A stretch of DNA of 42,324 nucleotides, taken from contig JAISUL010000024.1 in assembly GCA_031272145.1 (NCBI GenBank), positions 1 through 42,324 on the forward strand, written 5' to 3'. Position 1 is the first letter of the stretch, and every line of letters begins with the position of its first letter. Of the stretch, positions 1 to 42,324 are shown one piece after another. Position numbers and translations under genes: made by a program. A model generated the notes under the pieces. It made no database searches. It saw nothing but the letters and a program-made list of their open reading frames with translations, and had not been told where the DNA came from. The DNA comes from Synergistaceae bacterium (lineage in GTDB: Bacteria > Synergistota > Synergistia > Synergistales > Aminobacteriaceae).

Positions 1-70
1 CTATGGGGCGTGGGGGAAGTCAAGAGTGGGGAAGCAGGGTTGTCCCGCTCCCCCGCCCTGTTGGAGCTCA

Positions 71-382
71 TTACGAACTCTCCCTTGATTTTTTTACGCG
101 AGGGCTATCGCTGGGCCCGTCGCTCTCAATTACAGTGGTTTCAGTCTTCTCTCCATCGTCAGAAACCGTGTAGTACCTGATCTCTATCCTAGAAGTGCCG
201 GCACTGTCGTTATCGTACTTGCTCGGCCAGAAAGCGGCAAGCAGCGCCTCCAGCCCGGCCCAGCAGCAGCACAGGGCGACAAATAGGGTGAAGCCGATCC
301 CAATGCCGACCACCCCGATGCCCACCAAAACACAAACAAAACAAACCAAAATGCCTAAGCACAATGTTCTCATGAAACGCAT
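71..382 (-). CDS. Small two-helix membrane protein, unknown function
   Basis: A 103-residue protein. Residues about 5-55 are strongly hydrophobic and rich in Val, Gly, Leu and Cys, probably two membrane segments with a short turn. A polar tail of about 45 residues follows, rich in Ser, Asp, Glu and Thr. A good ribosome site (AAAGGAGA) lies about 10 nt upstream of the ATG at 382, and a second in-frame ATG lies three codons later. A sigma70-like promoter at 452-480 points at it, so it is probably expressed alone. It is divergent from parA. I recognise no family; a small accessory membrane protein of the adjacent mobile-element region is possible but unproven. Confidence 0.6.
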   Translation of the reverse strand: MRFMRTLCLGILVCFVCVLVGIGVVGIGIGFTLFVALCCCWAGLEALLAAFWPSKYDNDSAGTSRIEIRYYTVSDDGEKTETTVIESDGPSDSPRVKKSRESS

Positions 383-451
383 TGCGACCGTCTCCTTTCA
401 AAGGCGCGGGGATATGGTCTCCGCGCGTCCGAACTGCTTATCGTGCTTTAG

Positions 452-480
452 ATGGTAGCGCACGGCGGCCCGCTTGTCAA
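452..480 (-). promoter_or_regulatory. Sigma70-like promoter for the small membrane protein
   Basis: On the minus strand TTGACA (475-480) is followed by a 17-bp spacer and TACCAT (452-457). Transcription would begin near 445 and reach the gene starting at 382. Confidence 0.55.
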
Positions 481-697
481 GGAGGGGTAGGATTTATCCC
501 TGAGGAGGAGGCTCGCCGTCCGCAAACTACGCGCGAGAGGGGACGGCGCCTCAATCGTCGCGGCCTGCCGGAAAGCCTGCGCCATCGGCGATGAAACGTA
601 CGAGGAGGGGTGTGCGCGAGGGCTGCGCCTCGGCGATGGCCTCCGCGTGTTCTTCGCGGCGGGGGGTCAATTTCTGTAAAAGTGCCCCCGTGGCATC
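481..697. other. Intergenic stretch with no gene seen
   Basis: Between the two divergent promoters I see no reading frame with a credible ribosome site, no strong hairpin and no RNA gene. GGAGG-like words near 481-510 are not followed by a suitable start. Confidence 0.4.
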
Positions 698-726
698 TTG
701 ACAGGATCGTTCTCGTTTGATATAGT
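698..726 (+). promoter_or_regulatory. Sigma70-like promoter of parA
   Basis: TTGACA at 698-703, a 17-bp spacer and TATAGT at 721-726. The predicted leader to the parA ATG at 841 is about 108 nt, long enough for control by the product, though no operator repeat was recognised. Confidence 0.65.
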
Positions 727-840
727 AGACATCACGCGCTCGGAAGGCCTTGTCCACCGCGGGCCCAGCTTGGGGTATGCCGAAGGTGATCCCTTCAGGG
801 CGGACTTGGACTTCGGCACACGCTAGAGGAGGAGTACGAG

Positions 841-1752
841 ATGAAGAAGCCGATCATCGTGTCGGTACTGAACTACAAGGGCGGCGTCGGCAAGACGACC
901 GTCACGGCCAACCTCGCCGCTTACGCCGCGTCGAAGGGGCATCGTGTCCTGATGGTCGATCTCGACCCGCAGGCTAGCCTAACGTTTTCCTTTTTGTCAG
1001 TCCATGAATATGTAAATGTATACATGAGTAAGACGCTTAAGCAATTCTTTGAGCCTTACACAAAGGGCAAGAGCAACGCTCCCTCTTTGGACGAGCTTCA
1101 AGTCTCGGTCTATCCTAAGGATATAAAACTCGATCTTCTGAGTTCGCATCTTGGCCTGATGGACATTGACGCCGAATTCATAGGGCGTTTAATGGCCAAC
1201 ACTCAAAATCTGCTCGCGGCGAATTTCATCTCCGTCTATTCTCTTTTGCGAGATGCGCTGAATAGCATGCAGACTCCCCACGATCTGGTTCTGATCGATT
1301 GTCCGCCAAGTTTTAACACTATGGTGAAGAACGCCATAGTGGCTTCTAATATGTGCATAATACCGACGAGGATGGATTTTCTTTCGACTTTCGGTATAGA
1401 TCAGCTGAACGCGCGCATTGCGAGCTATGTGGAACAGTATAACGACTATGCTGTGGCAAGTGCGAATAGCACAATAGAGTCGCCTGAGATACTGGGTCTT
1501 GTACCTACGATGGTGACGCTATATAGAGGCGGGCTAATCAATGACGCCGCGGAGCTTCAATCGGCTTACGAAAAGCGCTATCATATGTTTCCTTGGCTTC
1601 AGGAGAGGGCGACGTTTTACGGTAAAGCGCCGAGCACTGGGATACCTGCAGTCTTGGGAAAGTATTATATTCCGTCGTCTCGTACGGCCTTGGGGGAATT
1701 GGAAAAGCTTGGCGCAGAGTTCTTGAAGGCGGTGAACTTGCCTAATGGCTAA
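841..1752 (+). CDS. parA: ParA/Soj-family partition ATPase
   Basis: A 303-residue ParA-type ATPase, expected to segregate a plasmid or chromosome region or to position a complex. The deviant Walker A motif KGGVGKTT is at residues about 14-21. The A-prime motif DLDPQAS is near residue 41, and a Walker B-like LVLIDCPPS follows around residue 150. The ATG has an upstream AGGAGG. The next gene overlaps by 8 nt, as expected for a ParA-partner pair. The first 135 nt are GC-rich like the rest of the window, while the remainder is clearly richer in A and T, so the gene looks mosaic. No recognisable ParB lies nearby, so the cargo is unknown. Confidence 0.85.
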   Translation: MKKPIIVSVLNYKGGVGKTTVTANLAAYAASKGHRVLMVDLDPQASLTFSFLSVHEYVNVYMSKTLKQFFEPYTKGKSNAPSLDELQVSVYPKDIKLDLLSSHLGLMDIDAEFIGRLMANTQNLLAANFISVYSLLRDALNSMQTPHDLVLIDCPPSFNTMVKNAIVASNMCIIPTRMDFLSTFGIDQLNARIASYVEQYNDYAVASANSTIESPEILGLVPTMVTLYRGGLINDAAELQSAYEKRYHMFPWLQERATFYGKAPSTGIPAVLGKYYIPSSRTALGELEKLGAEFLKAVNLPNG

Positions 1753-2206
1753 CGCGAAGGTCGTATTGCGGGCACTTGCAAAAGTTTTAGATACGGCGTC
1801 CAAAGAGCTTTTTGCCGAATTGGAACGGCTTGATGAGGGAGATCTTCGCAAGCTGGTTGATGGCACATTAGCTTGTGACGTGAAGTTTTCGCTATCGCTG
1901 AAGAAGGTTCCACTACCATCGCCAAAGCCGGTACCCGGACCCGATGGTCATTCTTATGCCAAGATCAAACGTATTATCAGTGAGTGTCACACAGAACAAG
2001 ATGTCGTGAATTCTCTTACGTCACGTTCCGCTGGGATAAGTGCAGATGTGCTGAAAGCATTTGCTGCTAGCCTGGGCCTGAAGGTGCTCAAGAAGAGCAG
2101 CAAGAAGGACGTTGCTCAACTTATTGCCAAGCACCCCAAGGGAGAGGAGAATATATCTGATACACGGCGGATAATATTTGAGACGATACTCAAGGGGGAA
2201 AAGTAG
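1745..2206 (+). CDS. Unknown small protein coupled to parA
   Basis: A 153-residue protein starting inside the last codons of parA, so probably translationally coupled. It is rich in Lys and charged residues. The middle contains a Pro-rich linker (KVPLPSPKPVPGPDG). The C-terminal part has a short helical pattern, LGLKVLKKSSKKDVAQLIA, loosely like SAP-type DNA-binding helices. That likeness is weak. From position alone it may be the ParB-like or centromere-binding partner of this ParA, but no ParB motif was recognised. Base composition is lower in GC than the T4SS genes, matching the body of parA. It ends 41 bp before the convergent traB stop. Confidence 0.65.
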   Translation: MANAKVVLRALAKVLDTASKELFAELERLDEGDLRKLVDGTLACDVKFSLSLKKVPLPSPKPVPGPDGHSYAKIKRIISECHTEQDVVNSLTSRSAGISADVLKAFAASLGLKVLKKSSKKDVAQLIAKHPKGEENISDTRRIIFETILKGEK

Positions 2207-2247
2207 ACTATCCTGCATGGCCTTTTGAGCCCAAGCCATCTATATAA

Positions 2248-3483
2248 TTATATATTCTTCGCCAGCACCACCGGCAGGTTATACAGCAGCGCCCAGCTCG
2301 CTATGCACTTGTCCGAAAGCGCCGGGATGTTCGTGCCTCTTGCCCACCACTGGTTCGACACTGCAACCAGGACGTCCGGGCGGGAGGCGGCGGTTGTTAG
2401 GCAGGGGAGGTATAGGTAGGGCTCGAAGCATATCAGGACGCCTACTTTCATGCCGTCGACGCGAGTCATCCCTGCGCCGCCGAACCAGTCGGCTACCGCG
2501 CCGGTGTCGCTCCACGGGCGCCACATCGAGAACGGAACCGGGAAGCGCTGCACCACCGAGCCGGTGTTGGCGCCCCTCACATGCACCAAGTTTATGTACT
2601 TCATCGTGCCGTACGCCGTCTCCTCGGCGCCTACAAAGAACGTGCGCCCGCCATCCTCGAACAGCCGCGACGAGTCGCTCCATAGCATCTCCGTCACGTT
2701 TCCCCACCATCCCGCCACAGTCTCAGGCAGAACTACGTACTTGGCCTTCGAGTTCCTCAGGATTATCGACAGTATCTGATAGCGGACGTAAGGCCCGACC
2801 GAGTCGTCACTGCCGCTGTAGAGCTTCCCGAACGATGTGTATATGCCGTCCCAGTCGGGGGGAACGCGGGGGGTGAGGCGCGCCTGCGGCGACATGAACG
2901 CGACGTACAGCGCTACGGACGCCACCGCCACGGCGCGGGCGCGTCCGCTTGTACGCCACAGAGCCACCCAGAGCAGGACTACGGCGGCTATCCCAAGCTC
3001 AGCCGTGTACGGAAACAGGTACCCGGCGCACAGCAGCGGGTTCCCCCATGTCAGACCCACCGGCGGCAAAATTATGATGGCCATGATGACCAATAGGCGG
3101 GCTAGAAGAGACGAGAACGAGGAGTGTTTCCTCGTCCACAGGAGCGCCCATGGCAGAGCAAACACTATGGCGGGAAGCAGCCACAGCAATCCTAGGTAGA
3201 CTGCGTACAGGGGAAAGGCCGGGCCGAGCATCGGCTGGTCCTCCAAGCCGAAGAAGCGCGGCGCGCTCGTCACCAAGCCGTAGGACGCGGCCAGTAGGTA
3301 GGACATCGGCGTCAGGTAGGCGCCCAAGCGCCCGACCGAGAACATCCATATGACTGGCATGAAAAACATCGGCGCCAAATTGACGGAATCGCAGCCGATA
3401 AGCCAGCCGAGCACACAGGCCAGCAGCGCCTGAAGTAGCGCAGCGGCTAGCCTTACCTTACGAGAAGGGGTTCGGCTTTCCAT
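2248..3483 (-). CDS. traB: TraB-like conjugal transfer protein (nitrilase/Lnt-related membrane protein)
   Basis: About 411 residues. The N-terminal half has several hydrophobic membrane segments. The C-terminal half is a carbon-nitrogen hydrolase domain like apolipoprotein N-acyltransferase, with Glu in LPETVAGWWG and Cys in VGVLICFEPY. The VPFSMWRPW motif is typical of TraB of conjugative plasmids. The Lys expected for the hydrolase triad is not obvious. The ATG at 3483 overlaps the end of traF by 31 nt; an upstream extension to 3591 runs antisense to conserved traF and was rejected. The traF-traB pairing matches Ti-plasmid transfer regions, where TraB aids conjugation. It is the last gene of the minus-strand run. 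Confidence 0.75.
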   Translation of the reverse strand: MESRTPSRKVRLAAALLQALLACVLGWLIGCDSVNLAPMFFMPVIWMFSVGRLGAYLTPMSYLLAASYGLVTSAPRFFGLEDQPMLGPAFPLYAVYLGLLWLLPAIVFALPWALLWTRKHSSFSSLLARLLVIMAIIILPPVGLTWGNPLLCAGYLFPYTAELGIAAVVLLWVALWRTSGRARAVAVASVALYVAFMSPQARLTPRVPPDWDGIYTSFGKLYSGSDDSVGPYVRYQILSIILRNSKAKYVVLPETVAGWWGNVTEMLWSDSSRLFEDGGRTFFVGAEETAYGTMKYINLVHVRGANTGSVVQRFPVPFSMWRPWSDTGAVADWFGGAGMTRVDGMKVGVLICFEPYLYLPCLTTAASRPDVLVAVSNQWWARGTNIPALSDKCIASWALLYNLPVVLAKNI

Positions 3484-4097
3484 TTTATAAGCTTGACCGG
3501 CAAAGGGCCGTGGTAACGGGAGTCGTAGGCGTTCGCTCTGGGGTCGACTAACCCCTCGGGGTCGACTGACTCCACCTCGGCCATCAGCCACACGCAGCCG
3601 TCGGGCACTACTATGGGGTACCGCACCTTTACCCAGCTTTCGTCGATTATCGGCGCCCTGTACGGCACTCCGTCGATCGTGATGTTGCCGCCGTCTCTGT
3701 CTATGACGGAGCCTGGCAGAGCCGCGACCCTCTTGAGCAGAGTCGGAACGATGAACGTCATGCGGTCCTCGCGTACCTCCGGCCTCTCGGCGTAAAACTC
3801 CTGCACGTCGAACGCCACCACGTCCCCGACGGCTAAGGGGTTAGTCAACCCCGAGGGGTTAGCCAACCCCAAGGGGTTAGTCCCCCCCAAGGGGTTAGTC
3901 AACCCCGAGCCGCGTTCCCCCGTGCTGACGCTGCGCCACAGCCCGACTGGGACGTGCGACGGCGAGAGGTTGATGTGAAGCCCGAACAGGGGGAAAGCCC
4001 CAAGGAACCCCCCTACGCACAGGAAGATGAGCGTCAGGCTGCGGAGCGCGCGCCTATTTATTCGGGCTTGCATTGGGGAACTTGTCCCTCGGGGCAT
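3453..4097 (-). CDS. traF: TraF-like S26 signal peptidase of conjugative transfer
   Basis: Up to 214 residues, S26 serine peptidase family. One N-terminal membrane anchor is followed by the Ser box SPSHVPVGLW and the Lys box LLKRVAALPGS. The C-terminal substrate-box region ends NAYDSRYHGPLP. In RP4-type systems TraF matures the TrbC pilin. The start is either 4097 (GGGG upstream) or 4073; both are plausible. Two foreign-looking in-frame insertions are present. One is four tandem 18-nt units at 3836-3907, translating as GLTNPL-like repeats between the Ser box and the VGDVVAF strand. The other is a shorter related pair near 3540-3570. Neither interrupts a catalytic motif. Confidence 0.85.
   Translation of the reverse strand: MPRGTSSPMQARINRRALRSLTLIFLCVGGFLGAFPLFGLHINLSPSHVPVGLWRSVSTGERGSGLTNPLGGTNPLGLANPSGLTNPLAVGDVVAFDVQEFYAERPEVREDRMTFIVPTLLKRVAALPGSVIDRDGGNITIDGVPYRAPIIDESWVKVRYPIVVPDGCVWLMAEVESVDPEGLVDPRANAYDSRYHGPLPVKLIKWKAEPLLVR
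3540..3570 (-). repeat. Diverged mini-repeat pair in the traF 3-prime region
   Basis: Two units of the form GGGGTCGACTAACCCC, related to the 18-nt repeat but with TCGAC in place of TTAGTC. They add roughly VDPEGLVDP just before the conserved YDSRY motif of traF. Confidence 0.6.
3836..3907 (-). repeat. Four tandem 18-nt palindromic mini-repeats inside traF
   Basis: Four units of 18 nt, each around GGGGTTAGTCAACCCC, whose arms GGGGTT and AACCCC can pair. They encode six residues per unit (GLTNPL, GGTNPL, GLANPS, GLTNPL) and keep the frame. Related units lie at 3540-3570, 5733-5786 and 39376-39409. Confidence 0.85.
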
Positions 4098-4326
4098 TGC
4101 CGCCCCTTTGCGCGCCAGCGTCGGACGAGCCCGCCGTTGTGTCTGCGCTGGAGACGGCGTGGATCGCGTCGAAGTTCAGGGTCATGGAGTCCGTCCACTT
4201 GTGCAGACCCTCTGCTATGGCACCGTTGCGCGCGTCCGAGTACCCCATGAACCAGCCCATCGCAAACGCGGCACCAGCGACAGCAAACAGCAGGAGTAAA
4301 AACCTCATGATCCTCACGGCGCTCAC
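4054..4326 (-). CDS. Small membrane protein between trbI and traF
   Basis: Up to 90 residues. One hydrophobic segment (residues about 7-30) contains small residues and ends in GWFMGYSDARNG. A polar Ala, Ser and Asp-rich tail follows. The GTG at 4326 overlaps the trbI stop (GTGA), implying translational coupling; the ATG at 4308 is an alternative. The end overlaps the start of traF. No family was recognised. From position it could be a small accessory or entry-exclusion-like component, but that is only inference. Confidence 0.55.
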   Translation of the reverse strand: MSAVRIMRFLLLLFAVAGAAFAMGWFMGYSDARNGAIAEGLHKWTDSMTLNFDAIHAVSSADTTAGSSDAGAQRGGNAPRDKFPNASPNK

Positions 4327-5708
4327 CGTTTTTTGTAAGGCGTGTAGGGGCCGGCGAAGGCTACGTCCTTCGTCGTGATGATGCTGAAGCGATAGCCCGG
4401 CAGGATGCGCAGGGTCGGGGCCACGTTCATGTTGCGCTCGGCCAGCCTAGCCCCAAGCTGCGTGACCTGCTGCATGGTGGCGTCGGACATCGCGTCGCCG
4501 GCGGTTAGGTTGTAGTCGTTGCGGTTCGTGTCGTTCTGCGTGGCGATCTTGCCCGCCGCTGCGAAAACCGAGGCGAACAAAGCCGCTCCCAGCATGCGTC
4601 CGTAGTGGTTGTCGACCTTTTGCTTGAAGCCCGCGTAGCCGCCCTGGTCGCTCCCCGACATCCCCTCCAGATTGAGCGACGTCCCGTCTGGGTAGATTAT
4701 CCTCTGCCATACGACGAGTATCCTCCACTGGCCGTAGACGACGTGAGAGTCGTATGATCCGATCATCCGCGAGCCCTGGGGTATCAGCAGGCTTGAGCCG
4801 GTGGCGGTGTCGTATACGTTCTCGGTCACCTGCCCCACGATCGTGCCTGGCAGGTCGCTGTTTATGCCGCCGATCATCACGCCGCTTATGATAGAGCCGG
4901 CCTTGAGCTCGTAATTCCCGCGCGGAGCCCGCCGCGATGAGCCGATGTACTCGTCCTTCGCGTCATTTGCACCCACGTTAGTTAACCCGGTGCTGTTCTT
5001 GATAAACGCGTTGTTCCTGTCCTGATGGGACATGGCCGAGGCGTTGGGGTCGGACTCGCCGTAGCCGTACTGCGGCCTCATGTTTATACCGGTAACGCCG
5101 GCGCCGCCGCCCAGCGTGTACGTGCCAGGCCAAGCCGCTACGTCGCCGTCCGAGCGTTCAGCGCCCTCCGCCGCGCCGCTTAGGGCACTTGATGCGCTTG
5201 AAGAAAGCTGCCCGCCAGACTGCGGAGGGTTGTCTAACCCCAGCTTGACGTTGGGGTCGGAGGCCAGAGCACTCATTCTGAGCTGCCTGCTGCGCGTGTA
5301 CGCCTCAGATGAAGCACGACGCACGCGCGGCTGGGCTTGGTGGCTCGTGGTATCAGTGCTCTCAGTCGGCTGCTGTTCGGGCTGCTGTTCCGGCGCGTTC
5401 AGCTTTTCCGTGGTCGGGGCCGCGGTTGGCTCGCCTGCGCTGAGCGCCGCTAAAAACCTGTCGAACCTGTCGCTGTAAGCGCCGCTAGCCGAGGCCACGA
5501 CGGAGACCGGAATAGAGGTGCTGCCGGTGCTCATCATCTCGGTCTCGCGGCTCAAGTTGAATATGACGAAGGCTATCGCAGCCCCGCCTAGCGCCGTGAG
5601 TATCCAGAAGAGCCTGTTGCTTATAGGCGTGTTTCTGAACCTCGAAGCCGCGACTTGTACGTCTTTCCTGCCGCTTTCGCTTTCGGACTGAGGTGTTGAC
5701 GCCCCCAT
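4323..5708 (-). CDS. trbI: TrbI/VirB10-type T4SS channel protein
   Basis: 461 residues, the usual length of RP4 TrbI. A cytoplasmic N-terminal segment precedes a single inner-membrane helix (residues about 32-52). A Pro, Gln and Thr-rich periplasmic linker follows, including EQQPEQQPTES. The C-terminal TrbI domain contains GSIISGVMIGGINSDLPGTI, LIPQGSRMIGSYDS, WQRIIYPDG and GYAGFKQKVDNHYGR. The protein spans inner and outer membranes and forms the core channel with TrbG. A GAGGAGGG ribosome site precedes the ATG at 5708, 13 nt after trbG. The N-terminal words FRNTPIS also occur at the C-terminus of TrbG, from a duplicated stretch of about 20 nt. A degenerate mini-repeat (GLTN) occurs around 4975-4995. 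Confidence 0.9.
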   Translation of the reverse strand: MGASTPQSESESGRKDVQVAASRFRNTPISNRLFWILTALGGAAIAFVIFNLSRETEMMSTGSTSIPVSVVASASGAYSDRFDRFLAALSAGEPTAAPTTEKLNAPEQQPEQQPTESTDTTSHQAQPRVRRASSEAYTRSRQLRMSALASDPNVKLGLDNPPQSGGQLSSSASSALSGAAEGAERSDGDVAAWPGTYTLGGGAGVTGINMRPQYGYGESDPNASAMSHQDRNNAFIKNSTGLTNVGANDAKDEYIGSSRRAPRGNYELKAGSIISGVMIGGINSDLPGTIVGQVTENVYDTATGSSLLIPQGSRMIGSYDSHVVYGQWRILVVWQRIIYPDGTSLNLEGMSGSDQGGYAGFKQKVDNHYGRMLGAALFASVFAAAGKIATQNDTNRNDYNLTAGDAMSDATMQQVTQLGARLAERNMNVAPTLRILPGYRFSIITTKDVAFAGPYTPYKKR

Positions 5709-5721
5709 TAGGCAACCCTCC

Positions 5722-6897
5722 TCAGTTCGCCTCGGGGTTAGTCAACCCCGAGGGGTTAGTCAACCCCGAGGAGTCAGTCGACCCCGCGCTTATCGGCGTG
5801 TTTCTGAATATCCCTACACGGTCTTTCCCGACCGTCAGGATGCCTACGTCGAAGAGCCTGTCGACGATGTAGAGGTTGTGCTCGACGCGGTAGTTGACCA
5901 GCTTCTCGCGCCCGCCCTGCTTGACAAACATAGCGGGGGCCTCGGTAATGTTCATGGTCTTCGGCATGACTATGTACGTCTTCCCCCCGGCGTCGTAGAC
6001 GGCCGTGGGCTTCCATGGGACGTTCTTGCCGCGGGTTACCTTCACGGTGTAGTCGAGGTTTATCGAGGCTGCGTCGGTGATCCTCGCGTCGTCCGCGATA
6101 TTCGCGCCGCTTGCTGCCTGAAGCCTCGCGGCCTTTGCCTCGTTGATCATCGCGTACTGACCGTTAAGCAGCCTCCATGACTCCTCGTCGGCGTTCTTCG
6201 CCTCATCAGGGTAGACGAAGCCGACAAACGGCATGTAGCTGCCGGTGTCCGACACTATCTCAAGCGAGTAGGTGCGCCGGTCGGTGTGGATTATCATGTT
6301 CGCCGCTATGTCGGGGAGCTGCGGCTTCAGGATGACGTGGGTCACGAGGTTGCCGGGGTTGCCGCTCCACGCGCCCGACACCGACCAGCGCGCCGAGTCG
6401 GAGATGTGCACGCTCTTGACCTGCTCGCCCGGCTCCAGCTCTATGTCCGTCAGGCGCAGCGGGCGGCACACGATCCTAGGCGTCATAGCTCCGTAGTAAA
6501 AGTTGACGCGCCCGTTGCCGCCGAGGTACGGCTCAGGAACTGAGCCGGCCTTCTCGTAGGCCTCGACCAGCTTCATAGCCGACTTGTCCACCGGTCTCAT
6601 CTGGGGTACTTTGTCGACCTCTGCCAGCTTCCTGTCGAACACGTCTGAGTCATCCGGCTCCTCGCGCGGCGGAAGGACTACAGGCCCAGTAGACTCGACG
6701 CCGTCCTCGCGCAGATTGTAAGCACTGACGAGCGCGTCGAAGGACGCGTTAAGCAGGCCGTATTCGTCGGTGTTCGCGGATGCATCGGGGTTCACGGGGA
6801 ACATACTCGCCGCCTGCGCCGATGAGACCGACAAGAGCAGCATTAAGAGCATCATTGGCACGGCAGCAAAGCCGACCACAAAAACACGAGTTTTCAT
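5722..6897 (-). CDS. trbG: TrbG/VirB9-type T4SS outer-membrane complex protein
   Basis: 391 residues with a clear signal peptide at 1-29 (hydrophobic run, then SSAQAA). The beta-rich VirB9 domain contains FYYGAMTPRIVCRPLRLTDIE, GEQVKSVHISDSARWSVSGAWSG and, in the C-terminal lobe, KPTAVYDAGGKTYIVMP. It forms the outer-membrane core with TrbI. GGAGGTG about 9 nt upstream decides the ATG at 6897; the longer frame runs antisense to conserved trbF sequence. The C-terminus carries three in-frame copies of the 18-nt mini-repeat (GLTNPSGLTNPEAN end) and an FRNTPIS block shared with the start of trbI, so the native C-terminus seems extended by about 25 residues. Confidence 0.88.
   Translation of the reverse strand: MKTRVFVVGFAAVPMMLLMLLLSVSSAQAASMFPVNPDASANTDEYGLLNASFDALVSAYNLREDGVESTGPVVLPPREEPDDSDVFDRKLAEVDKVPQMRPVDKSAMKLVEAYEKAGSVPEPYLGGNGRVNFYYGAMTPRIVCRPLRLTDIELEPGEQVKSVHISDSARWSVSGAWSGNPGNLVTHVILKPQLPDIAANMIIHTDRRTYSLEIVSDTGSYMPFVGFVYPDEAKNADEESWRLLNGQYAMINEAKAARLQAASGANIADDARITDAASINLDYTVKVTRGKNVPWKPTAVYDAGGKTYIVMPKTMNITEAPAMFVKQGGREKLVNYRVEHNLYIVDRLFDVGILTVGKDRVGIFRNTPISAGSTDSSGLTNPSGLTNPEAN
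5733..5786 (-). repeat. Three tandem 18-nt mini-repeats at the trbG 3-prime end
   Basis: Three 18-nt units (two with GGGGTTAGTCAACCCC and one diverged, GGAGTCAGTCGACCCC) encode the last residues of TrbG, just before the stop at 5722. Confidence 0.85.
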
Positions 6898-6914
6898 AAT
6901 CACTGTCACCTCCA

Positions 6915-7643
6915 TCAATTGTAAGTTCTGACGGCCTCTATACTGTAGTCGGTGATGTACACGCCCATAGGGTTGTTGAGCATGTCGAAGTAGTCCGACG
7001 GCGGCGAGACCGTCACGGTGAAGAGGCCCTCGTAGCGACTTTGCGGTGTGAGGGTGCCGTCGCTCATCGTGCTTACCTCCGACCAGTTCGCCTGATAGGT
7101 GTGGGCAGTCACAGGCACTATGGCGTCGAATTCTATGGTCACCGGCGCGGCGGCGGACGTCGGCGGGGCGCTCCTGAAGTACGCGTCCAGCTTGGACGAC
7201 GCGAAGCTGTTCGCCTTGACCGACCGGTACGCGTCCTGCGCAAAGATAAGCTGGGCGTTCCTGTCCATCACCCTGATCCTGCTGTTGAAGATGAACGTCT
7301 CCACCTGCGCCATGATAACCCTCTGGTCTACGCCCGAAACGCTGTCGAGAGGCTTGATGGGGATCGCAAATCCTTTCTCGTCCACTTGAATGACGTAGGG
7401 CTGTATCTTCGGGGTGCTGGCCAGCCAGATGTTCCCGCCGATGCTGAACGCCAGAAGCACCATGAGGGCAAACGAGGCCGCGCGCCAGTTCGCGATAGTG
7501 TCGGGCAGCGGCGTCAAGCTCTGCCTCGACTGGAGCCATGGGTTGTTCTCGAACGCGGCGCGGGCTAGCTTGTCCGACTCAGCCGCCGATGGCATTTCAG
7601 CCGCGACCGCCGCGTTATTTCTTTTTTGGATCGAAAAAAGCAT
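6915..7643 (-). CDS. trbF: TrbF/VirB8-type T4SS inner-membrane protein, second copy
   Basis: 242 residues of the VirB8/TrbF family, which scaffolds the channel at the inner membrane. A cytoplasmic N-terminus with NNPWLQSRQSLTPL precedes one membrane helix (about 55-75). The periplasmic NTF2-like domain includes IQPYVIQVDEKG, FIFNSRIRVMDRNAQ, SKLDAYF and NPMGVYITDYSIEAVRTYN. It starts 5 nt after the preceding VirB8-like gene, with GAGG upstream. Its C-terminal motif NPMG(V/I)YI(T/I)DY is shared with that neighbour, showing the two are paralogues. This copy has the longer N-terminus typical of TrbF. Confidence 0.85.
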   Translation of the reverse strand: MLFSIQKRNNAAVAAEMPSAAESDKLARAAFENNPWLQSRQSLTPLPDTIANWRAASFALMVLLAFSIGGNIWLASTPKIQPYVIQVDEKGFAIPIKPLDSVSGVDQRVIMAQVETFIFNSRIRVMDRNAQLIFAQDAYRSVKANSFASSKLDAYFRSAPPTSAAAPVTIEFDAIVPVTAHTYQANWSEVSTMSDGTLTPQSRYEGLFTVTVSPPSDYFDMLNNPMGVYITDYSIEAVRTYN

Positions 7644-7648
7644 TTTCC

Positions 7649-8290
7649 TCAGCCGTCCTTCCGAGTTGTCCTCAGCGCCTCGATGACGTAGTCAATGATG
7701 TAAATTCCCATCGGGTTGTCAAGAATATATTCGTCGTCGGCGTAGCCCATGTCCAGCCCAACCGCGCCCGCCTTGTCCGCCAGCCTGAAGAACCCCTCGT
7801 AGCGATTCAGCGAGAGCGCTCCCTTCGCGTCGACGACTAACTCGTGCCACCTGGCCGTGTAGGCGTTGGCGCTCAGAGGCACGACCGTCTCTATCTCGAC
7901 AAGCGTCGGGCCAGGCACGTTAATCGGCGGGTTCTCCAGGAAGTACGCGTCCAGCTTGTCCTGCGCCGGGCTGTTGGGGGCGACGAAGAGGTAGGAGTTC
8001 GGCGTGAACTTTATCTGGGCGCTGACGTCCATGAACCGCGTTCGGCTATTGTATATGAAAAGGCCTATGTGCGACATGACCAGCCTTGGGTCAACGCGGC
8101 TCAAGTCCATCGACTTGTACAGCACGTCGCGGGCGTGCTGCTTCACGTGCAGCAGGTATGGCTCCACCTTCACGGGTTCGAGCGCGAGCCTCACGTTGCC
8201 CCACATGCTGAAGACGAGCAGAGCCGCGAGGAAGATCGCCACCGCGCGCCAGTCCAGCAGCGCGTCTGACAAGCGCCGAGCGTTAGACAC
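7649..8290 (-). CDS. TrbF/VirB8-like paralogue, first copy
   Basis: 213 residues beginning with GTG at 8290, preceded by AGGAGG within the end of trbL. The cytoplasmic segment is short. One membrane helix (residues about 15-35) is followed by a VirB8-type domain with VEPYLLHVKQHA, LFIYNSRTRFMDVSAQ, DKLDAYFLENPP and NPMGIYIIDYVIEALRT. It is about 30% similar by eye to the next gene, so tandem duplication and divergence is likely. Two different VirB8-like subunits could form a mixed ring or serve different states of the channel. Alternatively one copy may be a specialised regulator. Confidence 0.8.
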   Translation of the reverse strand: MSNARRLSDALLDWRAVAIFLAALLVFSMWGNVRLALEPVKVEPYLLHVKQHARDVLYKSMDLSRVDPRLVMSHIGLFIYNSRTRFMDVSAQIKFTPNSYLFVAPNSPAQDKLDAYFLENPPINVPGPTLVEIETVVPLSANAYTARWHELVVDAKGALSLNRYEGFFRLADKAGAVGLDMGYADDEYILDNPMGIYIIDYVIEALRTTRKDG

Positions 8291-8291
8291 G

Positions 8292-10340
8292 TCACTCGCC
8301 TCCTATGCTCTCTCTGCCGCCGTCAATGCCCTCGGCGGCGCCGTTTATGCCCTCTAAGGAACCGTTGATGCCCTCCGAGGAGCCGTTTATGCCCCCCGCA
8401 GCGCTGCCCCTGCTCTTGCCGGAGCTGGCTGGACTCGGCATGTCTATGGCGTCGTCGGCTGCGCTGGACGTGGACGTCTCGTGCGTCTCCGGCGCCCTGA
8501 AAGCGCCGGGCATCCCGATGGCCTCAGGCATCTTGACTCCCTCGTCGGTGATCATACGTGACATCACGACGCTGCGAAGATCGCCGGACGCGGACTGCGT
8601 CTCGTAAGTCTGCGTCGGCTGCTCGGAGGTGCCCATGGCCTTTCGCATGACATCTCTGATGTCGTCGCCTAAGATCGGGGCGCTTTCCTCGCGGTTATTC
8701 GGCGCTTCGGCCAATTCGCCGTTCGACGCTCTAGACGCGGCTGATCCGACGGTCTCCGTCTCGGATATTTGCTCCTCTCGAGCGCGCTGTTCGCGCTGTT
8801 CGCGGCTGGCTAAACTGCCAGTCCCGGCGCTCACACTCTGCCCGATCCGCGCGTTGTCAACGCCCTGAACTCCGCCGGCCGCACTGACCGCATTGGCCGC
8901 ACTGGTCGAACTGGCTGCACCTACTGACGCAGCACTGACAGGGGAAGCTGCCGCGTCTTTAAGCGCTTCGGCAGCGCTGACCGCACCGACTGACGCCGCC
9001 GCGCCCGAGGAAGCCGCCGCATCTCTGACTGCACCTGCAGCGCTGGCTGTGCCGACTGACGCCGCCGCGCCCGAGGAAGCCGCCGCATCTCTGACTGCAC
9101 CTGCCGCGCTGGCTGTGCCGACTGGCGCCGCCGCGCCTGAGGAGGCTACTGCGTCTTTAATCGCCTCGGATGTGCTTGATATGCTGCTTGATGCGCTTGA
9201 TGCACTCGCGTATGGGACATTCATATCCGTGGGGTAGGAGAACGATGTGTCGTAGTCCGATGCGTTGTAGCCGTAGTTCATGAACGGGGAGGAGCGACTG
9301 CCTCCCTCGGATGCCGCGGCGGTCAGCTGGCTTTCCGATACATGGCCACCATCGTTCCCTCCGTCTCTCCAGCGTTCCCCTGCCCCCCATGCCGCGGTGT
9401 CGCCGGACGCGGCGCCGCCATACCCGGCTAGCTCCAGCCACGATGCCCTCTCGAACACGGCGCCGGACACCAACGCTCCGGCCATAGCGGGCAGCTTGTG
9501 CACTGCCACAAACGCCAGAGCGGACAGGGCCGCCAGGTTGAACGAGTGCAGGAAGAACCCTTGGCTGCCGACGTTCTGGACGTTGCTTATCGTGGTGTTC
9601 AGAGCAGTCAGCATGCTGATCACGATCGGCAGCACTATCTGCAGAATGGTCAGCTTGAACCCGACGGATATGATCACCCTGACGTAGTTCTTGGCGAAGG
9701 AGTACGACCAGAGGGTGCCGCCCATGCCTATGAGCACAACGCCTATCGGAACCACGAGGTAGAACTCTATGACGTAGACGGCGGCGTAGGCCGCGGCGTA
9801 GGCAAGGGACGCCAGAGCCAAGGCGTATGGCACGGCCGCCCATACCGCGTTGTGGACGCCCAGGGTGAAGGCGTCGCTCGTGAGGCTGTAGATCACCTGG
9901 ACGCCGGCTATCAGCGCCGATGCCGGGCTTATCTGCGCGCCGCCGCCGAGTACGCGCAGGCCTTGCGTGACGATCGTGCCGCCGAGGTCGGGCCAAGCGG
10001 TCAGTATCCACCAGAAGAACCCGATAAACATGACCTCGCGGATGACGGTACGAGCCACAGAGAACAGGCTGAACTCGCCGCTCATCGCGAGCTGTATGGC
10101 GCTCCACGCGAATTGTATGACAGCCAGCACCCAAAACAGGCGTTTCGCCGCGTCGATGAAGTTCTGCTTTAGGTCGTCCACCTTGGTCTGTATATCCCCT
10201 ATGAACTTGTCCATGCTCTGCCCGCCCTGAGCCGAGTCGTAGCCAGTCGCGTCCGCAGCGTGCGCAACTAGAAACGGCGAGGCCATGCATAGCACAAAGG
10301 CCGTCAGTACGATGACGCCGATGGATTTTGCTCTGTCCAT
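8292..10340 (-). CDS. trbL: TrbL/VirB6-type polytopic T4SS membrane protein with repeat tail
   Basis: 682 residues. A signal-like hydrophobic N-terminus ends in AHAADA. Several membrane helices up to about residue 300 include TLWSYSFAKNYVRVIISVGF and the KLPAMAGALVSGAVFE segment, typical of VirB6/TrbL, which forms the inner-membrane part of the substrate path. The C-terminal half is low-complexity. It has Ala, Ser and Gly-rich 22-residue repeats (coding 66-nt units around 8930-9170), a charged region, and a final set of INGS(S/L)EG repeats. RP4 TrbL is about 530 residues, so the tail is an expansion. The start overlaps the last trbJ-like gene by 37 nt. Confidence 0.85.
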   Translation of the reverse strand: MDRAKSIGVIVLTAFVLCMASPFLVAHAADATGYDSAQGGQSMDKFIGDIQTKVDDLKQNFIDAAKRLFWVLAVIQFAWSAIQLAMSGEFSLFSVARTVIREVMFIGFFWWILTAWPDLGGTIVTQGLRVLGGGAQISPASALIAGVQVIYSLTSDAFTLGVHNAVWAAVPYALALASLAYAAAYAAVYVIEFYLVVPIGVVLIGMGGTLWSYSFAKNYVRVIISVGFKLTILQIVLPIVISMLTALNTTISNVQNVGSQGFFLHSFNLAALSALAFVAVHKLPAMAGALVSGAVFERASWLELAGYGGAASGDTAAWGAGERWRDGGNDGGHVSESQLTAAASEGGSRSSPFMNYGYNASDYDTSFSYPTDMNVPYASASSASSSISSTSEAIKDAVASSGAAAPVGTASAAGAVRDAAASSGAAASVGTASAAGAVRDAAASSGAAASVGAVSAAEALKDAAASPVSAASVGAASSTSAANAVSAAGGVQGVDNARIGQSVSAGTGSLASREQREQRAREEQISETETVGSAASRASNGELAEAPNNREESAPILGDDIRDVMRKAMGTSEQPTQTYETQSASGDLRSVVMSRMITDEGVKMPEAIGMPGAFRAPETHETSTSSAADDAIDMPSPASSGKSRGSAAGGINGSSEGINGSLEGINGAAEGIDGGRESIGGE
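8930..9170 (-). repeat. 66-nt tandem repeats in the trbL tail
   Basis: About three to four imperfect 66-nt units (22 residues, with DAAASSGAAASVG and SAAGAVR cores); the GCGCCCGAGG word recurs at 9001 and 9067 and, as GCGCCTGAGG, at 9133. The region is likely to vary in copy number. Confidence 0.75.
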
Positions 10341-11095
10341 CTTACCACCCCCTGCTCAAACGCCGCCTGCAGGTCCGCCTCGTCCTGCACTTCGTATGCC
10401 GCCAGCTGCGCGCTTATCTCGAAGTTCCTCATAAAATCAGTCCGCGTCAGGAGGAGCTGCTGGTTAGTGAAGTTCGCCATCAGGTTGCCCATGTTGAACA
10501 GGGGCATGTAGCCGCTGGTTTGGCTCGACAGCAGGAGCTGCGGCGCCATCACCAGCAGCTGCCGGGTCGACGTGGCGGACGTCGCCGACGCCTCCAGAGA
10601 GTTCCCCTTGAACATCCCGTAGCCGTAGGATGTCGAGCCGCCCGCCCAGTTGTTAGCCCGCGTTTTGTAGATGGCCTTGAAGTCCAGCACCGGGCTCTGG
10701 TCGCCACTCAGGACGCGGTAGCCGGGGTTCTGGGCGTTGAACTTCTCCCGCGTGAGCGAGTCCGCGAAGGACAGAGCCAAATCCGGAGATGACTGCAGCG
10801 CCGAGTAGAGCGCCTTTATCTCGCCGGTCGCCATGTCAATCGGAATCCAGGTGAGCATCGCGTGGTCGCTCGCGTAGCGGGAGTCGTAGGCCTTGTCGCC
10901 CGACTCCTCCTCGACGTAGTCCAGGTATGCCGCGAGCTCCAGAGCGGATCGCGCCGACACGAGCCCGCCGTCCGCCTTGACTCTGTCGTCCTGCCCACCA
11001 GCCCATGCCGCATTAGCATTGGCAAAGCCGGCACAGAGCAGGGAGAAAAGCGCGGCCAAGGTCAGAAGCCAGCGCCGCCGTTTTGCGAGAGCCAT
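10304..11095 (-). CDS. trbJ: TrbJ/VirB5-like secreted T4SS protein, copy 5 of 5
   Basis: 263 residues with a Lys/Arg-rich start and a signal peptide ending ANANAAWAG. The mature part is helical. It has the family word YKTRANNW in the middle and the shared C-terminal pattern AFEQGVVRWTEQNPSASSY. VirB5/TrbJ proteins are periplasmic minor pilus components. The ATG at 11095 lies 34 nt inside the preceding paralogue, and the gene's own last codons contain the trbL start. The repeated C-terminal pattern, not overall identity, defines the set; these five are well diverged. Confidence 0.78.
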   Translation of the reverse strand: MALAKRRRWLLTLAALFSLLCAGFANANAAWAGGQDDRVKADGGLVSARSALELAAYLDYVEEESGDKAYDSRYASDHAMLTWIPIDMATGEIKALYSALQSSPDLALSFADSLTREKFNAQNPGYRVLSGDQSPVLDFKAIYKTRANNWAGGSTSYGYGMFKGNSLEASATSATSTRQLLVMAPQLLLSSQTSGYMPLFNMGNLMANFTNQQLLLTRTDFMRNFEISAQLAAYEVQDEADLQAAFEQGVVRWTEQNPSASSY

Positions 11096-11856
11096 GTCTT
11101 CACCGCCTGATCGAACGCGGACTGCCTGTCGATCTTGTCCTGCCGCTCCTCGAGCGCGAGGCGCGCGGTCGCGTCTACCAGCCTCTCGTTGTCGACTCGC
11201 AGCTTCTCCAGCCACTGGTTCGCCATGTCCAGTATCTGGTTGTTCGCCTGAAGGAGCGATCTGTAGCCGTCGGCGCTCGCCGTCGCGTTGCGAAGCTTGC
11301 TCACCATGCCGATGTCCTGCGGGTTGCCCGATATGGCCGCCGCAGCCAGCACGTTGGCGTTCAGGGCGGTCTGCGAGTAGGACTTTACCGCCGCGGCCCT
11401 GTCCTTGTATGACTGCGCGTAGTCGGTCACGCCCAAAGAAGCATCCCTGTACCCCGGGGCTGCCGCTTGAAACGCCGTGCTCGACAGGTTCCCGAACGTC
11501 AGGGTGCCCGACAGCATCACGTAGGTCGCAATGGTGTCCGCCGGGACGTACACGCTGAGCGAGAGGTCGCCGCTCAGCGCCTGATGGTCTCTGACGTACT
11601 CGTCCGTGATGGTCTTGTTCGTGCTTATGATGAACTCGTCATACGCCAGCCATATGGGGACGGTATTGATGTCCTGCTTCATTATGTCCTTCAGCTTGCT
11701 CAGTATGGTCTCTTTAAGCACGCCTATCGCAGCGAGGTTGGCCGACACCTCAGCCCAAATAGCCGCGTCGCTAGATGCCCGCGCACCATCGGGGCACGCG
11801 AGCATTGCTGCCAGCAGCGCCGTCAGTAGGAGGCAGCTGGTGATTGATCTACCCAT
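11062..11856 (-). CDS. TrbJ/VirB5-like secreted T4SS protein, copy 4 of 5
   Basis: 264 residues. The signal peptide (about 1-27) ends DGARASSD. Long amphipathic helices follow, with DHQALSGDLS, APGYRDASLG and YAQSYKDRAA. The C-terminal pattern is AFDQAVKTWLSQNGGAGF, in which Trp is conserved across copies. The DHxAL and GYR words occur at similar places in neighbouring copies, supporting common descent. The start at 11856 overlaps the upstream paralogue by 34 nt and its end overlaps the next by 34 nt. Probable periplasmic pilus-tip or adhesin-like subunit. Confidence 0.78.
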   Translation of the reverse strand: MGRSITSCLLLTALLAAMLACPDGARASSDAAIWAEVSANLAAIGVLKETILSKLKDIMKQDINTVPIWLAYDEFIISTNKTITDEYVRDHQALSGDLSLSVYVPADTIATYVMLSGTLTFGNLSSTAFQAAAPGYRDASLGVTDYAQSYKDRAAAVKSYSQTALNANVLAAAAISGNPQDIGMVSKLRNATASADGYRSLLQANNQILDMANQWLEKLRVDNERLVDATARLALEERQDKIDRQSAFDQAVKTWLSQNGGAGF

Positions 11857-12587
11857 TCCCTCACCGCCTGTTTGAACGCCGCGTGGACGTCCGTCCTCTC
11901 CTGCCAGTCGTTCAGCGCGAAACGAACCTCCGCGTCGAGGCGCCTCTGAACGTCAGTCCTGATGCGCGGTATCTGCTGGTCGGCGAAAAGCGCTATCTGC
12001 TGCCCAGCCTGAGCAACCGCGCGGTAGGACATTGATTCGCTCCCGCTCCACGCCTTGTGCATGTCTGCTATAGCGGCCTGAGTGTCCGAGGCCGTGTCGA
12101 CGGCCGTCTTGTTCAAGAGCGTCAGGGCGTTCGCGTAGAGCGTGAACTCCGTCACCCTGCTCTTGTAAGCTTGCTTGAAGTCGATATACGCCCCAGAGTC
12201 AGGCTCTCTGTAGCCAGGGTTGCTTAACAGCGCAACGCCGGCCGCGAGGGCAGCGGAGGACTTCAAAAGTTCGCTTCCGTAGTCCCGCGACACGACCGCT
12301 GTCAGCGCCTTGTGGTCGCTCGTGTAGTTGGGCTCGCGGAAAACCGTCTCGTACGCAAGGGCCGCTGCCGCGATCTCGGTCAGCTCCGTCGTCATGTTCT
12401 TAGACTGAGTCAGCATCTCGTTCTCCAAGGCCTGCTCCGTGCCGTAAAGGGCCAGCAAGGTGGTGGTTAGGGCGAGCATCTCCCTTGCGTCGCCTCCGCC
12501 AGCCGCCGGCCTGGCCAGCGCTGCCACGAGAGCCACAGCCACCGCGCACCGTCTCAATATGAAATACCTGGTGTTTGAGCGCTCCAT
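11823..12587 (-). CDS. TrbJ/VirB5-like secreted T4SS protein, copy 3 of 5
   Basis: 254 residues. After an Arg-containing start, a hydrophobic signal segment ends around LARPAAGGG. The body has NYTSDHKALTAVV, NPGYREPDSG and FKQAYKSRVTEF, which match the order of words in the other copies. It ends AFKQAVREWVDQSPAASY. The C-terminal Trp codon provides the start of the following paralogue in another frame. Its own start at 12587 sits in the same place inside the upstream paralogue. Confidence 0.78.
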   Translation of the reverse strand: MERSNTRYFILRRCAVAVALVAALARPAAGGGDAREMLALTTTLLALYGTEQALENEMLTQSKNMTTELTEIAAAALAYETVFREPNYTSDHKALTAVVSRDYGSELLKSSAALAAGVALLSNPGYREPDSGAYIDFKQAYKSRVTEFTLYANALTLLNKTAVDTASDTQAAIADMHKAWSGSESMSYRAVAQAGQQIALFADQQIPRIRTDVQRRLDAEVRFALNDWQERTDVHAAFKQAVREWVDQSPAASY

Positions 12588-13504
12588 CTCACTGCCCCGT
12601 CGAACGCCGCCTGAACGTCAGTCCTCTCCTGCTGCTCGTTCATGGCGTAGCGGGTCTCGGCGTCTACGTGCCTCTGAAGGTCGAGCCGGAGCATTGAGAG
12701 CTCCTGCACGGCCATCTCGCTTGCCTGAAACCCAGCCTCCATCGCCTTGTTGTAGACCGCCAGCACCTGCCCCAAGACGGGGATAGACATGCTGTCGTCG
12801 GCCTCCTTGATCTGCTTTATCCTTGCCTGATCCGCCAGAACGCCAGCCGCAGCCGTGTTGTTCGCCTTCAGCGCCGTCTTGACGTAGCCGTTGAAGCCCG
12901 ACGCCCGCGTCTTGTAGTTTGCCACGAAGTCGTAGGACGAATTCGGCACCCAGTACCCCTGCTGGAGGAACCACTTCTCTATCGCCATAGCGCTCGAAAA
13001 CGACAGAGCCCCACCTGACGAGAGGCCGTCGCACATCGCCTTGATGTCCGCCGAGACGTCCTTCCAGTAAATGTTGCCGAGCTGCGAGTGGTCGGCCTTC
13101 CAAACGGCCTCCTCCAGTGCGTAAAGGGACGCCTCCCTAGTTAGCGTGTCCTTCATCTCCTGGTTCATGGCCTTCCACTTGTCGAGCGATATGTTGAGAC
13201 TGGCGTTCACAGCCGTCATGCCAGGTATCTTCTTGTTCTTGATGGTGCTGGCAGTGTCGCTGTTGTCGCCGCCAGCGTAGGCCGTGCCCATCAACATAAG
13301 CAGAGAGCCCAGCACCAGCGCAGCCGCAAGCGACTTGAACACGGTCTTGAACGCGGCCTTGATAACATCGAGCATCGCCGCGTACACCCTGAACAGCGCC
13401 CTAATCACCTTGGTCGCCTTGTCCACAGAGGCGGCCTTGTCCACGGCCTTGTCTGAGCGCGTCTGCTTGTCTAATACGACTTCCCGCTTGTTTGTGTCTG
13501 CCAT
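12554..13504 (-). CDS. TrbJ/VirB5-like T4SS protein with cytoplasmic extension, copy 2 of 5
   Basis: 316 residues, longer than the other copies. A Lys-rich N-terminus of about 50 residues (NKREVVLDKQTRSDKAVDK) comes before the hydrophobic segment (FKSLAAALVLGSLLMLMGTAYAG). It may therefore be an anchored form or have an unusually long signal region. The rest follows the family order (ADHSQLGNIYW, NYKTRASGFN, and AFDGAVRWSAQTPGISY at the end). The ATG at 13504 overlaps the preceding paralogue by 34 nt; the longer upstream frame was rejected as antisense-like low-quality extension. Confidence 0.75.
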   Translation of the reverse strand: MADTNKREVVLDKQTRSDKAVDKAASVDKATKVIRALFRVYAAMLDVIKAAFKTVFKSLAAALVLGSLLMLMGTAYAGGDNSDTASTIKNKKIPGMTAVNASLNISLDKWKAMNQEMKDTLTREASLYALEEAVWKADHSQLGNIYWKDVSADIKAMCDGLSSGGALSFSSAMAIEKWFLQQGYWVPNSSYDFVANYKTRASGFNGYVKTALKANNTAAAGVLADQARIKQIKEADDSMSIPVLGQVLAVYNKAMEAGFQASEMAVQELSMLRLDLQRHVDAETRYAMNEQQERTDVQAAFDGAVRWSAQTPGISY

Positions 13505-14355
13505 GTTCCTCTCGCTTTCTCGAAGGCCAGAACCCTGTCGGTTCGCCTCTGCTGTCTTAGCGCCGCGTACCTCGCCCTGAGCTCGATGTGCCTTATGACG
13601 TCCAGGCGAAGCCGCGCCGCCTCCTGCGCTATGAACACGTAGACAAGCCTGCGCGCGAACATCGCCTGAGCGTATCCGAGCACAGCCCCAGTCCCGTATG
13701 AGAGCAAGTCGAGCTTCTTTATCAGCGCCGCCCGGCTGTCCCGCGCGTCCAATGCCTCCGTGTTGTTCCCCTTGATAGCCGCGTAGAGGTAGTCCTGCCA
13801 CTCGGCCATCATATTTTTGTAAGCCGCGGCAAAGTTGTCCCCCTTGCTGCCCGACGTGCCTGGGTACACGACGTCGAAGCTAGCGTCGAAGTCTCCCGAG
13901 CTGACGAACGAAAGCGCATCGGCCTTCCCCAGCAGAGAGTAGAGGCTGGTTATCTTGCCCGTCAGGTCCTCCCAGCTGTAGGCGCTGACCCTGCCGTGGT
14001 CGCGCACCTCGTTCTGCATTCGGGTCGTTAGCCTGCTGTCAGCAAGACTATATATGCCCTTGACCTTCGGCTCAAACGTCGCGGAGTCCTGAGTGGCCTG
14101 AATGCCCTTCAACTCGCCGCGCATCATCTCGTAGTTGCCGCTTTTGTTCACGATGGCCTTAGCCCCGGCGATGGGCGCAACCACCGCGGCGATGTCCCCA
14201 GCTGGCACGTGCCCTGTCGCCGCAGCGGTCGCGGTCGCGACAAGCCCGTCCAGCTCCTTGACCAGACTGTCAACGCTGCCCCCCGCAAACCCAGCAGCAG
14301 GAACAAAAACGGTGATAAGCAGCGCGCATACAAAAGCGGTCTGAAGGCGTTTCAT
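13471..14355 (-). CDS. TrbJ/VirB5-like secreted T4SS protein, copy 1 of 5
   Basis: 294 residues with a signal peptide ending PAAGFAGGS. It directly follows trbE with a 4-nt ATGA overlap, so it sits where trbJ normally lies. The body contains RDHGRVSAYSW, VYPGTSGSKGDNFAAAYKNMMAEW and the C-terminal AFEKARGTWQTQTSGKSY. The C-terminal Trp codon holds the start of copy 2. It is the most divergent of the five. Confidence 0.75.
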   Translation of the reverse strand: MKRLQTAFVCALLITVFVPAAGFAGGSVDSLVKELDGLVATATAAATGHVPAGDIAAVVAPIAGAKAIVNKSGNYEMMRGELKGIQATQDSATFEPKVKGIYSLADSRLTTRMQNEVRDHGRVSAYSWEDLTGKITSLYSLLGKADALSFVSSGDFDASFDVVYPGTSGSKGDNFAAAYKNMMAEWQDYLYAAIKGNNTEALDARDSRAALIKKLDLLSYGTGAVLGYAQAMFARRLVYVFIAQEAARLRLDVIRHIELRARYAALRQQRRTDRVLAFEKARGTWQTQTSGKSY

Positions 14356-16835
14356 GACGGCTTATGCTCCTTCGCTCTGTACCCGCTACTCCAGCCTTCC
14401 GCCGCGCCGGGCAGTCCGCGCTCGCCGAGCCAGTATTTCGGCCACTCTGCCCCGTGCTCGTCGCGCAGCACCTTTATCCTCGCGATGTCCTCCTTAGCCC
14501 CAGCCCCTACGAACGACAGAGCCACCGGGCCGAGGCCCAACTCAAACAGCTTCCGCCCCATCGGGTTGGCGAAGTAATAGTGCCTCTTGCGCGTCGCACC
14601 GGCTATGAGCGCCACCTGCCTGTCGTTCAGGCCGAATATCCGCTTGTACAGCTCGGCGGAGTGCTCCGTGCGCGCCTCTGGGTTCGGCAGGAATATCTTG
14701 GTCGGGCATGACTCGACCAGGGCGCTCGTTATGGCGCTCTCAGCTATGTCCGACACGTTTTGCGTCGCCATAACGACGGCGCAGTTGGCCTTGCGCAGGA
14801 CCTTCAGCCACTCCTTTATCTTGCCGGAGAAGACTGGGTTGCCAAGGGCCAGCCACGCCTCGTCTATGACCAGCATGGTGGGCCGTCCGGTCAGGCGCTT
14901 CTCTATCTGCCGGAACAAAAACAGCAGCACGGGGCCGACGATGTTCTTGCCGTACTGCATCAGCTCCTCCATCTCGAACGTCACGAGGCTCTTGTACTTT
15001 ATGTCGTTCTTCCGCCCGTCGACGAAGTTCCCCGCCGCGCCGCCGCCTATCTGGTAGTAGGACAGCAGCCGCCTCACCTTCTCGGACTGCACCGTGCTGA
15101 TGTAAGCCGTGATGGTTCTGTCCTCGCTTTTGGAGGTGGAGTCGGCCAAGATGTTCACCGCCTCGCGCACCAAAGAGCGGTCTTCGGCGCCGAGGTGGTC
15201 GCCTGGGTTGTCCTCGAGCTGGAGCTTCAGCAGGGCGTCCAGAAACTCGCATGCCCAGCCTCTGTCCTCCTGGGAGTCGAGGTCGGCCAAGGGGCAGAAG
15301 CCGCCCGCCTCGGCCAAGGCTCCGAGGTCATAGTGGGCCGCGTCCAGGCACGACGCGGTAAGGGCGAACATTGACATGCCCTTGTCGAAAACGAACACCT
15401 GGGAGTTCTTGTACCGCTCGAACTGCGAGACCAGCGTCGCCAAGAGAGTCGACTTGCCCGCGCCGGTCGGCCCCAAGATCAGAGTGTGCCCCACGTCGTC
15501 CACGTAGAGGTTCACGCGGAACGGCGTCGTGCCGATCGTCGCGGCCTGCATAAGCGCCGGGCTGTTCGGGGGGAAGTGCGGAGGAGGGGACGGGCAGAAC
15601 TCCGACCCAGACCACTCGTGCGAAAGGGGGGCCAGGTCAGCGAAGTTCAGGCTGTGAAGGTACGGCTTCCTGACGTTCTCCCGTCCGTGCCCAGGCAGAG
15701 AGCCCAGGAAGGCCTCCAGGGCGTTGCGTCTCTCCAGCCTGATGGGGAAGGCCAGGCGCTCGAAGATCTTCGTGATCTCCCTGACCCCGCGGTTGACCGT
15801 CTCCTCGTCGTCGCCCTTCAGCATGACTGTGGAGGTGTAGTGCCCGTAGATTATCGACCCCTGCTCTATGAGGGACTGGGCCGACTCCAGCTCCTTGACC
15901 ATCTGCAGCGCGTACTGGTCGGGCGGGGCAGGGGTGTTCATCATAGCGGCAGTGAAGGGGTAGACCTTCTGCTGCCATTTCCGCCTGTCGGAGTTGATCT
16001 TGTTCCGCGCGTACTGCTGATCCGTCACGATGAACCGCGACGACCACACCATGTCTATTGGCATCTTCTCCACGTCGGCCAAGATGCCAGGGTAGGAGTA
16101 GGACGGGAAGCCGTCGATGCTCAGTATCGCGACGATGCGTCCGTCGTAGACCAGGAAGTTCCCGTTTTCGAGGTCGCGGGCCAGCCACGAGTCGAGGTCG
16201 CTCGGCGGGTTCGGCAGTCGGCACGGGTGCTTCTTGGAGTTGAGTATCATATTGATGGCGCCGAGAAGCTCGTCGCAGTTCGTGGCGGGCTCGTACGTCA
16301 GACGACTGAACCGCACGGTCTGGGAGAAGCTGGTCTGGAAGCGCGCGATCATCTCGTTGAAGCGCTTTATGTCCCTCTCGATGTAGGACACGTCATCGTC
16401 GTCGCGCCCCATCATAAAGTCCCCCAGCTTCTTCATGAACCCGCCGCGCGCGTGCATGGGCGGCATGTATGTCAGGAACAAGTACGAAAACGACTCGTAG
16501 TGGGCGCCCTCTTTGGAGAACTGCGTCATGCGCTCGCCGTCTATCAGCGCGTTGGTCGGCTCGCTGAAGAACCCCTCAGGGTATCCAGACGACGGCACGC
16601 GCACCACGACCTGGTGCAGCATCCACCCCTCGTCCAGGGTCTTGACGGCGTTGTTGAACGACGCGGAGAGCCACTCTGCGTCCGCAACCGTGGCGCTCTC
16701 GAGGTCAGGCCCGCGGTAGAGGAAGCCCGCTAGGTACGAGCCGTTCTTGAGCAGCATGACGCCCGGCTCAAGCATGACCCTGTACTGCAGGTAGGCGTCC
16801 AAGCCGATCGGAGTCGGTCTGTCCTGCTGGCCCAT
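14352..16835 (-). CDS. trbE: TrbE/VirB4-type T4SS ATPase
   Basis: 827 residues, close to RP4 TrbE. The N-terminal VirB4 domain (about 1-400) includes FNNAVKTLDEGWMLH and GHYTSTVMLKG. The C-terminal AAA-like ATPase has Walker A GPTGAGKST near residue 458 and Walker B MLVIDEAWLAL near 655. VMATQNVSDIAES and an RKRHYYFANPMGRKLFEL tail follow, typical of the family. It powers pilus assembly and transfer at the inner membrane. The ATG at 16835 lies 2 nt after the trbD stop; the longer upstream frame runs antisense and was rejected. No TrbB/VirB11 partner ATPase is in the window. Confidence 0.92.
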   Translation of the reverse strand: MGQQDRPTPIGLDAYLQYRVMLEPGVMLLKNGSYLAGFLYRGPDLESATVADAEWLSASFNNAVKTLDEGWMLHQVVVRVPSSGYPEGFFSEPTNALIDGERMTQFSKEGAHYESFSYLFLTYMPPMHARGGFMKKLGDFMMGRDDDDVSYIERDIKRFNEMIARFQTSFSQTVRFSRLTYEPATNCDELLGAINMILNSKKHPCRLPNPPSDLDSWLARDLENGNFLVYDGRIVAILSIDGFPSYSYPGILADVEKMPIDMVWSSRFIVTDQQYARNKINSDRRKWQQKVYPFTAAMMNTPAPPDQYALQMVKELESAQSLIEQGSIIYGHYTSTVMLKGDDEETVNRGVREITKIFERLAFPIRLERRNALEAFLGSLPGHGRENVRKPYLHSLNFADLAPLSHEWSGSEFCPSPPPHFPPNSPALMQAATIGTTPFRVNLYVDDVGHTLILGPTGAGKSTLLATLVSQFERYKNSQVFVFDKGMSMFALTASCLDAAHYDLGALAEAGGFCPLADLDSQEDRGWACEFLDALLKLQLEDNPGDHLGAEDRSLVREAVNILADSTSKSEDRTITAYISTVQSEKVRRLLSYYQIGGGAAGNFVDGRKNDIKYKSLVTFEMEELMQYGKNIVGPVLLFLFRQIEKRLTGRPTMLVIDEAWLALGNPVFSGKIKEWLKVLRKANCAVVMATQNVSDIAESAITSALVESCPTKIFLPNPEARTEHSAELYKRIFGLNDRQVALIAGATRKRHYYFANPMGRKLFELGLGPVALSFVGAGAKEDIARIKVLRDEHGAEWPKYWLGERGLPGAAEGWSSGYRAKEHKPS

Positions 16836-16837
16836 GC

Positions 16838-17200
16838 TTAGAGCCACCTTTTGGTCACGCTCGGCGGCATCCCACTCCTGCCCCGCTCGATCAGGCTGTG
16901 GGCGGGATAGAAGAACTGGTTGATGAACGGCCTGTCCGAGTAGGAGCTGGAGCGCCGAAACACGTCCATCATAAGAGGGTCGGCCTTGCCCATCAGCCTG
17001 AGCCCGAAGCTTATCAGAAACCACGCCCCGGCCGCGAGAAACATGATGCCCCAGTTGCCCCGCGAAAAGCCGAGGTTGAACCCGACGTAGCCGCACATAA
17101 TGGCGCTGGTCGCAAACAAGCTGCGGTCGCAGCCCATAATGAGAAGCGGCTTCGTCATGCTCTGGTTTATGGTGAGCTGACGAAGCTTTTCGTCCGCCAT
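16838..17200 (-). CDS. trbD: TrbD/VirB3-type T4SS membrane protein
   Basis: 120 residues with two hydrophobic segments (about 18-40 and 48-70). Its N-terminus LTINQSMTKPLLIMGCDRSLF is typical of VirB3/TrbD, in which the P-L-G-x-R pattern is conserved. It is required for pilus formation and works with TrbE. The start at 17200 has only a weak ribosome site, so coupling to trbC is likely. The stop is followed within 2 nt by trbE. Confidence 0.85.
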   Translation of the reverse strand: MADEKLRQLTINQSMTKPLLIMGCDRSLFATSAIMCGYVGFNLGFSRGNWGIMFLAAGAWFLISFGLRLMGKADPLMMDVFRRSSSYSDRPFINQFFYPAHSLIERGRSGMPPSVTKRWL

Positions 17201-17235
17201 GATGATAAAAAAAGCGCCCCGCCGCGGCAGCCGCT

Positions 17236-17562
17236 TCAGAGCGGCAGCAAAGCGGAGGTGGTGTAGAAAGCGCTCAGAAAGCCGGAGGCGCTGACGATTA
17301 TGCCCAGCACGAGCACGAGGTAGACGGTCGTGCGCATGAACCCCTGTATGTTGCCCCCGAAGAGCAGCATAGCCCCGGCTCCGACTATCGCAATAAGAGA
17401 GACGACCATGGCGACGGGGCCGGTTATGGAGTCCCTGAGAAGACTGAGCCCGCTGTCCCAAGGAAGCGTGTTGGTGCCCGCAGCAAACGCTGCGTCCGCA
17501 AACGCAGCCACCGCCGTCCCAGTTAGCAGAGCCGCGATAACCCAGAAAATTTTCCTTTGCAT
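17236..17562 (-). CDS. trbC: TrbC/VirB2-type conjugative pilin
   Basis: 108 residues. A signal peptide (about 1-28) ends ADAAFAAG, followed by a short polar segment and two hydrophobic helices (GPVAMVVSLIAIVGAGAMLLF and TVYLVLVLGIIVSASGF). This is the standard pilin layout. In RP4-type systems the pilin is further processed and cyclised by TraF, which is encoded downstream here. GAGGGGG lies about 8 nt before the ATG at 17562. A separate promoter at 17625-17653 precedes it, which may allow T4SS expression apart from rpoBC. Confidence 0.85.
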   Translation of the reverse strand: MQRKIFWVIAALLTGTAVAAFADAAFAAGTNTLPWDSGLSLLRDSITGPVAMVVSLIAIVGAGAMLLFGGNIQGFMRTTVYLVLVLGIIVSASGFLSAFYTTSALLPL

Positions 17563-17624
17563 CACAAAATCCCCCTCAGCAAATTATATGTCCCCAAAAA
17601 ACGCGGCGGAACGCGAGCATAGGA

Positions 17625-17653
17625 AATATAGCGCTCTGGCACGGATACGTCAA
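17625..17653 (-). promoter_or_regulatory. Internal sigma70-like promoter before trbC
   Basis: On the minus strand TTGACG (17648-17653), a 17-bp spacer and TATATT (17625-17630). It overlaps the end of the upstream gene and reads into trbC. A weak CGCG stem followed by six T lies just downstream and could add attenuation, but it is too short to call a terminator. Confidence 0.5.
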
Positions 17654-18438
17654 TACCCTGTCTGCCTCGGCGCCACTTCTCCCATCCAGTAGTACCCCCA
17701 CACCATCGCCTGACGCGACAGCACCGGAGTGTCCGACTCGTACCACGTGAAGCCGGAGCGCTTCGACATCCTCGTGAGCTCGTAGATGTGGTTCCGGATG
17801 ATGTCGGTCGGGTGCTCGCCGTCGCTTCGGGCCGTCATGTGGTACCACGCGTGCCCAGTCCAGGCGTAGATCACGCGCGGGTAGTTCCCGCGCCACGCCA
17901 CGGGGAGGGAGGGCTTGTTCAGCACCCCCACCCTGTCCACGCTGCTCTTCCAGCCCCCAAGCTGCATGAAGCGCATGTCGAAGAGCCAGTCCGGCATGTA
18001 GGTCGAGCTCGGCGTCCCCGGCAGGGGGACAGCCGTCCCCAATCTAGCTCCGACGGAGGGCTGGGTCGCTAGCTCCGAGCGCCCGGCGTCGGGGAGGGTC
18101 GTCACCGACGAGATCTGCACGGAGCCAGGGAACGGGTTCAGCCCAGCAAGGGACGGGACGACCGACCCGACGACGTAGTGCGTGGGCGTGATTATGGGGC
18201 CGTTGAACGTGCCGTAGACCCACACCCCGTCCTTGTTCTTGGTCACGGGGTAGCCGTCGAACGTGGCGTACCACCCGGCCGGGGCGTTGTAGGGCTTGTA
18301 GAGGCTGAACTTCATGCCGGCGTAGGGAGGCTGCTCCACCAAAAGCGGCTCGACCGCGTAGAACTTACCCCATGCGGAGGCCGCAAAGCAGCACACCGCG
18401 ACCGCCGCCACCGCTACCGTGAGTGCCCTGCTTTTCAT
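17650..18438 (-). CDS. Secreted protein of unknown function, T4SS locus
   Basis: 262 residues. A signal peptide (about 1-25, ending FAASAWG) precedes a mature part rich in Pro, Trp and Tyr. Segments include YNAPAGWYATFDGYPVT, NPFPGSVQISSV and SGFTWYESDTPVLSRQAMVW. The ATG at 18438 is chosen because AGGAGG, overlapping the stop of the upstream gene, sits at ideal spacing. The aromatic, Cys-poor mature chain suggests a folded periplasmic or surface domain, but I recognise no family. In a standard trb locus trbB would occupy this position. Together with the TPR protein it may be a lineage-specific T4SS component. Confidence 0.65.
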   Translation of the reverse strand: MKSRALTVAVAAVAVCCFAASAWGKFYAVEPLLVEQPPYAGMKFSLYKPYNAPAGWYATFDGYPVTKNKDGVWVYGTFNGPIITPTHYVVGSVVPSLAGLNPFPGSVQISSVTTLPDAGRSELATQPSVGARLGTAVPLPGTPSSTYMPDWLFDMRFMQLGGWKSSVDRVGVLNKPSLPVAWRGNYPRVIYAWTGHAWYHMTARSDGEHPTDIIRNHIYELTRMSKRSGFTWYESDTPVLSRQAMVWGYYWMGEVAPRQTGY

Positions 18439-18448
18439 GTTCGGCCTC

Positions 18449-19276
18449 CTATTGATATTCATACTTATACGTCGGATTATACGGAGAATAGTACGGCGCG
18501 GACGGAGGGGCGTACAGAGGGGGCTGGAACGAGCCGTCGGGCGCGGCGTCGGGCGCAGGGGGGAGGTACACCGGCACTCTCGGCGCGTCCGGGGCAGCCG
18601 GCGGAGCGGGACGAGCGTAAAGCTGCGCTGACTCCGGGGAGCCGGGCGGGATGGACGTCACGTCGGTCTTGTGGGCCTCGACTCGGTAGACTCTGGCAGG
18701 GCGCAGCGGGTCCCAAAGGGGCGTCTTGTCGGCGTCGTTCGGGTAAGTCACGACGCGGGAGAGAGGCGGGAACGCCGGGTCCTCCTTCAGGGCGCGGGTG
18801 TAAAAGAACTGCGCCTGCGAGAGCTGCCCCACTGCCTCATGACAGCGCCCGTACCAGTACCACGCGTTCGGGTTGCGGCGCTCCTGCCCCACGGCTATCT
18901 GCAGCCATGGCATGGCGGCCTCATAGCGCTTCTCGTCCATGAGGGCGATGCCCCGCTCAAGCGCCGTGGGCTGCGGCGGCTTTTTCACGCTCTCGGCGGG
19001 CTTGGCTTTGCTAGCCGTGCTCACAGCCTTCTTCCTGCTCTTCTTTTTTGGCTTGCGGATGGTGGCCTTGCGCACCGACTTCTTCACGGCTGCGTCGGCG
19101 GATGCCACGCCGGACGCGTGCTTGGGGTCGTCCGCCGTCGTGTCGCCGTTGGCGAACGAGGGGGCAGCCGTCCCGGAATAGGACGCGAGCAAGCAGAGCA
19201 AAAAAACCGACAGCGCAGCGACGGCCGTCGCCTTTCTCAGCGCAGCCCAGGCCGTCGCTTTCTTGTTCGCTCTCAT
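18449..19276 (-). CDS. Exported TPR protein directly after rpoC
   Basis: 275 residues. A hydrophobic signal or anchor (about 15-35) precedes a Lys/Arg-rich linker (KKSVRKATIRKPKKKSRKK). At least one to two TPR-like helical repeats follow (ALERGIALMDEKRYEAAMPW, then NAWYWYGRCHEAVGQLSQAQ). The tail is Pro and Tyr-rich (PPLYAPPSAPYYSPYN). TPRs usually bind partner proteins. The ATG at 19276 is 4 nt after the rpoC stop. Its GGAG ribosome site is made of the last rpoC codon and stop, so translation is probably coupled to rpoC. This gene is the physical link between RNA polymerase and the T4SS run. Confidence 0.7.
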   Translation of the reverse strand: MRANKKATAWAALRKATAVAALSVFLLCLLASYSGTAAPSFANGDTTADDPKHASGVASADAAVKKSVRKATIRKPKKKSRKKAVSTASKAKPAESVKKPPQPTALERGIALMDEKRYEAAMPWLQIAVGQERRNPNAWYWYGRCHEAVGQLSQAQFFYTRALKEDPAFPPLSRVVTYPNDADKTPLWDPLRPARVYRVEAHKTDVTSIPPGSPESAQLYARPAPPAAPDAPRVPVYLPPAPDAAPDGSFQPPLYAPPSAPYYSPYNPTYKYEYQ

Positions 19277-19280
19277 ACTC

Positions 19281-24331
<5,051 letters not shown>

Positions 24332-24350
<19 letters not shown>

Positions 24351-27300
24351 GAGTCGGCACCCTCCTTATCAGATTCAGAGTCAGAGCCAAACACTTCAGC
24401 ATCAGACGCGTTCGACTCCTCCGTCAAAGAAGCGTCGTCAGAGTCGGCGTCGGAATCCTCCGCGTCCTCCGCGCCGCCGGAATCCTCCGCTTCCTCCGAG
24501 TCCTCGGCCTCAAAGAGGTCGCCCCGTCCTCCCTCGTCTGAGTACGTTCTTATCCGCCCCTCAGGGGTGTCGCCCTCGAACATGATCTCGCGGCGCGGCC
24601 TCATGGTCTGCATCTCGTCCTCGTCCTCGGAGTCCATGTTCCCCATCGTGCCGTCGTCGTACTGAACCTCGACGTCAAGCCCGAGACCCTGAAGCTCCTT
24701 GACCAGCACGCGGAAGCTCTCAGGCACGCCGGGCTTGACAAGGTTCTGGCCCTTGACTATGCTCTCGTAGGTCTTGTCGCGCCCCCTGATGTCGTCGGAC
24801 TTGACCGTCAGTATCTCCTGAAGCACGTTGGCAGCGCCGTAGCCCTCCAGCGCCCAGACCTCCATCTCGCCGAACCGCTGTCCGCCGAACTGCGCCTTGC
24901 CCCCAAGCGGCTGCTGAGTTATCAAACTGTACGGGCCGGTAGACCGAGCGTGAATCTTGTCGTCAACAAGGTGAATCAGCTTCAGCATGTACATGCAGCC
25001 GACGGTCACCTTCTTCTCCATAGGCTCGCCGGTGCGCCCGTCGCGCAGCGTTATCATGCCGTGCTCCGTGAGGTCGGGGTACTTCATCGCGGCAAGCTTC
25101 CCCAGCTCCTCGAATATCTCCTCGCTCTTCGCCCCCTCAAACACCGGCGTGGCCACGTGCCAGCCGTTGTTCAGCGCAACGAAGCCCATTATCGTCTCAA
25201 GAACCTGCCCAAGGTTCATGCGGCTGGGGACGCCCAGCGGGTTCAAAACCACGTCCACCGGCGTGCCGTCGGGTAGGTAGGGCATGTCCTCCACAGGAAG
25301 TATGCGGCTCACCACGCCCTTGTTGCCGTGGCGCCCAGCCATCTTGTCCCCGACCGTTATCTTGCGCCACTGCGCCACGTAGACCTTGACCGCCCTCAAC
25401 ACGCCAGGCGAAAGCGCCTCAGGCGCCGTCTCGCGCGTCATCTGCTTGACGGCCACGATCTTTCCCCTTGCTCCGTGCGGCAGCTTGAGCGAGTTGTCTC
25501 GCACCTCGCGCGCCTTCTCGCCGAAGATCGCCCGAAGCAGCTTCTCCTCGGGCGTCTGCTCCGACTCCCCCTTGGGCGTGACCTTGCCGACCAAAATGTC
25601 CCCGGCGTTGACCTCCGCGCCGATGCGTATCACCCCGTCCTCGTCGAGGTTGCGCAGCATGTCCTCGCCGACGTTCGGGATGTCGCGCGTGATCTCCTCA
25701 GGCCCAAGCTTAGTCTCGCGCGCCTCGGTCTCGTATTCCTCTATGTGGATGGACGAAAACTTGTCGTGCTTCACAAGGTTCTCGTTGAGAAGTATCGCGT
25801 CCTCAAAGTTGTAGCCCTCCCACGGCACGAACGCAACGACCACGTTCTGCCCCAGTGCGAGCTCTCCCTCGTCCATGGACTGCCCGTCCGCTATTACCTG
25901 GTCGGCGTCGACCCTCTCGTTCTTGCGCACCAGAGGCCGCTGGTGTATCAGAGTCCCCTGGTTGGAGCGGCGGAACTTTATCAGGTCGTAGGTCTTCCGA
26001 GCCCCGCCCGGAAGCTCGCGCACCAAGAGCGCTGTGATGACCTCCGCACCCGACAAAGCCCGCTCGATCTCGCCGGCGTCAGCGGCGGTGAAGACCGCAG
26101 CGCCTCGCAGCACCAACCCACGCTCGCGCAGCGCGGCCTCAATGGCGTCGACGCCGAAGCCGCCGGACTCGGGTGTTTCGGGCTTGGCCTCGCCCAGAGT
26201 CTTCTTGAACTTCTCCAGAGCGTCACGGATGTGCTTCCCCCGCGGCCCCCTCGGGTCTACCTGAACGAGCTTGCGCCTATTCTTGAACGCCTTGTCGAGC
26301 TCGGCCACGGTCTTTATGCTGTTCTTGACCTCGAGAGCCCGCCGCGTCTGGGTGTCAAGACCCAAGACCGTCAGGGGGGAGGCCATAGACGCCGCTGGCG
26401 CCTCGGGCTTCCCGCCGACGCCCGTCTCCGCGGCGATGCGCAAGGCCAAGCCGCGAACATGAAGTGCGGCCTCGATCGCGTCGAGGTCAGAGGCGGTGAA
26501 GACGGGCTCGCCGGCGTTGGGCTTAAACTTCTCCAATGCCGCGTCGATGTCCTTTTCCAGCTGGCCGCCCTTAGAGATGTCCTTGATCTTGCTCCCTGAG
26601 TTTCTAGCCTGTACAAGATCGGCGACCGAGCTGATCTTGGGATCGGTGCTCTTCTTAATGACGTTCAGGATGCGCGCGGCGTTGGCCTTAGGCAGTAACG
26701 GCTCCAGCTTCTCCACCGGAACGTTCATCGCGCCGAGGTCAGCAGCGGTGAAAACGGGCCCGGCGCCGCCGGCCTTAAACTTCTCCAATGCCGCGTCGAT
26801 GTCCTGCTCCAGCTGGCCGCCCTTAGAGATGTCCTTGATCTTGCTCCCGGAGTTCCTAGCCTGTACAAGATCGGCGACCGAGCTGATCTCGGGGTCGGTG
26901 CTCTTCTTAATGACGTTCAGGATGCGCGCGGCGTTTGCCTTCGGCAGGAACGGCTCCAGCGTGCTTACTGGGACGTCCATGTCAGCGGGAGCGGAGGGTC
27001 TGTTTACTGCTGCCGCCAGATCAGCCCGCGACTTTGCGATAAGGCCGCTCACAGTGCTGATGCCGGCGGAATCCAGCAAGGCGTGGACAACGGCCCCGGC
27101 GCGATCGCTGTAGATGCCGAGCTCGCCGACGGGCAGGTCAGGCATGCCGTCCGGCAGGACGCCTATGCCCTCGGTGCCGCGCAAGACCAAGCCGCGCGCG
27201 CGCAGGGCGGCCTCGATGGCGTCGAGGTCAGGGGCGGTGAACACGGGCTCGGCGCCGCCCTGAAACTTCTCCAATGCCGCGTCGAGGTCATGTGACAGTT

Positions 27301-30300
27301 TGCCGGGCCTGCCGTCTTTATTGATGCCAGCTATCCCGGACTTCAGCGCCTCTATAAGCTCGGCAACCGTGGTTACCTTGGGGTCAGAGTTCCTAAGGGC
27401 TTTCAGGATATTAGAGACGTTGGTCTTAGACACGTTAGCATTAGACAAAAACTGCTCGTCCACCGGAACGTCCATGTCGACGGGGGCGGAGGAGCTGTTT
27501 GCTACTGCCGCCAGATCAGCCCGCGACTTGGCGATAAGCTCGCTCACAGTGCTGATGCCGGCGAAATCCGACAAGGCGCTGACAATAGCCTCGGCGCGAT
27601 CGCCGTAGATGCCAAGCTCGCCGACTGGCAGGTCAGGTGCGCCGTCCGGCAGGACGCCTATGCCCTCGGCGCCGCGCAAGACCAAGCCGCGCGCGCGCAG
27701 GGTGGCCGAGATGGCGTCGAGGTCAGCAGCGGTGAACACAGGCCCGGCGCCGCCCTGAAACTGCTCCAATGCCGCGTCGATGTCCTGCTCCAGCTGGCCG
27801 CCTTTGGAGATGTCCTTGATCTTGCTCCCGGATTTTCTCGCCTGTACAAGATCGGCAACAGAGCTGATATTGGGGTCAGTGCTCTTCTTAAGGACGTTCA
27901 GAATGCGGGTAGCCCGAGCCTTCGGCAAAAGCGGCTCAAGCTCGTCTATCGAAACGTCCATGTCGACGGGAGCTGAGGAGTTGTTTGCTACTGCCGCCAG
28001 ATCAGCCCGCGACTTGGCGATAAGCTCGCTCACAGTGCTGATGCCGGCGAAATCCGACAATGCGCGGACGACGTCCTCGGCGCATTTGCCGTAGATGCCG
28101 AGCTCGCCGACCGGGAGGTTCAGCACTTCGTCCGGCGCAGCGACTGCCCCTGAACTCGCCGGCAGCGCGGCCGCGTTGGGCTCAAGTGCGGTGGAAACTG
28201 GCGCACCGCTGGCCCTAAACTTCTCCAATGCCGCGTCGATGTCCTGCTCCAGCTGGCCGCCTTTAGCGATGTCCTTGATCTTGCTTCCGGACTTCCTTGC
28301 CTCCACAAGATCGGCGACCGAGCTGATCTTTGGGTCGGCGCTCTTACTAAGGACGTTCAGAGTGCGGGTGGCCCTAGCCTTCGGCAAAAACGGCTCAAGC
28401 TCGCCTATCGGAACGTTCATGTCAACAGGGGCAGGGGAGCTGTTCACCACTGCCTCCAGTTCAGCCCGCGACTTGGCAATGAGGTCGCTAATGCTCTCGA
28501 TTCCGGCGTCGCGCAGGCGGGTGAAAACGTCGCCTAGGTCGTCGACGCGGAAGTTCGGCACTTCGTAGGGCATGACGCCGGAGCCTTTGACGGACAGAAG
28601 CTCTTCCACAGTGATTAGCCTGCCAGCCGCAAGGGCGTCTAGATAGTCAGGATAGTAGTTATCAAGCAGGGCGCCGATGACTGGACTGACGTTAAAGCCC
28701 TTGGCCACGACGCGGCAGGGTGCCGACGCTAGCCTGAGAATAGAGTCGTTCAGCTTCCGATTCCTGCCGTTCACAGTTATGCCTGCAAGGTCAGTGACTA
28801 GAACCTTCCCGTTCAGCCTCTCGCGGAACGCCGCCTCGTTCACGAAAACCTCGTTGCTATAGTCCCCTGCTCCGAGCACGAACTTCGACACCATCGTGCC
28901 AGGCCTCAGGAGGAGCCGCAGCGCTGCCTCGTCCAGCGTCTTGCCGAACAGAGGCCGCGTAAGCTCGTCGGCCATGTCTATCTCTTTGATGACGAGCTGG
29001 CCGAGCTGTTCGCAGTCCAAAACGCGCCACGCCTCGTTCAGCGCGCGCATTACTTCCTTCTCGTCGCCGTCCTCGAGGACTTTTATGTACTCGGAGTCAA
29101 CCCACGTGACGACGCCCGGCCTCTTCGCCACCACGCATGAGCCGGAGTCCTTCGCTATGCGGTGCTCTATGCCTGTGCCCACGCGCGGCGCGTCGGGGAA
29201 GATCAGCGGCACGGCCTGACGCTGCATGTTAGACCCCATCAGGGCGCGGTTCGCGTCGTCGTGCTCCAAAAACGGGATAAGCGCCGTGGAGGACGAAACT
29301 ATCTGCTTCGGCGACACGTCCATGTAGTCGACGTCCTCAACTGGGATCGACTCGATGTCGTCCTGATGGCGCGTGACGACAACGCCGCCGACTGGTATGG
29401 GGGTCGCTTTCTTCTTCCAAGACTCATCGATTGCGTCGGCGTCCTCGGCGCTGAAGACCACGGCGCCGAGCAAAACCAAGCCCTCTTTACGCAAAGCGGC
29501 CTCGATCTCGTCGAGGTCAAGGGCGGTGAAAACTGGCTCGCCGCCGGGCTGCTTGGCAATAAGGCCGCGCACCGCGCTGAACTCGGCGTCGTCCACGCAG
29601 ACCTCGACCTCGCGCCCGTTGGCGGATGCAGACTCGAGTTTACTAATGGCATCCTTGACGTGCTTGAAGTTGGCCGACTTGACGCCCGTCTTGCTGCCGA
29701 CGATCTCCCCGAGCTTGTCGTCCGCCAGGTTTTTAAGCTGGCCGACGTTCTCGATACCCGCGGCATTGAGGGCGTCCACTATCTTCTTTTTAACGCCGCC
29801 GGTGGCCGGAATGTCGAGCTTGTCAAGCGGCTGGCCGTAGACGCCGCCGTCTTCGACGGCATCCGTGAGTACGAACTTCGATGCCTTAGCGTCAGGCCCG
29901 AAAAGAAGCCGTACCGCCGCCTCGTCAAGCGGCTTGCCTACCAGCGGCCTCGTCTGCTTGTCTGCCTCGTCTATCTCTTTGATAACGAGCTGGCCGCAGT
30001 CCAAAAGCTTGCGCACCAAGACCGCGGTTACAAGCGCTCCGCTGTCGTTGGCTATAACGTTACAAGGTACGTTCACGCGCTGAGGGGTGGAGTCGTTCAG
30101 CCTCTCGCGGAACGCTGCATCGTCCACGAAGACCTCGAACTCACGCCTGCCGGCGTCGCCGTCCTCGGCCGCGTCCACGAGCACGAACTTCGAGACCGCC
30201 GTGCCAGGCCCGAGGAGAAGCCGTATCGCCGCCTCGTCAAGCGGCTTGCCGATTAGTTGCCTCGTCTGCTCGTCGGCTCCGTCTACCTCTTTAAGAACGA

Positions 30301-33300
30301 GCGGGTTCGAGCTCATATCCGAGAGCTTGCGCACCAATACCGCGGTGATGACCTTCGGCAAAGCCCGCTCGATTGCGTCGACGTCATCGGCGCTGAAGAC
30401 CGAAGCGCCGCGCAAGGCCAAGCCGCGCGCGCGCAGCGCGGCTTCAACGGCGCCGACGCTCAGAGCAGCCGGAACATACCCGCTGGACTCCTTGAACTTA
30501 TCCAGGGCGTCGCGTATGAGCTTCCACCGCGGCCCCTTCGGATCCACCTGAACGAGCCTGCGCCCCTGATTGAGCGCGTCGTCAAGCGTGGCCACGGTCT
30601 TTATGTGGTTCTTTATCTCGAGAACCCTCCGCGTCTGAGTGTCGAGGCCCAAAGCGGACAGAGGAACCGTCGGCACCTTGGCCTTGAGCTTCTCGCGCGA
30701 ATTGGCGACCAGCTCGCTCACGTTCTCGATCCCAGCGTTGCGCAGGATGCTGAAGTCGCCGAGCTCGCTGACGGGGAAGTCCGGCACGCCGTCCGGCATT
30801 ACTCCGGTGCCTTTGACGGCCAAAAGCGCGCGCACGTCCCCGCCCGCGGCGTCGGGGCAGTAGTGCTCCAGCAGGGCGCGAACGGCGGCGTCCACATCAA
30901 GGGTGCCGAGATTAAATGGGTCGTCGGCCACGACGCGGCAAGGGGCAGTGATGCGCCGAAGCAGCGAATCGGACAGCCGCTCGCCGCTCGCCGCGACGCC
31001 TGGCAGGTCGCCGATGAGAGCCTTCCCGTTCAGCCTATCGCGGAACGCGGCCTCGTCCACGAAGACCTCGACCTCGCGCCTGTTGGCGGACGTGGGCTTG
31101 AGTTTGCCAAGGGCGTTCTTGACGTGCTCGAAGTTGGCTGACTTAACGCCAGTTTTGCCGCCGAGTATCTCTCCGAGCCTGTCGTCCGTCAGCCTTTGAA
31201 CCTGGCTGACGCTCTCGATGCCCGCGGCCTTGAAGGCGTCCACTATCTTCTTTTTGACGCCGCTCTTGGTCGGAATGTCGAGCTCGTCAAGCGACTGGCC
31301 GGCGTCGCCGCCTCCGGCCGCGTCAGCGAGCACGAACTTCGAGACCGCCGTGCCAGGCCCGAGGAGAAGCTGTAACGCCGCCTCGTCGAGCGGCTCGCCG
31401 ACCAGCGGCTTCGTATGCTCGTCGGCTCCGTCTATCTCTTTGAGAACAGGCGAGCCAGAGCCCAGGACGCGCAAGACCTCGGCCACGCCGCGTGAGTTCC
31501 TGCTCTCGGCCAAGACGTGCAGGACATCGTCCACAGCGCGTTTGGCCAAGATACGCAAGACCTCGACTAGGTCTCCGCCTGGCGGCGTCTTTATCTTCTC
31601 GCGAAGCTCCTCGCGCGACTTGGCGACAAGTCCGCTCACCGTGCGGATGTCTGCGAAATCCGACAAGGAGCGGACGGTATTCTCATAAAGATCGAGCTCG
31701 TCCACCGGGAAATCCGGCACTCCCTCCGGCAGGACGCCGGGGCCTCTCAATGCCGGAAGCTTTTCCCTCGCGACTCGCTCGTCTGCCTCGGCCTCGGCGG
31801 GATAATCAGGGTAATAGTTCTTGAGCAACCCGCGGAGGACGGCGTCGACGTCGAGGCCGTCTATGTTTATAGGAAAAGAGCCTGGAACCTCGCTCCCCCT
31901 GCCCACCAGGGTCTTGCCGTCGGCGGCCAGGGGCGTGCTGGCCATCGCGACGTGGTACTGATCCTCCTCGTCGGCGGCCAGAAACTCTATCTCACCGGTC
32001 AGCTTCCCGTCCTTGACCTCGCAGCGCGGCGTTATCAGGAAGCCGTAGTCGTTCAGCTTCGCGTATGTCGTCAGGGACGAGACCAGGCCTATGTTCGGCC
32101 CCTCAGGGGTCTCTATCGGGCAGACTCGGCCATAGTGCGTGTAGTGGACGTCGCGCGCCTCGAAGCCGGCTCGCTCTCTGCTCAGGCCGCCGGGGCCCAG
32201 CGCGGAAAGGCGCCGCCTGTGCGTCACCTCCGCCAGGGGGTTCGTTTGATCCATGAACTGAGAGAGCTGGCCGGAGCCGAAAAACTCCCTCAAGGCCGCC
32301 GCTATCGGGCGCACGTTTATCAGCTCCCGCCCCATCGTGGCGCTCAGGTTCGGGATCGTGGTCATGCGCTCCCTCGCGATGCGCTCCATGCGCAGTAGGC
32401 CTATTCTCAGCTGGTTCTGCAGAAGCTCGCCTATCGAGCGGACTCGGCGGTTGCCCAGGTGGTCTATGTCGTCGCTCTTCTTCTCGAGATCGCGAAGAGC
32501 GAACATCTCGCGGGCTATGGCCACGATGTCGTCCAGAGTGAGTAGCCTCTCGTCCTCGGAGATGTTCAGCCCGAGGCGGCGGTTCATCTTGTAGCGCCCG
32601 ACCCGCCCAAGCGTGTACCGCCTCGGGTCGAGGAACATGTTGCGCACGTACTCGCGGGCGTTCTCCACGCGGGCCGGCTCGTTGGGGCGGAGGCGGCGGA
32701 ATATCTCCTGCATCGCCTCGTCCACGCTCTGGGTCGTCTCCTTCTCCATCGTCAGGGCAAGGGATGGGTCAAGGGGGTAAACCTTCACTCCCTCGCGGTT
32801 CATGCGCCGCAGCCTGTCCAGAGCCTCGCGCGTGATGGGACGGCCTGACGCCGTGACCGACACCCCGCCGTCGTGTACGCTCTCGGCCGCGAGCATGCCC
32901 TTCAGGGAGTCGTCGAGGGACTTAAACTCCGGTTCAGCCCCCATCAGGCGTATGATTTCGTCGTTGTTCTTCGCCCCAAACGCCTTCATCAGCAGCGTCA
33001 TGGGCAGCTTGCGGCGGTTGTCGATGTTGACCGTCGCTATGTCCCCAGGCGTGGCGAAAAACTCCAGCCACGCCCCGCGGTCGGGTATTATCTTCGCCGA
33101 GCAGACCTCCTCGCCTCCGGTCGACTCCTCCTTCGAGAAGTAGACCCCAGCCGAGCGCGCCAGCTGGTTTATAACGACCCTCTCGGTGCCGTTTATGATG
33201 AAGGTACCCCTGTCGGTCATCACCGGAAAGTCGCTTAGGAATATCTCCTCCTCTTTCATTTCCCCAGTTTTATTGTTGGTCAGACGGATGGTGGCGCGAA

Positions 33301-33601
33301 TCGGACGCGCCCAGGTCATGTCCCGCTGACGCGCGACCGCCTCCGTCAGAACCGGCGCGTCCACGTGATAGCGGATAAACTCCAGCTTAAACTGGCCATC
33401 GTAGCTCTCTATCGGGAAGACCTCGCAGAGCAGCTCCTGAAGCCCCTGCAGCTGACGCTTGTCGGCAGGAACGTCGTCCTGATAGAACCGCCGGTAGGAA
33501 TCGCGCTGGATCTCGATCATGTTCGGTATCTCTATCAGGTCATGAGCGCGACCAAAAGTGTAACGCCGCCTCTTCTTACTCACCGTAACGAATTCAGGCA
33601 T
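24332..33601 (-). CDS. rpoB: RNA polymerase beta subunit with giant repeat insertions
   Basis: About 3,089 residues, roughly 2.5 times the usual length. The beta core is complete: rifampicin-region [13 protein letters not shown] near 445, DYMDVSPKQ near 1425, [12 protein letters not shown] near 1450, [12 protein letters not shown] near 2755, and the C-terminal clamp segment with [19 protein letters not shown]. Block 1 (residues about 571-1410) lies after DGKTLVGR. Block 2 (about 1516-2533) lies between EYIKVLEDG and [11 protein letters not shown]. Both are repeats of helix-hairpin-helix-like and other modules. The last 100 residues are an Asp, Glu and Ser-rich tail. GGGAGGG decides the ATG at 33601. 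There is no rplJ/rplL upstream. A GGGGGTC/GACTCCC hairpin lies in the leader (33623-33640). Confidence 0.95.
26000..29055 (-). repeat. RpoB insertion block 2 (about 1,020 residues), tandem array
   Basis: Coding segment between EYIKVLEDG and YDLIKFRRS of RpoB. A unit of about 490 bp recurs: the words for LPVGELGIY lie at 28089, 27602 and 27110, spaced 487 and 492 bp. Each unit has GISTVS(E/G)[11 protein letters not shown], then (A/T)RILNV(L/I)[25 protein letters not shown] and [17 protein letters not shown] shorter repeat of about 250 bp occurs near 26525 and 26770. Stretches of 40 or more bases are nearly identical between units. Confidence 0.85.
29370..31890 (-). repeat. RpoB insertion block 1 (about 840 residues)
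   Basis: Coding segment between the DGKTLVGR and VDYMDVS parts of RpoB. It contains three copies of a module with core PLDEAA(L/I/V)xLL and SKFVL (coding near 31330-31440, 30190-30300, 29870-29995). It also holds five helix-hairpin-helix-like units, such as [18 protein letters not shown] and its near copy [18 protein letters not shown]. (D/V)EAAFR(D/E)RLN words start a third module type. The frame is fully open. Confidence 0.85.
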
Positions 33602-33697
33602 GACACCAAGCCCTCCCATTATGGGGAGTCTTCGACCCCCAGGTGGAACAAAATTTTTAACCTCGGGACGGCAGACCCCGACTCGCGACGAACGGCT

Positions 33698-33726
33698 ATT
33701 CTATCATATCCGAGCGACTTTGTCAA
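33698..33726 (-). promoter_or_regulatory. Sigma70-like promoter of rpoB
   Basis: On the minus strand TTGACA (33721-33726), a 17-bp spacer and TAGAAT (33698-33703). The TGA stop of folC lies inside the TTGACA box. The predicted leader is about 90 nt. No further strong promoter or terminator was seen until the one before trbC. Confidence 0.75.
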
Positions 33727-35087
33727 GGGGCAGCCAGCTCCTTTCTGACCCTCCCAACCAAGTACAGGCTGCCGCACACGACCGTGACCTCGTTCTCCGC
33801 GACCGACCTCCTCACGGCCAGCATCGGGGCGTCGAACGGCTCCGGCGCGCTGCGCCACCCCGTGAGCGCGCCCGCCGCGAGCGCGAGCCTGTCGGCCGGC
33901 AGGCACCGCTCCATGCCTGGCACCTGCGTCGGGTACAGAGCAGGGGCAGGGGCAGGAAAAATCTGCGACAACGTACTCAGGCACTTCCTGTACTCCTTGT
34001 CCCTCATGGCCGCGTACACAATCCCGATTTTTTTGCCCCTTTCGCCCCACAGCTCCGACACGCACTCGGCGAGCTTCTTGACGCCGTCGGGGTTGTGACC
34101 GCCGTCTAGCACCACGCTCTTCCTTCCGTTCTCGGCTGCGAGGCGGAAGACCTCAAGCCTCCCCGGCCACCGAGCGCCAGCGATGCCCGAGAGGATCGCG
34201 TCGTCCGTGATGCGCGGTAGGCGAGACCCGGCCGCCAGCCGACGGTCGGCCGCCAGCGCCGCCGAGATGGCCAGAGACGCGTTGGCGATCTGGTGCCGCC
34301 CGATAAGTCCGGTGTGCACGCCCGTCAGCGAAGCCTCGGGGACTGCCCCCCCGCCCATAGAGCGCGAGCAAAAGTCAAACGTGCACCCCTGCTCGGACGC
34401 GCGCGCGTTCGACACCTCCGCGTCCCTAGATACTACAAAAGGCGCCGCCCCCGCGCGTCCGCAAAACTCCTCAAAAAGCGGGACAAGAGACGGGTTGTCC
34501 CCTAGATAGCAGGCCGGCGCGCCGGCTCGGACGACGGCGAACTTCTCCCCGGCGATCGCCTCGAGGGTGTTCCCGAGGTACTCCGTGTGGTCCATCGAGA
34601 CGGACGCCACAGCCGTGCAGAGGGTGTCGGAGGCCGAGAAGGTGTTCGTAGCGTCGAGCCGTCCACCCAGCCCGGCCTCGACGACCGCGAGCTCGCTCCC
34701 CTCGTCGCGCGCCAGAAGGAACGCCGCCGCCGTCACGAGCTCGAAGTACGACGGGCGGTCCTCCATCAGGACGCCGTCCGCCTCAACCGTGCGGACTGCC
34801 AGCTCCGCTGCCGCGAGCCAGCGGTCGGCCGGCAGCGCTGCGCCGTCCACGGTCAGGCGCTCGGCTGGGCTCTCAAGGTGGGGGCTCGTGTACATCGCGG
34901 TTCGGTATCCGGCGGCGCGGAAGATCGAGTCCAGGAACGCGCAGGTCGACCCCTTCCCGTTCGTGCCGACGACGTGCACCACCGGCGTTCCCGCGAGCGG
35001 GTCTCCCAGCAGCGCAAGGAGCCGCCGGACCCGCGCCAGCCCAGGGCGTATGCCGGGCGACGCGCAGGAGGTGAGCAGCGCCTCCAT
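33723..35087 (-). CDS. folC: Folylpolyglutamate synthase / dihydrofolate synthase
   Basis: About 454 residues. It adds glutamate to folates (and possibly to dihydropteroate). The P-loop VGTNGKGST is near residue 40. The Mur-ligase-family words DHTEYLGNTLEAIAGEK and GLIGRHQIANASLAI follow, and the C-terminal domain has LDGGHNPDGVKKL. The ATG at 35087 fits the family N-terminus (GIRPGLARVRRLL soon after). A TTG at 35141 would add 18 residues without a clear ribosome site. It is divergent from argG and ends within the rpoB promoter. Confidence 0.92.
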   Translation of the reverse strand: MEALLTSCASPGIRPGLARVRRLLALLGDPLAGTPVVHVVGTNGKGSTCAFLDSIFRAAGYRTAMYTSPHLESPAERLTVDGAALPADRWLAAAELAVRTVEADGVLMEDRPSYFELVTAAAFLLARDEGSELAVVEAGLGGRLDATNTFSASDTLCTAVASVSMDHTEYLGNTLEAIAGEKFAVVRAGAPACYLGDNPSLVPLFEEFCGRAGAAPFVVSRDAEVSNARASEQGCTFDFCSRSMGGGAVPEASLTGVHTGLIGRHQIANASLAISAALAADRRLAAGSRLPRITDDAILSGIAGARWPGRLEVFRLAAENGRKSVVLDGGHNPDGVKKLAECVSELWGERGKKIGIVYAAMRDKEYRKCLSTLSQIFPAPAPALYPTQVPGMERCLPADRLALAAGALTGWRSAPEPFDAPMLAVRRSVAENEVTVVCGSLYLVGRVRKELAAP

Positions 35088-35157
35088 CTCCACGAATGGG
35101 TCATTTACGTTTGTGTAAATTTTTTTACTCACCCCGGCCAAAAAGTACTTTTAGTTT

Positions 35158-35165
35158 AGTATAAT
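35158..35165. promoter_or_regulatory. Overlapping divergent minus-10 boxes of folC and argG
   Basis: The word AGTATAAT reads TATAAT on the plus strand (35160-35165, toward argG) and TATACT on the minus strand (35158-35163, toward folC). No good minus-35 box was found on either side, so this is a tentative shared promoter core. Confidence 0.35.
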
Positions 35166-35228
35166 GCGAACCCTGGGGGTTATACGAAAACACCCCGATA
35201 TTTTATAACTGAAGGGAATTGATTTTTC

Positions 35229-36470
35229 ATGGCTGGCGGGCAGGGGAAAAAGGGGAAAGTTGTTCTGGCGTACAGCGGCGGGCTGGACACGTCGGTTGCC
35301 GTGGTGTGGCTCTCCGAGCAGGGTTATGACGTCATAACCATGACAGCTGACGTGGGCCAGAAGGTCATCGACCTGCAGGCGGCGAAGAACAAGGCGCTTC
35401 ACAGCGGGGCGGTCAAGGCCTACATATTCGACCTGAAGAAGACCTTCGTCGAGAACTTCGTGTGGCCGTCCCTCAAGGCCAACGGCATGTACCAGGGGAG
35501 CTATCCCCTCACGTCGGCCCTGTCGCGGCCCCTCATAGCGAAGACCCTCGTGGACATAGCGAACCGCGACGGCGCCGTGGCGGTCGCCCACGGCTGCACC
35601 GGCAAGGGCCAGGACCAGGTGCGCATAGAGGTCTGCGCCACGGCCTTGAACCCGAAGCTCGAGGTGCTGGCCCCGGTGCGCGACTGGCACTTCAGCCGCG
35701 AGGTCGAGATGGAGTACGCCGTCAAGCACGGCATTCCGGTCAAGGCCACGGCCGCGTCCCCCTACAGCGTGGACGAGAACCTCTGGGGCCGCTCGATCGA
35801 GTGCGGCATGCTGGAGGACCCGTGGAACGAGCCGCCTGAGGACGCCTACGAGATGACGGTCAACCCGCTGTCCGCCCCCGACGCGCCGGGCTACGTCGAG
35901 ATAGCCTTCGACCGCGGCATCCCCGTCGCGCTGAACGGCGAGAGGATGGATGGCGTGAGGCTCATCGCCACGCTGAACGAGCTGGCCGGCAAGCACGGGG
36001 TAGGCCGCGTGGACATGGTGGAGGACAGGCTGGTCGGCTTCAAGAGCCGCGAGGTCTACGAGTGCCCGGCTCCCATAACGCTCATCGCAGCGCACCGCGC
36101 CATCGAGAGCATGACTCTAGACAAGCGCGTGCTTGCCCTCAAAAAGGAGCTTGAGGTGAAGTTCGCCGAGCTGACCTACGAGGGCTACTGGTACTCCCCG
36201 CTGCGCAGGTGCGTGGCGGCGTTCATCGACGAGACCCAGCAGTACGTGAGCGGCACGGTCAAGGTTCGCCTGTTCAAGGGTCAGGCCGTGGTGCGGGGCA
36301 TGAAGGCCGAGAAGACCATCTACCGCCACGACCTCGCGACCTACTCGGAGGGCGACGCGTTCGACCACTCGGCGGCCGTCGGGTTCATAAAGATATGGGG
36401 CCTGCCTGTGAGGACATGGACAAGCACCTTCCCCCCAGCGGAGCAGGCGGAGATACCCATAGAGGCGTAA
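35229..36470 (+). CDS. argG: Argininosuccinate synthase
   Basis: 413 residues, the usual length. It joins citrulline and aspartate using ATP, the penultimate step of arginine synthesis. The ATP-binding SGGLDTS motif is at residues about 16-22, with AHGCTGKGQDQVR and ASPYSVDENLWGRSIE further on. The ATG at 35229 is preceded by GAAGGGA. It stands alone on the plus strand without argH or other arginine genes nearby. A GC-only hairpin (36472-36488) follows the stop directly. Confidence 0.96.
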   Translation: MAGGQGKKGKVVLAYSGGLDTSVAVVWLSEQGYDVITMTADVGQKVIDLQAAKNKALHSGAVKAYIFDLKKTFVENFVWPSLKANGMYQGSYPLTSALSRPLIAKTLVDIANRDGAVAVAHGCTGKGQDQVRIEVCATALNPKLEVLAPVRDWHFSREVEMEYAVKHGIPVKATAASPYSVDENLWGRSIECGMLEDPWNEPPEDAYEMTVNPLSAPDAPGYVEIAFDRGIPVALNGERMDGVRLIATLNELAGKHGVGRVDMVEDRLVGFKSREVYECPAPITLIAAHRAIESMTLDKRVLALKKELEVKFAELTYEGYWYSPLRRCVAAFIDETQQYVSGTVKVRLFKGQAVVRGMKAEKTIYRHDLATYSEGDAFDHSAAVGFIKIWGLPVRTWTSTFPPAEQAEIPIEA

Positions 36471-36471
36471 G

Positions 36472-36488
36472 GGGGGCTTTGCCCCCCG
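36472..36488 (+). terminator. GC hairpin after argG
   Basis: GGGGGGC TTT GCCCCCC immediately after the argG stop. It lacks a T-run, so it may stabilise the mRNA end or be part of the REP-like G/C repeats near 40667 and 41899 and not be a classic terminator. Confidence 0.45.
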
Positions 36489-36527
36489 CCACTGGGGTTA
36501 GGCGCCTTTCCTCCTTAGCCCAGCTCA

Positions 36528-36993
36528 AAAATGTGCATTTAGGCGTCACCCCCTGTACCCCTGTCACTCACACCCCTCAAACCAGCGCGGCGACTGGGCT
36601 GAGGGCCGTGACAGGGGGGGGTGTCACGGGGGTCACTTTAGCTCTTTCCTGGGCACATTATGCTTGTGAGCACAGTGCTCAGTATATCTATATATATATA
36701 TATATACTTGTAGTATTTATATATAATAGGGGTCCTCTTCGGAGGTCCTTCTGAGCTGGGTCCCTCTCGATGAAATAAGATATGCTCGCATTATACACAG
36801 GGCAGACTTTGATGTCAAGAGGTTTTCTGAAATAAGTGAAAACATTTTGCATCTGGGGTGGATGTAGTGGAAAAAGACCCCAAAGTGACACCAAGCAACA
36901 CCCCCCCTGTCACAGCCTTCAGCCCAGTCGCCGCGCTGGTTTGAGGGGTGTGAGTGACAGGGGTACAGGGGGTGACGCCTAAATGCACATTTT
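36528..36993. mobile_element. Inverted-repeat element with 93-nt arms, MITE-like
   Basis: Arms 36528-36620 and 36901-36993 are inverted copies of 93 nt with two mismatches seen. The centre of about 280 nt is rich in A and T. It holds the palindrome GAGCACAGTGCTC (36668-36680), a TA tract (about 36685-36706), a UUCG-capped hairpin (about 36733-36750) and a minus-strand promoter. No transposase or credible coding frame is inside. A non-autonomous transposon is one reading; a structured RNA locus is another. Target-site duplications were not evident by eye. Confidence 0.6.
36790..36818 (-). promoter_or_regulatory. Consensus promoter inside the inverted-repeat element
   Basis: On the minus strand TTGACA (36813-36818), a 17-bp spacer and TATAAT (36790-36795), a perfect consensus. 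It would transcribe the AT-rich centre and then the left arm. No ribosome site and start follow at good spacing, so a noncoding RNA is likelier than a protein. Confidence 0.65.
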
Positions 36994-37053
36994 CGGACGG
37001 CGCATGCTGACCCTCTATGGGTCTGGTGCCCCAGATTTTTTGTACTGACCTAG

Positions 37054-37082
37054 TTGATTTTTTCTGATCGGCGTGATAGAAT
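37054..37082 (+). promoter_or_regulatory. Promoter of putative antisense RNA (antitoxin)
   Basis: TTGATT (37054-37059), a 17-bp spacer and TAGAAT (37077-37082). The transcript would begin near AAGTGAGAAGCAGGC (37086-37100) and run antisense through the small toxin-like gene. Confidence 0.6.
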
Positions 37083-37085
37083 CAA

Positions 37086-37250
37086 AAGTGAGAAGCAGGC
37101 GGTAGGCCGAAGCGGGGCGTGGCACCCCACTCCGGCGGTTTAAAACCACCTAAAAGAGTAAGGTAGATTACTTGCAAGCTATGGCGCGGAGAATCTCGAC
37201 AATCGCGGTACAGATAGCCGCTAGCGCCAGAAGAATATGTATCGCTGTGT
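37086..37250 (+). ncRNA. Putative antisense RNA to the toxin-like gene
   Basis: Predicted from the promoter at 37054-37082. It begins with the same 15 nt as the opposing mRNA, then contains a GGGGCGTGGCACCCC hairpin and a GGCGGTTTAAAACCACC near-palindrome before overlapping the toxin-like frame. The 3-prime end is unknown. Confidence 0.45.
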
Positions 37251-37254
37251 TCAT
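37168..37254 (-). CDS. Toxin-like 28-residue hydrophobic peptide
   Basis: The peptide begins MNTAIHILLALAAICTAIV, is one hydrophobic helix and ends with a short basic segment, RAIACK. AAAGGAGGTGATAACG is an unusually strong ribosome site before the ATG at 37254. A consensus promoter lies at 37327-37354, and a GGGGACGCCTCCCC hairpin just upstream of the ribosome site may limit translation. Size, hydrophobicity and a convergent antisense promoter match type I toxins such as Fst or TxpA in layout, but not in sequence I can recall. A membrane-active toxin is the best guess; a small membrane regulator remains possible. Confidence 0.6.
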   Translation of the reverse strand: MNTAIHILLALAAICTAIVEILRAIACK

Positions 37255-37326
37255 CGTTATCACCTCCTTTTGGGGAGGCGTCCCCGAAGCAGTAGAGGTT
37301 ACGCAGGCCTGCTTCTCACTTCTTCC

Positions 37327-37354
37327 ATTATATACACAAAAAGCCCGGAGTCAA
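37327..37354 (-). promoter_or_regulatory. Promoter of the toxin-like mRNA
   Basis: On the minus strand TTGACT (37349-37354), a 16-bp spacer and TATAAT (37327-37332). The transcript would start near AAGTGAGAAGCAGGC (complement of 37307-37321), the same 15 nt as the opposing RNA. Confidence 0.65.
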
Positions 37355-37422
37355 GGGGCAGGAGGCCTCCGGCGGGCAAGCAGCCCGTGGAGGCCTTCCC
37401 GCGGCCTCTAACTCCTACTCTC

Positions 37423-38850
37423 CTACTCCCCCTGTACCAGCTTCCCAGGGTTCATTATCTCCAGCGGGTCGAAGGCCAGCTTGATCGCTCGGTGTATCCT
37501 GCGCTCCTCCGGCGTCTTCGTCGAGAGCAGCGTCGGCAGCTTCAAGAACCCTACCCCGTGCTCGCCGCTTCCCACGCCGCCCAGCTTCACCGCCTCCTCG
37601 ATCATCTCGTGGAAGAACTGCTCGGCGTACTCGCCCCACTCCTCCGGCGGCATGCCATCGGGCTTCGCCGCCAGCGGGTGGATGTTCCCGTCCGCTATGT
37701 GCCCGCAGTTCCCCACTGGCACGCGCCACTTCTCCGCTAGCCTGTTGATGGTCTTTATCATGCTCGGCACGGCGGACAGAGGCACCACCACGTCGCCGGA
37801 CAGAGAGCAGTAGGGGTCGTAGGCCCTCATGCCCTCCGCAAGGTTCTGCCTCACGTTCCAGATCATCTGGGAATCTATGCGGCTCTCGGCCACGAAGACC
37901 TCGAAGGCGCCCTGAGCCTCGCATATCTTGCCCACCTTCTCGTAGGCCGCCTCGATCTCGTCGTCGTTGTTGCCCTCGATCTGGATCAAAAGGTACGCCT
38001 CAGTCCTGTCCTGATACGGAAGCGGCGTGCCGACGTAGTCCGTCGTGACCTTCGTCGCGAACCTGTCGAAGAACTCGCAGGATATAACCCGCGTCCCGGA
38101 CTGAACTACCTTCGCCACGGTCGAGACCATCGTGTCGAGGTCGGGATAGGCGGCAAGGAGGTTCACAGTGCGGCCGGGCAGGGGCTCAAGGTTCACTATT
38201 ACCTTCGTGATCACGCCGAGCGTGCCCTCTGACCCCACCATGAGCTGGAGCAGGCTGTAGCCCCACGTGTCCTTCCGGAACTTGCCGCCGAGCTGAACCA
38301 CCGCGCCGGACGGAAGCACGACCTCCAGCCCAAGCACGTGCCGCCTCGTGCTGCCGTAGCGTATGACCTTCCCGCCGCCCGCGTTGGTGCCGACGTTGCC
38401 TCCGATGAAGCTGGTCTCCGTGCTCATCGGGTAGCCGGCGTAGAGAAAGCCCTTCTCGGCTGCGGCCTTGCAGAGGTCGTTCGTCACCACGCCGGGCTCG
38501 ACGACCGCCACGCGGTTCACAGGGTCTATCTCCAAGATGCGGTTCATCTTCTCTATGGATAGCACTATGCCGCCCTTGACCGGAATGGCGGCGCCTGCCA
38601 GCCCGCTGCCGGCCCCACGCGGCGTCACCGGCACGCGGTAGCGGCTCGCTGTCTCCATTACGGCGCTGACCTGCTCCGCGTTCTCCGGCTTCACGACGGC
38701 GTCGGGGTTGTGCGCGAAGATCACCCCGGCCGTGTCGCACGCGTAGTTTTCCAGCGCGTCGCGGTCCTCGTAGACCACGTTCCTGTCGCCGATTTTCTGG
38801 CGGAGCTCCGCCACGACCTCAGGCGTCACCTTGCCGTATACGCCGCTCAT
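37423..38850 (-). CDS. glcD: GlcD-type FAD-linked 2-hydroxyacid dehydrogenase
   Basis: 475 residues, FAD_binding_4 / FAD-oxidase_C family. The FAD-binding region has VTPRGAGSGLAG and GGNVGTNAGGGKVIRYG. The C-terminal substrate domain has NCGHIADGNIHP and GSGEHGVGFLK. Family members oxidise D-lactate, glycolate or other 2-hydroxyacids. It overlaps etfA by 4 nt (ATGA), and the order etfB-etfA-dehydrogenase matches lactate dehydrogenase/Etf complexes of anaerobes such as Acetobacterium, where electrons pass to EtfAB. The substrate here cannot be fixed from sequence by eye. It is the last gene of this operon. Confidence 0.88.
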   Translation of the reverse strand: MSGVYGKVTPEVVAELRQKIGDRNVVYEDRDALENYACDTAGVIFAHNPDAVVKPENAEQVSAVMETASRYRVPVTPRGAGSGLAGAAIPVKGGIVLSIEKMNRILEIDPVNRVAVVEPGVVTNDLCKAAAEKGFLYAGYPMSTETSFIGGNVGTNAGGGKVIRYGSTRRHVLGLEVVLPSGAVVQLGGKFRKDTWGYSLLQLMVGSEGTLGVITKVIVNLEPLPGRTVNLLAAYPDLDTMVSTVAKVVQSGTRVISCEFFDRFATKVTTDYVGTPLPYQDRTEAYLLIQIEGNNDDEIEAAYEKVGKICEAQGAFEVFVAESRIDSQMIWNVRQNLAEGMRAYDPYCSLSGDVVVPLSAVPSMIKTINRLAEKWRVPVGNCGHIADGNIHPLAAKPDGMPPEEWGEYAEQFFHEMIEEAVKLGGVGSGEHGVGFLKLPTLLSTKTPEERRIHRAIKLAFDPLEIMNPGKLVQGE

Positions 38851-39866
38851 TTCGCTTTCCCCCTTAAGGCGCCGATCAGCTGGGGCAGGACGTCCAGAAC
38901 GCTCCCCACGACGCCGAAGTCCGCCGCGCCGAATATCGGTGCGTCCGGGTCGGTGTTCACGGCGATGACCTTCTCGGCGCCCGACATCCCCGCGAGGTGC
39001 TGAACCGCGCCGGATATGCCGCAGGCGATGTAGAGCCGCGGCGTGACGGACTTGCCGCTCAAACCCACCTGAGCCGAGTACGGCGCCCAGCCGAGGTCAA
39101 CCGCGTTGCGCGACGCCCCGACCGAGCCGTTCAGCAGCTGCGCCAGCTCGTCCAGAAGCGCGAAGTTCTTCGCCCCCTTCATCCCCTTGCCCCCGGCCAC
39201 GATCACGTCCGCGTCCTGAATCGGAAGCCCGACGCGCTGCTCGGCCTCGAAGCTCAGAAACTCAATCAGCGAGGATAGAGAGTTTTCTTGAGGCTTGTAC
39301 CGAACGACCTCGCCGCTCCGCGTGGCGTCGGGGGTGAGAGGCCTGCGCGACTTCGGACGGACAGTGCACATCTGCGGGGGGTTAGTCAACCCCTGGGGGT
39401 TAGACCCCGAACGGCGCTCCGGCGTCATTATGTCCGCCATCACGTTCCCGCCGATGGCAGGACGCGTCTGCAGCAGGCGTCCGTCCCTTATTGACAGTCC
39501 GGTGCAGTCCGCCGTGAGCCCAGCCTCAAGCATGGCCGACAGCGCCGGCATGGTGCTCCGCCCCTGAGTCGTCGCCGATGCGATGATTATCTGGGGCGAA
39601 AACTTCCGCGCCATCTCGGCCAAAACCTTGGCCGCGGCGTCCGAGTAGTAGTGCAGGAGGGATGGAGTGTCCACGACGTAGACCTTATCCGCCCCGCCGG
39701 CGAACAGTGGCTTCTCTACTCCGTCAAGCCCTGAGCCAAGCACGACCGACGCCAGGGGGACGCCCAGCGTATCGGCGAGCCCCCGCCCCCAGGCGAGCAG
39801 CTCCAGCGATACCGAGTGCAGGGTGCCGGCTCGCATTTCTGCCAGAGTCCAAACTTCGCCGCCCAT
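38847..39866 (-). CDS. etfA: Electron transfer flavoprotein alpha subunit with in-frame insertion
   Basis: 339 residues. The N-terminal domain contains IIIASATTQGRSTMPALSA, and the C-terminal FAD domain has VGASRNAVDLGW, QVGLSGKSV and YIACGISGAVQHLAGM. With EtfB it carries electrons from the adjacent dehydrogenase. There is no N-terminal ferredoxin domain, unlike Acetobacterium LctC. Between IMTPERR and PQMCTVRP, where family members run straight through, lie about 11 extra residues (SGSNPQGLTNP) encoded by the palindromic mini-repeat at 39376-39409. GGAGGTG precedes the ATG at 39866, which shares one base with the etfB stop. Confidence 0.9.
   Translation of the reverse strand: MGGEVWTLAEMRAGTLHSVSLELLAWGRGLADTLGVPLASVVLGSGLDGVEKPLFAGGADKVYVVDTPSLLHYYSDAAAKVLAEMARKFSPQIIIASATTQGRSTMPALSAMLEAGLTADCTGLSIRDGRLLQTRPAIGGNVMADIMTPERRSGSNPQGLTNPPQMCTVRPKSRRPLTPDATRSGEVVRYKPQENSLSSLIEFLSFEAEQRVGLPIQDADVIVAGGKGMKGAKNFALLDELAQLLNGSVGASRNAVDLGWAPYSAQVGLSGKSVTPRLYIACGISGAVQHLAGMSGAEKVIAVNTDPDAPIFGAADFGVVGSVLDVLPQLIGALRGKAK
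39376..39409 (-). repeat. Mini-repeat inserted in etfA
   Basis: Two adjoining units (GGGGTTAGTCAACCCC, then a shortened GGGGTTAGACCCC) related to the traF and trbG repeats about 34 kb away. They keep the etfA frame open. Confidence 0.8.
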
Positions 39867-40648
39867 CACACTCCCACCTCCTCAATGAAGCCGAGCATTG
39901 CCTCGACTGCTCCGCCGCCGTCCGCTGAGACCTTTCTGCACTCGCGCGTAACCTTCGGGTAGCTGACGTTGACCACCCTCGTCGGCGAGCCGGTGAGGCC
40001 GGTTTTTTCAGCTGGGAGCCCGACGTCGGCAAGGGACATCACGCCGATCTCGGCGCTCTTGCCCCGAAGCTTGCCCGAAAGGGTGCAGAGCCTCGGGGAG
40101 TTTATCTCCTTCACGACGACGGCGAGGGCAGGGAGCGGAGCTGAGACCCTCTCGTGCCCCCCCTCGACCGCGCGCCGCGCCTCCACCTTCGCTGAGCCGA
40201 ACTCAAGCCCGCTCACGTAGGTCAGTGGAGGGACGCCCAGCAGCGCCGCCACGAGCGGGCCGACCTGCCCAGTCTCGCCGTCCGTCGCCCTCTCGCCCGC
40301 AAGTATCAGATCAAAGGGCCCGAGCTTCTTGACCGCCTCGGCCAGCACCCTCGCCGTCGCCAGAGTGTCAGAGCCGGCGAACGCGCGGTCGGTGATGACG
40401 ACCCCTGCGTCGCAGCCCATCGAGACGGCGTAACGCGCCGCCTTCGCCGCCGCCGGAGGCCCCATCGTCAGGGCCGTCACGCTGACGCCAGGCGTGCGCT
40501 CCTTGATCCGGACGGCCTCCTCTATCGCGTGAAGATCGAGCGGATTGACCTCGACTGCCAGACCCTCGCGCACCATCACGCCGGTCTTCGGGTCGATCTT
40601 GACGTTTTCCGTCGCCGGAACCTGCTTTATAAGCACAGCGACCTTCAT
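39866..40648 (-). CDS. etfB: Electron transfer flavoprotein beta subunit
   Basis: 260 residues. It begins MKVAVLIKQVPATENVKID, typical of EtfB, and contains NPLDLHAIEEAVRIKE, LILAGERATDGETGQVGP (AMP/FAD-binding loop) and VVVKEINSPRLCTLSGKLR. It pairs with EtfA. GGAGGTG lies about 7 nt before the ATG at 40648. The 96 nt separating it from the upstream transporter are filled with G/C hairpins, which could set different mRNA levels for the two. Confidence 0.93.
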   Translation of the reverse strand: MKVAVLIKQVPATENVKIDPKTGVMVREGLAVEVNPLDLHAIEEAVRIKERTPGVSVTALTMGPPAAAKAARYAVSMGCDAGVVITDRAFAGSDTLATARVLAEAVKKLGPFDLILAGERATDGETGQVGPLVAALLGVPPLTYVSGLEFGSAKVEARRAVEGGHERVSAPLPALAVVVKEINSPRLCTLSGKLRGKSAEIGVMSLADVGLPAEKTGLTGSPTRVVNVSYPKVTRECRKVSADGGGAVEAMLGFIEEVGV

Positions 40649-40666
40649 AAATCCACCTCCAGTAAC

Positions 40667-40704
40667 GGGGGGCGTTGGCCCCCCTGAGGGGGGAACATCC
40701 CCCC
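40667..40704. repeat. Paired G/C hairpins between transporter and etfB
   Basis: GGGGGGC GTTG GCCCCCC (40667-40684) and GGGGGG AACAT CCCCCC (40688-40704). The second is an exact inverted copy of a hairpin at 41914-41930 on the other side of the transporter gene. Confidence 0.6.
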
Positions 40705-40744
40705 TAACCCCATTTGCTTTGGGGCTCAGACCCCTCCGAAAACG

Positions 40745-41875
40745 CTAACTATGGCGCCGGTGCACGAAGCCCATCAGCAGGATGGGGATGACGACGAGCG
40801 GGGTGGAGAGGATGCCGACCCAGCCGTAGCCCTGTGCGATCAGGCCGATGAGGCCGAACGTGGAGAGGCACCATGCCACGAGGATGTAGACCGCCGGGGC
40901 GATTACGTCGACCGCGCGTGACTCGCCTGTGCCGGTCTTTTTCTTCCACCAGTTCGACACGCGCCGTGCTCCGCCGTAGACCATGCCGACGCCCGTGGAG
41001 ACGACCGCCAGCAGGATTATCAGCGACACCACCAGAAGCACCGGCTCGCCGCCGCCGCCGTGCAGGGTGACGTAGATTATCGGCATCCTCTCGGCGTTGA
41101 TCTCGGGGTAGAACGCGAAGACGCCCGTCATGGCGAGCATCAGCATTCCGGCGTTGAGCACAAAGCCGACGAGAGTGGTCTTCTTGACGTCGTCCTGCGT
41201 CTTCAGGGCGTCGGCCACGGCGATGTACGCCCCGACGACCGCGCACTGGAGCCCGGCGTACTTCACGCTCTGCCAGAGGGCCTCTCCGAACCCGCCCTTA
41301 TCCGCGGGCGAGGGCATGGCCGAGACCGCCGCCGCGAGCTTGGGGAAGTTGTTGTAGAGGCTGGTGAGGTAGATGACGAGCATTCCGGCGATGATCAGTA
41401 TGGCCATAGACGCTGCCGCCCGCCTGACCGTCTCGGCGCCCCATATCGTCAGGACGAATATCAGCACTGCGAGGGCCACGGTACACGCGCTGTAGGAGAC
41501 GTTCGGCAGTATCTCAGAGACCAGAGTGCCGCCTGTGGCGAGCGCTATTCCGGTCGCGAGAAGGAGGATGATGATGTACATTACCTCGATGACGATCTCG
41601 AAGAAGAACGTCAACGCCTTGCCCAGGGGCTTGAAGTACCCGCTGCTCCACGTGAGGTAGTCGTAGGTCTTGTGCTTGACCGCGAAGCTCCAAGCGAAAT
41701 AGAGCACCGCCGAGATTATCGCGACCGATATGATCGGCGTGAACACCGCGTACCACCCAAACTGGGCGAAGAACTCCACGATCTGCCGCCCGCTTGCGAA
41801 CCCGCCGCCGAAGTGCGTCGTGAACCAAACGAACGCCACCGACCAAGCTCCCCAACTCGCGCCTTTTTCCGACAT
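40745..41875 (-). CDS. Multi-pass membrane transporter, YkvI-like family
   Basis: 376 residues with about ten hydrophobic segments. The N-terminus, SVAFVWFTTHFGGGFASGRQ, has the Gly-rich first-helix pattern of the LeuT/APC-fold YkvI family. Later segments include EVMYIIILLLATGIALATGG and WLS-like helices near the end. GGAGGTTG decides the ATG at 41875. It heads the etfB-etfA-glcD operon, so it may import the amino acid or hydroxyacid that the dehydrogenase system uses. It is preceded by a promoter, a leader peptide and a terminator-like hairpin, suggesting control by attenuation. The substrate is not known. Confidence 0.75.
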   Translation of the reverse strand: MSEKGASWGAWSVAFVWFTTHFGGGFASGRQIVEFFAQFGWYAVFTPIISVAIISAVLYFAWSFAVKHKTYDYLTWSSGYFKPLGKALTFFFEIVIEVMYIIILLLATGIALATGGTLVSEILPNVSYSACTVALAVLIFVLTIWGAETVRRAAASMAILIIAGMLVIYLTSLYNNFPKLAAAVSAMPSPADKGGFGEALWQSVKYAGLQCAVVGAYIAVADALKTQDDVKKTTLVGFVLNAGMLMLAMTGVFAFYPEINAERMPIIYVTLHGGGGEPVLLVVSLIILLAVVSTGVGMVYGGARRVSNWWKKKTGTGESRAVDVIAPAVYILVAWCLSTFGLIGLIAQGYGWVGILSTPLVVIPILLMGFVHRRHS

Positions 41876-41898
41876 GACACAACCTCCGAATAAATTTT

Positions 41899-41930
41899 CC
41901 CCCAAGGGGGCAAGGGGGGATGTTCCCCCC
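41899..41930. repeat. G/C hairpins upstream of the transporter gene
   Basis: CCCCC AA GGGGG (41899-41910) and GGGGGG ATGTT CCCCCC (41914-41930), in the leader just before the transporter ribosome site, inverted relative to the similar pair at 40667-40704. Confidence 0.6.
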
Positions 41931-41972
41931 GTGAGGGGACAGCGTCCCCCCGTCACTCCTGCCTCGCGGCAT

Positions 41973-42007
41973 AAAAAAACCGGGGCCCCTGAACTGGGGT
42001 CCCGGTT
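41973..42007 (-). terminator. Intrinsic terminator or attenuator before the transporter operon
   Basis: On the minus strand a stem AACCGGGACCCC / GGGGCCCCGGTT closes a six-nucleotide loop and is followed by seven T (41973-41979). It lies between the leader peptide stop and the transporter start, so it would end transcription early unless prevented. Confidence 0.75.
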
Positions 42008-42055
42008 TGGAGTTTCTCTGCGTCCTGAGGCTTCTTGAGGAAAACGCGCCGACGC

Positions 42056-42145
42056 CTACGCGCCGACCATCCAAACGGAGGACCCGCGAGCAGACAGATA
42101 AAATCCGAGCAACAGCGCGAACGCGCAGCCTCTGGTTTCGATCAT
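42056..42145 (-). CDS. Leader peptide, 29 residues
   Basis: Starts MIETRGCAFALLLGFYLSAR and ends SVWMVGA. AAAGGAGAG lies upstream of the ATG at 42145, and a consensus-like promoter at 42240-42268. The stop is about 48 nt before the terminator stem. GGGTCC within its codons can pair with GGACCC in the terminator 5-prime arm, so ribosome position could decide whether the terminator forms. Leu, Phe and Tyr codons cluster in FALLLGFYL just before that pairing site. This is the layout of translation-controlled attenuation, but no single amino acid is strongly repeated. Confidence 0.55.
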   Translation of the reverse strand: MIETRGCAFALLLGFYLSARGSSVWMVGA

Positions 42146-42239
42146 GGCGGGTCTCTCCTTTCCTCAAAACTTTCTTACTTAAGTTTACGCGCTGCCCAAC
42201 GGCGGCGCCAGCGCGTCTGCAGCGACAGCGCGAGGGAAC

Positions 42240-42268
42240 ATGATACACGCAAAGCGGTGGGATGTCAA
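42240..42268 (-). promoter_or_regulatory. Promoter of the transporter-etf operon
   Basis: On the minus strand TTGACA (42263-42268), a 17-bp spacer and TATCAT (42240-42245). The leader to the transporter ATG is about 360 nt and holds the leader peptide and terminator. Confidence 0.65.
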
Positions 42269-42324
42269 GGGGGTAGGGGGGTGATTTTTCGACTTTTTTG
42301 TACGGGGGGTGTAGCAAAAAATCC

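Follow-up and report, generated by a model that had tools for sequence, protein, structure and literature searches.

The traF gene of this stretch carries four tandem copies of a short palindrome that are translated with the rest of the gene, which raises the question of whether the repeat is ordinary protein sequence or a DNA element that has entered genes in frame. The sequence-only reading had described an 18-nt palindromic mini-repeat, and a search of the window (the whole 42,324-nt stretch analysed) with GGGGTTAGTCAACCCC, allowing up to three mismatches, returned 13 matches, as against 0.33 in shuffled sequence.

Copies in the window and across the genome

The copies proposed earlier were for the most part recovered, their coordinates being correct to a few bases. 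The four-unit array in traF (given as 3836–3907), the diverged pair in the same gene (3540–3570) and the three copies in trbG (5733–5786) are all present, and the traF and trbG arrays both have a period of 18 bp. Two copies had been read in etfA (39376–39409), where we find the insert, with its second hairpin shortened to 13 nt. A degenerate trbI copy at about 4975–4995 did not hold up, being more than three mismatches from the unit; the better trbI copy lies at 5226–5241. Pfam profiles and the identity of TraF to plasmid relatives support the gene names traF, trbI, trbG and etfA. The features are as follows.

3453–4097, minus strand: host gene, TraF-type signal peptidase (S26; PF10502), 36–38% identical to three plasmid TraF proteins
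3540–3573, minus strand: two diverged units in traF, one read EGLVDP
3837–3906, minus strand: hairpin array of four 18-bp units in traF, read GLTNPLGGTNPLGLANPSGLTNP; the third unit, GGGGTTAGTCCCCCCC, has a broken arm
4323–5708, minus strand: host gene, TrbI (PF03743)
5226–5241, minus strand: single unit in trbI, GGGGTTAGACAACCCT, two mismatches, read GLDNP
5722–6879, minus strand: host gene, TrbG/CagX-type (PF03524; coding model), start approximate
5734–5785, minus strand: array of three units in the C-terminal end of trbG, translated GLTNPSGLTNP; the third is GGAGTCAGTCGACCCC
18025–18040, minus strand: single unit of the AC/GT sub-family, GGGGACAGCCGTCCCC, read LGTAVP in the ORF at 17650–18462
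38847–39869, minus strand: host gene, EtfA (PF01012 and PF00766)
39378–39410, minus strand: 33-nt insert in etfA, one full hairpin unit plus the shortened 13-nt hairpin
40668–40704: intergenic pair of G-rich hairpins, alike in general class but not the 18-bp unit
41914–41949: two G-rich hairpins between genes; the first matches the hairpin at 40688 as its reverse complement

The last two features, both G-rich hairpin doublets, flank a transporter-like gene (40745–41956). No Rfam family matched in the window.

The genome is a 2.05-Mb assembly of 107 contigs, 97.8% complete, of which the window is contig C78; genome-wide work covered selected stretches, 20 stretches picked regardless of matches, and pattern searches. 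With up to two mismatches, GGGGTTAGTCAACCCC has 52 matches in the genome versus 2 for a reversed-pattern control, falling into 33 separate sites, 13 of them with more than one unit, and the exact 16-mer is present at eight separate, unlinked sites. Each of 40 relatives holds 0–4 matches. There are 27 occurrences of the two-unit pattern GGGGN8CCCCNNGGGGN8CCCC (control, 0), which is absent from 58 of 60 relatives, the other two having one locus in common. A pattern that leaves the inner arm pairs free, GGGGNNAGTCNNCCCC, gives 42 matches here, and none of the 187 further Synergistota genomes has more than 4. All comparison genomes come from outside the host genus, at which distance young and old copies are indistinguishable; the EtfA orthologues nearest in sequence belong to Synergistaceae MAGs and Synergistales genomes, which places the host in that group. 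Sites are also clustered: 11 pairs of distinct sites lie no more than 3 kb apart, where 1.5 are expected. Viral carriage was rejected, as the two-unit patterns have no exact match in viral contigs and no viral relative of TraF was found.

This genome holds tandem repeats of every kind at about five times the density found in Synergistota relatives (21.5 versus 4.5 arrays per 100 kb; sample L193–L212). RpoB (window 24332–33619, minus strand) is 3095 aa long; its Rpb2_45 and Rpb2_6 regions are separated by an insertion of roughly 1900 residues, made of tandem repeats with 252-bp and 495-bp periods and with weak helix-hairpin-helix/SAM-like matches.

Hairpin anatomy of the unit

Each unit consists of a 16-nt hairpin, GGGG-nn-loop(4)-n'n'-CCCC, with arms of 6 bp ending in GGGG/CCCC, followed by a 2-nt spacer that is usually RA; units stand head-to-tail as an 18-bp repeat. 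The inner arm pairs occur as TT/AA, TC/GA, AC/GT, AT/AT, GC/GC and GT/AC around a constant AGTC loop, and this loop and the RA spacer are common to different arm variants. Of 40 internal spacers, 29 are TT, TC, AA or GA. Both inner pairs are complementary in 28 of the 42 matches of the free-inner-pair pattern (6 of 15 distinct types). Among 23 distinct units drawn from arrays of two units, pairing holds in 94.9% of cells, and none of the 500 shuffles and none of the slid controls reaches their covariation score; for 15 units selected by ends and loop only, the score lies above all but two.

Across the window and 20 stretches chosen regardless of unit matches, the excess of perfect hairpins with arms of 6 bp is mainly confined to those with GGGG/CCCC ends and loops of 3–5 nt, with 15, 10 and 7 observed versus 0.5, 0 and 1 expected, an excess not found in relatives. 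Without the window the count for loops of 4 nt is low (2), indicating that this class is patchy. In a set of 125 sites we found no conserved flank or tag: at 3 of them GTAG/CTAC lies no more than 6 nt from an end, and CGTC/GACG occurs at 8.

Reading frames and empty sites in host genes

The same unit DNA is translated in three frames, as GLTNP, GVSQP and GLVNP, so that the GLTNPx translation proposed from the window is in use but is one of three. Within the TT family, GLTNP accounts for 16 units in 11 genes, GVSQP for 14 in 8 and GLVNP-type for 9 in 6; stop-containing frames are unused, and 11 copies lie outside predicted genes. The use of three frames, together with copies between genes, identifies the unit as a DNA element rather than a protein motif, and we therefore rejected its reading as a motif or linker in one conserved frame. 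Each genic copy adds six amino acids and keeps the protein frame. Host genes identified by Pfam include GlgB, an AddA/UvrD-type helicase-nuclease, alpha-2-macroglobulin, an MsbA-like ABC transporter, CarB fused to DapF, an M23 peptidase, glycosyltransferase 2, RsmH, an NAD(P)-binding Rossmann protein, cysteinyl-tRNA synthetase, an S4-domain protein and a HIGH nucleotidyltransferase. In the fusion, CarB and diaminopimelate epimerase (DapF) share one reading frame (L149 1059–5225, minus strand), as they do in a relative of another genus (L294); at CarB residues about 911–924, a GGCACT-type hexanucleotide expansion gives a 13-residue Gly-Thr run that is not in relatives.

Orthologues show several of the host positions empty. 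The claim that the repeat interrupts a stretch continuous in the EtfA family was borne out: the block is otherwise conserved, but the 33 nt that stand here between CGC CGT and CCG CAG are missing in 12 orthologues and also in the solved relative CarE, and the only stretch with pLDDT below 50 in the predicted EtfA fold overlaps the insert. In the AddA-like gene, an exact 18-nt unit (SGLTNL) and an exact 54-nt array are missing in about ten family relatives, in an alignment that leaves out relatives L263 and L264 (wrong reading frames, picked by length). The 57 nt in CarB are missing in a 74% identical CarB-DapF fusion from another genus and in E. coli-type CarB, and both TraF arrays are missing in the three plasmid TraF proteins. 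Arrays in GlgB, RsmH and CysS map to poorly aligned loops relative to solved homologues, which is only suggestive of empty sites. Four clean junctions adjoin G or C runs. We looked for the unit at the same positions in distant orthologues and did not find it. Identical copies at scattered sites, others between genes, the use of three frames and insert-free orthologues thus support a repeated DNA element that has been inserted into genes with the frame kept, as the sequence-only reading had claimed.

A sister family, GGGGTCTCAGACCCC plus two bases, repeats with a period of 17 bp and is present at many sites. None of the 14 places with two 17-bp units lies inside a predicted gene, versus 22 of 27 18-bp pairs (4 outside, 1 at an edge; Fisher p about 3e-7). 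These counts carry some error, since genes outside named families were called with a simple codon model for which the window served as training sequence. Overlapping pairs within one array are counted one by one, so that fewer arrays are effectively independent, yet the 17-bp class is without any genic case. More generally, arrays whose period is a multiple of three mostly lie in genes and period-17 arrays do not. That 17-bp pairs are never genic and 18-bp pairs mostly are points to frame selection after insertion. Intergenic 15-nt hairpins often end just before a Shine-Dalgarno-like GGAG and start codon (L193:11845, L206:4031, L281:1532, L277:1696). A terminator role is unsupported as a general explanation, intergenic copies lying both upstream and downstream of genes.

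Related repeats and the origin of the unit

Palindromes inside bacterial genes are already known as RPEs and GTAG/CGTC repeats; the defining tags and transposase of these systems were tested for and are not found here. The resemblance to Rickettsia palindromic elements noted earlier holds for the effect, namely palindromic repeats standing in frame within unrelated housekeeping genes, lineage-specific and missing from orthologues; size, tag and family membership do not carry over. RPEs are about 150 bp (PMC10969869), with smaller ones having a CGTC end (PMC3733652), whereas the present units are 17–18 bp with 6-bp arms, no tag and head-to-tail arrays, and the same 18 bp of DNA gives three peptides instead of one conserved peptide. 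REPs tagged with GTAG/CGTC also lie within genes, including UvrD-type repair helicases and tRNA synthetases (PMC3733652), and resemble our unit in their short stems and loops, in stem changes that keep complementarity and in intragenic positions in those gene classes. However, REPs are mainly inverted dimers, in contrast to the untagged head-to-tail units here, which come with no RAYT; the CGTC repeats and short RPEs have stems of 8–9 bp, compared with 6 bp. REPINs mobilised by RAYTs are dispersed 16-mer hairpins in a bacterial genome (PMC3116915), whereas here units are tandem, many are intragenic and a RAYT (Y1) was not found. With no PF01797 match and the GTAG tag at 3 of 125 sites, membership of the REP/RAYT system was rejected.

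Repetitive hairpin-forming elements of mitochondria, known from sponges, placozoans and the double hairpins of Allomyces (PMC2800124, PMC7813641), are likewise short, with complementary stem changes, dispersed and tandem, and also genic. They differ in being eukaryotic organelle DNA of unrelated sequence, whereas our units lie on bacterial chromosome contigs with housekeeping genes and show in-frame arrays and a 17/18 partition. They are the nearest in anatomy, a likeness in how the elements work and not of common descent. Cyanobacterial small dispersed repeats (SDR), about 20 bp long, tandemly repeated and possibly mobile (PMC2884548), are alike as short tandem repeats, by description only. 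The palindromic amphipathic repeats termed PARCEL, which are repeat domains mainly of membrane proteins (PMC2996958), are set apart from the hairpin unit by description.

How the copies arose is a separate matter, and we lean towards a lineage-specific dispersed hairpin micro-repeat of 17–18 bp that is probably copied by template switching and slippage and then sorted by selection. A nascent or lagging strand would fold into the hairpin and replication would switch template, in most cases to a site close by and where G/C runs offer microhomology, leaving a new copy; slippage would afterwards add whole units, and selection would purge insertions that shift the frame, add a stop or strike a structured part of the protein. 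Template switching draws its support from the clustering of sites, from microhomology at four junctions and from the negative search for one transposase family. The G or C runs at those junctions are weak evidence of microhomology, the genome being GC-rich, and clustering could alternatively reflect a few genes that tolerate inserts. Loss of the SbcCD hairpin nuclease as the cause of the repeat load was rejected, since SbcD is present in the genome and nuclease loss does not account for the load.

Among the alternatives, we regard as unlikely, though the most serious, a non-autonomous mobile element of REP/RPE type, moved in trans by an unrecognised transposase that would bind the hairpin and copy it as single-stranded DNA. 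Identical 16-mers at unlinked sites, the exact one-unit 18-nt insertion in the AddA-like gene and the bacterial precedents for intragenic palindromes (PMC3733652, PMC10969869) agree with such a mobile element, but there is neither tag nor conserved flank, and head-to-tail arrays with many arm variants are unlike the work of one enzyme on one recognition sequence. The REP-associated transposase looked for on the strength of the earlier reading did not appear either: Y1_Tnp (PF01797) has no match in the 97.8% complete assembly, the same profile being positive in 5 of 14 control genomes. A transposase of another family could still act in trans.

It seems improbable that the arrays were each made in place by fold-back copying and slippage, their likeness being convergence on GGGG-CCCC hairpins. 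Some families do stand at one gene only, such as the GGGGAACTGATTCCCC array in carB, where the relative's target is already CTGGGCGAG, and the general tandem-repeat load is high; but convergence is hard to credit when exact GGGGTTAGTCAACCCC stands at eight separate sites and GGGGTCTCAGACCCC at many, with the AGTC loop and RA spacer common to arm variants. We give still less credence to a functional element under selection, either an mRNA hairpin or a GxxxPx linker serving host proteins. Intergenic 17-bp units are often just upstream of ribosome-binding sites and genic copies yield GxxxP-type loops; nevertheless, the host genes are unrelated, the frames differ, orthologues manage without the insert and the window has no Rfam match.

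Returning to the copied hairpin micro-repeat, its elements are most likely neutral or selfish, and host proteins would acquire a flexible GxxxPx loop. A bolder form of this reading, which we entertain tentatively, is a replicator set by DNA shape only (GGGG...CCCC ends plus self-complementarity) and copied by host replication with no transposase, in which the genetic code would leave 17-bp units intergenic and 18-bp units genic.

An uncultured gut-type Synergistaceae bacterium carries hairpin repeats at dozens of places, the middle of essential genes included. If our reading is true, these would be among the smallest dispersed elements known to enter genes in frame and would provide a natural experiment on the protein sites that tolerate six-residue insertions, while the split between 17-bp and 18-bp arrays would display frame selection directly. 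A phenomenon known mainly from mitochondria would then extend to a bacterial chromosome, where its copying mechanism would be testable.

What the first reader, a model, noticed from the sequence alone, without database searches (positions are those of the whole stretch)
10304..14355. Five tandem trbJ paralogues chained by an identical overlap
The four junctions between paralogues overlap by exactly 34 nt, and the fifth, into trbL, by 37 nt. At each, the TGG codon of the conserved C-terminal Trp is preceded by A, so the ATG of the next gene lies across it. The preceding GCGGTGA(G/A)G-type codons (Ala-Val-Arg/Lys) serve as a ribosome site. The next signal peptide N-terminus is thus encoded in a second frame of the W-x-x-Q-x-x-x-x-S-Y tail. 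The proteins are much diverged but the junction is kept, implying strong selection for coupling or stoichiometry.
Basis: seen in the sequence. Interest (0 to 1): 0.72.

Follow-up and report, generated by a model that had tools for sequence, protein, structure and literature searches.

The report
Five coupled, specialised pilus-tip genes
A gut bacterium's secretion machine carries five different versions of the gene for its pilus-tip protein, each starting inside the tail of the one before, and relatives keep the same five in the same order; the solved model machine uses a ring of five identical copies there, so these five may build a mixed ring.

Summary
In detail: five tandem trbJ genes and trbL overlap by 34, 34, 34, 34 and 37 nt, with each ATG lying across a C-terminal Trp codon. 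It is not chance. Across eight arrays from related genomes, A precedes this Trp codon in 25 of 37 cases, against a 17.5% background (p=2e-11). The sites upstream are Shine-Dalgarno-like. The overlap is not obligatory: about 23 of 40 junctions use it; orthologous junctions elsewhere use 1-nt or 4-nt overlaps or small gaps. The fixed length follows from a conserved tail.

The larger finding: every array of this clade (nine arrays, seven genomes) has exactly five trbJ genes between trbE and trbL, orthologous by position. Other Synergistota trb operons have one to four, never more than five. TrbJ is VirB5-like, and VirB5 forms a pentamer on a VirB6 (TrbL) pentamer in R388 (PMC9259494). I propose five specialised subunits of one stalk or pilus tip, possibly a hetero-pentamer, balanced by coupled translation. 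Selection on the overlapping starts is well supported; coupling in the cell and the hetero-pentamer are inference. The nearest known case, Bartonella Trw, has amplified trwJ but variable copy numbers.

The parts
13471..14355 (-). trbJ1 (VirB5-like, 294 aa, signal peptide)
   Evidence: TrbJ_Ti E 7.8e-5; J1 clade of all arrays 100/97; AF2 model helical, CagL among its best PDB matches at Z 7.8, not conclusive
12554..13504 (-). trbJ2 (316 aa from the ATG in the Trp codon; start less certain)
   Evidence: J2 clade with L035, L006, L055 97/91
11823..12587 (-). trbJ3 (254 aa)
   Evidence: groups with L035 J3 84/78; AF2 pLDDT 79, TrwJ/VirB5 7o3v Z 9.3 over residues 45-250
11062..11856 (-). trbJ4 (264 aa)
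   Evidence: groups with L035 J4 88/90
10304..11095 (-). trbJ5 (263 aa)
   Evidence: groups with L035 J5 95/85
8292..10340 (-). trbL (VirB6-like, 682 aa)
   Evidence: TIGR02783 E 5e-35; PF04610
13471..13504 (-). J1/J2 overlap, 34 nt, ATG in Trp codon
12554..12587 (-). J2/J3 overlap, 34 nt, ATG in Trp codon
11823..11856 (-). J3/J4 overlap, 34 nt, ATG in Trp codon; GGCGGTGA SD-like site upstream
11062..11095 (-). J4/J5 overlap, 34 nt, ATG in Trp codon; GGCGGTGA SD-like site upstream
10304..10340 (-). J5/trbL overlap, 37 nt, ATG in Trp codon; the most conserved junction (7 of 8 arrays)
14352..14355 (-). trbE/J1 ATGA overlap, 4 nt (4-nt overlap in all six testable arrays)
14352..17096 (-). trbE (VirB4 ATPase; the listed ORF starts upstream of the real start)
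   Evidence: NF010404 E 9e-218
17236..17565 (-). trbC pilin; trbD lies between it and trbE
   Evidence: trbD
7649..8290 (-). trbF copy 1 (VirB8)
6915..7643 (-). trbF copy 2 (VirB8)
5722..6897 (-). trbG (VirB9)
   Evidence: homologues at the same place in relatives; the name rests on gene order and sequence recall, no family scan was run on it
4323..5708 (-). trbI (VirB10)
3453..4097 (-). traF-like pilin peptidase, followed by traB-like 2248-3591

Best explanation
This is a chromosomal Trb-type (Ti/IncP-like) type IV secretion operon. Its single VirB5-like gene, trbJ, became five specialised, positionally fixed paralogues that act as one set. Shown here: number, order, positional orthology, and selection on an initiation site inside the preceding gene's tail. 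Inferred: the start of each J gene is reached mainly because ribosomes translating the preceding gene expose an SD-like site (from Gln-Ala-Val codons) and an ATG (inside the conserved Trp codon), so J1 to J5 and trbL are made in a balanced way. Inferred: the five TrbJ proteins co-assemble on the TrbL base as the stalk or pilus tip. The most likely form is a hetero-pentamer with one copy of each J, replacing the homo-pentameric VirB5 ring of R388. At a 34-nt overlap, de novo initiation at the exposed site is more likely than classical termination-reinitiation, which acts over short distances.
For: Number: all nine arrays of the clade (window, L006, L055/L094, L035, L036/L087, L037, L038, L053, L086; seven genomes, six genera, two families) hold exactly five trbJ; in six the whole trbE-trbL interval is on one contig. 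Order: the tree groups by position (8 label changes against 15 or more in 500 within-array shuffles), so all five predate these genomes and none has been lost or added since. Independent radiation: another TrbJ clade reached 2, 3 and 4 positional paralogues, and one to five is the whole range seen. Family: NCBIfam TrbJ models, place between trbE and trbL, VirB5 TrwJ among the best PDB matches of the J3 model (Z 9.3). Geometry: VirB5 and VirB6 are each pentamers in R388 (PMC9259494). Coupling: excess ATG at the tail Trp, SD strength, TGA bias, 4-nt trbE/J1 overlap. Overlapping gene pairs are enriched for subunits of heteromeric complexes (PMC10666635).
Against: No complex was modelled or measured. 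The second TrbJ radiation has 2-4 members, so five is not a universal end point. If coupling made all six products equal, a 5-fold TrbL ring would match five of each J, which fits five stacked homo-pentamers as well as a hetero-pentamer. The helical-bundle matches (Z 8-9) are within the range seen for unrelated bundles, and the J1 model's best rows include many unrelated ones. Several orthologous junctions are not overlapped in relatives. The junction tests treat junctions as independent.
Confidence: 0.45

Rival explanations
1. Adhesin repertoire, as in the Bartonella Trw system: the TrbJ paralogues are variant surface adhesins shown together or by turns on the pilus tip, and their number has no structural meaning. 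The machine may be an attachment pilus rather than a DNA-transfer channel.
For: Bartonella Trw, also a T4SS derived from conjugation, has amplified trwL and trwJ, lacks the coupling protein TrwB, and TrwJ1/J2 bind erythrocytes (PMC2883598; PMC3406051). The window's genome and G003 (both about 98% complete) show no PF02534 or PF10412 coupling protein and no PF03432 or PF03389 relaxase. The paralogues are highly diverged (22-29% identical to J1).
Against: Copy number is fixed at five over deep divergence and orthology is by position. In Bartonella, copy numbers vary between species and orthology is blurred by recombination. Only J is amplified here, not J-I-H together.
Confidence: 0.3
2. Five stacked layers: each TrbJ forms its own homo-pentamer and the five rings stack on the TrbL pentamer as an elongated stalk or tip. 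Equal translation of J1-J5 and trbL then gives 5:5:5:5:5:5.
For: The same evidence on number, order and junctions; equal output of J and TrbL fits this stoichiometry better than the hetero-pentamer (inference).
Against: No stacked VirB5 assembly is known to me, and the number of layers would have no reason to stop at five in every array.
Confidence: 0.12
3. The overlap is only a by-product: tandem duplication copied one overlapping junction, the fixed tail length keeps it at 34 nt, and compaction or drift retains it without any benefit from coupling.
For: The tail W and its distance to the stop are kept even where no start lies there (L006), so 34 nt follows from protein constraint. Some orthologous junctions lost the overlap.
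Against: A before the tail W is enriched about fourfold over background in anciently diverged genes, also without the window's junctions (14/25, p=1.6e-5). SD-like pairing is strong. trbJ stops are biased to TGA, which the overlapping frame does not require.
Confidence: 0.13

Closest known systems
R388 Trw stalk (TrwJ/VirB5 pentamer on TrwI/VirB6 pentamer; PMC9259494)
   Same: trbJ lies directly before trbL and matches TrbJ models; the J3 model aligns with TrwJ over most of its length (Z 9.3, helical bundle).
   Different: In R388 the ring is made of copies of one protein, TrwJ; here there are five diverged, positionally fixed genes.
Ti-plasmid/IncP Trb system (TrbJ_Ti, TrbE, TrbL; its gene order recalled from general knowledge)
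   Same: trbC-D-E-J-L-F-G-I order plus traF and traB relatives.
   Different: Five trbJ instead of one, no separate trbK seen, chromosomal site beside rpoBC, and no relaxase or coupling protein found in this genome.
Bartonella Trw system (amplified trwL and trwJ)
   Same: Conjugation-derived T4SS with tandem VirB5 paralogues and no coupling protein.
   Different: Bartonella copy numbers vary and J is co-amplified with I and H; here only J, always five, orthologous by position, with overlapping junctions.
Translational coupling by overlapping genes (PMC10666635)
   Same: Serial overlapping genes that probably encode subunits of one complex; a 34-nt overlap is cited there for the phage fr coat and lysis genes.
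   Different: Most coupled pairs overlap by 4 or 1 nt. Long overlaps of this phase (7, 10, 13 ... 34) are the rarer class in that survey; here the pattern recurs in series, with the start inside a conserved Trp codon.

Membership tests
TrbJ/VirB5 family | Sequence match to TrbJ models | tested here: met
   TIGR02780 matches 14 of 39 members (best 1.8e-13) and PRK13874 4; window J1 7.8e-5, J4 0.0033, both below the curated cut-off, so remote members.
TrbJ/VirB5 family | Gene position between trbE and trbL | tested here: met
   All arrays; single-trbJ relatives have the same order.
TrbJ/VirB5 family | VirB5 fold | tested here: inconclusive
   J3 model: TrwJ 7o3v Z 9.3, CagL 7.8; J1 model: CagL 7.8; unrelated helical bundles score alike.
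TrbJ/VirB5 family | Signal peptide (exported protein) | tested here: met
   A hydrophobic stretch follows the proposed start in nearly all members by a simple hydropathy count; J2 of the window has an unusually long n-region. No dedicated predictor was run.
VirB5 ring | Assembly as a pentamer on VirB6 | not testable with these tools
   No multimer prediction or experiment; the number five is circumstantial.
Conjugative T4SS | Relaxase and coupling protein in the genome | tested here: not met
   No PF03432, PF03389, PF02534 or PF10412 in G000 or G003 (97.8 and 98% complete drafts). Other relaxase families were not tested.
Bartonella Trw-type adhesion system | Tandem VirB5 paralogues without coupling protein | tested here: met
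Bartonella Trw-type adhesion system | Variable copy number, co-amplified J-I-H, amplified pilin | tested here: not met
   Always five J; single trbL; one trbC.
Translationally coupled gene pairs | Overlap with an internal initiation site under selection | tested here: met
Translationally coupled gene pairs | Downstream translation depends on upstream translation | not testable with these tools
   Needs reporters or ribosome profiling.

The most novel reading that the evidence does not exclude
A type IV secretion machine whose VirB5 ring is an obligate hetero-pentamer of five different, position-specific subunits, encoded in fixed order by five chained, translationally coupled genes: a homo-oligomeric ring turned into a hetero-oligomeric one, with related operons holding 1, 2, 3 or 4 paralogues as parallel or partial stages.
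Probability: 0.33. Interest if true: 0.85.

Novelty: new variant of a known kind. Interest (0 to 1): 0.66.

Why it matters
The tip or stalk of T4SS machines decides what they attach to and may open the recipient membrane, yet how VirB5 subunits are arranged is known from one homo-pentamer. A natural series of operons with one to five VirB5 paralogues in one phylum would show how a homo-oligomeric ring can be replaced by distinct subunits, and it makes the question directly testable. The overlapping starts would be a clear case of gene structure tuned to the assembly of one small complex.

Tried and rejected
Chance overlap: rejected. Recent tandem duplication as the reason for identical junctions: rejected, because the genes group by position across six genera and are 22-29% identical to J1 within the window. 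Sequencing or binning artefact: rejected, because independent MAGs show the same array. 'Overlap obligatory': rejected. 'Any number of paralogues': not seen in this clade, but 2-4 occur in a separate clade, so 'always five' is not claimed outside it. PDB sequence search with the family profile gave nothing. Foldseek gave no E-value under 0.001 for the J3 model. Pfam gave no TrbJ match for the window members. Literature searches found no report of tandem TrbJ arrays in Synergistota or of a VirB5 hetero-pentamer in the library held; subscription journals are largely missing.
Full report
WHAT IS THERE. The window lies in a Synergistaceae draft genome (G000, 2.05 Mb, 97.8% complete). All named relatives carrying the same array are records labelled Synergistaceae or Synergistales; their isolate codes look like termite hosts, which is my reading and not a tool result. 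On the minus strand the window holds a Trb-type T4SS operon, trbC-trbD-trbE-[trbJ x5]-trbL-trbF-trbF-trbG-trbI, then traF and traB relatives. It sits downstream of rpoBC, so it is chromosomal. The five trbJ and trbL overlap by 34, 34, 34, 34 and 37 nt, with each ATG formed by the last base of one codon and the TG of a conserved tail Trp codon.

IS IT MORE THAN CHANCE? I collected the same array from related genomes and looked at 40 junctions in eight distinct arrays. The base before the tail Trp codon is A in 25 of 37 cases where the Trp is present, against 38 of 217 for other Trp codons in the surrounding genes (p=2.5e-11). In the window alone it is 5 of 5 (p=9e-5), and among the J/J junctions of the other arrays 14 of 25 (p=1.6e-5). 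These tests treat junctions as independent; the sequences are deeply diverged but not unrelated. Upstream of the ATG the mRNA pairs with a standard 16S tail (assumed, not read from this genome) at -9.0 kcal/mol on average, against -3.6 at random positions (p=1e-11). The best sites come from the codons CAG GCG GTG A of a conserved Gln-Ala-Val. trbJ genes end in TGA in 37 of 40 cases, against 28 of 50 for other genes of the same stretches (p=1e-4). The trbE/J1 junction is a 4-nt ATGA or GTGA overlap in all six arrays where it can be read.

IS IT KEPT? In part. ATG starts in the Trp codon appear at 5/5 junctions in the window, 2/5 in L035, 1/5 in L006 and L055, 3/5 in L036 (one more ambiguous), 4/5 in L037, 4/5 in L038, 1/5 in L053 (plus one GTG) and 3/5 in L086 (plus one GTG). 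That is about 23 of 40 distinct junctions, with overlaps of 25, 31, 34 or 37 nt. The J5/trbL junction is the most conserved (7 of 8; in L037 only the trbL start remains). Elsewhere the next gene starts at overlap 4 or 1, or after a gap of 0-13 nt (in one case, L036 J2/J3, possibly 29). L035 J4 keeps the ATG, but an AT-rich insertion closes the frame. In L006 the Trp is kept at four junctions although the base before it is C, C, T, T and the next start is elsewhere. So the Trp and the tail length are protein constraints, and the A is the DNA constraint. This explains the constant 34 nt without a separate cause.

FIVE, IN ORDER. Every array has exactly five trbJ: window, L006, L055/L094, L035, L036/L087, L037, L038, L053, L086. 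In six the whole interval from trbE to trbL is on one contig; L037 has trbE and five J but a degenerate trbL; L053 and L038 begin inside J1. The genomes are G000, G003, G009 (two arrays), G030, G152, G158 and G161 (two near-identical arrays), in six genera and two families. A 39-row tree groups the genes by position and not by genome. The J1 clade holds the J1 genes of all seven arrays that have a J1 in that tree (100/97). J2 to J5 likewise form positional groups, mostly within each of two halves of the clade, with mixed support for J3 and J4. The position label needs 8 changes, against at least 15 in 500 within-array shuffles (mean 21). So the five genes arose before these genomes parted, and none was lost, gained or reshuffled since, although identity between positions is only 20-30%.

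OTHER trb OPERONS IN THE PHYLUM. With trbE as bait and the intervals read out, operons whose TrbE is 43-48% identical to the window's have one trbJ (G007, G151, G166, G010, G036 and others), two (G079, G101), three (G103, G024, G082, G175) or four (G102, G080, G089, G014, G087). None has more than five. The operons with two to four belong to a separate TrbJ radiation, again ordered by position, with a different shared tail (KLGF and similar) and ordinary or short junctions. Expansion of VirB5 therefore happened at least twice.

WHAT IT MOST LIKELY DOES. TrbJ is the VirB5 component by sequence models and gene position. The J3 model places TrwJ among its best PDB matches (Z 9.3), but unrelated helical bundles score alike, so the fold test alone is inconclusive. 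In the R388 machine VirB5 and VirB6 each form a pentamer and together make the stalk; VirB5 ends up at the pilus tip (PMC9259494). Five fixed, diverged VirB5 genes placed directly before the VirB6 gene suggest that the five proteins are five distinct parts of one stalk or tip. The simplest form is a hetero-pentamer with one of each. One copy of each per pilus would call for balanced synthesis, which the chained overlaps would provide; overlapping pairs are enriched for subunits of heteromeric complexes (PMC10666635). Reinitiation after termination is local (same paper), so with a start 33 nt before the end of the stop I favour fresh initiation at a site exposed by the upstream ribosome. Number, order, orthology and selection on the start are shown. 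Coupling in the cell, co-assembly and ring composition are inferred.

FUNCTION OF THE MACHINE. The window's genome and G003, both about 98% complete drafts, show no coupling protein (PF02534, PF10412) and no relaxase of two main families (PF03432, PF03389); G009, G152 and G161 do have PF03432 relaxases, and the first two also a coupling protein. At least G009 and G161 also carry single-trbJ operons to which those could belong. So in G000 and G003 the machine may be an attachment pilus, as proposed for Bartonella Trw (PMC2883598), and not a conjugation channel. Missing genes in draft genomes are weak evidence.

COMPARISON AND NOVELTY. The nearest precedent is Bartonella Trw with tandem trwJ. 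It differs in variable copy number, co-amplification with trwI and trwH, amplified pilin genes, and recombination that blurs orthology. I found no report of this array or of a VirB5 hetero-pentamer in the library held. I rate it a new variant of a known kind: known family, known type of coupling, new combination with fixed number and order.

Noticed in passing
window 24332-33619 (-): RpoB is 3095 aa: about 1900 residues lie between the Rpb2 external-1 match (ends near 570) and domain 6 (from 2541), with weak matches to RNA polymerase alpha-CTD and other helix-hairpin-helix-like families.
   Followed up: no
L093, L126, L133, L135, L130, L125, L129, L131, L139, L127: A second, independent radiation of trbJ (2-4 positional paralogues with a shared KLGF-like tail) in other Synergistota trb operons.
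   Followed up: partly
window 6915-8290 (-): trbF (VirB8) is duplicated in the window only; the relatives have one copy.
   Followed up: no
L035:10197-10310: AT-rich low-complexity insertion between J4 and J5 after a retained ATG-in-Trp start; the frame is closed and the J5 start is unclear.
   Followed up: partly
L037:1-800: trbL is lost after its first ~20 codons although its ATG-in-Trp start remains; other short ORFs follow.
   Followed up: no
window 17650-18462 and 18449-19276 (-): Two ORFs between rpoC and trbC: one without family match, one with TPR repeats; a trbB-like ORF, seen before trbC in L035 and L087 (by eye), is not seen here.
   Followed up: no
window 841-1752 (+): ParA-like partition ATPase beside traB on the chromosomal contig, a possible trace of an integrated plasmid or ICE.
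   Followed up: no

Follow-up and report, generated by a model that had tools for sequence, protein, structure and literature searches.

Enlarged RNA polymerase beta and alpha subunits in a Synergistaceae genome, with alphaCTD-like repeats and beta' segments in two loops of beta

The window analysed here, a 42,324-nucleotide contig (JAISUL010000024.1) from the MAG of a Synergistaceae bacterium (GCA_031272145.1), contains adjacent rpoC and rpoB genes, the latter of which forms a single open frame of 3095 codons from its ATG, or 3089 from the second Met (Table 1). The encoded protein carries the Pfam Rpb2 domains 1, 2, 3, 45, 6 and 7 in order, which places it among bacterial beta subunits, and in an alignment with relatives it retains 348 of 349 invariant RpoB columns as well as the key residues of E. 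coli, such that a pseudogene is ruled out. Two inserts account for its length, with boundaries taken from a MAFFT alignment of 34 RpoBs (33 relatives and E. coli), and without both of them beta would be of ordinary size, at about 1230 aa. The original prediction, made from the DNA letters alone, had described an rpoB open for ~9.3 kb (~3,089 residues), with intact core motifs, a normal length once two extra blocks are removed, and blocks of ~840 and ~1,020 residues lying within 26000-31890 and far exceeding the insertions of E. coli beta, and our alignment agrees with it on each of these points. The normal second rpoBC that it had considered as a possible refutation was not found, the MAG (97.8% complete, contamination 0, 107 contigs) holding one rpoB only. 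The probabilities that the insert frames would remain open by chance are 1.7e-11 and 4e-14, alternative frames contain 25-51 stops, and the inserts are equal to the remainder of rpoB in GC, GC3 and codon usage.

Table 1 Features of the rpoC-rpoB region (positions in the window; residues are those of RpoB unless stated)
Feature	Residues	Position	Strand	Basis or remark
rpoC	1689 aa	19281..24350	-	size normal for lineage; relatives' full-length rpoC about 1640-1790 aa
Part of beta' lineage-specific domain, presumed donor	RpoC 1271-1411	20118..20540	-	in relatives, absent in E. coli
rpoB	3095 aa	24332..33619	-	one open frame, about 334 kDa; Pfam Rpb2 domains 1,2,3,45,6,7
Beta core, N-terminal part	1-572	31904..33619	-	alignment with 34 RpoBs
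Insert 1, 842 aa	573-1414	29378..31903	-	alignment; between E. coli beta 629 and 635 equivalents, beta-uD3
alphaCTD-like half-repeat, A type	636-676	31592..31714	-	hhalign
beta'-like segment	698-764	31328..31528	-	blastp E=4e-13, 52% identity to own RpoC 1271-1335
alphaCTD-like repeat, B type, inside beta'-like segment	775-842	31094..31297	-	hhalign
beta'-like segment, second half	851-916	30872..31069	-	blastp
alphaCTD-like half-repeat, A type	947-982	30674..30781	-	hhalign
alphaCTD-like repeat, B type	984-1044	30488..30670	-	hhalign
beta'-like segment	1108-1190	30050..30298	-	blastp E=4e-14 over longer stretch
beta'-like segment	1214-1262	29834..29980	-	blastp
alphaCTD-like repeat, B type	1263-1330	29630..29833	-	hhalign
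Beta core between inserts	1415-1514	29078..29377	-	alignment; 100 conserved residues
Insert 2, 1023 aa	1515-2537	26009..29077	-	alignment; between E. coli beta 734 and 744 equivalents, beta-bD1
beta'-like segment	1543-1644	28688..28993	-	blastp E=9e-13, 38% identity to RpoC 1296-1411
Tandem array at the DNA level (periods of 495 and 252 bases; copies 77-91% matched)		26475..28489	.	Tandem Repeats Finder
alphaCTD-like half-repeat, A type	1689-1725	28445..28555	-	hhalign
alphaCTD-like repeat, B type	1735-1803	28211..28417	-	hhalign
alphaCTD-like half-repeat, A type	1834-1878	27986..28120	-	hhalign
alphaCTD-like repeat, B type	1888-1956	27752..27958	-	hhalign
alphaCTD-like half-repeat, A type	1996-2040	27500..27634	-	hhalign
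alphaCTD-like repeat, B type	2050-2121	27257..27472	-	hhalign
alphaCTD-like half-repeat, A type	2161-2205	27005..27139	-	hhalign
alphaCTD-like repeat, B type	2215-2283	26771..26977	-	hhalign
alphaCTD-like repeat, B type	2299-2367	26519..26725	-	hhalign
alphaCTD-like repeat, B type	2413-2473	26201..26383	-	hhalign
Beta core, C-terminal part, catalytic motifs intact	2538-3095	24335..26008	-	Pfam, conserved columns

This inflation of RNA polymerase was seen in no other genome that was checked. The rpoB frames of all family and order relatives are at most 1394 aa, and mostly 1200-1280 aa, which rules out a giant rpoB as a family-wide trait; the extra material, absent from relatives and flanked on both sides by intact core, is a lineage-specific insertion, as originally predicted. 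The longest of these relatives (RpoB of 1394 aa) has a long tail and a 58-aa insert at site 2, yet this resembles duplicated beta material rather than CTD repeats, and so is rejected as an intermediate; no other candidate for an intermediate stage was found among the relatives. Long rpoA frames in a sister genus do not represent the same trait either, as their extensions are low-complexity tails that grew separately. RpoC retains all 401 of 401 invariant columns, and is ruled out as a further inserted subunit, since relatives share its large C-terminal domain.

The two inserts contain about 15 degenerate alphaCTD-related repeats and, in 4-5 copies, a portion of a beta' domain that is specific to the phylum, being found in relatives and not in E. 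coli. RNA_pol_A_CTD (PF03118) matches the RpoB inserts with a whole-protein E=1.4e-16, and hhalign gave 95.6% for the six A-type RpoB repeats against native alphaCTD (column shuffles <=1.5%), 96.5% for the B-type repeats of RpoA against native alphaCTD, and 96.7% for the B-type repeats of RpoB against those of RpoA (shuffled controls <=1.5% in both cases). Compared directly with native alphaCTD, the B-type repeats of RpoB reach only 60.5%, and consequently their alphaCTD origin depends on the link through RpoA. Insert 2 also matches the RpoA array by blastp (E=2e-45, 30% over about 700 aa), and 5 of 7 weak matches of the repeat profile to the PDB are RNAP alpha chains. The domains picked out in the inserts by Pfam and hhalign are alphaCTD-like repeats and a beta' segment, which may set them apart from the BEAN or HABAS type. 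A modelled repeat fragment was mostly helical, at a low-confidence pLDDT of 64, and Foldseek returned no significant match and no alphaCTD; for a modelled fragment of the beta' segment (pLDDT 45, likewise low confidence) Foldseek was uninformative. In tblastn searches of the genome itself, significant matches to the inserts were confined to rpoB, rpoA and rpoC. Scanning the genome_contigs collection with insert 2 gave no confirmed match, and tblastn of insert 2 against 50,697 phage records gave none. Duplicated beta core was rejected as a source, the inserts being without a blastp match to the RpoB core.

A PF03118 search of the same genome finds, in addition to rpoB, several copies in a giant rpoA frame on another contig, which lies in the usual gene order S13-S11-rpoA-L17 and is about 1345-1347 aa long, four times normal. 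It encodes two alpha subunits joined head to tail in one chain; the second alphaNTD is interrupted, within the loop that binds beta, by an alphaCTD-like repeat array of ~690 aa. Among the 188 genomes of the phylum that were searched, no other carries two PF01000 domains in one rpoA frame, and no precedent for fused alpha subunits or multi-CTD alphas was found in a partial coverage of the literature. Conserved NTD columns are retained at 90/109 in alpha1 and 78/109 in alpha2, but unevenly: at E. coli alpha 61-75 alpha1 keeps 11/11 and alpha2 1/11, whereas at 181-195 alpha1 keeps 3/8 and alpha2 7/8. In E. coli, segments 65-75 contact beta, and 175-185 and 195-210 contact beta' (PMC3294249), and the pattern suggests that motifs on the beta side and on the beta' side have been lost in a complementary way. 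Across the segments that make up the precise beta' footprint, the two alphas are equal in conserved columns (7/9 and 6/9 each), and equivalents of Arg45 and Lys86 are present in both, such that any assignment of orientation depends chiefly on two features, the broken 65-75 loop and a motif lost near 188-195. As the inserts consist of alphaCTD-like repeats and beta' fragments, and rpoA has the same repeats and is deformed to an equal degree, the finding concerns the polymerase as a whole; the original prediction was right about giant inserts in beta, which in its view could form one accessory structure, but missed their identity and the giant rpoA.

The explanation that we regard as probable is that RNA polymerase was inflated recently, and only in this lineage, through duplications in the genes of its own subunits, and was kept so under relaxed purifying selection, with the canonical CTDs acting at promoters and the rest forming helical arms. 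The sequence shows that rpoA has come to encode two alphas in one chain, that the second alphaNTD loop (equivalent to the beta-contacting segment of E. coli) is broken by an alphaCTD-like array, and that related repeats mixed with part copies of the beta' domain occupy two beta loops (842 and 1023 aa). One fused alpha, held in a fixed orientation with alpha1 facing beta and alpha2 facing beta', may then take the place of the alpha dimer, with assembly and catalysis presumably normal. Promoter contacts would be made by the two canonical CTDs, which keep most DNA-contact residues: CTD1 has all but K298, and CTD2 all five (R265, N268, G296, K298, S299). Roughly 23 other CTD-like domains, with contact residues mostly lost, would most likely serve as helical spacer or protein-docking arms that grow by tandem duplication, under selection only to stay in frame and fold.

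Several alternative hypotheses bear on what these arms do. That the single covalent alpha-alpha and about 25 alphaCTD-family domains on alpha and beta form a selected multivalent regulatory or scaffolding array, its modules spreading among rpoA, rpoB and rpoC by recombination, seems unlikely. Also unlikely is that the extra domains are a working multivalent array, in which numerous weak interactions, be they with upstream DNA, activators or other polymerases, raise promoter occupancy or cluster the enzyme. The alphaCTD is indeed a module known to contact DNA and activators (PMC13374769), there are many in-frame copies with dN/dS mostly <1, and the genome has a tandem pair of primary sigma genes seen in 0 of 40 relatives searched, which hints at a wider change in transcription. 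However, judged by eye, the 265-type DNA-contact residues (those of E. coli listed above) are largely gone from the A and B repeats, and each repeat block has a net negative charge (-17 to -25), a feature that speaks against unspecific DNA binding. We favour arms that may be a tolerated or mildly useful scaffold over a DNA-binding array. Pure ballast is possible, if doubtful: slippage or unequal crossing-over in surface loops could drive a neutral, ratchet-like growth tolerated in a small or host-bound population. The tandem copies are 77-92% alike at the DNA level, one repeat pair has a dN/dS of about 1, the trait is absent from all other family genomes checked, and the separate growth of low-complexity tails on RpoA in the sister genus suggests that the lineage tolerates RNAP growth. 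Against this, growth took place at three separate sites from donors of two kinds, alpha and beta', frames are intact over 2500 codons, and most pairs of RpoB repeats have dN/dS of 0.3-0.6.

A potential concern is that foreign repeats or mis-joined reads created the long frames during assembly or binning. Repeats are a classic source of assembly trouble, and our basis is one draft MAG of 107 contigs without reads, in which assembly could have set the copy number of the array, whose units are 77-92% identical. Nevertheless, an artefact is very improbable as the origin of the frames: the same kind of change occurs on two contigs (C6 and C78), in the usual operon or beside rpoC, open frames have a chance probability of about 1e-10 to 1e-14, codon usage and GC match, genome contamination is 0, and no alternative source of these sequences was found in the genome or phages searched. 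Even harder to credit is the removal of the inserts after translation in the manner of an intein, or cleavage of the alpha array, to yield a normal enzyme. The beta core is normal once the alignment omits the inserts, and the fused alpha holds two nearly complete units, yet no Hint or homing-endonuclease domain appears among RpoB Pfam matches up to E=1, the inserts are built from polymerase domains, and cleavage alone would break alphaNTD2, because the alpha array sits inside it.

The core subunits of RNA polymerase are among the most conserved of bacterial proteins, with a near-fixed alpha2-beta-beta' plan. Here two of them are enlarged 2.5-fold (beta) and 4-fold (alpha) from the polymerase's own parts, and an alpha dimer converted into one chain with signs of divided roles would resemble, in a bacterium, the Rpo3-Rpo11 pair of archaea and eukaryotes. 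If real, this offers a recent example of an essential machine gaining bulk, in which neutral ratchet and selected function can be studied as causes, and the beta loops at E. coli 630-634 and 735-743 tolerate about 1000 residues each.

Known lineage-specific insertions in beta and beta' (BEAN, HABAS, those of E. coli beta, and Si3) are likewise placed in loops, limited to lineages and compatible with an intact core (PMC11515920; PMC10802570). In beta, most of those known so far consist of one BEAN domain of about 90-100 residues (PMC11515920), and they differ from the inserts described here, with their alphaCTD-like repeats and beta' pieces. Both inserts also exceed the cyanobacterial Si3, which at 645 residues has been called the largest known RNAP insertion (PMC10802570). 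With domains named according to PMC11515920, the five beta sites given there do not include site 2 (beta-bD1), and site 1 lies within beta-uD3, yet apparently downstream of the type 2 site.

For alpha, the nearest comparisons are the Francisella alpha1/alpha2 heterodimer and Rpo3-Rpo11 (Rpb3-Rpb11), in which two different alphas divide the contacts with beta and beta' (PMC3294249), as those of the present chain may do. Here, however, the two alphas belong to a single polypeptide, and about 690 aa split one of them; Arg45, moreover, is present in both alphas, unlike in Francisella alpha2. Core subunits are also covalently joined in Helicobacter and Wolinella (PMC3294249), although that fusion joins beta with beta', without alpha fusion or repeat arrays. 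Finally, tandem alphaCTDs occur in a stand-alone protein, a 585-aa frame with four alphaCTD matches in a genome annotated as Bacillota, but this is not recognised as an RNAP subunit, and the rpoA of that genome is a separate frame of 323 aa.

The original prediction of an oversized RNA polymerase beta subunit was borne out, as the single rpoB frame encodes a protein of 3095 aa in which two giant blocks (insert 1 and insert 2, see table) have no counterpart in an alignment with 33 relatives and E. coli. The core motifs were likewise found intact, with RpoB retaining 348 of the 349 columns invariant among the other aligned sequences, and RpoC all 401 of 401. No second, normal rpoB is present in the genome (a MAG of 2.05 Mb in 107 contigs, 97.8% complete with 0 contamination). 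In equivalent positions of E. coli beta, insert 1 falls between 629 and 635 and insert 2 between 734 and 744; in the nomenclature of PMC11515920 these sites belong to beta-uD3 and beta-bD1, respectively. No rpoB frame exceeding 1394 aa was found elsewhere among 60 family and order relatives or in an 83-genome family search, and full frames outside the phylum reach at most 1470 aa (74 loci, other phyla). The giant rpoB and rpoA are known from one MAG assembly, and repeat number within part of rpoB may be inexact. Beyond the core, RpoB ends in a strongly acidic tail of ~100 residues rich in Asp, Glu and Ser.

Coordinates of the features discussed (window positions unless otherwise stated)
Feature	Location	Strand	Length
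rpoB frame	24332-33619	minus	3095 aa
Insert 1	RpoB residues 573-1414
Insert 2	RpoB residues 1515-2537
Inexact repeat number	26475-28489
RpoB acidic tail	24335-24640		~100 residues
RpoC C-terminal domain	19281-24350, residues ~1257-1560
VirB4/TraG-like ATPase gene	14352-17096	minus	914 aa
rpoA frame	contig C6		1345 aa
RpoA repeat array	RpoA residues 386-1075		~690 aa
RpoD-like gene 1	L144 (G000:C30:51000-59000), 2648-3835	plus	395 aa
RpoD-like gene 2	L144, 3840-4958	plus	372 aa
Ankyrin-repeat-like protein	L144, 6528-7493	minus
Insert in relative G098	L125 (G098:C4), RpoB residues 698-755		58 aa
Tandem alphaCTD frame in G214	L180, C34:4707-5528		585 aa

RpoB gives a Pfam match to the alpha C-terminal domain (whole-protein E=1.4e-16). 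By blastp its inserts match the RpoA array at E=2e-45 and, at E=4e-14 and 4e-13, a portion of this lineage's own beta' domain, which is absent from E. coli; they have no other significant match in the genome. That large RpoC domain is present in the aligned relatives. The RpoC architecture, together with the size of the phylum, suggests that the organism belongs to Synergistota. The 15 CTD-like repeats of RpoB fall into two types, A (short, six copies) and B (nine copies). In profile comparisons (shuffled controls <=1.5%), A type matches native alphaCTD at 95.6%, RpoA B type matches it at 96.5%, and RpoB B type matches RpoA B type at 96.7%, while RpoB B type compared directly with native alphaCTD reaches just 60.5%. 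Five of the seven PDB matches of the repeat profile were RNAP alpha chains, all weak (E 0.14-0.44), and predicted models of two insert fragments were of too low quality for use. One B repeat lies inside a beta'-like segment of insert 1, and so indicates a nested insertion.

The RpoB repeats are tandem (periods 252 and 495 bases), share DNA identity of up to 92%, and show dN/dS mostly of 0.3-0.6, with one pair near 1; GC and codon usage of the inserts are native, and insert 2 had no match among the phage sequences searched. We infer recent growth via tandem duplication and exchange among rpoA, rpoB and rpoC, and CTD content suggests that alpha came first. At the insert 2 site, G098 carries a short insert resembling a duplicated neighbouring beta segment, and its RpoB also has a long C-terminal tail.

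A search of the genome for the alpha C-terminal domain identified several copies in rpoA, which occupies its usual position (S13-S11 on one side, L17 on the other). Its product comprises an alphaNTD-CTD (alpha1), then a second alphaNTD interrupted by repeats, followed by the remaining alphaNTD and a final CTD (alpha2); the loop of the alpha2 NTD, which in alpha1 and relatives has the sequence IDGVLHEFST.PGV, is replaced by the array. Of the 188 genomes searched in the phylum, this is the only one with a frame containing two alphaNTDs. In genus g16 of the same family, alpha is enlarged by another route: in many species RpoA ends in an extended low-complexity tail rich in Lys, Glu and Pro, giving frames as long as 674 aa.

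In E. coli, footprinting places the beta-facing segments of alpha at 30-55 and 65-75, and those facing beta' at 175-185 and 195-210 (PMC3294249). Conserved columns at 61-75 are kept in alpha1 (11/11) and mostly lost in alpha2 (1/11), with the reverse at 181-195 (3/8 and 7/8). Because alpha1 and alpha2 are equal in conserved columns kept in the exact beta' segments (7/9 and 6/9 each), an orientation with alpha1 on beta is a hypothesis of moderate support. The composition and sites of the inserts, the intact core and the alpha fusion are demonstrated. By inference, each enzyme would contain a single fused alpha, with alpha1 on beta, and two CTDs would make canonical promoter contacts. The remaining repeats could constitute a DNA-binding array, yet this is less likely, since DNA-contact residues, mostly kept in both end CTDs, are mostly lost from the repeats, and the repeat blocks are acidic. 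Rather than binding DNA, these repeats would form helical arms acting as spacer, docking surface or ballast.

Elsewhere in the genome, two primary-sigma genes adjoin one another, an arrangement seen in 0/40 relatives searched and possibly linked to the polymerase changes; by eye, an ankyrin-repeat-like protein is encoded beside them. The rpoBC contig also carries a type IV secretion ATPase gene.

Neither a fused alpha pair nor alphaCTD-like arrays in beta turned up in the literature searched, nor in 50 genomes sampled via loci of many phyla, whose rpoA frames were <=486 aa. In G214 (annotated Bacillota), one frame has four alphaCTD matches in tandem and does not appear to encode an alpha subunit. 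In Francisella, alpha roles are also divided, but between separate genes (PMC3294249). BEAN, HABAS and Si3 are likewise insertions in bacterial RNAP, the last, at 645 residues, having been termed the largest (PMC10802570), but they are made of other domains.
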